The notes beneath the pieces are model-generated. The model was given only the letters and a program-made list of their open reading frames with translations, searched no databases and was not told where the DNA came from. Position numbers and translations under genes: made by a program. Positions 1 through 64,000 of a DNA stretch of 64,000 bases are shown here, piece by piece. Source of the stretch: a virus; IMG/VR virus record IMGVR_UViG_3300025617_000007, positions 1 to 64,000 of that record. One strand, 5' to 3'. How positions within the stretch are numbered: the first letter of the stretch is position 1; every line of letters starts with the position of its first letter.

Positions 1-127
1 ATCAAGTAAATAAGTTTGACCGACAGACGCAATTGAAAAATAATTAAATACTGGGTCCGTACTACTTAACCAAACAATTCGTGAAGGGTCATTACAACAA
101 GCAAGTATATGATACGTTTCACTTGGT
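1..127. repeat. Direct repeat, copy A (with 25815-25941)
   Basis: Bases 1-127 are identical to bases 25815-25941. Because copy A begins at the window edge it may be longer. Both copies encode the SETYHILACC module in the same frame, inside two different tail proteins. Perfect identity implies recent duplication or gene conversion. Confidence 0.95.
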
Positions 128-1152
128 GTCGGTGAAGGTGTCGGTGAAGGTTGTGGTTCTGAAGAACATGTTTCACAATCCTCATAAACTGTAACTCCCG
201 AGTAAGTATTTCCTGTCGGTAATAAAGATTTATCTTTGGTCACATAACAACAACTATCACCTGAAAGTTTAATAACACTACCAATTGGTGGGTGTGGTAA
301 ATTACCTGAAAGGTCAACCCATCGTTCATGCTCAGGACATTTTGTTGGGTCTTCAGATTCGCAAGCCAGTAGAAACATTGAATAATGGTCACTCGGAGAA
401 GTAATATAATAGTTAGACGGACCATCGGGGTCTCTAGGGTCAAAAACTGTAGGAGGTCGTGTTTGATTTCCCATACATTCATCACAACCATTAGTATAAA
501 CCACATCAACCTGTGAAGTAAATGTAATATTTGGCACGCAAACCTCGCTCCCACAACTACTAATTACATCCCAACACGTACCAATTATATCAATAAAAGA
601 ATCACCTACTTGTAGATTATTAAAATTATATATACAAGCAACTAAACCTTCTTCGCTACAAGCAGAAATACATATAGTACCGAGATTATTATGTACCACA
701 TAATCATTTAATAAAAAATAGTGTGGACCGTCAAGAGATATTGAATGGACTTCAGTATTGTGTTCAATAACTTCAAAACTAACGACTTCTTCATTAACGA
801 ACTCGTCATTTACAATTTTAACCATTTGTAAGTCCCCACCTACCGTTAAATCTTCAATATTAGTAAAACTATATACCTCATTTGATTTTGAATAGGTTAA
901 TACTTTTTTTGAAGTAGCATAAAGATTATTAACCTTTAAGGTGTTTGAAACATTTTTAAATGTCCTGTCGACTTTGACATCAACATAATTAACCTCACCT
1001 AATTCATCAGTTAACCACGTTTCTTTGTCAAAGTCAGAGTCAATTGTTGGAATATAAAATGTGCGTAAAGAGTCCCCTACAACAATATTTTCAATATTAC
1101 GTGTAGAACCGTCCGATAATATAACACTTTGCCCAACTTTATAACCTGCCAT
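1..1152 (-). CDS. Tail-type protein with N-terminal Hint (intein-like) domain, partial
   Basis: The gene starts with ATG at 1152 and runs off the left edge; 384 codons are visible without a stop. Residues 1-155 look like a Hint domain: an N-terminal block with SVILSDGS and IENIVVGDSL, and a C-terminal block SISLDGPHYFLL followed by VVHN, with His154-Asn155 as the splice or cleavage pair. The usual Cys or Ser nucleophile at the first intein position is not seen (the protein begins MAGYKVG), and the residue after HN is Asn, so full splicing is unlikely and C-terminal cleavage or a structural role is more plausible. Residues about 160-340 are Cys-rich modules, followed by a short Pro/Thr/Ser linker and the module SETYHILACC, which is shared with the 1838-aa adhesin at 20688-26204. 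A TATTTATA box lies 18 bases upstream. It is probably a virion adhesin; the full length is unknown. Confidence 0.75.
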   Translation of the reverse strand, partial: MAGYKVGQSVILSDGSTRNIENIVVGDSLRTFYIPTIDSDFDKETWLTDELGEVNYVDVKVDRTFKNVSNTLKVNNLYATSKKVLTYSKSNEVYSFTNIEDLTVGGDLQMVKIVNDEFVNEEVVSFEVIEHNTEVHSISLDGPHYFLLNDYVVHNNLGTICISACSEEGLVACIYNFNNLQVGDSFIDIIGTCWDVISSCGSEVCVPNITFTSQVDVVYTNGCDECMGNQTRPPTVFDPRDPDGPSNYYITSPSDHYSMFLLACESEDPTKCPEHERWVDLSGNLPHPPIGSVIKLSGDSCCYVTKDKSLLPTGNTYSGVTVYEDCETCSSEPQPSPTPSPTPSETYHILACCNDPSRIVWLSSTDPVFNYFSIASVGQTYLLD

Positions 1153-1170
1153 TTAGAAATATACTTACTA

Positions 1171-1178
1171 TATAAATA
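1171..1178 (-). promoter_or_regulatory. TATTTATA box, candidate late promoter
   Basis: Read on the minus strand this is TATTTATA, 18 bases before the ATG of the Hint-domain protein, in the gap behind the glycan cassette. It matches the recurrent box found before many genes here. The context is GATTATTTATATAGTAAG. Confidence 0.5.
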
Positions 1179-1217
1179 ATCGCAAGTGCGATTTTATGTA
1201 GAGAAAATAAGTAAAAA

Positions 1218-3593
1218 TTAGTTTTCTCTTCTTTCTTCAGGTTTATAATATTTAATTCTTTCGTGCCAAATAGGAGATGCCAATAAAATTGCAGGATTTA
1301 ATTCTCCCTTCTTTGTCATCTGATACATATGTGACATCCAAGTCTGTTCGTATGGGTGTCCCCACTTAGTATCAATAAACATTTTTTTATTACCTTCTTT
1401 ACTAACAATCATAGGCCAATTAGCATAGTAAATTTCACCATCAACATATGTCAATCCATCCATATTTCGAATATTTTTAAATTCAGTTAATGGAACATTC
1501 GGGTCTAATCCGCTGACAGGTAACTTATCATAATGAGGCCAATCTTTAGTCCTAATGTCTTGTGGAACATTATACCACGAACACTGTTTATCGTTATCAA
1601 AATAAACTTCAGTAAAACTTAACTTTAAGAAATCGAAACCTTCTTTTAACATTATTCTATGAGCTAAATTATAAATGTTTGGAACGTATTTTCTAAATCC
1701 ATTCCTACAAACCTCACCTTTTAATTCTGGTGGGTTAACCGTCATATCATCTTCAAAGAAGAACATAAAATCAGCATCTGATTTGTGAAAATGTTCGGCA
1801 GCTGCTTGACGACCACCACAAATACCCGTATTACCACCTAAATCAATATATTCAAAGTTATACTCCTTCGCAATTTCTTTATTTTTAACTTTAGCATTTT
1901 GGTCGGTTGAATTATCCAATAAAAACAGGTTCGGTCTTTCCAACCACTCAGGAGTTTTTTTCATTGAATTAATCGTATGTAGTACTTGTTCAGGAAAATT
2001 AAAAGTTAACATATATAAATTAGTATTAACTCTATTAACATCTCTATCAGTATACTTACGATTATTATTGATTCTTTTTACGTCTGGTTCAGTAATTTTA
2101 ACATTATTTTCTTTAAGTGCTTGCGTGAACTTAACGATTAAACCATTACCGTCCAACTCAAACCTTTTATAAAGGTCAGGTTCCAAATAAGACATAATAG
2201 TAAACAAACTCTCCTCAGTACCCATAAGTCCTTGGGACAAGGTTTGGTCTAATAATGCATAATATGTTGAGTTAGCTTCGTTTAATTGTTGTTTGTGTCC
2301 ACCAAATAACCCACCTCTACATACATACTTAACTTTTTCACCTGAAATACGGTTCATGTCACCATATTTAAAACCATGAATCTCCGTATCAGCCTCATAA
2401 GGATAACTTAAAAATAAAAATGGATTACCGTGGTCAGTTAACTTGTCTAACACATTATCATCAACTAAATGTCCTTTAGGTACTGTATTCGTAATACCCG
2501 CATCTAACCAAAAGAAATATTCAGTATCAAATGGATTCCAAATAGACGCGTCATTTAACATAAACATTTTACCTTGAACTATCGGGTTATACCATTCTAA
2601 TGATGCTTGTGGTGAACTACCTAACCAACCTACTTGATTTAACCAATTAGAATTTGTTCTTATTTCTTGAGTTCTATCCCAAAATGGAGAATATAAGTTT
2701 TTAACACCATCTAACTCCATTACTTTTACATAGGTATTTTCTCTATTCCTATGTTCCCAAACTAAACTTTCCAATTCTTTAGGTACATAGATAAATAGAT
2801 TCTGAGGTATCTGTAATAAATTTTTAAAATGTTCAATATAGTGGTCAAATGAACGTCCATTTCGGTTAATATCCCATAAACCAGTAACTATTGTCATATT
2901 ATTATTTAAATTCGACATATCATTATAAATTTTTTCATATATTTCTTTTTTTATTGCAGTTATATCTTGACCCAACTCATAAAAATAACCATACTTATCT
3001 AACTTATCGGTTGTTAATTTTTTTTCTTCATCTGTAAGATTAATATATTCTAATCGAATGAAATGTGGTTTGATTTTTTCTAAATTCATTTGTTTAAAAA
3101 TCATCCAATCATACCCCTCAGCATCACAAATAAAAACATCAATTTTATCGAGACTATGTTTTTGAATTAACGTACTTAACGATATACCATTTACATCTAT
3201 AGTTTTAGCTAAATTATCTTTAACAAAGATATCCCTTTCGTAGTCAGTCCCAAACCCATTTTTTAAAGGGAAAAGAGCACTCATTCCTTGATAACCAGGG
3301 TGTAAATCATTTTCTTTTATAACACCTCTTTCTACCGTTAACATTCTCACCGGCCCATCACTATCTGTTATTGCACTATTTTCAAATACACAATTATTTC
3401 TGTGTTTTAAATTATTTTTAAGAATATCAAATATTTCAGGTATAGGCTCTACCAAAACTTCATCCCATTTAAAGTTTTCTAAATGACCTCTTGTATCGTC
3501 AAACGAAAAACCGTCCATAGCTCCGACCTGAACTACTTGAATGTCGGTAAAGTTTTTATTTATATAATTTAGCGAGTCGGTAATTAAATCCAT
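1218..3593 (-). CDS. Three-domain fusion: FkbM-type methyltransferase, HtrL/YibB-like domain, GT2 glycosyltransferase
   Basis: This 791-aa protein joins three glycan enzymes. Residues 1-225 resemble FkbM-family SAM methyltransferases (O-methylation of sugars), with VQVGAMDG at 21-28 and the acidic strand DVFICDAEGYD near 152-162. Residues about 232-500 resemble the HtrL/YibB glycosyltransferase-like family, with IVTGLWDINR at 235-244 and FFWLDAGI near 360. Residues about 525-790 look like a GT-A family 2 glycosyltransferase, with GGNTGICGGR before a DxD-like FFEDDM near 614. It is last in the cassette, 13 bases after the sulfotransferase gene. Domain calls rest on motif recognition; the exact sugar and acceptor are unknown. 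The order suggests a single polypeptide that adds sugars and methyl-caps them. An in-frame Met at 226 or 233 could give a shorter product without the methyltransferase, but no initiation signal is evident there. Confidence 0.75.
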   Translation of the reverse strand: MDLITDSLNYINKNFTDIQVVQVGAMDGFSFDDTRGHLENFKWDEVLVEPIPEIFDILKNNLKHRNNCVFENSAITDSDGPVRMLTVERGVIKENDLHPGYQGMSALFPLKNGFGTDYERDIFVKDNLAKTIDVNGISLSTLIQKHSLDKIDVFICDAEGYDWMIFKQMNLEKIKPHFIRLEYINLTDEEKKLTTDKLDKYGYFYELGQDITAIKKEIYEKIYNDMSNLNNNMTIVTGLWDINRNGRSFDHYIEHFKNLLQIPQNLFIYVPKELESLVWEHRNRENTYVKVMELDGVKNLYSPFWDRTQEIRTNSNWLNQVGWLGSSPQASLEWYNPIVQGKMFMLNDASIWNPFDTEYFFWLDAGITNTVPKGHLVDDNVLDKLTDHGNPFLFLSYPYEADTEIHGFKYGDMNRISGEKVKYVCRGGLFGGHKQQLNEANSTYYALLDQTLSQGLMGTEESLFTIMSYLEPDLYKRFELDGNGLIVKFTQALKENNVKITEPDVKRINNNRKYTDRDVNRVNTNLYMLTFNFPEQVLHTINSMKKTPEWLERPNLFLLDNSTDQNAKVKNKEIAKEYNFEYIDLGGNTGICGGRQAAAEHFHKSDADFMFFFEDDMTVNPPELKGEVCRNGFRKYVPNIYNLAHRIMLKEGFDFLKLSFTEVYFDNDKQCSWYNVPQDIRTKDWPHYDKLPVSGLDPNVPLTEFKNIRNMDGLTYVDGEIYYANWPMIVSKEGNKKMFIDTKWGHPYEQTWMSHMYQMTKKGELNPAILLASPIWHERIKYYKPEERREN

Positions 3594-3606
3594 TTTACTT
3601 TTTATT

Positions 3607-4230
3607 TTAAAATTTATAATTGAATATTTCTATTTCTTTTTTGGAGACGTTTTTAACTATTTCAAAAGTTTCATCATTATAAAACTCTTGGTATGGTTTA
3701 CTTACATCAATATCTATTACATAATTAAATTTGTTCTTATCATGTATTCTGAGGTCTCTATTTAATTCAATTTTAAATTTACTTTCCATGAAATTCAACA
3801 TACCATCAAAATCTGAATAATCGAACCATTTATCAAATGTAAGTCCCTTTTCTTCTAATTCAACACTAGTCAAACTTTGGTAATGTCTTTTTTGATACGA
3901 TGTCTTTATGTAATTTTCAAAAGTAACATCTTCAGGATTTATATTTTTATAAGTTTCTTTAGTTTCACATATATTACTAAAATCACGTATATTAAAACAT
4001 GTTTCATGTAGTAAATAACGATAATAAGAAACTGCGTGTTCCCACGGATTTCTTATCATAATAGTTTTATAAAAATCTTGAAATTGATACTGATTCCTAT
4101 CCACATCTTTAACTGTCATATGATGGGAATAACCTTCCCAACCATTCGCTAACATCATCTCTCTAAATGATGTTCCTCCATTTTTTGGTACGTGAATATG
4201 AAAATGTTTATTTTTTTGACTAACTATCAT
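3607..4230 (-). CDS. Sulfotransferase family protein (PAPS-dependent)
   Basis: This 207-aa protein has both PAPS-binding motifs of the carbohydrate and tyrosine sulfotransferase superfamily: a P-loop-like 5'-phosphosulfate loop HVPKNGGTSFRE at residues 13-24, and the 3'-phosphate motif IRNPWEHAVSYYRYL at 59-73, with Arg60 and Ser68 in the expected places. Such enzymes move sulfate from PAPS to a hydroxyl of a sugar or tyrosine. It lies 6 bases after the glycosyltransferase at 4237-5073 and 13 bases before the methyltransferase/glycosyltransferase fusion, so it belongs to the same operon. The likely acceptor is the glycan made by its neighbours (inference). It is shorter than most family members but keeps the core motifs. 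Confidence 0.72.
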   Translation of the reverse strand: MIVSQKNKHFHIHVPKNGGTSFREMMLANGWEGYSHHMTVKDVDRNQYQFQDFYKTIMIRNPWEHAVSYYRYLLHETCFNIRDFSNICETKETYKNINPEDVTFENYIKTSYQKRHYQSLTSVELEEKGLTFDKWFDYSDFDGMLNFMESKFKIELNRDLRIHDKNKFNYVIDIDVSKPYQEFYNDETFEIVKNVSKKEIEIFNYKF

Positions 4231-4236
4231 ATAAAA

Positions 4237-5073
4237 TTAAATTTCCCAATTACTATTATTATACGAATTATCAATAAATTTATATAATTTTTTAGTTTTT
4301 TCATCGTCTTTATTATTCTGTCTCTCAACATTACATCCTTCTAAAGAACCGTGTTCAATATATTTTTTAATTGGAAACGTATGTCTTAAATTTTCTAACC
4401 ACTCATCATAGTTATTAAAGTCTTTATCCTCCTCAAAATACGTGACCACTCTCGGTCTTTTGTTTTTTGCAAAATACGCAGACACTGTGGTATCATCGCA
4501 CCATGTACCATATTCATCAATAAAATCAAAGAAATCATCACCAAAAAAATGTCTACGATATGAAATAGTTTTATAATGTTGTAAAATATCAACAAGTGAG
4601 TTTCTTTTTAGTGAAGAGTAATAATAATCTCTAGTATCACCGAAATGATTCGATAAAAGTCCATTCTCATCTCTAGACCTCATACCATCATATCCCACAA
4701 CATAATCAGGCCATTTTTCCCTATTTTTAATGTGTTCATTAACCATTTCTTCATGATAATACATATCATCATCAACCACTATAATTATGGTATCATCATT
4801 AACTATTCTCTTTACCGTTGGTAATAGTTTTGTAATAGAACCGTAATCATCGGTTCTAAAAATTTTCAACTTTTTATCGTCTATCATTTCTAACCATTCA
4901 GGTATAATATATTCATCACCATTCTTTGAATAAAAATTTGGTATATTCAGGTGAATTTCATAATTTTCATTATAATTTTGATTTAATAAAGATTCAATAC
5001 AGTATCTCATATCAAAATTATATTTACTATTTAACCTTTCAGGTATTGTTGTAAGTGTTATTATTACTTCCAT
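4237..5073 (-). CDS. GT-A fold glycosyltransferase
   Basis: This 278-aa protein begins with the strand IITLTTIPERL, typical of glycosyltransferase families that open with a TxxP-R motif. It carries YGSITKLLPTV at 78-88 and the metal-binding acidic cluster VVDDDMYY, with Asp101-103 as the DxD site for a nucleotide sugar. Basic and acidic residues further on (GDDFFDFIDEYG) may form the acceptor site. There is no membrane segment or signal peptide, so it would act in the host cytoplasm. It is 3 bases after the SAM methyltransferase gene and 6 bases before the sulfotransferase. The family is recognised only as GT-A; donor and acceptor are unknown. Confidence 0.7.
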   Translation of the reverse strand: MEVIITLTTIPERLNSKYNFDMRYCIESLLNQNYNENYEIHLNIPNFYSKNGDEYIIPEWLEMIDDKKLKIFRTDDYGSITKLLPTVKRIVNDDTIIIVVDDDMYYHEEMVNEHIKNREKWPDYVVGYDGMRSRDENGLLSNHFGDTRDYYYSSLKRNSLVDILQHYKTISYRRHFFGDDFFDFIDEYGTWCDDTTVSAYFAKNKRPRVVTYFEEDKDFNNYDEWLENLRHTFPIKKYIEHGSLEGCNVERQNNKDDEKTKKLYKFIDNSYNNSNWEI

Positions 5074-5076
5074 AAC

Positions 5077-5769
5077 TTATATTTTAACAAATACTGTTTG
5101 TCTACCCCATAAAACTTTAACATATCCGTTTTCAAGTAAATAAGGTGTTAATAATTTATCTTTACCGCCAGCGTCAGTATTAAAATCTGTATCATCAACC
5201 GATACTATGTGTATATCCGATAACTTATCCTGCGCAACTTTAAAAGCTTCTAAGTGTTTTTCAGCATATTGAGGTACCCCAACGTCCCATCCGTCTAAAT
5301 AAAGTAAATCAATCTTTTTATCGAAATTACGTAAAAATTCTATACCATCCATAGGTATATTAACATGAATATTGTCAGGAAAATCAGTCTTAAGATGATG
5401 TAAATATTGATTATGTAAGGTTTCTTTACACCTTTCATCGATATCCACAGTATATACCTCAAAACCTTCTTTAGAAAAAAAATGGGTTGAATGACCATCC
5501 TGACAACAAGGAGGAGCATCTTTAGTTTCAATATTATAACAATCGTCATAATAATTAATACAACCATCGGTCACTCCCGACCTGGTTGACCCAATTTCTA
5601 CCACAACGTTACCTCCAATAATTTTTAAAAGCTCAGAAGTTTTTTTTAACCACGGAGCAGGGTAGTTCCTAAAGTAATTTTCATAAGGTTTTAAAGGACT
5701 ATGGTCCCAATAAATTGTATTATACTTAAAATCATGTGCAGATTTTAATAGTTCTATAATTTTTTCCAT
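5077..5769 (-). CDS. Class I SAM-dependent methyltransferase
   Basis: This 230-aa protein shows a Rossmann-type SAM-binding pattern: VVVEIGSTRSG near 54-64 as motif I, EVYTVDIDER as the acidic strand that binds the ribose, and IDLLYLDGWD as motif IV. A Cys pair in DAPPCCQDGH is notable. The C-terminus has VSVDDTDF and a GGKDKLL loop. It looks like the Methyltransf_24-type group often found in polysaccharide clusters. It lies between the second GT60-like gene (4 bases) and the GT-A gene (3 bases), so it is probably co-translated with them. It could methylate a sugar of the phage-made glycan, which would make it a second methyltransferase beside the FkbM domain downstream. The substrate cannot be read from sequence. 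Confidence 0.7.
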   Translation of the reverse strand: MEKIIELLKSAHDFKYNTIYWDHSPLKPYENYFRNYPAPWLKKTSELLKIIGGNVVVEIGSTRSGVTDGCINYYDDCYNIETKDAPPCCQDGHSTHFFSKEGFEVYTVDIDERCKETLHNQYLHHLKTDFPDNIHVNIPMDGIEFLRNFDKKIDLLYLDGWDVGVPQYAEKHLEAFKVAQDKLSDIHIVSVDDTDFNTDAGGKDKLLTPYLLENGYVKVLWGRQTVFVKI

Positions 5770-5773
5770 TTTT

Positions 5774-7057
5774 TTATAATTTAAATTCTACTCGTTCCGC
5801 CCATCCTCGTTCTTTGGTTAATCCCCAGTAAACAACTTTGGAAGGATTTTTATCTGTTAAAAACATCTCTTCATAGTGTATAGGTTCACCATGTTTTAGG
5901 AACCTTTCTAATCTATGACCTTTTATATAATTATGGTTAACTCCAATTCCTTCATCATCATCAAATGCAATTAATATGGATTCGTAGTCATCTGCAGGTA
6001 ACATATCTCTCGTCACATTAACTAAATGGTAAAATGAGTACATAAACGATTTTTCCCATTCTTCTTCAGTTTCATAATTATATGGGTTCGGAGGAAATAA
6101 ATTATCTTTAGTGTATTTTTGAAAAGATTTATTTTTAAAATGAATTCCAGCATATTTTTCATAATCTCTAACAGTTCTAACGGTCCCTAATTCGTAACCC
6201 GTTAAATCATGACCATTATCTTCAACACCAAATAGTTGTCTAATTCTTGACCTTGCAATATCATTACCTTTCCACCATAAACTCTCACCTCGCTTACTTT
6301 GGTCATCCCAAACTAACTTTCCAGCTCTTTCTTCTCTCATCGTTGCATGCCATATCACAATCCTGTGAGGATGAAACAAATCATAACCATGGGTATATGA
6401 GCGCACCGTTAAATTAATCTCTTCACCCGCAAAGAAAATATTAGGGTCATGTCTCACTTCTTTCGCCCACTTATTAGGTCCAAATGCAAAGTGACCACTT
6501 AAGAATCTAGCAGGATATGGTTTATCTAAATGTTTCCAACCTCCTTTAACAGCTGTGGGTCTGATAAATATCGTCCCAAATGGGTAGAATGTCGCAGCTT
6601 CAGATTGCCAAGGTTCCTTAACTCGGTCATTAGGGTCGTTAAATGGGTTATAATATGGTAAGTATCCTCCAATTATTGGATTATAACCTTCTTTCTTTAA
6701 ATCATAATACCATTTAATTAATGTTTCGTCCCAATTTTCAGTAAACCTATGGTGTGAATCCAACTGACAAACAAAGTCTTCGTCAGTCAATAGTTGGTCA
6801 TTTATAATACCCCTTGCATATGCCAATCCCTTAGCTTCTTCATAAGGCATATCATATATTTTAAATCTAGGGTCATCACGATACTCATCCACATTATCAA
6901 ACCCATCTTCAGGATTAAATTGTCGACATATACCAAAATGTATTCTTTCAGGATGCTTAGCGTTTTCCAACGCACTTTTTATTGTAGGTATCAATTCAGG
7001 CTCACGATAAGCCGGTAAATGAACCAAAATTGTCATATTTTTTTTACTTTTTTTCAT
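5774..7057 (-). CDS. GT60-like glycosyltransferase (GlcNAc-transferase family), copy 2
   Basis: This 427-aa protein is a paralogue of the gene just upstream. Family features are the N-terminal strand VHLPAYREPELIPTI, the nucleotide-sugar site QLDSHHRFTENWD (Asp100-His102), and the later block AGEEINLTVRSYTHGYDLFHP, all matching the pattern of the GT60 GlcNAc-transferases. Known members add alpha-GlcNAc to hydroxyproline of Skp1 in Dictyostelium or to Thr in mucins of Trypanosoma cruzi. The annotated ATG overlaps the upstream gene by 14 bases. An in-frame ATG at 7036 (Met8) aligns better with the paralogue and leaves a 7-base gap, so it may be the true start. Both copies keep the DSH site, so both may be active, perhaps on different acceptors or in sequence. 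Assignment to GT60 is from motifs only. Confidence 0.75.
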   Translation of the reverse strand: MKKSKKNMTILVHLPAYREPELIPTIKSALENAKHPERIHFGICRQFNPEDGFDNVDEYRDDPRFKIYDMPYEEAKGLAYARGIINDQLLTDEDFVCQLDSHHRFTENWDETLIKWYYDLKKEGYNPIIGGYLPYYNPFNDPNDRVKEPWQSEAATFYPFGTIFIRPTAVKGGWKHLDKPYPARFLSGHFAFGPNKWAKEVRHDPNIFFAGEEINLTVRSYTHGYDLFHPHRIVIWHATMREERAGKLVWDDQSKRGESLWWKGNDIARSRIRQLFGVEDNGHDLTGYELGTVRTVRDYEKYAGIHFKNKSFQKYTKDNLFPPNPYNYETEEEWEKSFMYSFYHLVNVTRDMLPADDYESILIAFDDDEGIGVNHNYIKGHRLERFLKHGEPIHYEEMFLTDKNPSKVVYWGLTKERGWAERVEFKL

Positions 7058-8318
7058 ATAATGTTCCTTCCAATCTGTTTACCCACCCTTCTTTTATTGA
7101 GTGAGGCCAAACAATCCATTTATATGGTCGTTTCACGGTATTGAAACTTCTCCATACTCTACAGAACTTATCAGGGTCCTGTTTCATTCTTTTAATTTCA
7201 TTTTCATCAGCATCTTGTCTAAACAACTCATTTCCGTCCTCATCTTCAAATGCCACTGCCCATACGTTATAATCATCGTGAGGGACACTATCAAAATGGA
7301 TGTCAATACAATGTTTAAACGGAGTAGTAAACGCATTTTCATATTCTTCATCACTCTCAAATACAGGACATGGTGGGTCTAATTTGTCTGCAGTGTGTTG
7401 TAGAACCGCTCTTCTACTAAACTTAATACCTGAGTATCTCTCATACTCATCAATAGTTCTTTCATCACCTAAACCCCACGGACCAAACTCTTCAGGGTCG
7501 TAAATCTCACCATCAACACCCAATAACTTTCTATTTCTAACGTGTGAATTGTCGTTATTAGTTCCCCACGTATTATGGTCGTCCCAATGTTTTTTAAGTC
7601 CTTTACGTGTGTAATAATGCCATAAGAAAATTTTATGTGGATGTAATAAATCGTAACCGTGAGTGTATGCTCTCACTGCAATTGAAATTTCTTCACCGTG
7701 AAAATAATACTTAGGGTCGTGTTGGACTTTTTCAGCAAATTCCCCTAAAGTAAATGCAAAATGAGCTGAGTAAAATCTTGCAGGTATTGGTTCTGACCTT
7801 TCTTCAAAATCATCTATCGTTGAAGGTAAGAAATGTACATTCCCGTCAGGACTAAATCTATCAAAATCCATCCTCCACGGTTTCATAATTCTACTCTCAG
7901 GGTCATTATCAGGCTCAAATGAGGGCGCGTAACTGGTTAATAGGGGTTTTTTAATTCCGTTTTTAATTAACCTTTTTAGTTCTTTTTTTAACTCATAATC
8001 CCAATTCTCAATGAATCGTGTATGTGAATCTATTTGTAACGTATAAGTTTCACCATCATATAGTTGTTGTAATAAATTTCTAGCCCAACAAGCACCTTCA
8101 CTATCTTCATAAGGAATGTTAAGAATTCTAAACCTATCATCATCTTTATATTCATCTAAATTATCCCACTCATCTTCAGAACTATGTTGCCAAGCAATTC
8201 CAATTCTAAGATTGTCAGGATTTTTACATTTATCCAACATATCTTTAATTGTCGGTATCAATTGTGGGTCTCGGTAAGATGCTATTTGTACAAAAATAGT
8301 CTCAGGTTTACGTGCCAT
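7044..8318 (-). CDS. GT60-like glycosyltransferase (GlcNAc-transferase family), copy 1
   Basis: This 424-aa protein opens with IFVQIASYRDPQLIPTI, typical of GT60 enzymes, followed by LQIDSHTRFIENWD with the DSH donor site at 97-99, and FHGEEISIAVRAYTHGYDLLHP in the second half. These enzymes use UDP-GlcNAc and modify Thr, Ser or hydroxyproline in unfolded Pro-rich protein segments. It is the first gene of the glycan cassette. The 96 bases before its start hold a variant of the TATTTAT box (TATTTAA at 8348-8354) and separate it from the divergent plus-strand gene. Thr/Pro/Ser repeat proteins lie about 10 kb upstream and are obvious candidate acceptors (inference). It is the clearest enzyme in the cassette. 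Confidence 0.8.
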   Translation of the reverse strand: MARKPETIFVQIASYRDPQLIPTIKDMLDKCKNPDNLRIGIAWQHSSEDEWDNLDEYKDDDRFRILNIPYEDSEGACWARNLLQQLYDGETYTLQIDSHTRFIENWDYELKKELKRLIKNGIKKPLLTSYAPSFEPDNDPESRIMKPWRMDFDRFSPDGNVHFLPSTIDDFEERSEPIPARFYSAHFAFTLGEFAEKVQHDPKYYFHGEEISIAVRAYTHGYDLLHPHKIFLWHYYTRKGLKKHWDDHNTWGTNNDNSHVRNRKLLGVDGEIYDPEEFGPWGLGDERTIDEYERYSGIKFSRRAVLQHTADKLDPPCPVFESDEEYENAFTTPFKHCIDIHFDSVPHDDYNVWAVAFEDEDGNELFRQDADENEIKRMKQDPDKFCRVWRSFNTVKRPYKWIVWPHSIKEGWVNRLEGTLYEKK

Positions 8319-8400
8319 AATATATTATTTTAAATTTTATTCTTACATTAAATAATCACGAAAAATTAATGATTGTAAAGGTCTAAACATAAAAATCGAA

Positions 8401-8408
8401 TATTTATA
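8401..8408 (+). promoter_or_regulatory. TATTTATA box before the plus-strand gene
   Basis: This is the only box oriented on the plus strand, and it stands 6 bases before the only plus-strand gene, in the context GAATATTTATAAGTAAG. It is the best evidence that the box is directional and is read as TATTTAT in the direction of transcription. Confidence 0.55.
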
Positions 8409-8414
8409 AGTAAG

Positions 8415-8588
8415 ATGAAATTATTAAGAACCATACAGAAATTAGTAAACGAGGCTGAAGATAATTACTATAAGGCGTCCATAAGTTCTACAAGCACTAA
8501 AGAAGTGGAAGAACTGAAAGAGAAGTTAGATGCTAGTTTACAACTTTTAGAAATATATGAAAGGATTGAAATAAAAAAAGAGGACTAA
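8415..8588 (+). CDS. Small plus-strand protein, 57 aa, unknown function
   Basis: This is the only convincing gene on the plus strand. It encodes 57 residues beginning MKLLRTIQKLVNEAED and ending in a charged stretch, EVEELKEKLDASLQLLEIYE, that should form an amphipathic helix or short coiled coil. Support for expression is unusually good for so short a gene: a TATTTATA box ends 6 bases before the ATG, and the stop codon lies in the loop of a strong hairpin with a T-run. It sits alone between the divergent glycosyltransferase operon and the convergent fibre gene. I do not recognise the family. A regulator, a chaperone for the fibres, or a host-takeover protein are all open. Confidence 0.65.
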   Translation: MKLLRTIQKLVNEAEDNYYKASISSTSTKEVEELKEKLDASLQLLEIYERIEIKKED

Positions 8589-8603
8589 TAGTCCTCTTTT
8601 TTT
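8573..8603. terminator. Bidirectional terminator between convergent genes
   Basis: A near-perfect stem AAAAAAGAGGAC and GTCCTCTTTTTTT with a 5-base loop contains the stop codon of the plus-strand gene. A-runs and T-runs on both sides make it work in both directions. It separates the 57-aa gene from the end of the fibre gene at 8629. Confidence 0.85.
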
Positions 8604-8628
8604 ATATTTAATATTTTGTAAGTATATC

Positions 8629-10965
8629 TTATATACTTTGTGTACCTTTTGGATATTCCACAACCATCTTATCGATATCTTTTCTTTCGGCCTGTATAAA
8701 ATAGAAACATTTAATTTTTGAACTTAACAATGCCGAGTTATTAACTACAACCATATTTTCAAATATGTCTTTAACATATAGATTTTGATGTGACCCTATC
8801 GGAGTCAATTGTACCGTAATCGTACTTTCGTCTACCAAATCTATCCAATAATCAGGTAATTCAATAACATTATTACCATCTAATTTACCTCTCACATAAA
8901 CACCATGTTCTGGACCTTCTAAAGAACCATGTCTTAAATTAAATTCAGGTTTTGAGGGATGTTCTATTAAGAATGATTTAGAAGTCGCAAATAGGTTACC
9001 ATTACCGTCTACATTAAATATTTGAGAATTTCCACCGTCATAACCATCAATTAAAAATACACCAGGATTCGATGATTGTAACTCTAATACTGTAGTATAT
9101 GGGTCATCCGCTTCCATCCTAACTCTAGGACTCCTAACAGGTACATTATTATTGTTATAAACTTGGAAATATTCTTCCCCTACTGATTGAAATTCAAGAA
9201 TATAACCATTTTGATTTAAAAATCTATTACTTGTCAATAAACCGTCAGTACTATATATGTTAGTGTTTCCTGCAGATGTAATGTAACCCGCGTCATTATT
9301 AAATCCACTAATATTAATATTGGCTTTTGTTAACTTTCTTTGAACATTTGACGTATCAACCACAACAAAATAGTCTCCGTCACCATTTGTAGTTGACGTA
9401 GGTAATTCTGATAAATCAAGTGTAATATTAGGCGTTGTAGTTCCGTTGGTCACATCTAACCCTGTCCCAACAGTGACGTTAGTTACCGTACCTGAAGTAT
9501 TCGTAAATGGTAAATCAGAAACGAAACCTTTTTTAACGTTATTGTCTGTCGCATCGTGGTAAACTATCGTATCACCAAGTGCAATTCCTGTACCTTCAAG
9601 ATTCGTAGCCGAATCGATGAAGTTGTTAGTGCCTGTGTAGTCAAGAGCAACATCATTAGCGTTTACAACTATACCTGTTCCTGCACCTACATTGAGGGTT
9701 ACTGAACCACCTAAGGAAACTAAACCACCATTTGCTAAACCTGAACCAGCAGTTACCGTAAGTGAAGAGTTGGCTAGTGAACTATTAGGTACATTTGAAA
9801 GACCTAACGTAATCGTACCTGATGTTGTAATTGGCGAACCTGAGTCTACATCGATACCGTCAGTTCCTGAGATTGCCACCGAAGTAACAGTACCTGTATT
9901 TGTTGTGAATCCCGCGTCATTATTAAACCCACTTATATTAATATTACCTTTAGTTAGTTTTCTTTGAACATTTGAACTGTCAACCACAACAAAGAAGTCT
10001 CCATCTCCATTTGTTGTTGACGTGGCTAATTCTGATAAATCAAGTGTAATGTTAGGTGTTGTAGTTCCATTACTCACATCTAACCCTGTTCCAACAGTAA
10101 CTGAAGTTACCGTACCTGAGTTATTAGAGAATGGTAAATCTGAAATTAAACCTTTCTTAACATTATTGTCTGTAGCATCGTGGTAAATAATAGTATCAGA
10201 AGTAGCAATTGAAGTTCCTTCTAAGTTTGTTGCTGAGTCAATGAAGTTGTTAGTTCCCGAATAATCAAGAGCCACATCATTAGCGTTTACAACTATACCT
10301 GTTCCTACACCAACGTTAAGTGTTACAGAACCACCTAAAGAAACTGAACCTCCGTTCGCTAAACCTGAACCCGCAGTCACTGTAAGTGAAGAATTATCTA
10401 ATGAACTATTTGGTATACTATTGAGGTTAGCACCACTACCATTGAACGAACCAATCACTTGACCTTGGAATGTTGCATCTTTACTCGAAGAGTCAAAGGT
10501 CACTGCGGTTCCTGAATCACCATTGGTTGATAATATTAAATCATTATTAGAGAATATTCTGAAATTGTTAGACCCATCATTGTCAAATGCCCCAACATTG
10601 GTCATTCTAAGACCATCCCCATTCTGTGAAATTCTTAAAACGCTATTAGCATAAACAGTATCCGCAGTTATTGAAGTAAGACCCGCAATCGAAGATGCGG
10701 TGTCACCGAGTGAAATAGAAGTACTACCAAGTGTAAAAGAGGAATTATCTAAAGATGCGTTTGGTATAGTGTTAAAACTTACATTTCCCGAACCATTAGT
10801 GATTAAAACTTCATTAGCACCACCATCCGCAGTTGGAAATGAATAATCATTATTAAATGTTATTACACCACCTGTAGATACATTGATTCGGGTAACACCT
10901 CCTGATGTTAAATCAAGACCTGTCCCTCCTGTTCCTCCACTATAAAATACTCCGTTATTGGCCAT
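8629..10965 (-). CDS. Tail fibre protein with internal duplication
   Basis: This 778-aa protein is a modular fibre. The N-terminal half has beta-rich Gly/Ser/Thr/Asn segments. Two near-identical blocks of about 160 residues follow, each running from SSLTVTAGSGLANGG to INISGFNNDAG. The last 100 residues hold SLEGPEHGVYVRGKL and ITVQLTPIGSHQNLYV, a C-terminal module I associate with structural proteins of marine myoviruses. It probably forms an elongated trimer that ends in a receptor-binding or assembly domain. It is the last fibre gene in transcription order and ends against a bidirectional terminator. Its 118-base leader contains a TATTTAT box, a GC-rich hairpin and a purine-rich stretch before ATG. 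Confidence 0.8.
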   Translation of the reverse strand: MANNGVFYSGGTGGTGLDLTSGGVTRINVSTGGVITFNNDYSFPTADGGANEVLITNGSGNVSFNTIPNASLDNSSFTLGSTSISLGDTASSIAGLTSITADTVYANSVLRISQNGDGLRMTNVGAFDNDGSNNFRIFSNNDLILSTNGDSGTAVTFDSSSKDATFQGQVIGSFNGSGANLNSIPNSSLDNSSLTVTAGSGLANGGSVSLGGSVTLNVGVGTGIVVNANDVALDYSGTNNFIDSATNLEGTSIATSDTIIYHDATDNNVKKGLISDLPFSNNSGTVTSVTVGTGLDVSNGTTTPNITLDLSELATSTTNGDGDFFVVVDSSNVQRKLTKGNINISGFNNDAGFTTNTGTVTSVAISGTDGIDVDSGSPITTSGTITLGLSNVPNSSLANSSLTVTAGSGLANGGLVSLGGSVTLNVGAGTGIVVNANDVALDYTGTNNFIDSATNLEGTGIALGDTIVYHDATDNNVKKGFVSDLPFTNTSGTVTNVTVGTGLDVTNGTTTPNITLDLSELPTSTTNGDGDYFVVVDTSNVQRKLTKANINISGFNNDAGYITSAGNTNIYSTDGLLTSNRFLNQNGYILEFQSVGEEYFQVYNNNNVPVRSPRVRMEADDPYTTVLELQSSNPGVFLIDGYDGGNSQIFNVDGNGNLFATSKSFLIEHPSKPEFNLRHGSLEGPEHGVYVRGKLDGNNVIELPDYWIDLVDESTITVQLTPIGSHQNLYVKDIFENMVVVNNSALLSSKIKCFYFIQAERKDIDKMVVEYPKGTQSI
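9285..10400. repeat. Internal duplication in the fibre gene (two blocks of about 490 bp)
   Basis: Blocks at about 9285-9775 and 9905-10400 are near-identical in protein sequence (LANGG...VSLGGSVTLNVG; NVQRKLTK) and similar in DNA. They encode two consecutive shaft segments of about 160 residues. Boundaries are approximate. Confidence 0.85.
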
Positions 10966-10995
10966 TTTCTTTTTTTTTTCTTCTTTTTAGGCTTC

Positions 10996-11017
10996 GGGAG
11001 GGAAATGAATCCCTCCC
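10996..11017 (-). promoter_or_regulatory. GC-rich leader hairpin of the duplicated fibre gene
   Basis: An 8-bp stem GGGAGGGA and TCCCTCCC with a 6-base loop stands out in AT-rich DNA. No T-run follows on the minus strand, so it is probably not a terminator. It lies between the TATTTAT box and ATG and is followed by AGCCTAAAAAG, as in the leader at 14610. Confidence 0.5.
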
Positions 11018-11035
11018 ATTAATTATAGTCTATTG

Positions 11036-11042
11036 ATAAATA
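11036..11042 (-). promoter_or_regulatory. TATTTAT box before the duplicated fibre gene
   Basis: On the minus strand the context is AAAGTATTTATCAATAG. It lies 70 bases before ATG, on the far side of the GC-rich leader hairpin, so the hairpin would be in the 5' untranslated region. Confidence 0.45.
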
Positions 11043-11083
11043 CTTTCAATATAAAATATATTAGTTTTATTTATCTATTATTA

Positions 11084-13240
11084 TTAGATTACTTGAACCC
11101 AACCGAATGATTTGTAGATGTAAACACCTTCAGAGTTATTAAGTTGATAAACCATTAATCCCGTTGCCGGTGTTCCAATCGCTAATCTTTGAGCTTCTGT
11201 CATTCTTGGGAATAAGAAACCACTTGTTGTTGAAGCCACTTCTAACACCGCACTTGCGTCAGGTGAATTAGTACCTACACCAACTTGACCTCCAGCCACA
11301 TGTAAATCTGTAGTGTTAATGTCAAACCCAACATCAGTAAACGATAACGTATTACCGTTACCATCAAGTTGTCTGTTTGCAGATAACGTACCATCAGCAT
11401 TATAGATGTTAGTGTTAACTGAACTTGAAACAGATAAGTCAAGTTCGTCTGAACCTGAATTACCGGTAACGACAACAGAACCATCAGTTGAAGTGAATGT
11501 TAATGAACTTCCTAAAGAAACTACCGGGTCAGTACCTGTAGTACCAACATACGTCATAGACGAATTTGCCAATGAACTATTTGGTACGTTAGAAAGACCT
11601 AATGTTATTGTTCCTGAAGTTGTAATTGGTGAACCTGAATCTACGTCAATACCATCTGTTCCTGAAATTGCTACTGAAGTAACCGTACCTGAATTGTTTG
11701 AGAATGGTAAATCAGATACGCTATAATAATCAACATTATTAGACGCATTTGACACCATAATATTCCAATCAAGGTCAATTGGTCCTGTACCAGCACCACT
11801 AGCTAAGATTACGTTATCAGCACCTGCATAGTCCACATTTAAAGTTACTGAACTACCTAAGTCAACTGAACCACCATCTTGTAAACCTGAACCAGCAGTA
11901 ATTGTTACGCTATCGTTAACAAGTCTTGCATTTGCAATAGAACTGTCAATTAATGCCGCAGTTACTGACGCTCCTGCCGTTACCGTAAAGTTAATTTCAG
12001 ATGAATCTGTAAAGTTACCTGATGTAAATACATCAGCTAAAACCTCATTATTAAAGTCAGATACCTGAGAAGCTGTGATTGAGATTGATTGTTCACTTGC
12101 AGAAGTAATACGACCTTGTTGGTCAATTTGTAATGTTACCGTTTCAGACGCTGAACCGTAGTTACCAGTAGTTACCGCAGTATCATCAAGATTAAACGTA
12201 ATAGTACCCGTGTTGTTGTCCACAGTTGTAATACCTGTACCTCCATTGAAGTCAATAGTATCACCCATGTAGTATGTTGAAACACCTGAATCACCAGAAC
12301 TGTCAAAAGAGAATCCTGTAATATCTACATCCGATTGACTGTTATTTAGTCTTAATCTTAATGTACCATTTGAAGGTGAATTGATTGTACCACCTGTTAC
12401 GAATGAATCTACAGAACTCACATCAACCGTGAAGTCTAACGTATCCGTTCCTGAATTACCATTAATAACTACAGAACCATCAGATGAGGTAAGATTTAAT
12501 GTTCCACCTAAAGATACCACTGGGTCTGTACCACCCGCGTTGAATGTCATTGTGCTGTTTGCAAGTTTTGCGTTTGTTACATTATTATCTGCAATTTTAT
12601 CTGTTGTTACCGCTCCGTCAACTAATTCAGCCGTGTCTACTGTGTTTGCATCGATAGATGCTACAAGGTTAACATTTCCTGAACCATCGAATGATACCGC
12701 TGATGCAGTAATATCTCCACTGATTTCGAAGTTTCTAGCAGTCTCTAATGTGGTTGCGGTGTCAGCGTTACCCGTTAAGTCACCAGTAACATCACCTGTT
12801 AAATCACCAACAAAAGATGTTGAAGTGACAGAAGTTAATCCCGCCAATGTCGTTGCTGTATTACCTAAAGTGATAGATGTACTACCGATAGTTACATCAT
12901 CATTAGTTAGCTTCGCATTTGATACTGAGCCGTCCACTAATTGTGAACCGTTTATTGTTTTGTTTGTTAATGTTTGAGTTCCGTCCAAAGTGACAACATC
13001 ATCTCTCGTGGACAAAACACCATCAGCATCAGCTACTACATAATTAGAATCAGTACTACTAGATGCAAGACTTTCAAATCTAACACTACTTGTCGACCCT
13101 GTAGGGATTACGTGTAACATTGCCGCAGGTGCTAAGGTACCAAGACCCATTCTACCGACATCGTTAATAATCGCTCTTTCTACAGTACTCGTAGTAAACG
13201 TCAAACCTGAAGTTTGTAAATTTAAACCATTTGTTGCCAT
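11084..13240 (-). CDS. Tail fibre protein, PRMT-type C-terminus
   Basis: This 718-aa modular fibre has an N-terminal segment GLNLQTSGLTFTTST, long Thr/Ser/Asn/Gly repeats with motifs such as DLTGDVTGDLTGNADTATTL and ELVDGAVTTDKIAD, and a C-terminal module around FLFPRMTEAQRLAI ending YIYKSFGWVQVI. The C-terminal pattern (leucine, PRMT, then GLMVYQL and a Trp near the end) is common in Bacteroidetes cell-surface and phage fibre proteins. Blocks are shared with its neighbours: the block near 12435-12830 matches 15440-15830, and SGTDGIDVDSGSPITTSG also occurs in the gene at 8629-10965. It likely forms one of several distal fibres. It has no TATTTAT box, so it may be read through from the upstream fibre gene. 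Confidence 0.78.
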   Translation of the reverse strand: MATNGLNLQTSGLTFTTSTVERAIINDVGRMGLGTLAPAAMLHVIPTGSTSSVRFESLASSSTDSNYVVADADGVLSTRDDVVTLDGTQTLTNKTINGSQLVDGSVSNAKLTNDDVTIGSTSITLGNTATTLAGLTSVTSTSFVGDLTGDVTGDLTGNADTATTLETARNFEISGDITASAVSFDGSGNVNLVASIDANTVDTAELVDGAVTTDKIADNNVTNAKLANSTMTFNAGGTDPVVSLGGTLNLTSSDGSVVINGNSGTDTLDFTVDVSSVDSFVTGGTINSPSNGTLRLRLNNSQSDVDITGFSFDSSGDSGVSTYYMGDTIDFNGGTGITTVDNNTGTITFNLDDTAVTTGNYGSASETVTLQIDQQGRITSASEQSISITASQVSDFNNEVLADVFTSGNFTDSSEINFTVTAGASVTAALIDSSIANARLVNDSVTITAGSGLQDGGSVDLGSSVTLNVDYAGADNVILASGAGTGPIDLDWNIMVSNASNNVDYYSVSDLPFSNNSGTVTSVAISGTDGIDVDSGSPITTSGTITLGLSNVPNSSLANSSMTYVGTTGTDPVVSLGSSLTFTSTDGSVVVTGNSGSDELDLSVSSSVNTNIYNADGTLSANRQLDGNGNTLSFTDVGFDINTTDLHVAGGQVGVGTNSPDASAVLEVASTTSGFLFPRMTEAQRLAIGTPATGLMVYQLNNSEGVYIYKSFGWVQVI
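12435..12830. repeat. Fibre block shared with 15440-15830
   Basis: This block of about 390 bp encodes SGDITASAVSFDGSGNVNLV and DTAELVDGAVTT and recurs in the fibre gene at 14670-16724 with few changes. It shows exchange of shaft segments between fibre genes. Boundaries are approximate. Confidence 0.8.
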
Positions 13241-13289
13241 GTGTTTTTAATTTTTATTTATTTATTATCCCTATTATAAGTTAAGGCTA

Positions 13290-14573
13290 TTACAATACAT
13301 TTACCCATCCTAATGATTTATACATAAACATACCTTCCTTAGCGGTTGGTGTGTTATCCGTACAATAAACTATTAATCCCGGTATTAATGTGTGTTGGTT
13401 CTCTAAGTCTAATCTTTCAGCCTGTGTCATTCTAGGAATGAGTAGACCTTGATTCGTACTAGCTAACTCTAATAAGGCACATGTTGGAGATGTCGTCCCT
13501 GTCCCTATTGACACTCCAGACTCACCACTAAATGTTAAGTGGTTAGTATCTTGGTCAACAATACGGTCACCATTTAAAGTACCGTCATTGTTGTAAATAT
13601 TATTGGGGTCTTGTGGCTCATATACTCCACTACCACCATTGAATGTAATGACCTGTCCGTCAGTCGCACCTGATACAATGTCTTCTAAATTTGGTGAAAA
13701 TCCAGGTCTTGCAAATAATGAACCGTTAGGTGATGACTTTAGAACAATTGCCATCGCATTTCTATTATTTGGAGATAAAGGTTTAAATTTTGTTAACCCT
13801 CCAGGTCTGTTTGGGTCTCCATAAAGTATATCACCATCATTCCATACCTCACCGTTTTGACCTCTAGTATCTAAACCTTTGACCTCACCAAAAGCTGTAA
13901 CCCATCCATTACCTCCATCGTCAATGGATGATGTAGTAAGACCCATTATGTAATAGTTGGGAAATGAACCGTCAGTTATACCTGAAATAATAGTTATACG
14001 ACCTGAATTACCATCAGTACCTGAAGCCATTACTAAAGTACCATCTGGAATATTACTACCTGATTGGTTTTTCACTCTATACCACATTTCTTGACCCACT
14101 TGTAATGAAGTTCCATTAACGGAATTAAAAACCGTTAGTGAATCTGATGAGCTATCATAATAAACTTGTCCTTGTGGGTTAGTTGGTGGTGGAGTGTCTG
14201 TGGGAACAAATTCCATAGTATTAATACCAACCGTACCACCTGTTAAATGGAGTTTATTACCATCTAAATTTGAAAATCTCTCAGAAGTAAATGACGCATC
14301 TGTAGTATAGATATTAAGAGTGTTTGCCGAGGTGAAGAACCCTGTAACATTAAACGTACCACCTGAGTTATTAGTAAAAGTCGCAACTCCTGTTGTATCA
14401 TTGTAAGTTCCACCCGTAACAAATGTATCAGGTAATGAACTAATATCTCTATATTGAACCTCATTTCCATTAATGACCATAATGGAGTTGGCGTTAACGT
14501 TTAAGTCAACCGTAGAGATATACGTTTTCCCACTAACCGATAATCCATGTCTTGCTACAAACTCTTTTGCCAT
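13290..14573 (-). CDS. Tail fibre protein, shorter, PRMT-type C-terminus
   Basis: This 427-aa fibre begins MAKEFVARHGLSVSGKTY, close to the N-terminus of the next fibre upstream (MANELVARNGLRVSGSTF), so both likely attach to the same partner. The middle has a globular block with GQEMWYRVKNQSG, GEVKGLDTRGQNGEVWNDGD and GSLFARPGF, a domain type often seen in phage fibres. The C-terminus carries LLIPRMTQAERLDL and ends FMYKSLGWVNVL, like the gene downstream. The leader contains a GC-rich hairpin and the stretch AGCCTAAAAAG. Compared with its neighbours it lacks most of the Thr-rich shaft repeats, which suggests a shorter fibre. Confidence 0.77.
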   Translation of the reverse strand: MAKEFVARHGLSVSGKTYISTVDLNVNANSIMVINGNEVQYRDISSLPDTFVTGGTYNDTTGVATFTNNSGGTFNVTGFFTSANTLNIYTTDASFTSERFSNLDGNKLHLTGGTVGINTMEFVPTDTPPPTNPQGQVYYDSSSDSLTVFNSVNGTSLQVGQEMWYRVKNQSGSNIPDGTLVMASGTDGNSGRITIISGITDGSFPNYYIMGLTTSSIDDGGNGWVTAFGEVKGLDTRGQNGEVWNDGDILYGDPNRPGGLTKFKPLSPNNRNAMAIVLKSSPNGSLFARPGFSPNLEDIVSGATDGQVITFNGGSGVYEPQDPNNIYNNDGTLNGDRIVDQDTNHLTFSGESGVSIGTGTTSPTCALLELASTNQGLLIPRMTQAERLDLENQHTLIPGLIVYCTDNTPTAKEGMFMYKSLGWVNVL

Positions 14574-14609
14574 CTTATTATTTTTTTATTTCTTTTTCTT
14601 TTTAGGCTA

Positions 14610-14634
14610 TTGAGGGAAGGGGGACTTCCCTCAA
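14610..14634 (-). promoter_or_regulatory. GC-rich leader hairpin of the short fibre gene
   Basis: A 10-bp stem TTGAGGGAAG and CTTCCCTCAA with a 5-base loop lies 37 bases before ATG and is followed on the minus strand by TAGCCTAAAAAG. The layout repeats that at 10996-11017, suggesting a common leader element rather than chance. Confidence 0.5.
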
Positions 14635-14658
14635 AATTTTAATTATTTTATATAATTA

Positions 14659-14665
14659 CTAAATA
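14659..14665 (-). promoter_or_regulatory. Variant box TATTTAG before the short fibre gene
   Basis: Context on the minus strand is ACTATTTAGTAATTAT. It differs by one base from the common box and is 85 bases before ATG, again with a GC-rich hairpin between box and gene. It overlaps a small inverted repeat at the end of the previous gene. Confidence 0.3.
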
Positions 14666-14669
14666 GTAA

Positions 14670-16724
14670 TTAAACTATACTTACCGCTCTTGTGTTAGCA
14701 ATAACTGTTACAGTTGCACTATTTGAGTTAATTGTTACGTTACCTGCGTTATCCGCACTTAACTCAACACTATCACTAAACGTACCGATATCCATCGTTG
14801 ACCAGTCAGAATATTCTACAGTTCCTGCGTGGAATATTGCTGAAAAGAACCCTGAACGTGCTGCAGTTCCTTCGATAATTGTATATTCTACATGAACAGC
14901 TCTAAATTCGCTAACCGCAACATTAAATAATGCCGTATTAGCAGAACCTGTAGCTTCAACTCTAATCGTCTGTTCTGATGAAATTAAAACATCAGACGCC
15001 GATTGGTTTAACTCAAGAGTTGCCTCTCTGTAATCAACAGTAGCACCTGTAACAAAAGTATCAGTACCGTCAATACCCGTAATTGTTATATCACTTTCCG
15101 AAGTACCATTTAACTCTAAAGTAATTGTACCATCTGAGTAAGTACCTCCTGTAATAAAAGGTAATTCTACAGGTGAAGTAGCTAATGTCCCTGACCCGTC
15201 AAAAGCAACATCCCAACTACCGTAAGTAATACCTGTAATAGCATCTACAGTTAAGTTTGTTGTTTCTCCTGTATTACTTGTAAGTGTAATTACATTACTT
15301 GAAATACTACCACTTTCAATATGATTCCAAGACCCGTCAATTGTTATATCAACATTATTATTATCCGTTAATGTTAATACACCTGTGTTGTCAGTATAAG
15401 TTCCTCCCGTTATGAATGTATCAATATCTGCACTTACACTAAAATCTAATGTACCTGTTCCTGAGTTACCAACAATTACTACCGAACTATCAGATGAGGT
15501 AAGGTTTAAGGTACCACCTAAAGATATTACTGGGTCTGTACCACCTGCAGTAAATGTAATCTCACTGTTCTCAAGTTTTGCGTTAGTCACGTCACCATCC
15601 GCAATTTTTGCAGTTGTAACCGCTCCATCAACTAATTCAGCAGTGTCTACTGTGTCAGCGTCAATACTAGCTACAAGGTTAACGTTTCCTGAACCATCGA
15701 ATGAAACCGCACTTGCGGTAATATCTCCACTGATTTCGAAGTCTCTAGCAGTCTCTAATGTGGTTGCTGTGTCAGCGTTACCTGTTAAATCACCAATAAA
15801 AGATGTTGAAGTAACAGAAGTTAACCCATCTAAAGTAGTTGATGAACTACCTAATGTAATTACAGTTGTACCAACTGTGATTTCATCACTATCTAACTCT
15901 ACCGTTAATTGAGATAAACCGTTAGATGAAGTAGAAATACCAAGACCTCCGACAACGTCAAATTGAGAATCAAGATTAATTGTACCTGCAGAACCACTAT
16001 CAGCTCCAAAATACCATCTAAATGCGTCTAAGTTAAAGTCATTACCATCATTCAATGTAATAACTAAATCACCGTTATTTAATGTCATTCCAGTTGCAAA
16101 GGTATCAGAGTTTGTTGTTGAGAAACCTGTGATTGAGAAGTTGTTTTCTAAACCGTTATTTACTTCTAACTCTAAAGTACCTGTATTCAAGTCTAATGTT
16201 GCACCTGTAATGAAAGGTAATTCAACCGCTGGTGCCGACACACCTGTAGATGTTCCACTTAATGCCCAATCACCATCGTATCCTAAACCTGTAATCGCAT
16301 CGATAGTTAAATCTTGTGCAGTTCCACCGTTTTTAGTTACTGAGATTATGTTATTAGATTCCGTAATACCTGTTACGAAATCTGTACCTAATGATAAGTT
16401 AACTGTGTTACCATCATTTTTTGTTAAAGTTGCATCACCTGAATCTAAGTCAAATGAAGCACTTGTTACGTTTAAATTTACATCCGAAATCGTTACGGAT
16501 GAACCATCCGCCTGATTAAGAACTAAATCTTTGTTACCCGTTCCAGACAACGTACCGCCAGTTACAAAATCAGCCGAGAATGTGGCTAATGAGAGGTCTT
16601 TTACCTCATTATTTGACGAGTCAATCGCTAAAACAGACAATAGTGTTTGGTCAGTAGTTACGTTGCCTAAAAAGGTAGACCCCGACACTCTCAAACCATT
16701 TCTTGCTACTAATTCGTTTGCCAT
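14670..16724 (-). CDS. Tail fibre protein, shared N-terminal anchor
   Basis: This 684-aa fibre has the N-terminal anchor block (VARNGLRVSGSTFLGNV), repeated shaft segments such as FVTGGTLSGTGNKDLVLNQ and FITGATLDLNTGTLELEVN, a block shared with the gene at 11084-13240 (TARDFEISGDITASAVSFDG), and a C-terminal domain around VHVEYTIIEGTAARSGFFSA and VEYSDWSTMDIGT. That C-terminus resembles the end of the next gene upstream, so the two may bind related receptors or share a fold. The shaft is rich in beta-forming Thr/Gly/Asp repeats typical of trimeric fibres. It lies 15 bases after the gene at 16740-18410 and has no separate promoter box. Confidence 0.77.
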   Translation of the reverse strand: MANELVARNGLRVSGSTFLGNVTTDQTLLSVLAIDSSNNEVKDLSLATFSADFVTGGTLSGTGNKDLVLNQADGSSVTISDVNLNVTSASFDLDSGDATLTKNDGNTVNLSLGTDFVTGITESNNIISVTKNGGTAQDLTIDAITGLGYDGDWALSGTSTGVSAPAVELPFITGATLDLNTGTLELEVNNGLENNFSITGFSTTNSDTFATGMTLNNGDLVITLNDGNDFNLDAFRWYFGADSGSAGTINLDSQFDVVGGLGISTSSNGLSQLTVELDSDEITVGTTVITLGSSSTTLDGLTSVTSTSFIGDLTGNADTATTLETARDFEISGDITASAVSFDGSGNVNLVASIDADTVDTAELVDGAVTTAKIADGDVTNAKLENSEITFTAGGTDPVISLGGTLNLTSSDSSVVIVGNSGTGTLDFSVSADIDTFITGGTYTDNTGVLTLTDNNNVDITIDGSWNHIESGSISSNVITLTSNTGETTNLTVDAITGITYGSWDVAFDGSGTLATSPVELPFITGGTYSDGTITLELNGTSESDITITGIDGTDTFVTGATVDYREATLELNQSASDVLISSEQTIRVEATGSANTALFNVAVSEFRAVHVEYTIIEGTAARSGFFSAIFHAGTVEYSDWSTMDIGTFSDSVELSADNAGNVTINSNSATVTVIANTRAVSIV
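15440..15830. repeat. Fibre block shared with 12435-12830
   Basis: Second copy of the shared fibre block, in the same frame and in a comparable position in the shaft of its protein. Confidence 0.8.
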
Positions 16725-16739
16725 TTTTCTGTTTTTTAA

Positions 16740-18410
16740 TTATATTATATGTTTTATTATCCTAATATCCCAGGTCCCCCCTGAAATATTGGCTTTTAAC
16801 AATGCATTTTCATCTATCAACTCCATACCCCATACGAAGTTTGTTGTGTTCCCAATATCTACCGTTGAGAAATCATTGTATCTTATGGTTGTTCTATCCC
16901 ATACTGATTGAACTGTTCCTGCTCTGTAATTTGTTCCATCATCAATAACATAGTCAAAGAACGCCCCTTTATAAGTAGTAGCATCAACAGTGTCTATTGT
17001 TGTTCCACTTACTGAGACCGTACTTGTCGTTGAGGTCCCTATATGAGTAAGTATTTCTAACCCTGTTATAAGTGTAGAAGTTCCATCGTTATTTTCTAAA
17101 GTAATTTCACCGTTTGAGTAAGTACCACCTGTTATTGTTGGTGAAAATCCTGTCGCACTAAATTCAACACCGTCATTAAGTCCTAAGGTTAAAGTCTTAT
17201 CTAATTGATTATAACTTGTACCTGTAACGTAAGTATCTTCAGTAGTTCCTGTAGTAAATCCTGTAACTACTACCGTACCTTCATCATTTCTTGTTAATGT
17301 AAGACTACCTGTTGCATTATCATAATCACCACTTACCACATAAACATCTGTGGATTCAGGACCTGAAATCGTAATATCAGTTTCAAGACCACCAGCCATT
17401 TTAAGTATTATGTCAGGACCACTAAATGTTCCTCCCGTAATAAACGGTAAAAGAGTCGTACCTGAGGTACTATCAGTTAAGTCTTTAGTTACTCCCCATT
17501 CACTATTATAGGTAAGGGCAGATATTGCAACCTCACCCGATAAACTATCATTATACGAAATAACACCGTTCGTGTTAATAACTAAGGCTTTGTTTTCTGT
17601 AGAACTTGAAATACCTTTAATGGTTACTGTACCACCTCCCGATGAACCACTTAAAACTAAATCTGTCGATGTTAATGATAACCTTTCACCTGTCCCCCCA
17701 ATAATGTCTAAATCATTACCATCTAAATTAAGAACTCTACTACCATCTAAAGTTAAATCAGTATTCGCAATATTAGTGTCAACAATACCTGACGTAAATC
17801 CTGTTACATTAAAAGTCCCACCTGTTGTATTTGTAAATGTCGCAGTTCCCGTATTATTATCATACGTACCACCTGTTACAGTAATATCTGTTCCGTAGAA
17901 TATTCTCCATCTCGCATTTGAACGAGTAACACCACTTACACCCTCAATTGAAGAATCTAACCAAGCATCAATTAACGCTGCACCACCAGGTGTTGAAGTA
18001 GTTACTGTAGTACCATAATCAGATTCGGTAATAGACTCACCGGCACCGTCCCATAGTGATTCATAATTGGTAATGGTATACTGATATGTTAAGTTTGTTT
18101 CGTGAACATAAACTAACATACCTAACCTTCTACGACCAGTAGAAATGTTATCAGAGTTTAAGTTTACAGTGTCAGGTAAAAATGCTAGGGCTCTCTTTGA
18201 ATAGTTAATTGGTATGGTATTACCCGTAAATTCAATTAGACCCGTTTCTCCTTCAGGTATAGTAAAATCTAAATCGGCAAGTGTGTACACTTCCATGTAA
18301 CCACCAATCTGTAACACACTAAAATTACTACCAAAGACCTTATCTCTAGCAACCGAACTCGATGCGTCAAGTTGTGATGATGTTAATGGATTTTTATATA
18401 TAAACGACAT
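16740..18410 (-). CDS. Tail fibre or fibre-attachment protein
   Basis: This 556-aa protein has a distinct N-terminal 165 residues (MSFIYKNPLTSSQLDASSSV, then EVYTLADLDFTIPEGETGL), probably globular. Shaft repeats of the VTGGTYDNNTGTATFTNTTGG type follow, and the C-terminal domain has YKGAFFDYVIDDGTNYRAG and IRYNDFSTVDIGNTT, related to the end of the gene at 14670-16724. It is the first of the five fibre genes in transcription order and has a TATTTAT box 15 bases before its ATG. The different N-terminus suggests that it attaches the fibre set to the baseplate or mucin-like protein, but this is inference. Confidence 0.75.
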   Translation of the reverse strand: MSFIYKNPLTSSQLDASSSVARDKVFGSNFSVLQIGGYMEVYTLADLDFTIPEGETGLIEFTGNTIPINYSKRALAFLPDTVNLNSDNISTGRRRLGMLVYVHETNLTYQYTITNYESLWDGAGESITESDYGTTVTTSTPGGAALIDAWLDSSIEGVSGVTRSNARWRIFYGTDITVTGGTYDNNTGTATFTNTTGGTFNVTGFTSGIVDTNIANTDLTLDGSRVLNLDGNDLDIIGGTGERLSLTSTDLVLSGSSGGGTVTIKGISSSTENKALVINTNGVISYNDSLSGEVAISALTYNSEWGVTKDLTDSTSGTTLLPFITGGTFSGPDIILKMAGGLETDITISGPESTDVYVVSGDYDNATGSLTLTRNDEGTVVVTGFTTGTTEDTYVTGTSYNQLDKTLTLGLNDGVEFSATGFSPTITGGTYSNGEITLENNDGTSTLITGLEILTHIGTSTTSTVSVSGTTIDTVDATTYKGAFFDYVIDDGTNYRAGTVQSVWDRTTIRYNDFSTVDIGNTTNFVWGMELIDENALLKANISGGTWDIRIIKHII

Positions 18411-18425
18411 TTACTATTTTATTTT

Positions 18426-18432
18426 ATAAATA
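18426..18432 (-). promoter_or_regulatory. TATTTAT box before the first fibre gene
   Basis: Minus-strand context is CAAAGTATTTATAAAAT, 15 bases before the ATG at 18410. It lies in the only sizeable gap between the mucin-like gene and the fibre genes. Confidence 0.5.
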
Positions 18433-18475
18433 CTTTGATATCTCTAATCAAAAGTTTTTTTTTAGTTATTTTTTT

Positions 18476-20620
18476 TTAAGCCACCGTATTACCTTTAAAG
18501 TATATGGTGTTGTTACCATTATCAAAATACAAACCTGAACCAACAGTGTTTGTAGTATATAATCTGTATGTTCCATTAGCGAATGGTCCACCAGGATTTA
18601 CAATTGTACCTAAATTATAAACACTACTCATTACTGATGTTGTTAACGTAGTAGGTCCATTACCATTTGAATAATCTATAATAGTTTGTCTATTTCCTGA
18701 ACCAGTACCACCAATAGACTCATCAGGAATTAAGAACGAGTAATACACATTTCCACTCGCAGTCCCTGCAGGAATTTCAGTAGTAAAGAAGTTATATTGA
18801 TTAATTGAATTACCCTCACTATCTGTACCACCACCTGTTTGAGGTATTGTTTGCGATATAATTGATGGAACATTTCCTGTTCCTGCACTCGCAACGAAGA
18901 AGTTAACATAATCTGTAACATCTTGTAAATCAGCAATTGCTGTACCTGTACTAAATCCAAAGAAATTAGTTTGACCTTGATTACTCATATATGTACCAAT
19001 AATTGCAGCTAATGATGATGGTTCACTGATTATATACGCTGGCGCCAATCCTGCCTCACTAGGTGTTGGTGTAGGTGTTGGTGTTGATGATGGTGTAACA
19101 CTACTTGTTGGTGTTAATGATGGCGTTGGAGTAATACTAGTACTCGGTGTAATTGATGGTGTCGGCGTTACCGAAGATGTTGGTGTTACAGTAATACTAG
19201 GTGTTACCGATGGACTTGGTGTTACACTACTTGTCGGTGTTAATGATGGTGTAACTGTCGGAGTCACCGTAACCGTTGACGTAGGTGTTGGTGTTAAAGT
19301 CGGTGTTACTGAACTTGTAGGGGTAACACTATTTGTCGGTGTAATAGAAGGTGTTACTGAACTAGTCGGGGTCACTGACGGTGTTGATGTTACTGATGGT
19401 GTAGGCGTTACACTATTTGTCGGTGTAATTGACGGAGTAGGAGTAACACTACTTGTTGGCGTGATTGAGTTTGTTGGAGTAATAGACGGAGTTGGGCTAA
19501 CACTAATAGATGGTGTAACAGATGGCGTAGGACTCACACTAATAGATGGAGTAATTGATGGTGTAGGGGTAACACTATTTGTTGGAGTAACACTATTTGT
19601 TGGCGTAATTGATGGTGTAGGAGTTACTGAACTTGTAGGGGTAACACTATTTGTCGGAGTGATTGATTGTGTAGGAGTTACTGAACTTGTAGGGGTGATT
19701 GATGGAGTTGCAGTTACTGAAGGAGTAACTGTTTGTGACGGTGTTGGCGTCACACTACTAGTTGGTGTAATTGACGATGTTGGAGTAACACTTACACTAC
19801 TAGTCGGAGTAATTGACGATGTAGGAGTTACTGAACTTGTAGGAGTAATCGATGGTGTAGGGGTGATTGATGATGTTGGAGTAATCGATGGTGTAGGGGT
19901 GATTGATGATGTTGGAGTAACACTATTTGTTGGCGTAATTGATGGTGTTGGAGTAATACTCGGAGTTGGAGTAACACTATTGGTCGGAGTAATCGAACTT
20001 GTAGGAGTTATAGACGGAGTATTAGTTACTGACGGTGTCACACTACTTGTTGGCGTAATTGATTGGGTAGGAGTTATAGATGAAGTTGGAGTGATTGATG
20101 ATGTCGGCGTTATAGTTGTTGTTGGGGTAGGACTAACACTACTTGTTGGTGTTATAGTCGGCGTATTAGTAACTGATGGTGTAACAGTACTAGTTGGTGT
20201 AGGACTAACTTCACCACTTGACGGAGTAACCGATGGTGTAGGAGTATTTGTCGGTGTAACACTAACACTAATAGACATAGAAGGGGTAACTGAAGGAGTT
20301 ACTGTTGCAGTTGGACTAACACTTATAGACGGCGTATTTGTAGGGGTAATTGAAGGTGTAGGTGTAGGTGAAACATCATTGTCAAAAACAACTACGGGTT
20401 TTGAAATTGTTTCATCACCACAACCAGGTTGTTTATTTTGAACAAATATAGTATACTCAGTACCTGAAGGTGTACCTGGAAGGTCTAACTCAACACCTGC
20501 AATGATATGGTCACGTGTTTGTTGAGACTTTATAGGTGTTGTCAATGTGGAACCCGTGTATATATTAAACGGACCAATTGCGTTTGAACTTAATGTTAAT
20601 CTAATTATTACTTGTGACAT
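18476..20620 (-). CDS. Mucin-like Thr/Pro/Ser-repeat tail protein
   Basis: This 714-aa protein has three parts. Residues 1-80 are a small beta-rich domain ([20 protein letters not shown]). Residues about 84-520 are a low-complexity stretch built from hexapeptides of the type S-V/I-T-P-T-S/P/N, in the style of mucins. Residues about 525-714 are a globular domain rich in aromatic and Gly residues ([31 protein letters not shown]). The repeat has almost no charged residues and would be extended and disordered unless glycosylated. A TATTTAT box lies 20 bases before ATG. Its place between the adhesin and the fibres suggests a flexible stalk in the adhesion apparatus. With GT60-like enzymes in the same region, it is the leading candidate acceptor for phage-directed O-glycosylation (inference). 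Confidence 0.8.
19060..20372. repeat. 18-bp-unit tandem repeats of the mucin-like gene
   Basis: About 1.3 kb is built from variants of an 18-bp unit encoding S-V/I-T-P-T-x. Unit copies differ mainly at third codon positions, so protein repeats are kept while DNA drifts. Copy number probably varies between strains by slippage or recombination. Confidence 0.9.
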
Positions 20621-20640
20621 CTACTTTATTTGTTTCTTAT

Positions 20641-20647
20641 ATAAATA
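20641..20647 (-). promoter_or_regulatory. TATTTAT box before the mucin-like gene
   Basis: Minus-strand context is GATTGTATTTATATAAGAA, 20 bases before the ATG at 20620, in the 67-base gap after the adhesin gene. Confidence 0.5.
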
Positions 20648-20687
20648 CAATCGAATTATAAAATACTTTTTTTTCTCTTTACTTTTT

Positions 20688-23600
20688 TTATGCTTGGCAA
20701 CTTACACATGAATTCCATGGACCACCTGAAAGTGTCACATTTGGTGTGTTATCCACATAAGACTGAACCATATAACATACTAAATTAGTTCCCTTAACAA
20801 CCTCATTATTTTGAGGTGGAGTACCTAATGCTGAAATATCACCATAATATAGAGTAACGGGACCTGTACAGTTATCGAAATCGTTAATTTCAATCATAGA
20901 CACAACACCTGTATTACACAATTCACACGATACATTTTGTTGAGTAACTGTTAATGTTGGTGTATCAGTGGTCGTAGACTTAACAATATAACACTTATTA
21001 TCTTGTGATACCTTAACATATGAGTTAATGTTTAATGGACCAATACTTGAAGACGCTACGTAATCTAATTCAACCTCCGAACATGAGCTACCATATAATA
21101 CCTCCCTAAGAACATAATTCGTAACTACAGGACATGGGTGTTCTTCAGATGATGTACACTCATCACAGTCTAAATACGCCCGATTAGGGTCACCATTCCA
21201 CGGATTACCATTATTACCTATAAATTCACCAACCATAATACCTAAATCAGGCTCAGTACCAGTTCCTGGTGCGTAGAAACTAACACATTGGTCATCGATA
21301 CCCACCTGATTTTGTAAATATAATGTAGTTCTACCCGCAACAATTAACTGATTAATTTCACTCTCCAATGTTGGGGTCACCTTCATTTTATATTGTGCAA
21401 CATCACCTGTTTCACAACACCCTGAGAAGTATATATAAACATAGTTTTGTGATGGTGTAGGTGTTAGAGTAGGTGTGTTTGATATTGTAGGGGTCGAAGT
21501 ATTTGTCGGAGTAGGTGTGTTTGATATTGTAGGGGTCGAAGTATTTGTCGGAGTAGGTGTTGCGGTTTGACTAACACTTGGAGTGTTCGAAACAGACACT
21601 GATGGTGTGTTAGTTGGTGTCACAGTTGCAGTTAAAGTTGGTGTTTGACTCAAACTATGTGTTGGCGTTATAGTAGGCGTATTTGTCGGTGTAACCGTTA
21701 CAGAAGGTGTGGGTGTTGGTGAAGTTGTTGATGAATCACACTCAATCTCTAATTCAACTTTAGTACCTAAACTAAATTGAGCACCACGTAATGGGTCTTC
21801 GTCACCATCACAGTTAGAAATAATTGTTAATTGATTAGTATTCACATCTAAACTAAAACTTTCAATTTCAGTCACCGTAGACAAAATAGTATTAATAATA
21901 TTTATCCAATCAGAATCATCAGGATAGTCAGATAGTGTTGTTCCTGTGTAAAAACTTTGTGAGGTATTTAAAATTACACCTGTAGTTCCAGTTATACCTA
22001 TATTAACATAGAAAATAGACTCAACTAAATTACAGTTTGTGTGTCCTGACGTTAAATCAAAAAACGCTTCATTTAACATCTCTTCAAAACCTCTTTTATT
22101 ACCTACAGTAGTTACAAATTCTTGTTCACAAATTGCATTTAATTCATAACACTGAACCCTACTATTGTCACAATTAATAGTGATACTTTTAGTATCATCA
22201 CACCCATTACTATCAGTTACAGTAACACTATAAGTCCCACTTACTAAATTATTTACTACGGGTCCTGACTCTCCTGAGGGTAAGTTGGCCGACCAAACAT
22301 ATGTGAATGGAGGTTCACCATCAAATATTGTAACTGTCGCAGTACCATCATCACCTAAAACACAATCAGTTTTAGTGAGTGAAAAATTAACTCCATTAGT
22401 TTGAGAAATACTAAACCCTTTAGTTACCGTACAATTGTTATTGTCAGTTACCGTTAACACATAACTACCTGAACTTAAATTACCGACAGTAATATCAGTA
22501 TCACTTAAATCTATCTGTTGATATATTGTTTGACCTATATTTTGATTTACAATAGTATAATCAAAAGGAGGTTGTAAAGATTCTGAACCCTCCACAACTA
22601 TTACTCTAACGGCTCCGTTACTTCCTCCACAGGTAGCTCCCGTTGTAGAATCAATAACATTAAATTTAGAGTTACTTATAATTTCTTTCTCTACCGTATA
22701 CACACAATTTTCATTGAGTTGTATTTCAATAGTATATAAACCTTCACTTAACCCAATAAATGTAAAGTTTTGGTCTGTAGTAGTTACTGATTGTGAAGAA
22801 CCATTATCATCAGTAATAGTATATGTTATTATACCCTGAGGTGCCTCAAGACTGACATCTATACTTCCAGTTTGCCCACAAACGGCATTGTTCACATTAA
22901 CCGAAACCACCCTAAAACCTGCAGTTGATGTGATAACGGATAACGCTGTAGTTTCACAGAAACCTGCATCTGTTACGTTAACAGAATGGGCACCGGCACA
23001 AAGACCCGTCATTAAAAAAGTATCACTATTAGTTGTCAATAACTGACCTGTATCACCTAAATATGTATAGGGTGGTGTCCCACCACTAACCACAACTTGC
23101 ATTTGACCATTACAACTAAAACAATCTGCTTGTGTTGGAATTACGGAAACAATACCTATAGGTTCACTATATGCAACATCAAAAATAGTTTCTTTACTAC
23201 AACCTTCACTATCAGTAACGATAACACCCCAAGTCCCTTGGGTTAGTCCTGTTGCAGTTAAACCTGTTTGTCCGTCAGACCAAACATACGTATAAGGACC
23301 TACACCTGTAGTTCCAGTTACCGTCGCAACTCCTTTACCAGGATTACATTGTGACTCATCAATTATACTTAACCCATAATTTAATTGACTACTTTCATTG
23401 ATTATTACGGATTCTGTTTGAGCAGTTGCACCTCCAAAATCAGTAACAAGTGCGTAGTACACACCACTAGATAAACCCCCAAAATTATACGATTGTGTAG
23501 ACGATGATATTGTTTGAATTAATACAGTATTTCGGTATAAATCAATATTGTAAGGTAATGAATTAGAAGAACCATTAACCGTTAATTGACCTGTCGTGTC

Positions 23601-26204
23601 ATCACCACAAGTCGTACCAGATACGTTATCAATGTTCGCACAAAAACAACCATCAACAATAATGTTAATGAATAGGTCTTGATTTTCACCTCCCGAACTA
23701 TCATTTAACCTAAAAATATATGTACCCGCACTTAAGTTATACCAATAAAATGGACCATTACCTGTTTGAGTCGATAAAGTACCAGGCGAAGTATTTTGTA
23801 TTGTATACGGTTTTACACCTAACGATGGAGTAATTTCGATAATACCATTACCTAAATTTTCACATACCCCTGTAACCGCAAAAGTATATTCTAAAGGCCC
23901 TTGGTCACAATCCTGTATACATGGGTCCGCAGAAACTGCAATACCCTGATAAGGGTAATTGGTATCCACACAAACTTGTAAACCAACACCTTCACCTTGG
24001 ATTACTTCCCCACAACAATCAGTAAAAGTATAGTACCCATCAGTAGTTGCCGAATAACATCCTGATGTTCCACAATTATCACAATCAGTATATGGACCCG
24101 AAATGTCTATAGGTGAAATTATCGGCTCAGAAGTACTTACATTAATTTCTGTCACAGTGTAACAATCTCCAGATATTTGATATACCTGACCGACTTTTTT
24201 ATCTTGAGGTACCAAATATAGTGTACTAACAGGTTGTTCAATATCTAATAAGAAATCATTTAATGATTCACTAACAACTTCTTCAGTAAAATTACTAACT
24301 TTAGGGTCCACACTAAATCCAAAATTCTTTAACCCTGAACCATTTTGGTATTGCGGGTTTAAATTTTGGTAGGTTGTCGTACCGGTTAATCCCGAATAAA
24401 CATTTGTATGTGTTAAAGCAGTTAACACCAAATCTTCAGGACCCATACTAACCATAGTATTACTATTGTCACCGTATTTAGTGTTAAAATCTATTTCTGA
24501 GATAGTATCACCTTCAATTGACGCAACCGAATGTTGAACAAACGGCATTCTAGTAGTTGAATTATCAATAACAGGATAAATTAAACCGTTAATTGTACCA
24601 CCACTACTTTTAACATCTTCCCATACTTTTAGATAAGACTCATAATCATGTTTAAATCTATCAGTATATTCTGAACCACCATTATCGTTATCCCATCCAT
24701 CACCTAATAATTCAAAAGGATTGGTATATAGTTGTGATTTTGTTTGTCTACCATGGTAAAGTCCCACATACCCATCAGACTCATCAGCAACTATGATAAC
24801 TATGTAATTAGTTTCTTTACCTTCAAAAATACCAGGACCTGAATTACCTGAATTATTTAAATCCTGATTTTGGTCAAATGGAACCCCGTTACTTCGAGGG
24901 TCATCAGTTGTAAATGAACCCGTAAATTGTCTACCTCTATTAATTCTTCGATACGTATCACTACTATCATTAAATTCACTATTTTTAGGGTTACAATCAG
25001 AAACACTTGAACTCTTACACCAAGTACCTATTTCACTATTAGGAACTTCATTATCAAATTCATAAATTGTCGTACCACTCACGGTTCCACCCGTCAATGA
25101 ACCTAAATAAGGGTAAGATGCCCACCACAACCAGTTTTCACCATTATACCCTGGTAGTCCAATAACTCCTTCATATAAATTACCACTTAATAAATCACCA
25201 TCGTCTACTTTTGTTTGGTACCATGAACGAATTGACTCTGAGGCACCTGACGCACTTTCTTCACTTAAAGACGTACCATCATAAAATACAAAAACTTTTT
25301 GATTTAAACTATTAGTTTCACAACTCTCAAGTTTGTCGGCAACACTTGTAATTTCTGACGAACTTGGTGTTGGTGTAGGCGTTAAACTTTGTGTTACCGA
25401 TGAAGTAGGTGTTGGTGATACACCCGCAGATGTTGAAGGTGTGATTGTTGGTGTAGTTGTTACTGAGGTAGTAGGTGTATTGGTTGGAGTAACAGTATTC
25501 GAAGGTGTCGTTGTAGGTGTAACCGTAGGAGTTGATGTAACCCACCGAGCACTAGGAGTAATTGATGGTGTCGGAGTTGGCGTTATTGTATTACTTGGTG
25601 TAATTGATGTCGTTGGAGTTACTGTTGGTGTAGGGGTTTGTGAGGGTGAGTTAATTGGAATTAACGCTCCGCAATCGATACATGCAGAATCATCACAACT
25701 CTCTCTTTGAATAATACCTACAGGTGTCGGTACTATGGTATGTGTCGCAGGTGAAGGATACGTGGAAACATTAAAGGCCAATATATTAACACAGGTATGG
25801 TTAGACGCAACTCCATCAAGTAAATAAGTTTGACCGACAGACGCAATTGAAAAATAATTAAATACTGGGTCCGTACTACTTAACCAAACAATTCGTGAAG
25901 GGTCATTACAACAAGCAAGTATATGATACGTTTCACTTGGTTCTGAAGAACATATATCGTCACTACAACCACTTGTAGCTACAGTATAACTAGAATTTTC
26001 TTGATACCCTTCACTGAAATTTGTGGCAGTACCACCTGAAGGGTCTTCACTTCCAAGAAATGTATAACACCCGTCAGGTAACCCCAATATATTTTCAAGT
26101 AAATATGTTGAATTTAATGTAGGCGTTATCCCAAAAGCATTAAACCATGAACTTATGGCGGTTACGTAATATAAACCTGTGTCACAGGACTGGAAGTAAT
26201 ACAT
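20688..26204 (-). CDS. Giant tail adhesin with SprB-like repeats and mucin-like linkers
   Basis: This 1838-aa protein is a mosaic. Residues 1-180 are Cys-rich modules, including SETYHILACC, which is repeated in the gene at the left edge. Residues about 185-281 are a Thr/Pro/Ser linker. Residues about 285-700 are a globular region opening with KVFVFYDGTSLSEESASG that I do not recognise. Residues about 780-1345 hold roughly seven repeats of SprB type (PPYTYLG, PFTYVWSANLPSG, SGTYSVTVTDSNGC). Residues about 1345-1485 form a module also present at the end of the next gene upstream. Residues about 1490-1586 are a second Thr/Pro/Ser linker, and the rest is again Cys-rich. SprB repeats are known from the flavobacterial gliding adhesin SprB. 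It probably binds the host surface as a long fibre. Confidence 0.8.
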   Translation of the reverse strand: MYYFQSCDTGLYYVTAISSWFNAFGITPTLNSTYLLENILGLPDGCYTFLGSEDPSGGTATNFSEGYQENSSYTVATSGCSDDICSSEPSETYHILACCNDPSRIVWLSSTDPVFNYFSIASVGQTYLLDGVASNHTCVNILAFNVSTYPSPATHTIVPTPVGIIQRESCDDSACIDCGALIPINSPSQTPTPTVTPTTSITPSNTITPTPTPSITPSARWVTSTPTVTPTTTPSNTVTPTNTPTTSVTTTPTITPSTSAGVSPTPTSSVTQSLTPTPTPSSSEITSVADKLESCETNSLNQKVFVFYDGTSLSEESASGASESIRSWYQTKVDDGDLLSGNLYEGVIGLPGYNGENWLWWASYPYLGSLTGGTVSGTTIYEFDNEVPNSEIGTWCKSSSVSDCNPKNSEFNDSSDTYRRINRGRQFTGSFTTDDPRSNGVPFDQNQDLNNSGNSGPGIFEGKETNYIVIIVADESDGYVGLYHGRQTKSQLYTNPFELLGDGWDNDNGGSEYTDRFKHDYESYLKVWEDVKSSGGTINGLIYPVIDNSTTRMPFVQHSVASIEGDTISEIDFNTKYGDNSNTMVSMGPEDLVLTALTHTNVYSGLTGTTTYQNLNPQYQNGSGLKNFGFSVDPKVSNFTEEVVSESLNDFLLDIEQPVSTLYLVPQDKKVGQVYQISGDCYTVTEINVSTSEPIISPIDISGPYTDCDNCGTSGCYSATTDGYYTFTDCCGEVIQGEGVGLQVCVDTNYPYQGIAVSADPCIQDCDQGPLEYTFAVTGVCENLGNGIIEITPSLGVKPYTIQNTSPGTLSTQTGNGPFYWYNLSAGTYIFRLNDSSGGENQDLFINIIVDGCFCANIDNVSGTTCGDDTTGQLTVNGSSNSLPYNIDLYRNTVLIQTISSSTQSYNFGGLSSGVYYALVTDFGGATAQTESVIINESSQLNYGLSIIDESQCNPGKGVATVTGTTGVGPYTYVWSDGQTGLTATGLTQGTWGVIVTDSEGCSKETIFDVAYSEPIGIVSVIPTQADCFSCNGQMQVVVSGGTPPYTYLGDTGQLLTTNSDTFLMTGLCAGAHSVNVTDAGFCETTALSVITSTAGFRVVSVNVNNAVCGQTGSIDVSLEAPQGIITYTITDDNGSSQSVTTTDQNFTFIGLSEGLYTIEIQLNENCVYTVEKEIISNSKFNVIDSTTGATCGGSNGAVRVIVVEGSESLQPPFDYTIVNQNIGQTIYQQIDLSDTDITVGNLSSGSYVLTVTDNNNCTVTKGFSISQTNGVNFSLTKTDCVLGDDGTATVTIFDGEPPFTYVWSANLPSGESGPVVNNLVSGTYSVTVTDSNGCDDTKSITINCDNSRVQCYELNAICEQEFVTTVGNKRGFEEMLNEAFFDLTSGHTNCNLVESIFYVNIGITGTTGVILNTSQSFYTGTTLSDYPDDSDWINIINTILSTVTEIESFSLDVNTNQLTIISNCDGDEDPLRGAQFSLGTKVELEIECDSSTTSPTPTPSVTVTPTNTPTITPTHSLSQTPTLTATVTPTNTPSVSVSNTPSVSQTATPTPTNTSTPTISNTPTPTNTSTPTISNTPTLTPTPSQNYVYIYFSGCCETGDVAQYKMKVTPTLESEINQLIVAGRTTLYLQNQVGIDDQCVSFYAPGTGTEPDLGIMVGEFIGNNGNPWNGDPNRAYLDCDECTSSEEHPCPVVTNYVLREVLYGSSCSEVELDYVASSSIGPLNINSYVKVSQDNKCYIVKSTTTDTPTLTVTQQNVSCELCNTGVVSMIEINDFDNCTGPVTLYYGDISALGTPPQNNEVVKGTNLVCYMVQSYVDNTPNVTLSGGPWNSCVSCQA
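21445..21730. repeat. Thr/Pro/Ser repeat linker of the adhesin, C-terminal
   Basis: A lower-complexity stretch encoding TPTNTSTPTISNTPT-type units, with two adjacent near-identical copies around 21470-21550. It joins the shared module and the C-terminal Cys-rich part of the adhesin. Confidence 0.85.
25362..25652. repeat. Thr/Pro/Ser repeat linker of the adhesin, N-terminal
   Basis: A stretch encoding TPTPTVTPTTS-type units. It lies between the Cys-rich N-terminus and the large unrecognised globular region, and has the same makeup as the mucin-like gene. Confidence 0.85.
25815..25941. repeat. Direct repeat, copy B (with 1-127)
   Basis: Second copy of the 127-bp identity, near the start of the 1838-aa adhesin. 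Downstream of it the left-edge copy has a short Thr/Pro insert that this copy lacks, so the identity stops abruptly there. Confidence 0.95.
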
Positions 26205-26209
26205 ATTTT

Positions 26210-29170
26210 TTAACTACAGTTAATTTCTATATTTACACCAACATTAACTGTTAGAGTTTTATCAGTAAATTCATCATAACAAGTAGTATTGCTAACTGTT
26301 AAGACATTATTTTCATCTATATAATAATTCAAACCTTCTTGATATAAATACTCAAGTTTCTGATTCAATGCGGAAATCCATTGAAGATTAGTCGGGTAAT
26401 CATTATTACCATAACCTGTATAGAATTTTTCCTGTACCAATACATTAGAATCTAACCTAACATCGACATACCATTCACTCACCAAAGTACTTAAAACACA
26501 TTGTGTTGTAGTATATCCAGATTTACTAACACAACTATTAATACTATTAGTTAATATAGTAGGAAGTGAGTCGACACCCACATTACAAGTTATTGTTTGG
26601 TCAATACAGTCATAAGAATAAAGTTGACCATTGTATTCACAAGGAATACAAGGAACTTCAATGAATTCACAACCTCTCTGTCTTCTCCATACATGTTTTT
26701 GTCTTTGTAAGACATTATTATCCATTTTTTGACCACCAATCCATATTGTCGATGCAGGAACCATTTGTTCCACAAGTTTTGTCCAATAGTCACCAATACC
26801 TAATGTAAAATCAATCATTTTTTGGTAAGTAAACTTATTAGACGGAATGTTAACAGTCTCTTGGGATTGGATATATTTCCAATAAATCGATTGTAGTGTT
26901 GGATATCCATTATTGGCACCATCACTAATAGTTTGACGATTCCTCACATTTATTAATGTGTTGTAAAATGTCTGAGCAAATTCAAAAAATGTCTTCTCTT
27001 TAGGCCTTGGATTAATTACCGTCCAATCTTTACCGTACGGTGATGGATATGGTGCAGTTAACCCTGAAGATGGGAAAGGATAATCATACTTTCTAGACAT
27101 TTTCCAAATATCATAGATAATACCCTGACCCATATTAAGATATAATTCAACATTTTTAGCATTTAACACTAATTTTTCATCGAACACCTCGTAATACGCA
27201 TTATACGCCCCATCTCTATTTCTTCTAATACCCGTTTCAGTATCGTCCCACGATTTATTATTATCTATCGTTTTTGTTAGAGTAAACCCAAGATTCATAT
27301 AAGGGAAATCTCTAAATCTGTTAAAATATTTTTGCCCGTAACTGTACGTCTCTAACACTGTTTGTACATCAGAGTTTGCACCTGTAAAGGTTGAGTTATT
27401 CACATCTAATTGTTCAATCGCCCTATGGTCAGGTGTCTGTATATACCAACCCGAACCTTTTTCAAAGAAGAAATCGTTATTTGTTATCGGTCTTTTAGGA
27501 TAACCATTATCATCCATAGGATAATCACCTCTCGTGGTATCCACAGTAATTAACGAACTACTATTTGTGAATCCCGTATACACGTTACCTTGTAAACTAT
27601 ATGTTACTGAAGGGTCTAATGATGGTACCTCATCAATTTTTGTACCTCCCGATATTTTTAAAAATTCACCATTAAATCTTTCAACATTTATTGGACCATC
27701 AGCAACATAAACCACCTCATTAAACTCAATTAATGCTTTCGGAGCACCAACCATTCTTAGTAAAAACTCGATAGATTTTCTCGTACCTTTACTTTTAAAA
27801 AGATATGCTGAATTCAATATTAAATTTCTATAAAACTGAAAGTTTAATTGATTAGGTGTTGGGTCATTTTGATATCCAGGGTATATTGATTTATTTTTAG
27901 TACCAAATATTGAATTTAAAAAGTCATCATTTGTTATTGGTGAGATATTTGTATCCCATCCTAATGTTTGTGCTAAATTTTTAAGTAATGCCGAAGGAAT
28001 ATCATTTTGTGGCGTATAGTGAACTGAATTCATAAATGATAATGCATCTATAAACTTTTTAGTTTCATCAAAACTACGACCATAAATTTGTAACACTTTT
28101 TCTACTTTTTGGTCACCAGTATCAAAGTCCTTAAACGCACCTGTCGTTAAAAAACGAACAATTAAATCCGTTTTATTTTGGTCCATTACCTCAGCAATAG
28201 AATTTAATTGTGTAAGGTATTTTTCAAAATCATTTGTTACAATATCTAAATTCCATAAACCTTGTTTTGGCCATGTAATAGATTTTTTTCTTTTTATAAA
28301 TTTACCATTATTTTGTTCCTCAACAATATCAAAAACTGCAGTATAGGGAGGATTGATAAACCTATTTAATAAAAAATCTTCAACCTCATCAAAAGGTTCT
28401 TTAAATGCCACCTCAGTATGATATTTACTCGGTCTTAATATTAAAGTCTGAATACTACTACTATTCCCCGAAAAAGGATTACCTTCAACAGTCACACTAA
28501 TAGTACCGGCAGATAATGTAGAGGATGGAATAAAGTCAGTTACAATATATTCAACTTCCATATCCTCAACATATAAAGCATATTTTGAGTAATTTTTAGT
28601 TAAATCTCTCAATGGAGTAACCTCCATTGACCTAACTGATATATTACGAGTAGAATTTACAGAATAATCAATATCGAACGGATTAATAAATCTAGACACG
28701 TCCATATCAAATGTAGTCTCATTTTCAGTTTGGTCATAACTAATATTTGATGCCGTATCTACTTTGGTATAGTCTAATGTAGATAAATAATCTACTTGAA
28801 TTGATGCTGGAAAAAAATTAATTATCTTGGTAACTGAAGTTGATAATCTTTTTTGTAATGAACCATATATCGCATAGTTCGTTACTTGACTAATATCATA
28901 ATTAGGATAAACCTTAAAGTTTTTGGCTACAAGAGCCTTTGACTCCTCAATGGATTGTATATCAATATCTTTTAAAGAAATTGGATTCGAAAACACACCA
29001 GTATTAAAGGTTCTATTAACCTTTTCAACTATTGATGTTGAAAATTCAAAATTACCCTGGGTTAAACCTCCACCATCTATTAATTGTAAACCAACCAAAT
29101 CTTTTGAAAATGATTCAGCTCCACTTGGTGGTGCAGGTGGGTAAAAATATTTCTTTTTATTGTTAGCCAT
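26210..29170 (-). CDS. Baseplate or tail protein, gpI/gp7-like region
   Basis: This 986-aa protein begins with NNKKKYFYPPAPPSGAESF and has no signal peptide. A central block around residues 400-490, with LLKNLAQTLGWDTN and FKSKGTRKSIEFLLRMVG, matches a pattern seen in baseplate-periphery proteins of contractile tails. The last 130 residues (YTTTQCVLSTL; FYTGYGNNDYPTNLQW) form a module that recurs inside the adhesin encoded immediately downstream, only 5 bases away. This suggests it is the attachment point between baseplate and adhesin, with the shared module used at the joint. The exact T4 equivalent cannot be fixed by eye; a gp7-like or gp10-like role is possible. Confidence 0.68.
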   Translation of the reverse strand: MANNKKKYFYPPAPPSGAESFSKDLVGLQLIDGGGLTQGNFEFSTSIVEKVNRTFNTGVFSNPISLKDIDIQSIEESKALVAKNFKVYPNYDISQVTNYAIYGSLQKRLSTSVTKIINFFPASIQVDYLSTLDYTKVDTASNISYDQTENETTFDMDVSRFINPFDIDYSVNSTRNISVRSMEVTPLRDLTKNYSKYALYVEDMEVEYIVTDFIPSSTLSAGTISVTVEGNPFSGNSSSIQTLILRPSKYHTEVAFKEPFDEVEDFLLNRFINPPYTAVFDIVEEQNNGKFIKRKKSITWPKQGLWNLDIVTNDFEKYLTQLNSIAEVMDQNKTDLIVRFLTTGAFKDFDTGDQKVEKVLQIYGRSFDETKKFIDALSFMNSVHYTPQNDIPSALLKNLAQTLGWDTNISPITNDDFLNSIFGTKNKSIYPGYQNDPTPNQLNFQFYRNLILNSAYLFKSKGTRKSIEFLLRMVGAPKALIEFNEVVYVADGPINVERFNGEFLKISGGTKIDEVPSLDPSVTYSLQGNVYTGFTNSSSLITVDTTRGDYPMDDNGYPKRPITNNDFFFEKGSGWYIQTPDHRAIEQLDVNNSTFTGANSDVQTVLETYSYGQKYFNRFRDFPYMNLGFTLTKTIDNNKSWDDTETGIRRNRDGAYNAYYEVFDEKLVLNAKNVELYLNMGQGIIYDIWKMSRKYDYPFPSSGLTAPYPSPYGKDWTVINPRPKEKTFFEFAQTFYNTLINVRNRQTISDGANNGYPTLQSIYWKYIQSQETVNIPSNKFTYQKMIDFTLGIGDYWTKLVEQMVPASTIWIGGQKMDNNVLQRQKHVWRRQRGCEFIEVPCIPCEYNGQLYSYDCIDQTITCNVGVDSLPTILTNSINSCVSKSGYTTTQCVLSTLVSEWYVDVRLDSNVLVQEKFYTGYGNNDYPTNLQWISALNQKLEYLYQEGLNYYIDENNVLTVSNTTCYDEFTDKTLTVNVGVNIEINCS

Positions 29171-29172
29171 TC

Positions 29173-30081
29173 TTAACTAATTATGTTATTGAAGTTCTTA
29201 CTGAAATCAACATTATCGTCACGGTCCTGACGAACTTCATATAATAGATTATTAAACTCATCACGAATTTCAAATAAGTTATATTGTTTGTAAATGTTAA
29301 GGTCCCTGTCATAAAGTGTGTAAATACCATCTTCCATACTCTTAGTCTGATTACCATATAATGCAATTGCAAGAGTGTCGATATCATGTTCGGCCAATTC
29401 AACGTCAATGGTTATTGGGTTAAAATATGTGTTAGTCATCACAATATTTTGGTTGGGTTGTCCAATAAATGGAGTTGCATTCGCTTTATTCGATGGTGCA
29501 CTAGATGGAGATACCGTACAGAAAATCAAATCACTACCACCGTCAACATATCTATATCTGATAGCTTTTTGAGAACTGTTAGTTAAATTAGTGACTACAG
29601 GTTCACAATTAAAAGCAGAAGTAATAATTCTGTAAAAATTAGGTATCTTAGTTCCATCATTGTTTAGGTACTCGATTCTATACCCCACAAGTCCTTGATT
29701 AGTAAACCTATTTCTATATTGTTCAGGGACACCATTTAAATCAATAATAATTCCTTTAACGTTTGGTAATGCAGATAAAACACCACAATCTGTTATTGTT
29801 GTTCTTATCTCCACAGGTCTAATATACAAAGTATATATACCTATCTTATTAAACTCTTCGGCTGGTAGTTTTAAATTATACAACCCACCTAAAATTTCCA
29901 CATCCGCATTACCTCCTGTATTCGCATTATGAAAATATGGTGTTAATACATCTGCGGCGTTTAGTTTTTTTAAGACAAAATTAGTTGTCACGTCTCTCGA
30001 TGCCGTATAATTTAAAATTATCTCAACATCTTCGGGAGACATGTCAGCAGGTCTTACTGTTCCGTATGTTCCTAATGCCAT
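29173..30081 (-). CDS. Structural protein of the baseplate region
   Basis: This 302-aa protein begins MALGTYGTVRPADMSPEDVE and reads as a soluble, beta-rich structural protein without a recognisable enzyme motif. Features include IYTLYIRPVEIRTTITDCG and a C-terminal IYKQYNLFEIRDEFNNLLYE. It is packed tightly between neighbours (4 bases after the previous stop, 2 bases before the next start), which implies a shared transcript and stoichiometry with the baseplate genes. I do not recognise the family. A wedge-periphery or fibre-socket role fits its place between gp6-like and adhesin genes. Confidence 0.6.
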   Translation of the reverse strand: MALGTYGTVRPADMSPEDVEIILNYTASRDVTTNFVLKKLNAADVLTPYFHNANTGGNADVEILGGLYNLKLPAEEFNKIGIYTLYIRPVEIRTTITDCGVLSALPNVKGIIIDLNGVPEQYRNRFTNQGLVGYRIEYLNNDGTKIPNFYRIITSAFNCEPVVTNLTNSSQKAIRYRYVDGGSDLIFCTVSPSSAPSNKANATPFIGQPNQNIVMTNTYFNPITIDVELAEHDIDTLAIALYGNQTKSMEDGIYTLYDRDLNIYKQYNLFEIRDEFNNLLYEVRQDRDDNVDFSKNFNNIIS

Positions 30082-30085
30082 TTTT

Positions 30086-31168
30086 TTATTCTTTCTGTTT
30101 GTTTATTTTAAAGTAACCATAACCATATGATACTAAGTCACCCATGTTGTCAACTTCACCTAATCTCTGTAAAGATTCGAACCCTGATAACTTACCTCTC
30201 TCAATAAATATTTCCGATTGTATTTCTGGTGAGTCAACTACGTTAATTAATACTTCTTGTTTGGTAATTGCTGACGCAACCATATCATTATTAGTTAAAC
30301 CTGAAGAATTAATCACGTAAAAAGTGGTCCCATCAGGGTAATCATAGTAGTTTACATCATTAATTGTATAAGATGTAAAATTATTTGTTATTTGATTAAC
30401 TTTACCGTATGGCTGACCCCCTTTTTGTACTGTTACCGTTACATCGTAAGGTATCGACCCATAAAGCTTTAAATCCTGTAATCTTGAGCTAGTGAAACCA
30501 CTAACCGTAAAAGGCGTTGTCGTAAAATTATTAGACGTTTGACTCTGAACCGTATTTGAACTATCACCCGTAAACAAATATTCATAACTAATAGGTATTC
30601 CTGACCAATTACCACCTTGGGGAGTAAATGTAATATTACCATTAGGGTTACCGATAGTAACTCCTGACATTGGGAGATATACTTGCTTTTCAATTATTGT
30701 CTGACCCCACGGATTATTTTGAGTAAGTGTTATAGTATAATTAGAGTTAACACTAGGGTAGACATGTGATAGATATTGTGGAGATGTTGAAGTTAGAGGG
30801 TCAGTATTACCGTCACCCCAATTTACAGAATAATCTGAAAGCTTTAAAAACCCTTTCATTTCATCAGAAGTATTAAACAACCTAACAGTGTATTGATTAT
30901 TAGGGTCCCCACTAACAACAAAATTAGTAACCACATCTTTTTGTAAAATAAAACCGTCAAAAGGAGTGTAAAACCCCAAATTATCGTATGTTTGTCTGAA
31001 AACAATAGGTACCGTCAAACCTGTAAGTAGACTACTTCCGTTGGTTCCTCCACTAAGTATGTTTGTCATACCAGTATATACACCAAAAGTGTCACCACTG
31101 AAGTATTCAGTAATAACATCTCCTTTAATCGTTTCGGGTGATATTTTTATGTAGTTTTTTTCTTCCAT
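30086..31168 (-). CDS. Structural protein with PKD-like domain
   Basis: This 360-aa protein has a segment around residues 115-165 (YSVNWGDGNTDPLTS, then LSHVYPSVNSNYTITLTQNN) that fits the WGDG...Y pattern of PKD/Ig-like beta domains. A second, similar beta block follows at about 180-280. The N-terminus (KISPETIKGDVITEYFSG) and C-terminus (GDLVSYGYGYFKINKQKE) look like docking segments. It shares one base with the preceding gene in a TAATG junction, so translation is probably coupled. It likely contributes an Ig-like spacer to the baseplate. No catalytic features were seen. Confidence 0.62.
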   Translation of the reverse strand: MEEKNYIKISPETIKGDVITEYFSGDTFGVYTGMTNILSGGTNGSSLLTGLTVPIVFRQTYDNLGFYTPFDGFILQKDVVTNFVVSGDPNNQYTVRLFNTSDEMKGFLKLSDYSVNWGDGNTDPLTSTSPQYLSHVYPSVNSNYTITLTQNNPWGQTIIEKQVYLPMSGVTIGNPNGNITFTPQGGNWSGIPISYEYLFTGDSSNTVQSQTSNNFTTTPFTVSGFTSSRLQDLKLYGSIPYDVTVTVQKGGQPYGKVNQITNNFTSYTINDVNYYDYPDGTTFYVINSSGLTNNDMVASAITKQEVLINVVDSPEIQSEIFIERGKLSGFESLQRLGEVDNMGDLVSYGYGYFKINKQKE

Positions 31169-32028
31169 TATTGTGGGTTTACATATTCATACCAAACTAT
31201 GTTTTCAGTATCGGTACCAACTCTTCCTTGATTACCCCATGTTTTATAAATCTCATATAGATAATTAGTATCGTCTAACACAACTTTATAATAAAAGTAT
31301 TCTTTTTTATCAAAATTAAATTTATCACTTAAACCCGATTGTGGCCTATTCATCATTCTAACAAATTGACCTTCTTTAGCGTTAAAGAATTTGGCCGACA
31401 TATAAAACTCATTATAGGGAATATATTCTCGACTTTTTAACCAATAAATAAAATAACCCTCTTTATCTCCTGTAAAATTTAAATCAAAGATAGGTCTCCT
31501 AACTTTAACAGGTTTAGGTACTGACTGAGTACCGATATCCACATTTTCGTATAAACCTTGCTGTGTAGGTATAATTATGGTAAAATAAATTTGTTGATTT
31601 TCTATATCATTAGTATCGTAGAAATCTAACTTAAAGAAGCTTCTCTTAAAAGAATTAACATAGTAATAAAGTTCTTTATCTGTAAACGTAATACCACTAA
31701 AGTTTAACGCAACGGAATCATCAACATAATTGTAATCTGCAACCCATAAATTACTATCAGTGTTTAATGTTGTATTAACATCTTTAATACGATTAAAAAA
31801 ATTAAAACTATAAAAGGTATTTGTGTTTTCAATACCATTATTATCTAACCAAAACTTGTGAGAATATCTCGTAGTTTCAAAATCCTCAACAGGATTTATA
31901 ATTTCCTCTAAGACATCATCTTCATATTGTTGTAATAAATCTTCTCTACCCACATTTTCAAACTTTACTTGAAATGGTAAGTTAATCTGAGTATCAGTAT
32001 CTTTTACAGTAAATCTAAATTTATTCAC
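31168..32028 (-). CDS. Structural protein, unknown family
   Basis: This 286-aa protein is rich in aromatic residues (RYSHKFWLDNNGIENTNTFY; FKLDFYDTNDIENQQIYFTI). It has no signal peptide, membrane segment or catalytic motif. It overlaps the previous gene by 8 bases and the next by one base, in a chain of coupled baseplate genes. The high Tyr/Phe/Asn content and absence of Cys are like other wedge components here. I do not recognise the family; a small baseplate-periphery protein is the best guess. Confidence 0.55.
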   Translation of the reverse strand: MNKFRFTVKDTDTQINLPFQVKFENVGREDLLQQYEDDVLEEIINPVEDFETTRYSHKFWLDNNGIENTNTFYSFNFFNRIKDVNTTLNTDSNLWVADYNYVDDSVALNFSGITFTDKELYYYVNSFKRSFFKLDFYDTNDIENQQIYFTIIIPTQQGLYENVDIGTQSVPKPVKVRRPIFDLNFTGDKEGYFIYWLKSREYIPYNEFYMSAKFFNAKEGQFVRMMNRPQSGLSDKFNFDKKEYFYYKVVLDDTNYLYEIYKTWGNQGRVGTDTENIVWYEYVNPQ

Positions 32029-33745
32029 AGTTATCAGTTATAGGTAAGTATATTATGTCATTTAAGACGTTATTGTTTTTCTGCATTGGAGTTAACATAA
32101 AATCTATTTTTTTGAACGGGTAATGAGCGTTATTTAGGAACGGTACGTTAACTCCATTACCACTAGTATCTACATACCCATACTCGTAAATATCCCTCCA
32201 TCTCCATCTTCCTTCGTATGTTGAGTAAAAAGAATAGTCGGGTATGTCAGTAACTTTATCCGCATCTCCTGTTTCAATATAATCAGAATACGCTCTAATA
32301 GGTACACTGTAATGGGGATTATATGCATAACCTGAAGGCTTAACAGGTGTGTTACTAGTTAAGAAAACATTACTATTGAATGATATTTTATGTGACATTT
32401 TCGAAACAACCGTTTCTTTCTGTTGAAATTTATTCCATTCACATATATCACCTTTTAATTCATGTCCTTTAATTAAATCTTCATTATAATAAAAGGTCTT
32501 ACCACCTTTTGTGTAACTATTAAATGGTACATCACCATTATTGTCATTGTTGGTTTTATCCCACCAACTATCTATAGTATTTTCCTTAAAGTTAAAGTCC
32601 CAACCTAATTCTAACCCTGATGGGTTCGTAGATACTACAGGATTGTTGAACCAACCCATATAACCTTTATTTATTATAGTCACAAATAATTCGGTTATCG
32701 GTCTGTCAAGATTATCCATTAAACCAATTATATCAACATCTCTATCTATACTAAAACCAACCGTTTGTCTATTATCTTTAACAGATATTCTTTGTACATT
32801 ATTTGGAGTTAATGCTGAATATTCAATTTTCTTTTTAACAGGAAAATTATTTCTTTCAAAACCCATTTTATGTAAATCGACATTTTGGACTTCAGTTAAT
32901 GTTTTATGTTTTCTAATATAATACTCCGAAATAGTTTCACCTGAATTATTTGGGTCAATCACTCTTTTTAAATTACCAAAATATCCGTCATTAAATGTGG
33001 TTCCCGTAAACCCGTAGTCGTACACATTTAAAACTTTATCTTCATTACCAAATGATTGGTCACCAATACTATATACTTCAAATAAATTCCTACCATTTAC
33101 AGGTACCGGAAGATAAATGTAGTCACCAACATTTACATTGTGTTTATAACCACAATAAAAACTAACCATTCTTTTACCATTAACAACTCTGTTTTTTATA
33201 ACATATGGAACCCCATCTGACACCACAAAGTCATTAGTATTTTCATAAATTTCATCAGTATATGACATTGGTTGATTATAATAGTTACTTGAAGGATAAC
33301 TAACATATACTGACCAATTATAAGTACCTGCACTTTTGCTTTGAAATTGGACATGGTTAGGTATTGAACTCGTTCTATAAAATGTAAATTCATCATATTG
33401 AGGGTATCCCCTCCATGCAGTAGGTCCTGGACTCGTAACTTGTGCCGCGGTTAACTCATTAGTATAATACAAGTAATTTGCGAATGGTTGGTAAGATGTT
33501 AAACCCGTAACACTATTATTAACCAAATTTGTTATCTTACCCGATATTCTAAATTTTGTTGATATTTGTCTTTCATGGTTAAACCTTTCCTCTAAATTTA
33601 ATAAGACATTTCTATCCCCTTCTATCTTTTGTTTATTTGCACCATGTAACGGTACTTGAATAAACAAATCAGTGTCAGGAGAACCAACATACCTATCTGA
33701 ACCTCTTACAATTCTAATATTATCGTTATTTTTTTGATTAGACAT
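32021..33745 (-). CDS. Structural protein of the baseplate wedge region, unknown family
   Basis: This 574-aa protein begins MSNQKNNDNIRIVRGSDRYV and contains repeated aromatic, beta-rich stretches (YNWSVYVSYPSSNYYNQPMS; RWRWRDIYEYGYVDTSG). An in-frame segment near 330-350 (RQTVGFSIDRDVDIIGLMDN) and ITELFVTIINKGYMGW look like a globular core. It shares one base with the preceding giant gene (TAATG), suggesting coupled translation and a close assembly partner. No catalytic motifs were seen. By position it may correspond to a T4 wedge protein such as gp8, but sequence alone does not show this. Confidence 0.58.
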   Translation of the reverse strand: MSNQKNNDNIRIVRGSDRYVGSPDTDLFIQVPLHGANKQKIEGDRNVLLNLEERFNHERQISTKFRISGKITNLVNNSVTGLTSYQPFANYLYYTNELTAAQVTSPGPTAWRGYPQYDEFTFYRTSSIPNHVQFQSKSAGTYNWSVYVSYPSSNYYNQPMSYTDEIYENTNDFVVSDGVPYVIKNRVVNGKRMVSFYCGYKHNVNVGDYIYLPVPVNGRNLFEVYSIGDQSFGNEDKVLNVYDYGFTGTTFNDGYFGNLKRVIDPNNSGETISEYYIRKHKTLTEVQNVDLHKMGFERNNFPVKKKIEYSALTPNNVQRISVKDNRQTVGFSIDRDVDIIGLMDNLDRPITELFVTIINKGYMGWFNNPVVSTNPSGLELGWDFNFKENTIDSWWDKTNNDNNGDVPFNSYTKGGKTFYYNEDLIKGHELKGDICEWNKFQQKETVVSKMSHKISFNSNVFLTSNTPVKPSGYAYNPHYSVPIRAYSDYIETGDADKVTDIPDYSFYSTYEGRWRWRDIYEYGYVDTSGNGVNVPFLNNAHYPFKKIDFMLTPMQKNNNVLNDIIYLPITDNCE

Positions 33746-36700
33746 TATCCTACTATTGTTAAATATTTAGTAATAAATTTATTCATAGCACTTTTACCTC
33801 TTTTTAAACCGAAGTAAAAATAGAATGGTGACCCTACACGATATTTAGGGTTATTTGTCGGAATTATACTCACATCATCGTTATCACTATAAAGATACCC
33901 TGTACCTTCAAAAGATGGTGATTTAGGGTAATCCCCTCCCGTACCTAACGTATCGTTTTGGTAATTAACCTCAATAATTCCATTACCTGTAGTATCCCAA
34001 CCATTTTCTTGATTACCAAATAAGTTTGAAGTATTGTTTACATTCCACCGATAAGATGGGACCATTTGCGAATTAGGGTATCCAAATTTATTAGATAATG
34101 TAGGTGAAAATTGTGTGACACCAGGACCTATAATTTTTCTATTTTCAGTATTTGCGGTAAACCATATACCCATCAGAGCATCACCACCAACTGAACCCAC
34201 AAAAATATCATCCGCATAGTTATTATCAATATAAGGAATAACACCTAACTCAGAATTTATAGACACCATTTGAACATAGTCAGCATCCATTCTAGCATCG
34301 GTAAATCTATTACCAAAACCACTTTGTCTTGAGAACGATGCAGAAACTGTATCATCACCTAAGTTAAATAATTTCTCTAAAAAACCTCTATTAACTAATC
34401 TACTAATGATAAATAAGTTTAGTATCCCTGACATATCTTGATATGATGTACTTTTTAACTCACTCATAACATAAGACTCAAACTCAGGACTTAACATAAT
34501 TTCTTTTAAAAAGTCTGTCTTAGGTCCTAAATCCATAATTGTCGTAGGGAAAAATAATTGTCTATCATTTTTACCCGGATATAAAGTATTTAAATCCAAC
34601 CCCGTAAATTGTCCGTTATAATAAGGTGTTGAACGATAATAAAAGGAATTACTATCAGTATTAAAATAAATAGGACCTTTAAATTCTCGATTTTGAAAAA
34701 ACATTCCGAATTTACTTTGTCCTGGGTCTCCACAAAATTTATATCTTCTAACCTGATTATTACCATCAAAAAATGTTCTTTTTTGAAATGATGGCATATA
34801 TAAATTACCATTAACCCAATTATTTTGAAAAACTTGTCCGAAAACTCCTCTACACGCAGCAAAAACATACCTAAATCTCGCTTTCCATTCGGTAAAGTTT
34901 TTAATATCTTTAGGTATCGTTTTAATATACTTAGGTTTTATTAAGAAATAACAACCTCCAGTCATATCTTCATCATTACAGTCAGGATTACTAGTGTTAA
35001 TTCCAAAGGTAGTACCCTCACCATCATAACAATTTAATGGGACCATACCATTACAAGTAAAACTATCCAAAACACCTGAGAGTTGAGGATTTATACCTCC
35101 ATCCGCCATATCCTGACCCGCCGATGAACCGTCAGTAGCAATTGATGTCTGTCCCGGAGGTTGAGACTGAGCACCATCATCACTAATTTCAAAAATCTTG
35201 AAATCTTCACTTAAGTGAAAGACAAAGTTTTGAATACCGGTATAATTAGGCGCATAACCTTTATCAACTCCACTAGAGCGAGGTAATCTATCACTTCTAA
35301 AAACTATCGGTTGATTAGTAGAACTATTAACATTAATTAAAGTAGTTGTCGGGTTTGGAGATAAATCACCATAGGTTGTTGACACCGTAAAAACGTCAAC
35401 ACTATTATCAATTATGCTATGATAAGTCTTTTTAACGTATTGGTATGTCGAACCCTCAATCCTATCTTGGATAGTGGATGCATCTATTACAAATTTATTA
35501 TCATTGTTGGTTACAACACCATTGGATTTAGGTAATAAATTTGTAATTGACTTATCAATAGATGAATACCTTTTTATTGCACTAGTGGTGAATGCGGTAA
35601 ATTTAGTTTCATCGACTTTATACAAAAAAGAATTATGAAATAATGGTGACATATTTGAAGAATTATTAGTATTACTAATCCAATCACCCCCACTACGACA
35701 AAAGTGTGGTGATGGGGTCATAACATCTTCTCTCCAAATATTTGAACCTGAACATATAGAATTACCTCCATTATGTTGAATAGGTACGTTTAAGTAGTAT
35801 TCACCTGACACTGTAGAGGTGCCGTAGTTTTGACCAAATAATTTTGATAAGTCATATCGTATTTCTTGTTTTGGTGAATGTGGGTCCACACCTCTATTCA
35901 TTATGACCATAACCAAATTACGATAATTACTATATTGTTTCAAAGTATTAAGGTTATTAATACCTGTAAATAGGTCATGTCCACAATTAAATAGTGTTAT
36001 TTTACCTATCAAATATTTCCACAAAATTGATTTAGTTGTGTATGGCGCAGTAGACCCCGTAATGGTATCAATAATATTACCCATAGTTGTGGCACTTATG
36101 ACTTGGAAATACTCAACACCTGATTCAAATCTATAATCTTGTTCAAGTATCACCTCATTATAAAGCTGTAGATTTACAGATTGTGGGTTACCTCCGTTTG
36201 GTGGTTGATAACTAATCGTTGATGGGATATATGAGGTACTATTGTGTGAAACCGTACCTGTTATAGATTGAGTACCATACTGATTAAGTGTTGCACCTGT
36301 AACGTTAGGGTCATTAATTCCGTTTAAATCTTCAAACGTCAACAACTGACCAGGATTATACTGATTACCCGATTCAAGTACCATTATTAATGGTAAATCT
36401 TCAAATTGATTAACACCTGACGATGGGGTATTGTAGGTTGCGGACGGAAGTTGAGAGTTCACTATTTGAGTCCTAATAATATTAGGAGTGTTAGTATCAA
36501 AATACCGACTTCTTTGGTTTATTAAGTTTAATGATTGAGCCAAAGATATAGTATTTGTTGCCCTAAAATGGTTCTTATTAAGAGTATTACCATTAGTATT
36601 AAAATATAAAGGTGTTTTATACCATTTAAGACTTAATCTAGTATTAAGACTGTCATTAATCGCTTTAGGTTTCCAACCTCCAAGTGCATAACCATAAGAT

Positions 36701-38622
36701 AAATCATAAAACTCAGGATTTTCAGTTTTACAAGTCTCACCAGCATCCCATGGGATTAACTCAGTAAATGACGCTAGTGTTGAATTTTTAGTGTCTTGAG
36801 CAAATGTTTGTGAATCAGTATAGTCATTACCATCATCAGGATTTTCAGTGTTGGTACAAGGACATGCCTCACAATCAGGATATGACATCATAGGTAGTGG
36901 TAAATTACTAGCAGGGAAAGGACCTAATTCGTCTATTTTTTTATCATCGCAATCAGATTTATCTAATTTTTTAGATAAAAATGCAACCACTTGACATATC
37001 TTACCGTAAATAAAATTAACTATAGGTATTATTATCTTGTTTATAAGCCACCTAACAATTTCATAAATAAACGCCGCAATATGTGCAACAATTATCAATA
37101 TATAAATAATAGGACTTAATATGGTTAAAAGTAACTGTACTATAAAGTTTATAAAATCAAAATTCCTAATCGCTTCATTGATTGGGAATCTATTGTTTTC
37201 AGATTGACAAGCCTTATCGGTTATCTCTTTAATCCCTAAATGTGATGCTCTATTAAAACCCCATTTAAATCTATCTATATGTGATGCAACGGTATAAACT
37301 TTATTATAATTAAATTGATAAAAAGTATCTTCACATTTAATAGCCTCAGACTTATCAAAATAATCGTTCCAGTCTAAAGAGAATGAATACGATTTATTAA
37401 ATGAGTCTTCAGGTAAACTAGAGTACGCTCCACTGGTAGGTGAAGTATTCCAATGTTCTTTTACGTTCGGTATAAGATAGTTCGCTCTCATTATTGAATC
37501 GTCCAAACCACCTTCGTTCATCCATTTTATTTTAAACCTATACTTAGATTTAGTTGGAATACCTATCGTTGGGTCAGGAGAATTAACCCTTTCACCAAAT
37601 TCATTAGTAATAACATAATCTAAATTCATCGGCATTTCAGTCAACCAAGCACCATTATCATCAATGATATTACCACCATCTTCTAATTTATATTCTTCGA
37701 GAACGGGGTCACCATTAACGTCTTCTAAAATTGTTTGTCTAATAGCCAATACCTGTCCAGGACCTGCAGTTAAATCACATAAATTACCAACATCTTTTTT
37801 AGGTCTACAACTAGCCTTCAAATAATCGTCTTCGCTTGAGGACATGATAGAACCCATAAACACACAGTGTGGTGTAATCTCAATACCTTGTTCCCTTAAA
37901 TCAAAGTCAGCTCTAGTAATACCAACATCACAGGTCTCGCTAGCACCCCAAAAGGATGACACGTCAATGTCTTTAACTTCATGAACTATTTGAGGTAAAG
38001 AGTCAATATTTTCAGAATCCTTAAATAATTGACCATTAAATTGTGATGGTACTCCCATTCCCATTCTGATTAAGTCAGATGGTCTTAATGAAAATTCACC
38101 CATATTTGATAGGTCTAAATCCATTACTAATTTTTGAGCACCTAAAGGTACACCGACAATCATAAAATCACCCGAATCATTTGTCCTTACTGAATATTTG
38201 TAATATTTGTCGTAAACATGAAGTACTTCTTTTCTTGTCAATACATCCTCAATATCGGGAAAAGTACCCGTGGCATTATGACCATAATACTCATCTCTAT
38301 ACGGTAATAAGTTATAACGATACCCATCCTCATTTTTACCTTCAGGTGTTTTATACGGATATAATGTCGATATTACAGGGTCATTTTCATCAATTTGGTC
38401 AATAGGTACAAAGATAGAGATATGTGCATTTGGTACTCCAAAACCACCATTAGCGATTACACGACCAACAACCACACCGTAATCTGCACAGAATTGTGTA
38501 TATAAATCTTCTTGTCTTAACTTTAAAGATAATATTTCTAAAGAATCAAAGTCTTGGTCGATTCTTATGTTGATATCTTTATCGACACCGGGTTCAGTTC
38601 TTATTCTGATAGATTTTGGCAT
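33745..38622 (-). CDS. Giant baseplate-associated protein with an internal membrane-like segment
   Basis: This 1625-aa protein opens with KSIRIRTEPGVDKDINIRID and a transthyretin- or carboxypeptidase-regulatory-like beta domain (VVVGRVIANGGFGVPNAHIS at about 49-68). Residues about 487-548 form a long, strongly hydrophobic stretch (FINFIVQLLLTILSPIIYIL; HIAAFIYEIVRWLINKIIIP), enough for two or three membrane helices. A Cys-rich acidic loop (YPDCEACPCTNTENPDDG) follows. The rest is beta-rich. A membrane segment inside a virion protein suggests a part that is buried until infection and then inserts in a host membrane, or one that anchors during assembly. It begins a transcript with a TATTTAT box 14 bases before ATG. 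Its position after gp25 and gp6 is that of gp7 in T4. Confidence 0.65.
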   Translation of the reverse strand: MPKSIRIRTEPGVDKDINIRIDQDFDSLEILSLKLRQEDLYTQFCADYGVVVGRVIANGGFGVPNAHISIFVPIDQIDENDPVISTLYPYKTPEGKNEDGYRYNLLPYRDEYYGHNATGTFPDIEDVLTRKEVLHVYDKYYKYSVRTNDSGDFMIVGVPLGAQKLVMDLDLSNMGEFSLRPSDLIRMGMGVPSQFNGQLFKDSENIDSLPQIVHEVKDIDVSSFWGASETCDVGITRADFDLREQGIEITPHCVFMGSIMSSSEDDYLKASCRPKKDVGNLCDLTAGPGQVLAIRQTILEDVNGDPVLEEYKLEDGGNIIDDNGAWLTEMPMNLDYVITNEFGERVNSPDPTIGIPTKSKYRFKIKWMNEGGLDDSIMRANYLIPNVKEHWNTSPTSGAYSSLPEDSFNKSYSFSLDWNDYFDKSEAIKCEDTFYQFNYNKVYTVASHIDRFKWGFNRASHLGIKEITDKACQSENNRFPINEAIRNFDFINFIVQLLLTILSPIIYILIIVAHIAAFIYEIVRWLINKIIIPIVNFIYGKICQVVAFLSKKLDKSDCDDKKIDELGPFPASNLPLPMMSYPDCEACPCTNTENPDDGNDYTDSQTFAQDTKNSTLASFTELIPWDAGETCKTENPEFYDLSYGYALGGWKPKAINDSLNTRLSLKWYKTPLYFNTNGNTLNKNHFRATNTISLAQSLNLINQRSRYFDTNTPNIIRTQIVNSQLPSATYNTPSSGVNQFEDLPLIMVLESGNQYNPGQLLTFEDLNGINDPNVTGATLNQYGTQSITGTVSHNSTSYIPSTISYQPPNGGNPQSVNLQLYNEVILEQDYRFESGVEYFQVISATTMGNIIDTITGSTAPYTTKSILWKYLIGKITLFNCGHDLFTGINNLNTLKQYSNYRNLVMVIMNRGVDPHSPKQEIRYDLSKLFGQNYGTSTVSGEYYLNVPIQHNGGNSICSGSNIWREDVMTPSPHFCRSGGDWISNTNNSSNMSPLFHNSFLYKVDETKFTAFTTSAIKRYSSIDKSITNLLPKSNGVVTNNDNKFVIDASTIQDRIEGSTYQYVKKTYHSIIDNSVDVFTVSTTYGDLSPNPTTTLINVNSSTNQPIVFRSDRLPRSSGVDKGYAPNYTGIQNFVFHLSEDFKIFEISDDGAQSQPPGQTSIATDGSSAGQDMADGGINPQLSGVLDSFTCNGMVPLNCYDGEGTTFGINTSNPDCNDEDMTGGCYFLIKPKYIKTIPKDIKNFTEWKARFRYVFAACRGVFGQVFQNNWVNGNLYMPSFQKRTFFDGNNQVRRYKFCGDPGQSKFGMFFQNREFKGPIYFNTDSNSFYYRSTPYYNGQFTGLDLNTLYPGKNDRQLFFPTTIMDLGPKTDFLKEIMLSPEFESYVMSELKSTSYQDMSGILNLFIISRLVNRGFLEKLFNLGDDTVSASFSRQSGFGNRFTDARMDADYVQMVSINSELGVIPYIDNNYADDIFVGSVGGDALMGIWFTANTENRKIIGPGVTQFSPTLSNKFGYPNSQMVPSYRWNVNNTSNLFGNQENGWDTTGNGIIEVNYQNDTLGTGGDYPKSPSFEGTGYLYSDNDDVSIIPTNNPKYRVGSPFYFYFGLKRGKSAMNKFITKYLTIVG

Positions 38623-38636
38623 AATTAGTTTTTAAG

Positions 38637-38643
38637 ATAAATA
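38637..38643 (-). promoter_or_regulatory. TATTTAT box before the 1625-aa gene
   Basis: Minus-strand context is AACTATTTATCTTAAAAAC, 14 bases before the ATG at 38622. The box is also one arm of an imperfect 10-bp inverted repeat (AAGATGAATA and TATTTATCTT). Confidence 0.5.
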
Positions 38644-38694
38644 GTTATTCATCTTAATTTTAATTTGTTTTTGAAAAAAGTATATGGATGTGAT

Positions 38695-40533
38695 TTATGT
38701 GAAATCTACATTTTTAAGTGACTTAGCTCGAACCTTAATGTCTAACTCAGGAAAACGTATCTGATAAACCTGATTTGGTTGGGCAAAAATTGTATCATCA
38801 ATCAATTGAATTTCTTTGGTTTCTGAGTCAGAATATCTTTGTGAGGTTTGAGAACTTGAGTATCTACCTCCAACCTTATTAATTACTTTTAACTCTGATA
38901 AACTTATAACCCCCGGAATATCCTGAACAATTCTTCTAATATCAGAAATATTTACATTATTACCCAATTGTTGTGTTTGTGGTGAAAAATAACTATCAAC
39001 TGAATTGACAATATTTGTAATTACTTGACCTTGGTTTTCAGTAGAATCCATCACTACCGAAAATTCAAACTCTAAATCAATCACCTTAGCATTCGTAACT
39101 GAAATATAATCATTTATCATCCTATAATGTGATAAATAATTTGCAATATTTTGTTTTAAAGTATTTGACACTGACTCAGTTAACTTACCTTGAGTGTCGT
39201 AAGATAACATCTCAATTTTAATCTTATTGTCTTCTTCAGTTATAGATGCCTTTGCCGGTGCTCCAAATCTACTTGGCATAGTCCTAACTAAAGAATTGTA
39301 ATCGTTCACCGTTACAGCCCTCTTTTGAGCTGCAAAGTTAAATGATACCATATTTCTAACTTCCTCAACCGTAGGTAAATCACCTCCACCAATAGCAGCA
39401 GTAACATTAGTGGTTCTTAAACTCTCCCTCACATTTTGATTTATAGTGTTAGAAGGACCATTTATTTCAAAATTAGTAGTACCAAATTGAGTTATACTAT
39501 TAACCCCTACATTCGAGGCTTTACCCCCACCTATTCGATATTGTACGAATAACGTAGTATTAGGTTTAACTGTTAAACCTAAGGCAATATTGTTTTGATA
39601 GTCTTGTATTCTTAAAGGAACACCTGTTCTCGCAAACTGCTCTAACTGTTCCTCAGCTGAAGTAGTAGCACTACCAAAAGTTAATTTACAATAACCTTCA
39701 GGTGTATACTCAGATACAAATCTATTTTCTGTTTCAATATATTTACCAACTTTAATTCCTGGTTGGTCAGACGGCTTAGTCGGGTCTTCAATAAAAATTT
39801 TAGACTCAGCCAATGCATCTACCTCATACCATTTATTAGTTGAGTCGGTAAACTCTCCATATGTTGGAGGTGATTGATAATTCACACCGTCTTTCTGAAT
39901 AACAGATGTAATACTAATAACATTTTTTTCAGGTAAGAAAAATTCATAAAAAGGTCTTACATCTCCGTTATTAATCACCTTTTTAAATGTTTTAGTTAAC
40001 CCATTAACTACTACTTCTCTTTTAGTTATAGTATAATTAATAAGGTTATTGTTAGAGTCAAAATTAGGTATTTTAGTTCTATTAGGAAACCCTTCACTAT
40101 TGTATTGGGTACTGAAATCAATATCATTTGGATTTTCAAATGCTTGTCCACCACCTATAAATTGAGACCCCGCTCTCATCACTCCCAAATATCTTTCATC
40201 TTCTTGGTCCCCTAATGCAGGTACTGTAATTGACACATCAACCAATGCAATTGACGGTCTATTACCCGGTATTTTAAGACCGTAAGTTCTGGCTATATTA
40301 TATATTGAAGATTTTTGTTGAGCGTATTGTAGAACCGTTTCTTGAATACTACGGTCCATGTGGTAATGTAAATTATCACCAATCGCAGCATTTAAATCCA
40401 TGAACACCGAATAAATCGACGCATCATTAAAGTTACCTACTAAGTCAGGATAATACTGTTGAGTGTAATTTATTAATTCCTGTCTTAAAGATTGAAAATC
40501 TCTATCTGTGTATGATATTTTACGATTAGCCAT
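38695..40533 (-). CDS. 6: Baseplate wedge protein, gp6-like (gpJ family)
   Basis: This 612-aa protein starts with ISYTDRDFQSLRQELINYTQ, then DLVGNFNDASIYSVFMDLNA and DNLHYHMDRSIQETVLQYAQ, the usual N-terminus of T4 gp6 and P2 gpJ baseplate proteins. The later block FAAQKRAVTVNDYNSLVRTM and the C-terminal INDYISVTNAKVIDLEFEF are also typical. T4 gp6 is 660 residues, so length fits. It forms the inner ring of wedges together with gp25 and gp53. It lies 6 bases after the gp25 gene. The start codon is clear and there is no frameshift. Confidence 0.9.
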   Translation of the reverse strand: MANRKISYTDRDFQSLRQELINYTQQYYPDLVGNFNDASIYSVFMDLNAAIGDNLHYHMDRSIQETVLQYAQQKSSIYNIARTYGLKIPGNRPSIALVDVSITVPALGDQEDERYLGVMRAGSQFIGGGQAFENPNDIDFSTQYNSEGFPNRTKIPNFDSNNNLINYTITKREVVVNGLTKTFKKVINNGDVRPFYEFFLPEKNVISITSVIQKDGVNYQSPPTYGEFTDSTNKWYEVDALAESKIFIEDPTKPSDQPGIKVGKYIETENRFVSEYTPEGYCKLTFGSATTSAEEQLEQFARTGVPLRIQDYQNNIALGLTVKPNTTLFVQYRIGGGKASNVGVNSITQFGTTNFEINGPSNTINQNVRESLRTTNVTAAIGGGDLPTVEEVRNMVSFNFAAQKRAVTVNDYNSLVRTMPSRFGAPAKASITEEDNKIKIEMLSYDTQGKLTESVSNTLKQNIANYLSHYRMINDYISVTNAKVIDLEFEFSVVMDSTENQGQVITNIVNSVDSYFSPQTQQLGNNVNISDIRRIVQDIPGVISLSELKVINKVGGRYSSSQTSQRYSDSETKEIQLIDDTIFAQPNQVYQIRFPELDIKVRAKSLKNVDFT

Positions 40534-40539
40534 ATACTA

Positions 40540-41001
40540 TTAAATATTAATTATTACAAAATCTTTTGATTCAAATGTACCCGACTGTATCGTGTAATCG
40601 ATTCTAAGTTTTGCGGTGTATTCTTCAGTCCCTCTACCTGCAATTTTAAATACCTGACCACCTAATTCTTCATAATTTATTTCACCAGGTAAAGGTTCAG
40701 ATTCCAAATATGGTTCTATTGTTATGTCATTTATTTGTAAGTTAGGGATATATTTATCCACAGCTTGTCTAACATCGGCTTTAATCGAGTCGAACGTTGG
40801 ACCATCCATAGGTTCAAATATGAACTCATATATTCTTGTTCCAAAATCAGGTAAATAGTACCTACTACCCTTACGTGTAAGGATTAAATGTAATAAGTCT
40901 GCCCTAATTTCTTCATCAGTTGTTTGTGTCAATCTAAGGTAGTCTCCTCTCGGACTATCCCTAAATGGGAAAAATACACCGTATGTTTTACCGTCTGCCA
41001 T
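40540..41001 (-). CDS. 25: Baseplate wedge protein, gp25-like
   Basis: This 153-aa protein has the gp25/gpW signature: LLHLILTRKGSRYYLPDFGT followed by IYEFIFEPMDGPTFDSIKAD and VDKYIPNLQI. T4 gp25 is 132 residues; the extra residues lie at the N-terminus (FFPFRDSPRGDYLRLTQTTD). It binds gp6 and gp53 in the wedge and is needed for sheath initiation. It is the first gene after the replication module: a terminator lies upstream, and a TATTTAT box sits 5 bases before its ATG, which would give a nearly leaderless message. Confidence 0.9.
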   Translation of the reverse strand: MADGKTYGVFFPFRDSPRGDYLRLTQTTDEEIRADLLHLILTRKGSRYYLPDFGTRIYEFIFEPMDGPTFDSIKADVRQAVDKYIPNLQINDITIEPYLESEPLPGEINYEELGGQVFKIAGRGTEEYTAKLRIDYTIQSGTFESKDFVIINI

Positions 41002-41006
41002 ATTTC

Positions 41007-41013
41007 ATAAATA
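41007..41013 (-). promoter_or_regulatory. TATTTAT box before gene 25
   Basis: Minus-strand context is ATTATATTTATGAAATATG. It ends only 5 bases before the ATG, so the message would be leaderless or nearly so. It follows the terminator at 41049-41075 and would restart transcription for the baseplate genes. Confidence 0.5.
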
Positions 41014-41048
41014 TAATGACACATAATTTTATCTAAACTATATAATAA

Positions 41049-41075
41049 AAAAGGTCAGACAACGTCTGACCTTTT
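41049..41075 (-). terminator. Terminator after nrdA
   Basis: A perfect 12-bp stem (AAAAGGTCAGAC and GTCTGACCTTTT) with a 3-base loop lies 54 bases after the nrdA stop and before the gp25 promoter box. On the minus strand it is followed by a T-rich run. It closes the replication module. Confidence 0.85.
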
Positions 41076-41128
41076 CCTTCCTTAACCTAATAAGATATTA
41101 CGAGTTTTCGTTTCTTATAATCTTGTTG

Positions 41129-42835
41129 TTACCCTTCACACGCAACACATTGTAAATCATTTAACCCTAATTTCTTTCTTGCGAAAGCCTGAGCCGAGTT
41201 CATTGAGTGTTGGTAATAAAGTGTTTTAACCCCTAATTGCCATGCATCTATAAGTAGTTTATTAACATCCTTTGTCGGCATATCAGGTGAAATCATTAAA
41301 TTCAATGATTGTGATTGGTCAATAAAGTCTTGCCTAATAGCCGCTTGATTAATGATAGTTGCTTGGTTTATTTCCGCAAATGTCCTAAAGATTTCTCTTT
41401 GTTCATCTGTTAAAAAGTCTAAATGTTGAACTGAACCATCATTTTGTTTAATACTGTTCCAAACCTCTTTGGTGTCTTGTCCTAACTCTTTAAGTAGTTT
41501 TTCTAAGATTGGGTTCTTAATAGTAACTTTCATCTTAGCAACATCTTTTACATAACAATTTGACCATATTGGTTCGATTGATTGTGAAACTTGTCCCAAA
41601 ATAAATGCTGATGAAGTTGTAGGTGCGATAGCGTTCAATGTTACATTTCTTCTACCATATCCCTTTAGGTATTCAGGTTCACCGAACATCTTAGCCAACT
41701 CTTCTGAAGCCTCGTAAGATTTAGTTTTGATTAGTTTGAATACTTCAACATTCATCTTTGCAGCTTCTCTACTATCAAATGGTAACCCTTTTGATTGTAG
41801 GAAAGTATGCCACCCTAAAACACCTAAACCTAACGCTCTTTGTCTCTTAGCGAAGTTATATGCTTTCTCTAAATAAAAGAATGCTCTCTGACCCTCAATC
41901 GTACCGTTATCTCTAAATTCCTCAATTTTATGTAGAAATTCAGTAACCACCGCATCTAAAAACATAGTCATAGTTTCCACAGCATCAGTATCTTTCCACT
42001 CATCATAATGAAGAACGTTCATCGATGATAAAACACATACAAACGATTCTTCTTCTGAATTATGAAGTGCAATTTCAGAACATAGGTTTGAGTTATAAAT
42101 TTTAGCCCCTTTATCACGATAAACCTCAGGTGATTTATTATTCATAGTATCATGGAACATAATATATGGGTACCCTATTTCACCTCTTCTCTGAATCACT
42201 TTAGCCCAAATTGCTCTTTTTTCATCATCACCCGCAATCATTTCTTCCATGAATTTATCAGTCACGGTTACCGCATGTGTTAAATCTTGAATAGATGCAC
42301 CTTCAGTACCAATTTCTAAAAACTCCATAATGTCAGGATGTTCAACAGGTAAGTACGGTGAAAATCGACCTCTACGTGTCGAACCTTGTGAAATATTATC
42401 CACCACACTTTGAAAAAGATTCATGAAATGGACCGCCCCTGGTGCGTGTCCGTTGTCAGTAACTTCAGCACCTCTTCCTCGAATATTACCAAAATATCCT
42501 GAGGTACCTCCACCCATCTTACTCATCTCACCAACCTCTGCTTGTGTTAATAAAATTGATTCAATGTTATCACCAATATTTGAACCAAAACAACTCACGG
42601 GTAATCCTCTTTTTTTACCAAAGTTAGCCCAAACAGGTGAAGACAAAGAATACCAACCTTTACCCATATAATCATAAAACTTGTCAGCAAATCCTTCTAT
42701 CCCTAAAAGTTTTTCCGCGTGTTCTGCAATTGTTCTAACTCTCTCTAAAGGTTCTTCACCTTCACTCAAATACCCTCTACGAAGAAATGTTAATGACTCT
42801 TCGTTAATCCAATCAAAAGGTTTTCTATCTTTCAT
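41129..42835 (-). CDS. nrdA: Ribonucleotide reductase class I, large subunit
   Basis: This 568-aa protein reduces ribonucleotides to deoxyribonucleotides with NrdB. The catalytic residues are in place: Cys82 (LPVSCFGSN), the NSNLCSEI site near residue 252 with the radical Cys and Glu, the partner Cys in FVCVLSSMNV, a Tyr pair in TLYYQHSMNS for radical transfer, and the C-terminal CVACEG for re-reduction. The usual N-terminal ATP-cone is missing: the protein starts directly with FDWINEESLTFLRRGYLSEG. It is about 190 residues shorter than T4 NrdA. The missing regulatory domain is found on NrdB, encoded 26 bases upstream. A strong terminator follows. Confidence 0.93.
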   Translation of the reverse strand: MKDRKPFDWINEESLTFLRRGYLSEGEEPLERVRTIAEHAEKLLGIEGFADKFYDYMGKGWYSLSSPVWANFGKKRGLPVSCFGSNIGDNIESILLTQAEVGEMSKMGGGTSGYFGNIRGRGAEVTDNGHAPGAVHFMNLFQSVVDNISQGSTRRGRFSPYLPVEHPDIMEFLEIGTEGASIQDLTHAVTVTDKFMEEMIAGDDEKRAIWAKVIQRRGEIGYPYIMFHDTMNNKSPEVYRDKGAKIYNSNLCSEIALHNSEEESFVCVLSSMNVLHYDEWKDTDAVETMTMFLDAVVTEFLHKIEEFRDNGTIEGQRAFFYLEKAYNFAKRQRALGLGVLGWHTFLQSKGLPFDSREAAKMNVEVFKLIKTKSYEASEELAKMFGEPEYLKGYGRRNVTLNAIAPTTSSAFILGQVSQSIEPIWSNCYVKDVAKMKVTIKNPILEKLLKELGQDTKEVWNSIKQNDGSVQHLDFLTDEQREIFRTFAEINQATIINQAAIRQDFIDQSQSLNLMISPDMPTKDVNKLLIDAWQLGVKTLYYQHSMNSAQAFARKKLGLNDLQCVACEG

Positions 42836-42861
42836 ATTATTTTTATATTTTTTGTTTTGTT

Positions 42862-44142
42862 TTAAAATAAATCGTTTGACGTAATCGATTTTTGTTTTTT
42901 ACTGTAATTAATACTTCTCTTATTAAAGAAATCGGTATGCTTTGTGGTTAAGATTTCATCGTCAAACCACTCAGTCGTCTCTAATAAGGATTCATCAGTA
43001 TCAAAAATACCTTCGATACCAATAGATTTTAAAGACCTATTAAATCTGTCCTTAATAAACTCCATAACTTGTTCTTTAGTTAAGAAATCTAAGTCACCTT
43101 TTTCAAAAATCCATTCAACAATCTCGGTTTCCGCTCCATAAGCTTCCATAGTCGAATCAATTAAATCCTCAACTAACTGGTCTGTCCACCAATCAGGATT
43201 TTCACTCTTAATTAAATTTACCAAATCAAACCCGAATTCCGCATGAATGTTTTCTTCTTTTGATGTTGCTTCAACAGCGTTACTGATACCTTTTAATACA
43301 TTCTTATGTTTGTTGAATGACATAATAACTAAAAATTGTGAAAACAACGACACATTTTCAACGAACATTGAAAATAATACCACTGACTCGAAATATTCTT
43401 TATCTTCAACAGATTTAGAATTCACGATAGATTTTTCTAAGTACTTAATTCTTCTTCTAATTGCCGGTACCTCCAATAAGTTTTCAAACTCACCATTCAA
43501 ACCTAAAAGTTGTATTAAGTGTGAGTAAGCGTCCGCATGTCTAACTTCAGATTCTGCGAATGTAGCACCCACATTACCAATTTCAGGTTTCGGCATTCTT
43601 TTATATATGTCCCCCCAAAATGATTTAACCGCAACTTCAATTTGTGATATTGCCAACATAGCCCTTTCAACCGCAGTTTTTTCCTTCTCATTCATATGTA
43701 CTTTATAATCCTGAATATCTGAAGTAAAATTAAATTCAGTATGTACCCAATATGAATGTCTAATAGCATCCACATAATCATTTAAATTAGGATACTCATA
43801 GGGTTTTAAATTCACTCTTTTAGAAAAAATGTTTGGTTGGTTTTTAGAGCGATAAATAATGTACTCTTTAGCGACATCATTTAAACCGTTATCCATTAAT
43901 TTATTTTCTACCATATCATGTATCTCATCTACATGTGGGACATGGTCTTTATTATTTCTAAAAATAGCCTTAGTAGATATTCTTGCAATCTTTTCTGACA
44001 TTATTTCATCGACCATTCCAATACTTTTCATCGCCTTTATCACTGCGATTTCAATTTTTTCTGTCTGAAACAACACCTTATCACCACTTCTTTTGATGAC
44101 ATAACGAAGGTCTTTGCTCACCTGATTAGTTAAACTTTCCAT
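42862..44142 (-). CDS. nrdB: Ribonucleotide reductase class I, small subunit with N-terminal ATP-cone
   Basis: This 426-aa protein has two parts. Residues about 12-100 are an ATP-cone (YVIKRSGDKVLFQTEKIEIA; HVPHVDEIHDMVENKLMDNG), a domain that senses ATP/dATP and normally sits on NrdA. Residues about 110-400 are the radical-generating core: Glu199, His202 and Tyr206 in SEVRHADAYSHL match the E-x2-H-x3-Y radical site of E. coli NrdB, and KEENIHAEFG supplies the second Glu and His. The ATP-cone on NrdB is known from a Bacteroidetes enzyme (Leeuwenhoekiella), where it controls quaternary structure. It lies 20 bases after the helicase gene in the same transcript. Confidence 0.92.
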   Translation of the reverse strand: MESLTNQVSKDLRYVIKRSGDKVLFQTEKIEIAVIKAMKSIGMVDEIMSEKIARISTKAIFRNNKDHVPHVDEIHDMVENKLMDNGLNDVAKEYIIYRSKNQPNIFSKRVNLKPYEYPNLNDYVDAIRHSYWVHTEFNFTSDIQDYKVHMNEKEKTAVERAMLAISQIEVAVKSFWGDIYKRMPKPEIGNVGATFAESEVRHADAYSHLIQLLGLNGEFENLLEVPAIRRRIKYLEKSIVNSKSVEDKEYFESVVLFSMFVENVSLFSQFLVIMSFNKHKNVLKGISNAVEATSKEENIHAEFGFDLVNLIKSENPDWWTDQLVEDLIDSTMEAYGAETEIVEWIFEKGDLDFLTKEQVMEFIKDRFNRSLKSIGIEGIFDTDESLLETTEWFDDEILTTKHTDFFNKRSINYSKKQKSITSNDLF

Positions 44143-44162
44143 ATTATATTCTTTAAACTTTA

Positions 44163-45545
44163 TTAATTATTCGGAGTTTCCCTCTGTTTCCTTTTCTCCA
44201 ATAAATCTTTAATACGTTGTCGGTTGTTCTCTTCTTTTTGTTCTTCTAAACCTAAGAAAGTAACGCTAGATTCCGTATCAATTTCCATCATTTCGTTATC
44301 GAACTTACAATTTTCAAATACGACACCATCTTTACCAATTCTTGATTTAGTAATTGCAATTGTTGCTAAGTTCATTTCTTTCTGTTGTAGGGATTTAGCA
44401 ACAGAAATAATAACGTGACCGACCTGAGCTTTTTTGATGGACCCTCCCATTTGGTCGGTCGTAACCACCTCTGACGATATAGAGGAACGGTTACCTTGTG
44501 TTGCAGTCCATCCTACAATGTCTAACTCGTGACACATCGATTCAAATCCTCTCATGACTGAACCTTCACTTTTCCACTCGTCACCTAAATTTCGGTCAGG
44601 GACGATACAATCAATATAATCAACAACAACCATATCTATCTTAGTTCCTTCAGCTATCATTTTACGAACCTGATTCTTAATCTGACTCATAGTTAATTGG
44701 TCTGACGGTAACTTCTTTAAGATTAACTTGTTCTCCGCGTTATCTTTAATTTGTTTTACTTTACTCATAACCTCTTCTTTGTGTAAAGACAGATTATCAG
44801 GTGCAATTTTAGTCCACATAGTAAAGTGCTTTCTCTGAATAATCTTAGGGTTATCTTCGAAGAAAATCTGTAATACATTATAACCTAAGTTAAATGCATT
44901 ATTAGAGATTTTACTCAAAACAGTTGTTTTACCAACACCTGTTGGTGCCAATATAACACCAATTTCACCTTTAGCTAATCCACCTTTTAGTAAATTATCT
45001 ATACCTGAAATACCAATAGGTATTGGATGACGGAAATCATCATCTAATACCTCGTCTAAATTAAAAAACACGTCCGCAGTGCCCGAATCAACCTCACCTA
45101 CCTGTAACGCTTCACGTACCATTTCTTCTAAATGGTCATAAGACTCGAACTCACCTTTGTCGATAATCTTTTGAGCCTTATTCATTACCTTTTGTAGTTC
45201 TTGTTGTTTACAGAACTTTAAAGACTTCTCTTGAACATATTGATGTCCATCATTTGACGCCTCTTTTATCTGTCCGAGCATATCCAGGACCATTTTCTGA
45301 GCCATAGGGGATGATACTTCGGACTTAGTGATTTGTTCTAAGGTCGAGAACGAAGGAGCGTGTTCATACTTGACGTAATACTCCTTTGTCATCTGCATTA
45401 TTAACTTGAAATATTGATTGTCAAAGTATTTTGGTTCAAGTACATCTACAATAGAATTTGCGAAGTCCTTATATAGGACAATATTATTGAGTAGTTGTAA
45501 TTGAAATGTGTTACCGAGGTATCCAAAATTTTTTTCTTTTGACAT
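44163..45545 (-). CDS. 41: Replicative DNA helicase, DnaB/gp41-like
   Basis: This 460-aa protein has the RecA-type helicase core: Walker A APTGVGKTT at about residues 195-203, a DnaB-like N-terminal domain (LLNNIVLYKDFANSIVDVLE), the Walker B strand IDMVVVDYIDCIVPD, and WTATQGNRSSIS as motif H3. It would unwind DNA at the replication fork. Length is close to T4 gp41 (475 residues). It follows the unknown gene at 45589-46041 after a 43-base gap containing a TATTTAT box. There is no sign of an intein or frameshift. Confidence 0.88.
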   Translation of the reverse strand: MSKEKNFGYLGNTFQLQLLNNIVLYKDFANSIVDVLEPKYFDNQYFKLIMQMTKEYYVKYEHAPSFSTLEQITKSEVSSPMAQKMVLDMLGQIKEASNDGHQYVQEKSLKFCKQQELQKVMNKAQKIIDKGEFESYDHLEEMVREALQVGEVDSGTADVFFNLDEVLDDDFRHPIPIGISGIDNLLKGGLAKGEIGVILAPTGVGKTTVLSKISNNAFNLGYNVLQIFFEDNPKIIQRKHFTMWTKIAPDNLSLHKEEVMSKVKQIKDNAENKLILKKLPSDQLTMSQIKNQVRKMIAEGTKIDMVVVDYIDCIVPDRNLGDEWKSEGSVMRGFESMCHELDIVGWTATQGNRSSISSEVVTTDQMGGSIKKAQVGHVIISVAKSLQQKEMNLATIAITKSRIGKDGVVFENCKFDNEMMEIDTESSVTFLGLEEQKEENNRQRIKDLLEKRKQRETPNN

Positions 45546-45578
45546 AAATTATTAAGTTTTAATCTTCTTGTGTAGAAT

Positions 45579-45585
45579 ATAAATA
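45579..45585 (-). promoter_or_regulatory. TATTTAT box before the helicase gene
   Basis: Minus-strand context is CCATATTTATATTCTAC, 33 bases before the ATG at 45545. It is the only such box inside the replication module, so it may be chance or a secondary promoter. Confidence 0.35.
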
Positions 45586-45588
45586 TGG

Positions 45589-46041
45589 TTAAACTAGTTG
45601 ATATTCGAGATAATCGTAAGTTAAATTTTCAGATGAGAAAATGTCAGTTAACTCCCGAAGTAATTTTTTTAGGTGTGGACGTACGTCAACCGTATATCTT
45701 GTCTTTGGAGGGTATACTTTAGCATCCCATACTCTATGACAAATTGTCTCATCTCCAATACGAATAATCATATTAAAAGTTTCAGGTCCATCAGTATTTG
45801 ACGTATTAAGAATCTCAGGATTGACCATAATTCTGTCATTGTTTTCACTCAAATAATCTAAAGATTTACTCTTTAAATCTTCATGAATATCTTCAGAAGC
45901 GGATTTAACTAAATCATAAAGTTCCATACTTGACCTAGCATCAGGATTGTATCCTCTAACATTAAAGTATCTCTGTACCACAATGTTGTCATTAAGCGTT
46001 AACAAAAATTCTAGTTTTGTTACATCATTTTTTTCTTTCAT
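45589..46041 (-). CDS. Conserved-looking protein of the replication module, unknown
   Basis: This 150-aa protein begins MKEKNDVTKLEFLLTLNDNI and is charged, without membrane segment or known catalytic motif. It overlaps the RNase H gene by 4 bases (ATGA-type junction) and lies directly before the helicase, so it is probably translationally coupled and part of replication. In T4-like phages the helicase loader or a small accessory protein can occupy such a place, but no similarity to gp59 is evident to me. A His/Cys-containing stretch (DETICHRVWDAKVYPPKTRY) is the only distinctive part. Confidence 0.6.
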   Translation of the reverse strand: MKEKNDVTKLEFLLTLNDNIVVQRYFNVRGYNPDARSSMELYDLVKSASEDIHEDLKSKSLDYLSENNDRIMVNPEILNTSNTDGPETFNMIIRIGDETICHRVWDAKVYPPKTRYTVDVRPHLKKLLRELTDIFSSENLTYDYLEYQLV

Positions 46042-47054
46042 AATTGTCTTTTTTTGTTTTTGAATCTTCTTTTTTCTTTACGTGTAAGTTTCATAAAAGG
46101 TGTTAAAAATTCTACCCAAGCATTTCCATGTTTAGGTAAGTACTTAAAAATTCCATCACTCATCATCATCCTCATTAGATTTTTATAACCTCTACCATCC
46201 GGGTCTAATTCTTCTTTGTGGTAGAGTTCTATAATCTCTTTTGATTCTTCAGTGAGTAAAGGTAGTGATAAATCTACAAGTTTCTTATTAATTTCAAAAA
46301 ATTCTTCACCATAAATTCCACTCCTTGTTTTACCCGAGAGTAAATTTTGTAATGCCCTATTGTTTTTATCTGTTTTGTGTAATTCCTCAGCACGTTGTCT
46401 AATATCGTCAACAGTTACCACATTATCAACTATCTCAGGAAATAACTTAGCAAAAGTTTTCTCACCCATATATTGAATACCATTAATATTATCGGACTTA
46501 TCTCCTGAAATGATTTTAAAGGTTGATATGTTCTCATGCGGGATTGAAATTTCTTTCATTAGTACCTTATCTCCATTCTTAAGAGTTATTCTTTTCATAG
46601 GTTGGTACACCTCCACTTTGTCTGAGATAAGTTGTGTTAGGTCTTTATCTGAAGAAAAAATAGTCTTGTATTCATCTTGAGATATTTGACAATAATACGC
46701 TATTAAATCATCACTTTCAGTATTATCGACACATACTTGTCTTACAAACATTTCCTCTAAGTAAGTCTTTATTCTTTCAACTTGCCAATCAAAAGATTCT
46801 CTTTTCGATTCATTTAATGTTTGTTTACGATTTTGTTTATATTCAGGATAAATAAGTCGTCTTTGGGTAGAGTTATTTTCTCCATCCCAAAAGACGATTA
46901 CTTTATCGTAGTTATATTCCGATATAAATCTTTTGATTGTGTTGACAAAATGGTAAATTCCACCGATATGTCTTCCTTCGTGGTAAAATTCTTTTACCCC
47001 ATGAAAACCTATTTTGAATAAATTGTTTCCATCTACTAATAATGTTTTAACCAC
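46038..47054 (-). CDS. rnh: RNase H / 5'-3' exonuclease (FEN-like)
   Basis: This 338-aa protein shows the acidic residues of FEN-type nucleases: LLVDGNNLFK (Asp8), VIVFWDGENNS, a SDDLIAYYC cluster, SSDKDLTQLI and SGDKSDNINGI, where the last includes the helix-hairpin-helix region. It should remove RNA primers and flap ends during lagging-strand synthesis. T4 Rnh is 305 residues. The start is GTG at 47054; no nearby ATG gives the complete first strand. It follows the UvsX gene by 17 bases and overlaps the next gene by 4. Confidence 0.88.
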   Translation of the reverse strand: MVKTLLVDGNNLFKIGFHGVKEFYHEGRHIGGIYHFVNTIKRFISEYNYDKVIVFWDGENNSTQRRLIYPEYKQNRKQTLNESKRESFDWQVERIKTYLEEMFVRQVCVDNTESDDLIAYYCQISQDEYKTIFSSDKDLTQLISDKVEVYQPMKRITLKNGDKVLMKEISIPHENISTFKIISGDKSDNINGIQYMGEKTFAKLFPEIVDNVVTVDDIRQRAEELHKTDKNNRALQNLLSGKTRSGIYGEEFFEINKKLVDLSLPLLTEESKEIIELYHKEELDPDGRGYKNLMRMMMSDGIFKYLPKHGNAWVEFLTPFMKLTRKEKRRFKNKKRQL

Positions 47055-47071
47055 GTTTAATTTTTTAAGGG

Positions 47072-48073
47072 TTACACTTGTTTTTCTTCTTCTAACTTAA
47101 AGTCACCGTCAGTGCCGATAACCTCTTTCCAATATTCTGATTGCTCAGACTTGTAAGACTCAATAGATTTTTTCTCTTCGGTAGAGTCTTTACCTGCTAA
47201 AAATCCATGAGGGGTTACAATAATTTTTCCGTCTTCGTAACCCAAACCATTGATGTGGTTTTTCATTACAGACACTTTAGTACGTGTTGCAAATTTAACC
47301 TTTCTTTTGTCTTTTACAGCAGTTATTTTGTTAGTTCCCGCATTTTTTTGATTACCAAATAAGAATACCAAAGATGAATTCAACCAAATTGATTCACCAC
47401 CTTTAGCTTTAATCTTAGGTTGACCAAATGGGTTATCGGGTAACTCAACCCATGGTTGGTTTACAATCACTAAAGTATTTTCATATTTTGAATCTGACTT
47501 TCTCGACCCCGATATACGTTGGTTAATACCCATACCTATTTTATCTGCTAGTGTAGCGGCATTGTGTTGTTTTCCACCCTTACCGTCAAAAGTCATTTTA
47601 CACGGAACAGAACCTACTGAATCCCATAAGAATAATAAAGAGTAATCCAATTCACCTTTAGATTGAGCATCCAAAAGTTCATTAATATAGTCCGTGATTT
47701 GTTCAATATATTCAAAGTTATTATTGAAGATAAAGAAACCATCCCATTCTAACTCTCCCGTTTCTTCGTCCACAACTTCTTCACATTCAAAACCCATAAG
47801 TTTTGCATGTTCGAAGGACCACTTCTGTTCTGTAATGATGAAAACAGGTAAAATACCTTTTTTCTGAGCATCAACCGCAGTCTTTACTAATGCTGTTGTT
47901 TTACCTGTATCAGAATGTCCCAAGAACATATTCAAATGTCCAATTGCCGGTCCAGGTACTCCAACAGCATCCAAGAAGTCACCTCCTAAATCAAAAAACC
48001 TTTGTGGTTTGTATTTCGCAGAAGTTGAAAACTTCTTTTTAATGCTACTAAAATCTTTTTTCTTTATTGCCAT
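47072..48073 (-). CDS. uvsX: UvsX/RecA-like recombinase
   Basis: This 333-aa protein has the RecA core: Walker A GHSDTGKTT at 52-60, the Walker B region YSLLFLWDSVGSVPCK, and TLVIVNQPWVELPDNPFGQP with LNSSLVFLFGNQ. Its N-terminus (FSTSAKYKPQRFFDLGGDFL) is short, as in phage RecA-like proteins. It would coat ssDNA and promote strand exchange for recombination-dependent replication. It begins 15 bases after the terminator of the gp32 gene and has no promoter box of its own, so it is probably expressed by read-through at a lower level than gp32 (inference). Confidence 0.88.
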   Translation of the reverse strand: MAIKKKDFSSIKKKFSTSAKYKPQRFFDLGGDFLDAVGVPGPAIGHLNMFLGHSDTGKTTALVKTAVDAQKKGILPVFIITEQKWSFEHAKLMGFECEEVVDEETGELEWDGFFIFNNNFEYIEQITDYINELLDAQSKGELDYSLLFLWDSVGSVPCKMTFDGKGGKQHNAATLADKIGMGINQRISGSRKSDSKYENTLVIVNQPWVELPDNPFGQPKIKAKGGESIWLNSSLVFLFGNQKNAGTNKITAVKDKRKVKFATRTKVSVMKNHINGLGYEDGKIIVTPHGFLAGKDSTEEKKSIESYKSEQSEYWKEVIGTDGDFKLEEEKQV

Positions 48074-48088
48074 ATTTTTTTATTAAAA

Positions 48089-48118
48089 GATGGTACAGAC
48101 ACGAATGTCTGTACCATC
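48089..48118 (-). terminator. Terminator after gp32
   Basis: A perfect 12-bp stem (GATGGTACAGAC and GTCTGTACCATC) with a 6-base loop, followed on the minus strand by TTTTAATAAAAA, lies between gp32 and uvsX. It probably reduces, rather than stops, expression of uvsX, which has no evident promoter of its own. Confidence 0.75.
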
Positions 48119-48131
48119 ATGTTAGTTTTTG

Positions 48132-48992
48132 TTAAAACGGTAGGTCGTCATCAACCTCAGATTCTGTTTGTGGGTCAACAGTTTTTTCTTGCTCTGTTGA
48201 CGTATTTGAAGAACCTCCAATTGTCATTTCTTCATCGTCACCGTAAACATATTTTTTAAGGTCACTATTCCATACAGGTGTTTCACCTCTCGCAATCGCT
48301 TCTAAATATTCTACGGGTTTTTGTGAGTAAACATCTTGCCAAGTCAATTCATCCTCAACCCATTCTTTTTGTTGTGATTCGTCATCCGAAATCTTACAAG
48401 GGTCGTCATACATAACTGTTTGTACTACTGTGTATTCAATACCTGAAGGTGTTTTAGACTTAGATAGTTCAACAATTAAGTCTCTACCTTCATTAGCATC
48501 TGTAATGTCTCCTTTAGCTCTCCAAATAGGGATAATCTTATCTAAGATACCTTCTTGTTTGTAGTTGTCTTTGAATCTCCAAAATTTAGGTCCGTGGTCT
48601 TCATTTTCACGGTCAATTAGTTTTACGATATAAAACTTACGTGGTCGGTACTGACTCGCTAATTTCTTGTCAGATTCTTTACCTGTTGAAATTAACTCTT
48701 CGTAAACCTCAGTAAGTGGTGAACGTTCACCGTCATTCTTTCCTGGGTCATAAAGTTTAGTCCATTTCCCGTCAATTTGGACTTCGTGGTACCATACTTC
48801 TTTGAAAGGTGATGAACCGTCAGGTGTTGGGAGAATACGAACTGTCTTTTGTCCTGATTTAGTACCTTTAGGTAGGTAAGTAGTGAAGTAACGTTTCAAT
48901 CTATCTTCTTGAGACATTGATTGACCTCCATTGTTGTTTTTTGATGTGTTTTTCTCATACTGAGATAACACTGCGTCAAGTGCATTTTTCAT
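48132..48992 (-). CDS. 32: Single-stranded DNA-binding protein, gp32-like
   Basis: This 286-aa protein has the three-part layout of gp32: a basic N-terminus, an OB-like core with aromatic residues (VRILPTPDGSSPFKEVWYHE; GPKFWRFKDNYKQEGILDKI), and an acidic C-terminal tail ending EVDDDLPF that recruits other replication proteins. The zinc-binding Cys/His cluster of T4 gp32 is not apparent. It is first in the replication module, with a Bacteroidetes-type promoter candidate 57 bases or more upstream and a strong terminator just after the stop. This arrangement suits a very abundant protein. Confidence 0.85.
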   Translation of the reverse strand: MKNALDAVLSQYEKNTSKNNNGGQSMSQEDRLKRYFTTYLPKGTKSGQKTVRILPTPDGSSPFKEVWYHEVQIDGKWTKLYDPGKNDGERSPLTEVYEELISTGKESDKKLASQYRPRKFYIVKLIDRENEDHGPKFWRFKDNYKQEGILDKIIPIWRAKGDITDANEGRDLIVELSKSKTPSGIEYTVVQTVMYDDPCKISDDESQQKEWVEDELTWQDVYSQKPVEYLEAIARGETPVWNSDLKKYVYGDDEEMTIGGSSNTSTEQEKTVDPQTESEVDDDLPF

Positions 48993-49048
48993 AATTTTTT
49001 CTCTTTTCTCTTGTTAATTATTAAATTATTTTCTCGATTACTCTAAAG

Positions 49049-49079
49049 TAAATGTAACACATTAATTCGTTTTGTCAAA
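49049..49079 (-). promoter_or_regulatory. Bacteroidetes-type promoter candidate for gp32
   Basis: On the minus strand TTTG (49079-49076) is followed after 19 bases by TACATTTA (49056-49049), close to the Bacteroidetes consensus TTTG-N19-TAnnTTTG. It lies between the upstream terminator and the gp32 gene, 57 bases before the ATG, and differs from the TATTTAT boxes. It may serve early or middle transcription by host RNA polymerase. Confidence 0.45.
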
Positions 49080-49090
49080 TAGTTAAAATA

Positions 49091-49117
49091 AAAAAAGACC
49101 ACGAATCGTGGCCTTAT
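49091..49117 (-). terminator. Terminator before gp32
   Basis: On the minus strand GGCCACG-ATT-CGTGGTC is followed by a T-run (TTTTTTATTTT). It ends the transcript of the acidic coiled-coil gene and insulates gp32 from the late tail genes. Confidence 0.7.
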
Positions 49118-49144
49118 TATAGTTAATCATATTTGGTTAGTCAA

Positions 49145-49792
49145 TTACATTTTATAATCATCTTCAAATGGTCTGTCAAAAGATTTTTTAATATCTCCCT
49201 CTGAATAATTCTCAACATCATCCGGAGTTAAAATATATTCATTCTTACCCGTTTTTTCCATTTCAACTTCTTTATCACTAAAGTAGTCCGTTAATTTTTG
49301 ATTATAAGGATAACTATCTAAACTTCTTAAAGATAGTTTTTCTTCAGGTGATTTTTGACGATACTTTTCAACTTTTTGTTCTAAACTATTAATCTTAGTT
49401 AATATTTGGTCCATATCATCTAATTTATTAGTTAAGTCATTCAACCTGTCCATCATAGTTTCCATATACTCTTCTTGTTTTGAAGACATATCTTTTTGAG
49501 TGGTTACTAAATCAGTAATATCTAATTCTTCAGTTCCTGTACCTTCATCATCTAAAGTTTCGGTACTTTCACTATCAGGTTCACCAACCACCTCAACATC
49601 AGGGTCGTTGTCAACATCAATAGGTGTAGTATCACCCATTTCGTTACCACCTAAATCCATATTAGTAGGTTCATCACTTTCACCACCAGTTAAATTCGCC
49701 GCTGGGTCAACAGGTTCTTCTTGTTCGGAAATATACCTATTAATACTATTGTATTTTTCTATTTCCTGTATAATTTTTTTATCTACTGACAT
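49145..49792 (-). CDS. Acidic coiled-coil protein, unknown
   Basis: This 215-aa protein has an acidic, low-complexity first half (residues about 20-95, with PTNMDLGGNEMGDTTPIDVD and DDEGTGTEELDITDL), a predicted coiled coil at about 100-145 (MMDRLNDLTNKLDDMDQIL), and a C-terminal domain with NQKLTDYFSDKEVEMEK. There is no signal peptide or catalytic motif. It sits 12 bases after the small gene at 49805-50029 and is followed by a terminator that separates it from gp32. The acidic coiled-coil makeup resembles scaffold or tail-assembly proteins, but I do not recognise the family. Confidence 0.6.
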   Translation of the reverse strand: MSVDKKIIQEIEKYNSINRYISEQEEPVDPAANLTGGESDEPTNMDLGGNEMGDTTPIDVDNDPDVEVVGEPDSESTETLDDEGTGTEELDITDLVTTQKDMSSKQEEYMETMMDRLNDLTNKLDDMDQILTKINSLEQKVEKYRQKSPEEKLSLRSLDSYPYNQKLTDYFSDKEVEMEKTGKNEYILTPDDVENYSEGDIKKSFDRPFEDDYKM

Positions 49793-49804
49793 AATAAGTT
49801 TTTT

Positions 49805-50029
49805 TTAACCATTAAGAAGTGTTTTAACACCATGAGGTGTCTCAACTTTTAATGTTCTATTTAGTTTCATTGTATTATCCACTCTTTCAATAAGGCCGTC
49901 TTTCATTCTAACAGTATAACAATCGCCCGTGTCTAAATCACAAACCTCTTTATATCCGTTTCCTGTATCTTTTTCAGTAATTCTTGTGTCTTTTGACAAA
50001 AACTGGTCTAATAATGATTTTGTATTCAT
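49805..50029 (-). CDS. Small protein, unknown
   Basis: This 74-aa protein (MNTKSLLDQFLSKDTRITEK, then YKEVCDLDTGDCYTVRMKDG) may form a small beta domain; the two Cys residues, 6 apart, could bind metal or a disulfide. It has a TATTTAT box 14 bases before ATG and is followed after 12 bases by the acidic coiled-coil gene. No family is recognised. Its place directly after the hub-like gene suggests a tail-assembly role. Confidence 0.58.
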   Translation of the reverse strand: MNTKSLLDQFLSKDTRITEKDTGNGYKEVCDLDTGDCYTVRMKDGLIERVDNTMKLNRTLKVETPHGVKTLLNG

Positions 50030-50043
50030 AATGTTTTTTATAT

Positions 50044-50050
50044 ATAAATA
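50044..50050 (-). promoter_or_regulatory. TATTTAT box before the 74-aa gene
   Basis: Minus-strand context is CGTATATTTATATATAAAA, 14 bases before the ATG at 50029, in the gap after the hub gene. Confidence 0.5.
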
Positions 50051-50076
50051 TACGTTAATTGGTCTTTTTCTTATTT

Positions 50077-53000
50077 TTAAGAATTATCCCACTTTCTATT
50101 TTTAATTTTAAAAGTACTATAGGCATTATCAAACAATGACTTCCCATTTGAATTCGATTTTAAATCTCCGTCAACAGTGGCAATTATAACATCATCAACA
50201 TTACTAGCTGCGGTTAATTGTTTATCGTTAGTCGTTAATCTTAATGTATAATACCATAAATAAGAAAAACTAAGAGCCAAGTCTCCGTTAATGTTACTAT
50301 TAACTAAAAATGATTGGATTATTTGTTCATACTGTGAACATATTTGACCCATAAACTTAATAGATTCTGTTTCATCACCAAATGATATGTACGGAACTAT
50401 GTAGTCACCATCTCTAACACAAGTTTGATTATTAAATGGTACAGTCCATTTAGCGTTTTCCTTCATATTTTTAAGGTTAAAATAATTGTGATTTTTAGCC
50501 CTTAATTTTTGACTAACCCCCGTTTCAACGAATCCAACACCAAAAATATATTTTTTAACATTATCCGATAAAACTAACAAATCAATTTCATCCTTAAATT
50601 CAGTCTGAGTCAAATCAGTCGTAACGTTGTTAACGTAAGGTTTATCAATATTCTGTACGGCAACACACTTAGAATTATCCGCCTGTCTCTTACTATTGGT
50701 CTGACTATTACTATTTTTTATAGAACTTTGTCTAACTGACGTGTCACCAGTTGAACCGGCTAATGTAGGTACTCTTCTAATATCGGATTTGTAATTTTGA
50801 ATAATATCTCGATTAACACTTGAGATTAGACTATCTGGCATTTGTAAAGAATATTTAGTCGCCCTAACACCTTCAAATGTTGTAACAAAGTCTCTAGTTG
50901 TGATATCATGGTTAACACTCGTTATCAAGTAAGGACCATAAAACATGGGTACATGTCTTAAATTAAAATACATTGTCGGTTGAATCATAACATTACCCAT
51001 AGACACAACAGTACAATTATAACTAGAGTTTTTATAAAAGTTATATAGATTAGCGGTTTCCTGAGCAACTTTTTGACCGTCAGCCATTGAACCCATATTC
51101 GCCAATATTTGGAACGTAGGTGCGATGTTTTTTCTCTGCGACATGTCAATCGATATTGATTTAAACATATTTTGATTTCTAGTTCCGAAATCAACATTAA
51201 AGGCAACTACTTTATTTCTATTTGAAAAGTTAGTAACCCCATCCTCAGAAGTTCTTACCGAAGATAATGTAGGCTTAGAGATATCAAAAGCATCATCTTG
51301 AAATAAGTAATTAGTATTATTCGCAGAAGTATTAATTTTATCTGAAGTTTTACCAATATAAATAGCTAAGAATTTTGGTTCAGACCCATGAGTATCGACT
51401 TCTAAGAAAGTACCAAAAGAATTATTTGCAACATCACTATATGATGGGTCAGGCATACCCTCTTTTACTCTTTCATTTCTACCATAGAAATTGGAGTATG
51501 AAGGAACTGGCATATAAACAAAATTATTTTTTTCTAAAATATTTCCAATTAAACCTAAAACACTTTCAGTTGCTTTTGAGTTTTTTAAGAAAAATCTCAT
51601 ATCTTCAATATTAATAATAACCTTATCACCTATAGGTCTATTGGCTTTATCTAAAAATAAAAACTCCTCAAATAAAGTTTTACTTTTTAAATTTTGACCT
51701 GAAATCCACCTGTCATTAAAATTTTTAAAGGTTGACCATAATTCATTCTTATTAACATTACCATCCAACTTAGAAATTCTTTCTTGAGGTTGAACCTCTT
51801 TAACATTAGGTAATGTTTTATTAAGTGTTGTAAATATTTGGTCTAACATACTATATTGATATGTTAATCCATCAGACATAAAGTTTTCGAATTCATTTAA
51901 AAACTCACCTCTGTTTAATACACCATCATTATTATATTTTTTGGTTGCAAATATTTTAATAATTGGTGATAAGTCAATAACATTTAGTTCAGTAAACCTA
52001 ATATTCATTGTTGGGAAGAAATCGGTAACATATGAACCGTTATCAGTATATTTCATACCATCTTCCATATAATCACCCACATACTCATACATTGCCCTCC
52101 ACGCTTCAGGACTAATTGATTGACTGATAGATAAAGATAATGGATTACTACTCGTAGGTAACGTATTTGTTTGGTAAGTGTCAAAGTTTATCGGGTCGAC
52201 AGGTTTCAATAATTCATTAGAAGACAAAGAATCGAAAACTCTCCTATTAAACCCACCAGGATTACCTATCTTAAAAATTACATCTTTTTCAAATAACTCT
52301 TTAGTATTAAGACTAACAAGTTTACTCATTTGTGCCTTGGCAATTTCTTTAGCATCTTTTGATGCATTTACATTTGTTAAATTAGGTTTCCTAACGAATA
52401 ATAATGATTTCATTACCTTTTCAATATTAAACTCATACTCATTTTCGTAACTACCTAATTCTTGGTTATAATTCACTTTAGATGGATTATATACCATTTG
52501 TTTGTAATCTTTTTCTTTTTTACAGAAATTCAAAAAGTGAGATTCAAACTCGTCCAACATATCTTTAGAAAAAATTGCAAAAATTTCCTCGATTGATTTA
52601 TATGAGGTGTCCTTATTACCAATAATAAATGAATCTTGTTTGTCATCATCTCTATTAATGACTTTAATATATTCGGTAGTACTTGGTTTTTTTACCCAAC
52701 TATTATTAAAATATCCGTAGTTAGGTGCCGACCATAAGGTTCTTACTTGTCCGTTTTGAATCGCTTGATTATTTTCAATATTCTGAGTTAATTTTCCGTC
52801 ATTATTAAAAATTTCTCTTTGCGCTTGAGTAAATTTTAAATCTCCTGCTGATGGTATAACCAATAAATTACCTGTAGCATCTTCATCAAAAGATGAGTAC
52901 CCATCAATATCAAAGTATTGGAACCAACTTTCATAATTTAAAGCTCGATTCACATTATTAGGGTCATAACCCCCAATAAGTAAATTAGATTGTGATTGAC

Positions 53001-56000
53001 CCATTTTAAATCCTCCATTGGTAAACATTTCATCTAACTCAGTATTATCATAATTAATAAAGACATCTTCACCCGTAAAAAATTTGTAAGTACTATTAAT
53101 AACTTTAGGGTAAAATCCATTTTTTATCTCCAATAAATCACCTTGTATCTTCTCAGGTACATATGTCGAAGTTACAGGTGTTAGACTATTATACGATTTA
53201 ATCGTATAAGTTTTATTATAGTCGTCACCAATCGGGTCATAAGCGTTCACATAGTTAAAGTCATCCCATATCCCATCTAAAATATCACCATTACCATTCT
53301 TATCTTGTTTATAACGATGCCATATTGACCCGTATTTTAGTAACCATAAGTAAGGTATTTTATGAATCGCAGCAAATTTACTTAATCCCGCAAATATGTA
53401 ATCACCCCATTTTGTTTGTGACACACCGTCATCGGATAAAGACTTAGTTAGATATTTTTCACTGAGCGTTGGTAAAGGTAAAGAATTTAAATACAAATAA
53501 CCTAACCCCACATATGGATTAACGTTACCCGAACTTTCATCTTCAACACCTTTCATTAACGCATTAACAAAATAAGGAGTATTAAGTAACGATGTTGTTT
53601 GTAAAGAGCTTAAATTATTTGTTGAGGTATCATAACTATTTCCATAATTTAAAACACTCTCACTTAAATAAAAATCTTTACTCTCTCTATTCTCATAATA
53701 TCTCTTTACCTCATCATTTGTTTGGTACGAAGTCACTCCACCACTTGATGTGTTTTGAGAAGGTAAGTTAGGTAAGTTTTTTTCAAAGTTAAAATAAGTG
53801 AAATACTTATTTGTATATCTCTCATCTGAATCCCCCTCATCATTAAATGTCGCTAAAGTTTTTTTAAGAATATTAAAACTCATAATGTCAGTAGTCGAAT
53901 TTGCCCCTCTAAAATTAGTGACCGATTTACCATTGGCTAAATTTTGACGTATCCAACTATCACTGTTAAATGGAAATTTATCTAAGAATGTTTCACCGTT
54001 AGAAGATGTACCACTAATGTAATCCTCTAATGCTGAAACCGATTTTGTAGATGATTCAATTTCAGTGGAATCTGTAAGTATACTATCGATAGAATATATA
54101 CCGAAATCTTTATTGATATACCCTTCTAAATAATTTTGAGTATATATATCTCTAACTTTTTTAGAATAAAAACTTCCTTGACCATTATTGGATATCGAAG
54201 ATAATTCGTTTATATAACTTTGAGGAGTAAATTTAAAGTTCTTAAATAGTGTAGTTAATCCAGGACTATCTTTTAGACCTGACTTAATATTAATTGACTC
54301 AAAATCTGCGAAAACATTATATAATGTTTTTCTAAAATTATCATTTCTAATAATTTTATTATAGTGAGAACCCAAATATGTCCTTTCGTAAATTTCATAT
54401 AGAAAAGAAACTGCTTCCTCATTAATGTATGGTAGATTTTCAAATGGAAATTCAACCGCATTAATACCCATATATGGAGATATCTGTGTCTCATTACCAT
54501 AATTAATATTAATTGTAGGTTTATCTTTTTCCAATGAAGCTTTTAAATATTCTTCAACAAATTGTATTTCAGGCCATTTTTTATTATTCCACCCATTAAT
54601 TGAGTTTATAATTGTTGGCTGTCCAGGATACTTTATTTCATATTTAGTGTCTCCGTTTTCCTCAACCACTTCTTGAATAAACTGAGGCCACGGGTAAACG
54701 AGTTTAGTTTCTTTTAACTGACCATTCGTTCCATCAATAGTTGCAACATCAACCATCTTTTTATAATCTTCACCATAAGATTTTTCATCAGGAATTATCG
54801 CACGTATCCTATCGGCATCTGTCCTAACATTCCAAGCATTCTCATGAACCTCATCCATTAACCTATAAAAAGCCTCAGCATTTGCACAAATAACCGCCAA
54901 AACATTATTAACGGTCGGATTAAAACCTAAACCAACGTCAGATGAAATAATTTTTTTAGACAGTGCTTCGGATAATCTTTTTTCAATGTCTTTTCTATTT
55001 CTTTCAAAACTATCTTCAATTTTTTTAAGTTTAGCTAAGAAAGTTCCGTTTTGAAAATTATCAGCATTTAATGTTTCACCAAACTTTATCAATGTGGTAC
55101 CAACCTCATCTTCTACAATGTCACCGTTTTCATTAATGCTATATTCTTTAGATGTTAACTCAAAAGATGCCCTTATTTTATTTTCAAAAATACTCAACTC
55201 TTCGTCTGTCGGTTCATTTCCTTTTCGTCTAATATATGTTTTTTTGTAATCTATAACACTCGGGTCCAATATTTGCTCAACTAAGTTGTTTGGTTTTATA
55301 TTAATCGAAATTTGTGATTCATAATCTTTACCTTCAATAGTATATTTTCCCGGGTCATAAAAAGTAGGACTTTCCTTTAGTTTTTTATTACCTTTTAATA
55401 CCTCACCTTTTAATTCAGAGAGAGCCCCTTTACGAGCATCTTCATCAAATTCTTTTTTGAAACCATAAAGAACAGAAGATTTTGTGTCGTTGGTTACATA
55501 GATTTCAGAAGTATCAATATACTTATTAAACCAACTACCAGAAACATTAGTAAATATTGATTTCCTATAGTTCTTTATATCAGTTTGAAATGTTACAATA
55601 TCATTTAGTACTGACATATCTTCTTTACTATAAGCTTCCATGACATACCGATTAAAATATTCCAACCTCATTTTCATTTGGTTCAGAGTAATTTCAGGAA
55701 AGTCATCCGCAATTAAACCTTTAGATTTATAAAGAGAATAAACCTCTTTAATTTTTTCCATACCCTTAGTTGTGGTTTTTCTTTCAGTACCTATCGTACC
55801 GTCAGCAGTTCCATTGGTATCATTGTCAATTAGATAATCTTTAGGGAAGATATGCGGTGTCGCATATAAATAATCCATTAAAGTATCTTGTAAGAAGGCG
55901 TGTGAACGAGCAATAAAGTTTGTAGTTATTTTATAGCTACCATCTGAAGGGTCAAACCTGGCGTTAAAGTCTTTTAGTATTAATTCTAATTTAATTGCCT

Positions 56001-56613
56001 TACCATAGTAACCTTTTACCGTTAAGGTAAATACAGGGTAAGGTAGATGCATAAAAACAGCATACGGTGATTGGTCACCTCTTTCAAATAGAACTCTTCC
56101 TTGAATATCAGTCATTTCAATAGTAACTGTCGGTACAAAAGCAGGGTTCATTTTGATATTAATACGAGTGATACCTAACATTTGATTGTCAACACCTTTA
56201 CCCGAACTAAAGACATCGTTAGAGGTTTCATTACTTCCTTGCGTAGGTAACAAAGTGTCTGTCCATGAAGTATCAAAAGCTTTGTCGTTGTATTTTTGTT
56301 CGTTTTTTACGTTAAAGTTTTCCGTTGGTGTTTTTTGATTCTCTTGTTTTCTTCCTTGTAAAAAATTAACATCCATCTGACCAACACCGACATTACGTAT
56401 CGGGTCGTCATAATCGGAACCAATAGATAATTTAGTTCTAGGTATGACTCTAGCCTCCAAATTGGCATAGGTGATTAAATTCTCGTGATTTACAAGTCTC
56501 TCCTCAACCGTACCATCAGGGTTTACTACTTTGTTCGGGTCGATAACTACTACATTATCATACTCTGTTTGAACAAAAACTTTTTGATTTCCGTAAAATT
56601 TATTATCTGCCAT
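50077..56613 (-). CDS. Giant baseplate hub-like protein with possible C-terminal peptidoglycan hydrolase
   Basis: This 2178-aa protein is the largest in the window. The N-terminal 250 residues include MTDIQGRVLFERGDQSPYAV and YPVFTLTVKGYYGKAIKLEL, a beta domain like hub proteins of contractile tails. A second hub-like block lies near 1810-1930 (SIDMSQRKNIAPTFQILANM; MYFNLRHVPMFYGPYLITSV), as in gp44/gpD-type proteins. The region after residue about 2000 contains FGVGFVETGVSQKLRAKNHN and YFNLKN, like glucosaminidase-type hydrolases (Glu then an N-x-F pattern). It would sit at the tail tip and may both build the hub and open the cell wall. It overlaps the gp53-like gene by 11 bases. Confidence 0.68.
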   Translation of the reverse strand: MADNKFYGNQKVFVQTEYDNVVVIDPNKVVNPDGTVEERLVNHENLITYANLEARVIPRTKLSIGSDYDDPIRNVGVGQMDVNFLQGRKQENQKTPTENFNVKNEQKYNDKAFDTSWTDTLLPTQGSNETSNDVFSSGKGVDNQMLGITRINIKMNPAFVPTVTIEMTDIQGRVLFERGDQSPYAVFMHLPYPVFTLTVKGYYGKAIKLELILKDFNARFDPSDGSYKITTNFIARSHAFLQDTLMDYLYATPHIFPKDYLIDNDTNGTADGTIGTERKTTTKGMEKIKEVYSLYKSKGLIADDFPEITLNQMKMRLEYFNRYVMEAYSKEDMSVLNDIVTFQTDIKNYRKSIFTNVSGSWFNKYIDTSEIYVTNDTKSSVLYGFKKEFDEDARKGALSELKGEVLKGNKKLKESPTFYDPGKYTIEGKDYESQISINIKPNNLVEQILDPSVIDYKKTYIRRKGNEPTDEELSIFENKIRASFELTSKEYSINENGDIVEDEVGTTLIKFGETLNADNFQNGTFLAKLKKIEDSFERNRKDIEKRLSEALSKKIISSDVGLGFNPTVNNVLAVICANAEAFYRLMDEVHENAWNVRTDADRIRAIIPDEKSYGEDYKKMVDVATIDGTNGQLKETKLVYPWPQFIQEVVEENGDTKYEIKYPGQPTIINSINGWNNKKWPEIQFVEEYLKASLEKDKPTININYGNETQISPYMGINAVEFPFENLPYINEEAVSFLYEIYERTYLGSHYNKIIRNDNFRKTLYNVFADFESINIKSGLKDSPGLTTLFKNFKFTPQSYINELSSISNNGQGSFYSKKVRDIYTQNYLEGYINKDFGIYSIDSILTDSTEIESSTKSVSALEDYISGTSSNGETFLDKFPFNSDSWIRQNLANGKSVTNFRGANSTTDIMSFNILKKTLATFNDEGDSDERYTNKYFTYFNFEKNLPNLPSQNTSSGGVTSYQTNDEVKRYYENRESKDFYLSESVLNYGNSYDTSTNNLSSLQTTSLLNTPYFVNALMKGVEDESSGNVNPYVGLGYLYLNSLPLPTLSEKYLTKSLSDDGVSQTKWGDYIFAGLSKFAAIHKIPYLWLLKYGSIWHRYKQDKNGNGDILDGIWDDFNYVNAYDPIGDDYNKTYTIKSYNSLTPVTSTYVPEKIQGDLLEIKNGFYPKVINSTYKFFTGEDVFINYDNTELDEMFTNGGFKMGQSQSNLLIGGYDPNNVNRALNYESWFQYFDIDGYSSFDEDATGNLLVIPSAGDLKFTQAQREIFNNDGKLTQNIENNQAIQNGQVRTLWSAPNYGYFNNSWVKKPSTTEYIKVINRDDDKQDSFIIGNKDTSYKSIEEIFAIFSKDMLDEFESHFLNFCKKEKDYKQMVYNPSKVNYNQELGSYENEYEFNIEKVMKSLLFVRKPNLTNVNASKDAKEIAKAQMSKLVSLNTKELFEKDVIFKIGNPGGFNRRVFDSLSSNELLKPVDPINFDTYQTNTLPTSSNPLSLSISQSISPEAWRAMYEYVGDYMEDGMKYTDNGSYVTDFFPTMNIRFTELNVIDLSPIIKIFATKKYNNDGVLNRGEFLNEFENFMSDGLTYQYSMLDQIFTTLNKTLPNVKEVQPQERISKLDGNVNKNELWSTFKNFNDRWISGQNLKSKTLFEEFLFLDKANRPIGDKVIINIEDMRFFLKNSKATESVLGLIGNILEKNNFVYMPVPSYSNFYGRNERVKEGMPDPSYSDVANNSFGTFLEVDTHGSEPKFLAIYIGKTSDKINTSANNTNYLFQDDAFDISKPTLSSVRTSEDGVTNFSNRNKVVAFNVDFGTRNQNMFKSISIDMSQRKNIAPTFQILANMGSMADGQKVAQETANLYNFYKNSSYNCTVVSMGNVMIQPTMYFNLRHVPMFYGPYLITSVNHDITTRDFVTTFEGVRATKYSLQMPDSLISSVNRDIIQNYKSDIRRVPTLAGSTGDTSVRQSSIKNSNSQTNSKRQADNSKCVAVQNIDKPYVNNVTTDLTQTEFKDEIDLLVLSDNVKKYIFGVGFVETGVSQKLRAKNHNYFNLKNMKENAKWTVPFNNQTCVRDGDYIVPYISFGDETESIKFMGQICSQYEQIIQSFLVNSNINGDLALSFSYLWYYTLRLTTNDKQLTAASNVDDVIIATVDGDLKSNSNGKSLFDNAYSTFKIKNRKWDNS

Positions 56614-56920
56614 AATAGAAGAAGTGGTTTTCTAATGCCGCTTTATAGTCCTGTAATGTATCAGTTAACGGATACGGTATGAACAATAAGCTATTATCAG
56701 GAATGTTAGTTTCTAACCCCTCATATTGTGGATTTGCCATTAGAATTAACCAACCAAAGTAAGGTGTTTCATAAAATTCATAACTAATTTTATCAAGTCT
56801 ACTCTTTCCTGTTCTGTAAATATACCTCTTATCTGTAGATTTTGAAGGGATTGTTACAAAAGGGACAACAGTTTGTTGACCATTTACCAAAAAATCATTA
56901 TATCTATTCCAGTATCTCAT
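56603..56920 (-). CDS. 53: Baseplate wedge protein, gp53-like (LysM fold)
   Basis: This 105-aa protein has the pattern of gp53: a short N-terminal segment (MRYWNRYNDFLV), then YRTGKSRLDKISYEFYETPY, GWLILMANPQYEG and IPDNSLLFIPYPL, which resembles a LysM repeat. T4 gp53 is longer (196 residues). It would stabilise wedge contacts or bind glycan during tail assembly. It starts 2 bases after the giant OmpA-like gene and overlaps the hub gene by 11 bases, indicating coupled translation. The match is by pattern and position. Confidence 0.75.
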   Translation of the reverse strand: MRYWNRYNDFLVNGQQTVVPFVTIPSKSTDKRYIYRTGKSRLDKISYEFYETPYFGWLILMANPQYEGLETNIPDNSLLFIPYPLTDTLQDYKAALENHFFYYGR

Positions 56921-56922
56921 AA

Positions 56923-59900
56923 TTATTTAAATGATATTTTACCATTAAATGTTTTATTATCACCAACATTAACTCCTTTATATAAGTTAATAAAATATGA
57001 TTCTTTGTCACTATTATTTTGACCTTTAGGTAATTTAGTATAATCGAATATTCTTTCTTTATCTGATGTGAATGGTGCATAGTCATTAAATTTAGTAACA
57101 CTAGGTTTTTGTTTAAACTTAGTTAACTTATTTTTTGATTTTACACTAACGTTACGGTATATATCTACCAATCCCTTCACACCTGGTTGTTCAGGAAGAA
57201 TCACATTATTACCATATCCTTCAGAACCCATAATTAACGGTTCTACAATTGCCGGTGTTGATGGTATACCATAAATAATTTTATTAACGTACTTTACCCA
57301 TTCGTTTTTATCTTTTAATTCATCACCTAATATATCATTAATAAACCCTTCAGGATTGTTTCCTATCTCATCATAACAAACATGCATTAACCTAACAAAT
57401 GCCTTATCATTTTTATAAGGACTATCTAATATCGTGAAACTATAATTTGTATCATATTTAGGTATAAAATCTGTAAATATTTCATCGTAAAAACTTTTAA
57501 TGTCATTACTAACTGTAGTCACATCATTAACCATTTCATCATACGTGTTCGCAGGTGTTGGTTTAGAAGATATGTCAACTTTAGTAGTACCTGTTATGTT
57601 AGATAAAATATTAATACCTTTATCCGTTTGATAACCATCAGTGTTTGTAACTACAAAATTAATTTTATCAATTGTGTTTATTAACGTTAATTGATTATTA
57701 TTCATGTCATTAAATACTGAAAAATAATCATTACTAAATGACCCTTTTATCGTATTAATTTTTTGAGTCAGATTAAATTTAAATCTTTTCTTATCTTTAT
57801 TTTTAAAGTTTTGGTTATTTAAATTTTTAGTTAATGGTGATAAATCATTTTCAATGTCGTTGATAGTTTCAGAAAACAGATTATCTATTTTTTCTTGTAA
57901 CTTATCTTCTTTTGGTTTACCAAATAAATTACTTTTAACTACCGTACCTGTATAATATGTTGGTGAACCGTAATAACCTAAAAATTTACCTTCAGTATAC
58001 TCCCTATCAGATGTAAAATAACTTAATCCGTCAAAGGAGTACTTATCACTAAGACTTACTAAAGTATTCGTCACTGTGTCCGTATATTCTTTAGATTTTG
58101 TAGGTAATTCATCTATTAGATACACATACGAAGTTTCACCTGATACAGTATCTTCATTGTTATAAGTGGTATCGTTTTCAGATAATACGCTACCGATAGT
58201 TGTACCAATACTTGGTTGTTTTTCAGTAACTAAAGTTTTATCGTCCCCTAAAAATTTAATGTTATCTTCTATGTCATTCCATATCTGAGCGTTTAATTCA
58301 CTTCTTTCTTCAGTAACAACTGACCTATCATCGTACACTTCAGTGTTGGCATAGTAATTAAATGATAATGCATTTTGTAACCTACTAACAGGTTCTTTTA
58401 ACCCTTGACCCCCAATAAAATAAAAACTCATATTAATATCCGCCAACATTGGTTGCACCCCGATACCTTCCGGATTCATATCAAAAGTTAATGGTTCGTA
58501 AGTAATACTAATTTGGTTAATTGCAATTTTAGTATGGTAAAAATCACCAATTCTTAGAACACATATTGGGGGAGCCCCGAATGATGTATTAGTTGCATTA
58601 CTAGACTCAACAGGTCTACCATCATCACCAATCACTGGTATTGTATCACCAGGTCTAATACATTGTTGTAAAAACGTCAGTCTTGAGTTTAATCCTTCAG
58701 GTGTCATAGAGTGAAAGGCTGGTTGGAAATATTTAATTTTCTCTTTAATTCCATTATAAACCATAGGTGAGGACTCCTTCATTAAGTCAAAATAATCACA
58801 CTCAGTTAATAATTTTTTAACAATAATTTTAGCGACTTCCTCTTTTCTCCTTTCATTTTTTTCAGGTTCTTGCGTTTTTGGTATTGATTCGTTATTAACT
58901 TTTGTTTCATCTCCCGTAGCTATTGGAGTTTCATCTTCATCAGTTATAGTATCAATCTCCTTTTCCAAAGGCACTTCAATTATATCACTTATTCTTACAC
59001 GTCTACATTTCATAGCATCTACAGAATAAATCCTCGCATTTCCTTTTAATTCTTTACTACAATCCGTTCCATCAATAGTTATTTCTTCACCATTAGTATC
59101 TTCAGTTATAATTAATTTTCCGTCATCAACCCATTTTTGTAAGGTTTTATCTCCCTTAGTTTTTAGAGGTAAGAAGTAATCTTTAACACTATCAACCCTT
59201 CTTTTTGATAAATCACTATTATATGAAACACTATTAGGTGAGGACGCAGAACCTCTTAATTTAATAGTTACCGTAGAACCATCATCTAACGCCTCCCCTA
59301 ATTTTTTTACTAAATTAGTAGTTTTAGTCAATACACTATTTTCAGTATTTGCCGTTAGTATATTTTTTTCAAAAAATTCAATAACAGAACTACTATTATC
59401 TGATTTAGTTTTATAATCATTTTCTAATTTAATATACTCTTTTAATGTTTGATTATAAGGTATATCCGTTACCGTTAATCGAGTTTTTGGGTTTGGTTCA
59501 TCATTATGGAAGTAGTAAGCAAAATCTTTATAATCACTAGATGGTATTTTAGGTGGTACCTCTTCGGTCGCGGGCTCTTTTTCACCTGGTATGTCAGGAT
59601 TAACCTTATCAAACTCCGCTTTTACAGTGTCAATCTCAGGATAGGTTGTGATGATATCATATATGTCTTGATAAGTAAATTGAGGAAATCTCGTAGCTAA
59701 TTCGTATATGTCGTATTTTCGACATCCCGCAAAGAAACTATCTACAATACCATTAACTTTATTACTATCACTTTCCTTAGCTAGTTCCTTATCAACTATG
59801 GCATTTAAAATTGATGGGTGGTCAACCACTATTTTCCAAGATAGTGAACCCTGACGAGTTGTATTACTATAAGTATATATCGGTTCGGGTCTACCAACAA

Positions 59901-61743
59901 ACTCATTACTATTCCAATTGGCACTATTAGTTTCACTAACTTTCATATCGTACGGAGGAAACCACATAATACGACCCCCATTAGGTCCTCTTTCACAGTG
60001 TGGTAAGTCTTGATACGTGTATCCTTTTTTCTTAGATGTTCTCCACGATAAATTTTCTAAAGAAAACATATATTTTTTAACACCTTCAGTACTAAAATTA
60101 TTACCTGTTAAATTTGTGGTTTCTTTACCTCTTATAGGTGCAATGTTAAGATTGTAAGTATTGTCCAATACTGAGTAAGTAAATTTACGACCCGAATTAG
60201 TAATACCATCACCTTTCTGTAAATCACCCATCGAATAGTACGGAGTGTCTTTAGTGAATACTCGACAATATTCTTTACCTACAATTTGACCATCTTCATC
60301 TGTATATGAAATAACTCTAGAACCTTTAGTTAACTCTCTCGTACCATCATGAAATACTTTAGATACTTGGTCAATGGCGTTACCCACATGTTCTAATTTT
60401 TTCTGACCCTGTAATTCACTGGACGCATTAATTAGTTGTTGAGTATTATCCAATATAGAACCCGATTTAAAATCGTATTGACCACCACCGTCAACTGATT
60501 GACCGGCTTGAAAAGTATTTTGTATGCCCTGTTCTGTCCAATCACTATCTATGGTACCGTAATATGTACCCCCAACACCAACTTTTTGACCTGCAGCGTC
60601 TTTACTTTTTGGAGATACCCAAGTAAACCCTCCTTGAATTCCACCACTATCATATGTTGGATTTTGATTTAATCCAAACTTAAATATGTTTTTCTTCTCG
60701 TCTGATTTATTTTCAAAATCTTCAGCAATTTTACCATAACCATAAACAGGTGATAATGTTTTATTCCCATCCCTATCTAAAGGTAATGCGTTTTCTGGCG
60801 ATACATAACCACTTATTTCCCTATCAGAACTACCCACGTAATAGTTTTGTGGTGGTACCTCGGTAAATAAATCTGTTAATATATTTTTATTATAGTCAGG
60901 AACATATCGATTTAACGCCAATCCTTTAAATAATCTTGACCTTTGACCTCCACCAGTATTATCTAAGAATGTTTGCATTCCAGTTTTTTCGGTTGGAAGT
61001 TTTAAAATACCTCTTTTATCAAAAAGACCTGTAACATCATTAACCGCTTGATTAAGTAACAATTTTCTTGGTTCGTTACTAAAATAATCACCAGGTATCC
61101 AAGAATATGGCGAATAAACACCTGTTATTCTACTAATAAAATCTAAACCTTTACCTAATATATTTTTAGGAACAGATATTTTCCAATCTCTCTCAATAAT
61201 AGATTTATTACCCGTAACAATACCCAATAAATCATATGGGTCTGAAAGTGCATCAATAGCATTAATTCGACCTATAGTTTGTTGGTATGTCTCTTGAGAC
61301 ACTCTATACTGAAACTCAGATTTTAATGATTCCGCAGCTATACGTGCTAAATCAGAATCTTGAGACAATGAACCGTTATTACCCTGTGGATTATTATTTG
61401 TTAATATATTAAACGCATTATAGGTTGATGCAATAAAACCATTATAAGGTCCTTTACCTACACTACTAACTAAATTAAAATTAAATACATCATCAACATT
61501 TAGAGGTTCAGAAAAACCTCCTTCAGGACCATAACTATTTTTAGTATATGCAACTTTAGATTCCTTTTTTCCGATAACCTCAACTTCTGAGGAATCAATA
61601 ACTGCTTGGTCATCAGTATTAAACTCAACCTCACCAGGTTTACTGGTAGGTACAAAACCATCACTATTGTATGGTTGTAAATTTCTTACTAATAACTTTT
61701 TTCTAAAGTTCTCTGTAGAGTTAAATGATAATGGACTTGGCAT
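56923..61743 (-). CDS. Giant baseplate protein with OmpA-like domain
   Basis: This 1606-aa protein has an N-terminal region (SPLSFNSTENFRKKLLVRNL), a conserved-looking core around residues 560-650 (MFSLENLSWRTSKKKGYTYQ; GGRIMWFPPYDMKVSETNSA; GRPEPIYTYSNTTRQG), and an OmpA-like domain at about 800-918, recognised from TVTIKLRGSASSPNSVSYNS, DLSKRRVDSVKDYF and the closing RRVRISDI. OmpA-like domains bind peptidoglycan. The C-terminal half is beta-rich. A TATTTAT box lies 17 bases before ATG. It is probably a tail-tube-cap or wedge protein that gained a cell-wall-binding domain (inference). It is far larger than any single T4 baseplate protein, so fusion is likely. Confidence 0.7.
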   Translation of the reverse strand: MPSPLSFNSTENFRKKLLVRNLQPYNSDGFVPTSKPGEVEFNTDDQAVIDSSEVEVIGKKESKVAYTKNSYGPEGGFSEPLNVDDVFNFNLVSSVGKGPYNGFIASTYNAFNILTNNNPQGNNGSLSQDSDLARIAAESLKSEFQYRVSQETYQQTIGRINAIDALSDPYDLLGIVTGNKSIIERDWKISVPKNILGKGLDFISRITGVYSPYSWIPGDYFSNEPRKLLLNQAVNDVTGLFDKRGILKLPTEKTGMQTFLDNTGGGQRSRLFKGLALNRYVPDYNKNILTDLFTEVPPQNYYVGSSDREISGYVSPENALPLDRDGNKTLSPVYGYGKIAEDFENKSDEKKNIFKFGLNQNPTYDSGGIQGGFTWVSPKSKDAAGQKVGVGGTYYGTIDSDWTEQGIQNTFQAGQSVDGGGQYDFKSGSILDNTQQLINASSELQGQKKLEHVGNAIDQVSKVFHDGTRELTKGSRVISYTDEDGQIVGKEYCRVFTKDTPYYSMGDLQKGDGITNSGRKFTYSVLDNTYNLNIAPIRGKETTNLTGNNFSTEGVKKYMFSLENLSWRTSKKKGYTYQDLPHCERGPNGGRIMWFPPYDMKVSETNSANWNSNEFVGRPEPIYTYSNTTRQGSLSWKIVVDHPSILNAIVDKELAKESDSNKVNGIVDSFFAGCRKYDIYELATRFPQFTYQDIYDIITTYPEIDTVKAEFDKVNPDIPGEKEPATEEVPPKIPSSDYKDFAYYFHNDEPNPKTRLTVTDIPYNQTLKEYIKLENDYKTKSDNSSSVIEFFEKNILTANTENSVLTKTTNLVKKLGEALDDGSTVTIKLRGSASSPNSVSYNSDLSKRRVDSVKDYFLPLKTKGDKTLQKWVDDGKLIITEDTNGEEITIDGTDCSKELKGNARIYSVDAMKCRRVRISDIIEVPLEKEIDTITDEDETPIATGDETKVNNESIPKTQEPEKNERRKEEVAKIIVKKLLTECDYFDLMKESSPMVYNGIKEKIKYFQPAFHSMTPEGLNSRLTFLQQCIRPGDTIPVIGDDGRPVESSNATNTSFGAPPICVLRIGDFYHTKIAINQISITYEPLTFDMNPEGIGVQPMLADINMSFYFIGGQGLKEPVSRLQNALSFNYYANTEVYDDRSVVTEERSELNAQIWNDIEDNIKFLGDDKTLVTEKQPSIGTTIGSVLSENDTTYNNEDTVSGETSYVYLIDELPTKSKEYTDTVTNTLVSLSDKYSFDGLSYFTSDREYTEGKFLGYYGSPTYYTGTVVKSNLFGKPKEDKLQEKIDNLFSETINDIENDLSPLTKNLNNQNFKNKDKKRFKFNLTQKINTIKGSFSNDYFSVFNDMNNNQLTLINTIDKINFVVTNTDGYQTDKGINILSNITGTTKVDISSKPTPANTYDEMVNDVTTVSNDIKSFYDEIFTDFIPKYDTNYSFTILDSPYKNDKAFVRLMHVCYDEIGNNPEGFINDILGDELKDKNEWVKYVNKIIYGIPSTPAIVEPLIMGSEGYGNNVILPEQPGVKGLVDIYRNVSVKSKNKLTKFKQKPSVTKFNDYAPFTSDKERIFDYTKLPKGQNNSDKESYFINLYKGVNVGDNKTFNGKISFK

Positions 61744-61760
61744 CTATATATTCTTTTTAC

Positions 61761-61767
61761 ATAAATA
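61761..61767 (-). promoter_or_regulatory. TATTTAT box before the OmpA-like baseplate gene
   Basis: Minus-strand context is ATCTATTTATGTAAAAAG, 17 bases before the ATG at 61743, in the gap after the tape-measure-like gene. Confidence 0.5.
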
Positions 61768-61821
61768 GATGATAATATAATTTTGTGATATAAACTATGT
61801 CGTTAATTTAACTAATATGTG

Positions 61822-63693
61822 TTACGCCCACTTACTTTCATCTAAAAGTTTTGATTTAATAATACTCATAGCTTCAGGATTTCTAATTAGTAAATTATTA
61901 AACTCTTCTTGTGTAAGTACCGAATTAGTTGGGATATCATTAAGTTTTAAATTAATGTCACCGGTTACTACCATGGATACTTGCCCACCATTATAATTAC
62001 TATTATTACCCATAACATTAGAATTTACAACACTATCAGGTATTTCTCTTTGTGCCGGTTGTAATGGATTAGGAGTAATTACTTCTCTTTGTGCCGGTGA
62101 CTCGACTGTTACGGAACCACTACCCATCGGTATTTCTCTTTGTGGAGTTTTAGGATTTAATATATTAATTATACCATCAGTATTAATCTCTATCTCACCT
62201 AAAGTACTAAGCGCGTCTTCCATTAATCCATTAAAATCAAAATTTTTGAGTTCGTCTTCAACACGTGTAAGGACTTTATTAAATCCGTTACCCATATTTA
62301 TAAAAAACTTATCAATCTGTTCGTCACTTAGTGGTGGTATTTCTATTTTTGAAACGGCATCAAAACCTCTAGTGGGGTCAATATCTTCCCTTAAGAATTC
62401 TTGAGCTCGTTCATTAATTTTACTAAAATTAGTGACCATATTATTAACCGCATCGACAAATTTACCACTTTCTAATGCCTCCGCAGTCGTAATACTTTTA
62501 GTTGAATTTTGAGCGTTAGCTATTTGTTGTAGATATCCATTCGCTTCAATAGCTAATGTTTTATCAGATTTTTGGTTTTCTTTTTGAAACTTTTCAAGTT
62601 CAGAAATTTGTTTGTTGGTTAGGTCTTGAACTCTAACCATATCATCCTGACCTGGAAGTTTAACTTTTAATTCACCTCCATCAAACTGAGATAAATTGGC
62701 CAATAACTCTTTATTTTCTTCGGGTATTTCATTCATACCACTTAACATGTCAAGTTTTTGTGTCTTTTTTGCCGAATTTAAAGCCAATTCAGAAAACTCT
62801 TGGTATGAATAACCCGCAAGTTTAGCCGCTTCTCTAAGACGATACATTTGTGTGACAGGAATATCAAACTCACCAGTTTCTTCATTAAACGACACCGCAC
62901 CTGACGCCATATCAACAAGACTGTCTTGTAATCCTGCCATGTCGGTTTGAGCCATATGTAATAATTTAAACGGGTCACCTAAATCACCTACGGCACCACC
63001 CAACATTTGGAACCCCGCAGCAGTTTCAATTGCCTTTTCAGGTGACATTAGTTCCTCCGCGAAACTAACAGTTTTACTCATATCGATTCTTAAAGACTGT
63101 GCCTGAGCAACCATTTTAGATAATCCATCAACACCACCTTTAAAGTTATATGACGCTAAAAGTTTAATGTTATCACCAACAGACCTCATAAATTGACCGA
63201 CATTTAATCCATAACTTCTAGCATCTTTTTGTAATTCACTTACTTTATTGATAGTATCTTGAATACCAAAACCTATAGTATCAAAACCAACAACAAATTT
63301 ACCCATTTCTTCAGAAGTTAAACCAGCAATATGTTTTAATCTCTGCATTGAGGTTACTTGGTCTTCAGTTAAAAATTTTGAATTTTGAAGTTGAATGTTA
63401 ATCGAAGAGAATAACTCAAGGTTGTCTTGAGCAGTTGCACCAAATTTAAGGGTTTCTACCTGAGCATTAGCAACTGTGGTTTGTATTTGATTAGTAATTT
63501 CACGACCCTGACCTAAAACATCACGAGTCATCTTAGCGGTCGCTTCATTAATCGCAGACGCATTATTCATAATAACTCTAGGGTCAATAGCTGACAAAAG
63601 GTCTTTACTAAATTGTTTGAGACCAACCTGCGCAAGCGTAATATTCTCTTTAATATTTTTGGTTGTCTCCTCTAAGTTACTATTAAAAAACAT
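61822..63693 (-). CDS. Tape-measure-like tail protein
   Basis: This 623-aa protein is largely helical (NIKENITLAQVGLKQFSKDL; QDTINKVSELQKDARSYGLN) with many Gln and Ala, as tape-measure proteins are; T4 gp29 is 590 residues. Its place after the two small chaperone-like genes and before the baseplate genes is the usual tape-measure position. Near residues 520-565 it has three related short segments around QREI or QREV, which may be binding sites. There is no long hydrophobic stretch. A TATTTAT box lies 14 bases before ATG. Tape-measure is a position-based inference, not a clear family match. Confidence 0.62.
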   Translation of the reverse strand: MFFNSNLEETTKNIKENITLAQVGLKQFSKDLLSAIDPRVIMNNASAINEATAKMTRDVLGQGREITNQIQTTVANAQVETLKFGATAQDNLELFSSINIQLQNSKFLTEDQVTSMQRLKHIAGLTSEEMGKFVVGFDTIGFGIQDTINKVSELQKDARSYGLNVGQFMRSVGDNIKLLASYNFKGGVDGLSKMVAQAQSLRIDMSKTVSFAEELMSPEKAIETAAGFQMLGGAVGDLGDPFKLLHMAQTDMAGLQDSLVDMASGAVSFNEETGEFDIPVTQMYRLREAAKLAGYSYQEFSELALNSAKKTQKLDMLSGMNEIPEENKELLANLSQFDGGELKVKLPGQDDMVRVQDLTNKQISELEKFQKENQKSDKTLAIEANGYLQQIANAQNSTKSITTAEALESGKFVDAVNNMVTNFSKINERAQEFLREDIDPTRGFDAVSKIEIPPLSDEQIDKFFINMGNGFNKVLTRVEDELKNFDFNGLMEDALSTLGEIEINTDGIINILNPKTPQREIPMGSGSVTVESPAQREVITPNPLQPAQREIPDSVVNSNVMGNNSNYNGGQVSMVVTGDINLKLNDIPTNSVLTQEEFNNLLIRNPEAMSIIKSKLLDESKWA

Positions 63694-63707
63694 GTATTAC
63701 TTTATCA

Positions 63708-63714
63708 ATAAATA
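63708..63714 (-). promoter_or_regulatory. TATTTAT box before the tape-measure-like gene
   Basis: Minus-strand context is AAATATTTATTGATAAAG, 14 bases before the ATG at 63693. It overlaps the very short gap after the small chaperone-like gene. Confidence 0.48.
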
Positions 63715-63719
63715 TTTAA

Positions 63720-63881
63720 CTATCTACTTTTATTACGAGACTTCTCAATTTCCTCTTCCCTTTTAATAAATTCTTCAGATAGTTTATTGATAAAATATTT
63801 TCGTTCGAAGGTAGGCATACCAATCAAGTCGGAATACGACATATTAACATGTTTACTCAGATAATAGAACTCATCGAGCAT
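63720..63881 (-). CDS. Small tail-assembly-chaperone-like protein
   Basis: From ATG at 63881 this is a 53-aa protein (MLDEFYYLSKHVNMSYSDLI, then MPTFERKYFINKLSEEFIKR) with a charged C-terminal helix. The pattern FERKYFINKLSEEF is like the second member of tail-chaperone pairs upstream of tape measures. The reading frame stays open upstream to about 63935, past the stop of the preceding gene at 63895, so a fused product through a +1 frameshift is possible. An upstream TTG at 63926 is a less likely start. The tape-measure-like gene follows directly. Confidence 0.62.
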   Translation of the reverse strand: MLDEFYYLSKHVNMSYSDLIGMPTFERKYFINKLSEEFIKREEEIEKSRNKSR

Positions 63882-63894
63882 AATTTGCTTGTAG

Positions 63895-64000
63895 TTAGAA
63901 GAAAGGACGAAAAAACTCAGCCCCAAAAGTGATATTCACGTTCACTTTTTCTCCTGACGGGGCTATAACAACTCTACCTAAATCGAGTCTTGGTTCACAA
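63895..64000 (-). CDS. Upstream tail protein, C-terminal fragment only
   Basis: Only the last 34 codons are visible: CEPRLDLGRVVIAPSGEKVN, then VNITFGAEFFRPFF and TAA at 63895. The gene enters from the right edge. The short aromatic end FFRPFF and its position before a 53-aa gene and the tape-measure gene suggest the first of a pair of tail-assembly chaperones. The T-run GAGTTTTTTCGT near its end could be a slippery site. The family cannot be fixed from this fragment. Confidence 0.6.
   Translation of the reverse strand, partial: CEPRLDLGRVVIAPSGEKVNVNITFGAEFFRPFF

Follow-up and report, generated by a model that had tools for sequence, protein, structure and literature searches.

Gene content of the locus

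The window, meaning the whole stretch of DNA analysed, covers the initial 64 kb of the record of a large, aquatic bacteriophage, which is 138,593 bases long. This record matches Gp23, the T4-type portal, and GPW_gp25, and on these matches the phage is classified as a T4-like myovirus; a 505-aa protein of its structural region, used as a query, found no match among isolates. The baseplate is similar to that of Flavobacterium phages, and the leaders of the genes starting between positions 3593 and 26204 of the window are A-rich, with Shine-Dalgarno sequences being scarce. Together with the SprB repeats listed below, these traits point to a likely host among the Bacteroidota. The gene set scanned in the rest of the record, mostly from 64001-138593, also includes a match to an iron/manganese superoxide dismutase.

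The features of the region are given below, where PTS stands for Pro/Thr/Ser, and G131 and G133 are the two gp6-baseplate-related records that hold a GT60 glycosyltransferase.

1..1152, minus strand: Hint/intein-like-domain protein, N-terminal 384 aa, the ORF being cut at position 1 by the contig end
1218..3593, minus strand: three-domain enzyme, 791 aa, with FkbM methyltransferase, HtrL_YibB, and GT2 domains (Pfam E=3.6e-10, 5.1e-13, and 3.3e-5)
3607..4230, minus strand: sulfotransferase-like protein, 207 aa (PHROG 3347, E=0.003; motifs HVPKNGGTSFR and IRNPWEHAVSYYR)
4237..5073, minus strand: GT-A glycosyltransferase, 278 aa (PF00535, GT2, E=1.1e-4; homologues in 8/45 GT60 loci)
5077..5769, minus strand: probable SAM-dependent methyltransferase, 230 aa (Methyltransf_24, E=0.013; phrog_24975, E=1.5e-14)
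5774..7057, minus strand: GT60 type B, 427 aa (PF11397, E=1.1e-47, 163.7 bits)
7044..8318, minus strand: GT60 type A, 424 aa (PF11397, E=2.2e-72, 244.9 bits)
8629..10965, minus strand: putative tail fibre, 778 aa (PHROG 17490 and 28536, function unknown; syntenic homologue adjoins GT60 in G133)
11084..13240, minus strand: putative tail fibre, 718 aa (syntenic homologue in G133, E=2.5e-167)
13290..14573, minus strand: putative tail fibre, 427 aa (syntenic homologue in G133)
14670..16724, minus strand: putative tail fibre, 684 aa (syntenic homologue in G133)
16740..18410, minus strand: putative tail fibre, 556 aa (syntenic homologue in G133, E=3.1e-146)
18476..20620, minus strand: mucin-like protein, 714 aa, candidate acceptor (PTS span at 18977-20416)
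20688..26204, minus strand: SprB-repeat protein, 1838 aa (PF13573, E=2.9e-14; two PTS linkers)

Every gene of the module region is thus on the minus strand, and the downstream order runs from the 1838-aa SprB/PTS protein through the 714-aa mucin-like protein, the five fibre-like proteins, and the GT60 enzymes of type A and type B, continuing with the methyltransferase, the GT-A enzyme, the sulfotransferase-like protein, the 791-aa FkbM/HtrL_YibB/GT2 enzyme, and ORF 1-1152.

The tandem GT60 enzymes

The first-pass annotation described two tandem GT60-like transferases with DSH motifs, and this description holds: in an HMM search against PF11397, whose curated cut-off is 21 bits, both proteins score far above the threshold and fall inside the family. 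Their ORFs share a 14-base overlap, and in a tree built with a quick method they belong to separate clades. Type B forms a clade of its own with the second GT60 of three other loci (L036, L493, and L007), in all of which, as in the window, it is found directly downstream of another GT60. In type A, the DSH motif (D97-S98-H99) and H234 are invariant across 34 homologues, H234 being the putative catalytic C-His of retaining GT-A enzymes.

The AlphaFold2 model of type A has a pLDDT of 93, and its top 45 fold matches in the PDB are ppGalNAc-transferases (E from 1.7e-10, TM about 0.48, identity 11-17%). The best of these matches correspond to GT27 catalytic domains, and Pfam finds no ricin-type lectin domain in the GT60 ORFs. 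A search for hydrophobic or membrane segments in the module enzymes found none, which fits enzymes working in the cytoplasm, the presumed site of virion assembly.

Hypermodification of the phage DNA with sugars would be another use for these enzymes, being a frequent role of phage glycosyltransferases according to work cited in PMC12619734. This explanation is extremely improbable, as the enzymes belong by family and by fold with polypeptide transferases, and their genes are linked to mucin and fibre genes. The thymidylate synthase family (PF00303), which covers the known hydroxymethylases, is absent from the phage record, itself possibly incomplete, and DNA hypermodification was set aside.

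Neighbouring enzymes with a putative role in sugar decoration

The GT2/GT-A enzymes, methyltransferases, and sulfotransferase that had been reported from the interval 5774-20620 are real or plausible, but are located at 1218-5769, outside that interval. They differ in how firmly they can be assigned. Of the methyltransferases, the FkbM domain is clear from its Pfam match, whereas the protein at 5077-5769, with homologues in 3/45 GT60 loci, is tentatively assigned from its Methyltransf_24 match. The sulfotransferase call is likewise tentative, as it is based mainly on the two motifs next to a marginal PHROG match, and ORF 3607-4230 has no match in Pfam, NCBIfam, or the PDB. Since this protein was absent from all 45 other GT60 loci searched, sulfation would be particular to this lineage.

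The HtrL_YibB and GT2 domains (HtrL-GT2) occupy 1218-2909, the C-terminal part of ORF 1218-3593. The match to HtrL_YibB (PF09612) reaches 49.7 bits against a curated cut-off of 24.1, and is far under the NCBIfam cut-off for the YibB equivalog, which makes the protein a member of the HtrL_YibB family rather than a YibB orthologue. Its model (pLDDT 87) contains two GT-A-like domains by fold, and the nearest folds are two-domain or collagen-modifying transferases (LH3, Mimivirus R699, LARGE1, and chondroitin polymerase), with TM-scores that are low (0.2-0.3) and support kinship at the level of GT-A.

A second sugar cluster, at 92333-97815 of the phage record, encodes a GT2-pyruvyltransferase fusion, a GDP-fucose synthase-like enzyme, and a GDP-mannose 4,6-dehydratase, which makes the supply of sugars for a complex glycan plausible.

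Mucin-like and fibre-like proteins

The PTS span of the 714-aa protein covers residues 69-548, and its 480 aa include 143 T, 109 S, and 99 P (252 Ser/Thr), with 'TPT' occurring 55 times and 'TPS' 34 times. The repetitive middle noticed in the first reading is therefore present, though somewhat longer than the approximately 435 residues given there. The span uses all four Thr and all four Pro codons, a mixture of synonymous codons that argues against a simple DNA-level repeat artefact and suggests that selection acts at the protein level. Random proteins with the composition of the window contained no PTS spans (0/300). Homologues of this protein with bigger PTS spans are encoded upstream of GT60 in G131, where they are directly adjacent, and in G133.

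Proline makes up about one-fifth of the repeats, and the GT60 enzyme Gnt1 glycosylates hydroxyproline on Skp1 (PMC6939170). The phage GT60s could likewise target hydroxylated prolines of these repeats instead of Thr/Ser. This reading is very unlikely: no 2OG-Fe(II) oxygenase of the two Pfam families searched is found in the phage record, a point tempered by the fact that the host could supply the enzyme.

Other proteins of the phage carry similar sequences. The 1838-aa protein has PTS linkers at residues 171-303 (25296-25694) and 1476-1601 (21402-21779), and a larger second mucin-like protein of 1515 aa, 832 of them PTS residues, is encoded at 80220-84767 of the phage record. At the opposite end of the module, the Hint/intein-like domain of ORF 1-1152 has a weak Pfam match (PF14890, E=0.0057), and the same N-terminal domain is found at the same syntenic site in G131, where it opens a 2574-aa protein with 2063 PTS residues, and in G133, where the protein has 2443 aa and 1106 PTS residues. 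ORF 1-1152 thus probably encodes the beginning of a mucin-like protein that the contig end cuts short, and the module would probably be bracketed by mucins in the window too. Positions 1-127 recur exactly at 25815-25941, inside the gene of the 1838-aa protein, and this 127-base repeat makes it probable that the contig stops where the assembly broke off in a repeated domain. The Hint-like N-terminus of the phage mucin-like proteins (window 1-1152, minus strand; L649 1615-9339; L651 5808-13139) has no obvious catalytic Cys/Ser at the start of the domain, and self-processing is possible.

Linkage of GT60 to PTS genes across viral loci

An IMG/VR alignment scan with four phage GT60s retrieved at least 584 homologues, in comparison with one locus from a single-sequence scan. 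The 80 loci kept, plus the one from the earlier scan, gave 81, which were reduced to 45 by clustering at 85% GT60 identity. A PTS ORF is found within 10 kb of GT60 in 54/81 loci and in 27/45 of the non-redundant set. Among controls, the loci with such an ORF were 0/80 for relatives of nrdA, 0/73 for relatives of the gp6 baseplate protein, and 7/119 for Gly/Ala low-complexity proteins (p=6e-13 or smaller for 27/45 against each set); as the GT60 loci were picked by similarity to the GT60 of the window phage, and the controls differ in lineage and position, these proportions are not population estimates. Close-relative records without GT60, which are fragments with the PTS pattern near the ends in several cases, were not scored against the linkage.

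The PTS ORFs also have a preferred position, being found at gene position -1 from GT60 in 11/45 cases, at -2 in 10/42, at -3 in 3/41, and at -4 in 7/40. This bias amounts to 24/128 genes at -1 to -3 against 0/135 at +1 to +3 (p=9e-9). A smaller second peak at +4 to +7 is in part due to a protein family that shares a conserved domain of 120 aa at the N-terminus (MEFFIKKNATLPVLKMQVVKDGR), for which Pfam gives no match. The domain is present in 23/45 GT60 loci, 2/80 HtrL loci, and 0/359 control or bacterial loci; it occurs alone or joined to PTS sequence, the latter in 7 proteins of the 45 GT60 loci. The phage record holds two ORFs with it:

79852-80205 and 80220-84767 of the phage record (L088, L089): ORFs with the MEFFIKKNATLPVLKMQVVKDGR domain

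In the reverse test, based on records with the TPTPTPTP pattern, GT60 was found in 9/51 records with PTS ORFs and in 0/50 controls (p=0.003), an association weaker than that seen by adjacency; the remaining 42/51 PTS-bearing records, which showed no GT60, count against the link, though many of them are fragments. Taken together, the gene data indicate that the link between GT60 and PTS genes exceeds mere co-location.

The partner conserved in most of these loci is HtrL-GT2, present on the same strand in 40/45 of them, while HtrL-GT2 used as bait recovers GT60 in 71/80 loci. By these counts, HtrL_YibB-GT2 is the most conserved partner of GT60; the first-pass annotation missed it, along with the further mucin-like genes and the probable truncation of one of them at position 1. 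The arrangement is at its simplest in G131, where a mucin (2891 aa), GT60, HtrL-GT2, and the 2574-aa mucin form a contiguous block with nothing intervening. G133 mirrors the window, with a 1625-aa protein, a mucin, five fibres, GT60, an enzyme-like ORF, a methyltransferase, HtrL-GT2, and the 2443-aa mucin.

Loci for surface polysaccharides commonly contain glycosyltransferase clusters and FkbM-type enzymes. The module enzymes could accordingly act on glycans or glycoproteins of the host surface, leading to receptor change, superinfection exclusion, or seroconversion, and not on virion proteins. The 18/45 GT60 loci with no PTS ORF within 10 kb, some of them in glycosyltransferase clusters, fit this possibility and suggest that GT60 may have other acceptors too. 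Even so, action on the host surface is an unlikely explanation for the locus, where the mucin and fibre genes of the phage itself bracket enzymes devoid of membrane segments, and characterised GT60 relatives modify polypeptides (PMC7185993, PMC6939170).

GT60 in bacteria

For bacterial GT60, 80 loci were kept, with the caveat that MAG contigs may contain phage sequence. PTS genes adjoin GT60 in Saprospiraceae (L492, with a T9SS sorting domain), Jiulongibacter (L497), Vicinamibacterales (L515, where the PTS gene overlaps the enzyme gene), Sphingomonas (L529 and L531), and others, and their products are probably exported. In five loci (L514, L515, L517, L556, and L564) a single ORF matches both GT60 and HtrL-GT2, as verified with Pfam for L515. 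A Gemmatimonadota ORF (L533, 6720-7478) directly upstream of GT60 has a PqqD-like middle, recognised by eye, and a PTS tail at its end.

In the GT60 tree, obtained with a quick method, phage and bacterial sequences are interleaved, and its well-supported branches force at least six changes. PTS genes and glycosyltransferase genes are variable and move horizontally, and might simply pile up in a variable tail-fibre region without acting jointly. Such a chance neighbourhood is highly improbable in view of the preferred order and strand, the reciprocal linkage of GT60 and HtrL-GT2, the minimal mucin-GT60-HtrL-mucin block, the recurrence in bacteria, and the single-chain GT60-HtrL fusions.

Proposed mechanism and implications

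The locus is probably a phage-encoded module for mucin-type protein O-glycosylation, in which GT60 starts the glycans and HtrL-GT2 and other enzymes extend and decorate them on mucin-like virion proteins. The proposal that GT60 acts on the mucin-like proteins of the phage is strongly supported by the flanking PTS genes and their preferred position, the ppGalNAc-transferase-like fold, and the bacterial pairing. The steps that follow are inferred, from the activity of the enzymes and their donor to the acceptor residue, the order in which sugars are added, the place in the virion, and the role. After translation, in the host cytoplasm, both GT60s would attach an initial sugar to Thr/Ser within the (S/T)-P-(S/T) repeats that the mucin-like proteins contain, and perhaps to the fibres as well; going by other members of the family, this sugar would be alpha-GlcNAc, with UDP-GlcNAc as its donor. 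The two-domain HtrL_YibB-GT2 would then attach the next sugars, with a lineage-specific finishing by other glycosyltransferases, FkbM or other methyltransferases, and perhaps the sulfotransferase in this phage, or a carbamoyltransferase in other lineages. The glycosylated proteins would finally be incorporated into the tail or the periphery of the capsid, where they would form a sugar coat or long stalks that resist proteases. The earlier reading, in which the phage glycosylates its own tail proteins and then methylates and sulfates the sugars, is partly supported: its core, glycosylation of the phage's own mucin-like proteins by GT60, is backed by GT60 membership, the linkage and position bias of PTS genes, the fold, and the bacterial pairing.

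Since the arrangement recurs in many other viruses and some bacteria, it is probable that these viruses cover some parts of their virions with sugars. A broader proposal, for which the chances appear evenly balanced, is that GT60 and HtrL_YibB-GT2 constitute a widespread undescribed prokaryotic mucin system: a mobile two-enzyme cassette for dedicated mucin-like proteins, swapped between large phages, which would use it for virion coats, and bacteria of several phyla, which would use it for exported mucins, with phage mucins being a general class of virion surface.

Virion protein O-glycosylation is documented in few phages. If the module reading is correct, hundreds of large aquatic phages would produce mucins, using an initiating enzyme that they encode themselves; HtrL_YibB, whose annotation is 'unknown function', would gain a testable role as second transferase; and E. 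coli could serve for the study of mucin-type transferases that are soluble and cytoplasmic. The long Thr/Pro/Ser repeats seen in many phage proteins would also receive an explanation open to testing.

Comparison with known systems

The literature search found no paper on a phage GT60 and no biochemical data for any such enzyme. Among 50,697 phage records searched by tblastn, GT60 was found only in XacN1, RAS14, and CM1, and RAS14 also carries HtrL-GT2. XacN1, a Xanthomonas jumbo phage, resembles the window in encoding a GT60 (ORF334), HtrL-GT2 (ORF330), and, in ORF350, a protein with 295 PTS residues, and differs from it in having a single GT60 and an adjoining carbamoyltransferase. The paper on this phage reported at least two glycoproteins from proteomic analysis and suggested the phage's glycosyltransferases as their makers; the main text leaves these glycoproteins unnamed and assigns neither family nor substrate to ORF334 (PMC5852040).

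In mycobacteriophages, phage-encoded glycosyltransferases sugar-coat virion proteins (Freeman et al. 2023, cited in PMC12619734). There, going by that citation, the C-termini of capsid and tail-tube subunits are modified, whereas in the window the predicted targets are dedicated mucin-like proteins and the putative initiators are GT60 enzymes.

The animal and apicomplexan ppGalNAc-transferases (GT27) offer the nearest solved folds, share the DxH motif with the phage enzymes, and act on mucin-like acceptors, as predicted for the latter (PMC7185993). The phage GT60s, in contrast, belong to another sequence family, have no lectin domain match and no Golgi, and share the low identity noted above in the fold matches.

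The closest counterparts by family are the GT60 polypeptide alpha-GlcNAc-transferases, namely ppGlcNAcT from T. cruzi and Gnt1 from Dictyostelium and Toxoplasma, with which the phage enzymes share the DxH motif and the Pfam family, one known for the glycosylation of mucins and Skp1 in protists. In contrast to these, the GT60s of the window are phage-encoded and in tandem, occur together with HtrL_YibB and with mucin-like proteins of the phage, and have a predicted substrate and donor. The Skp1 pathway, where the cytoplasmic GT60 enzyme Gnt1 is followed by the bifunctional PgtA (PMC6939170), provides a parallel to the order proposed here, with a two-domain second transferase, HtrL-GT2, following the phage GT60.
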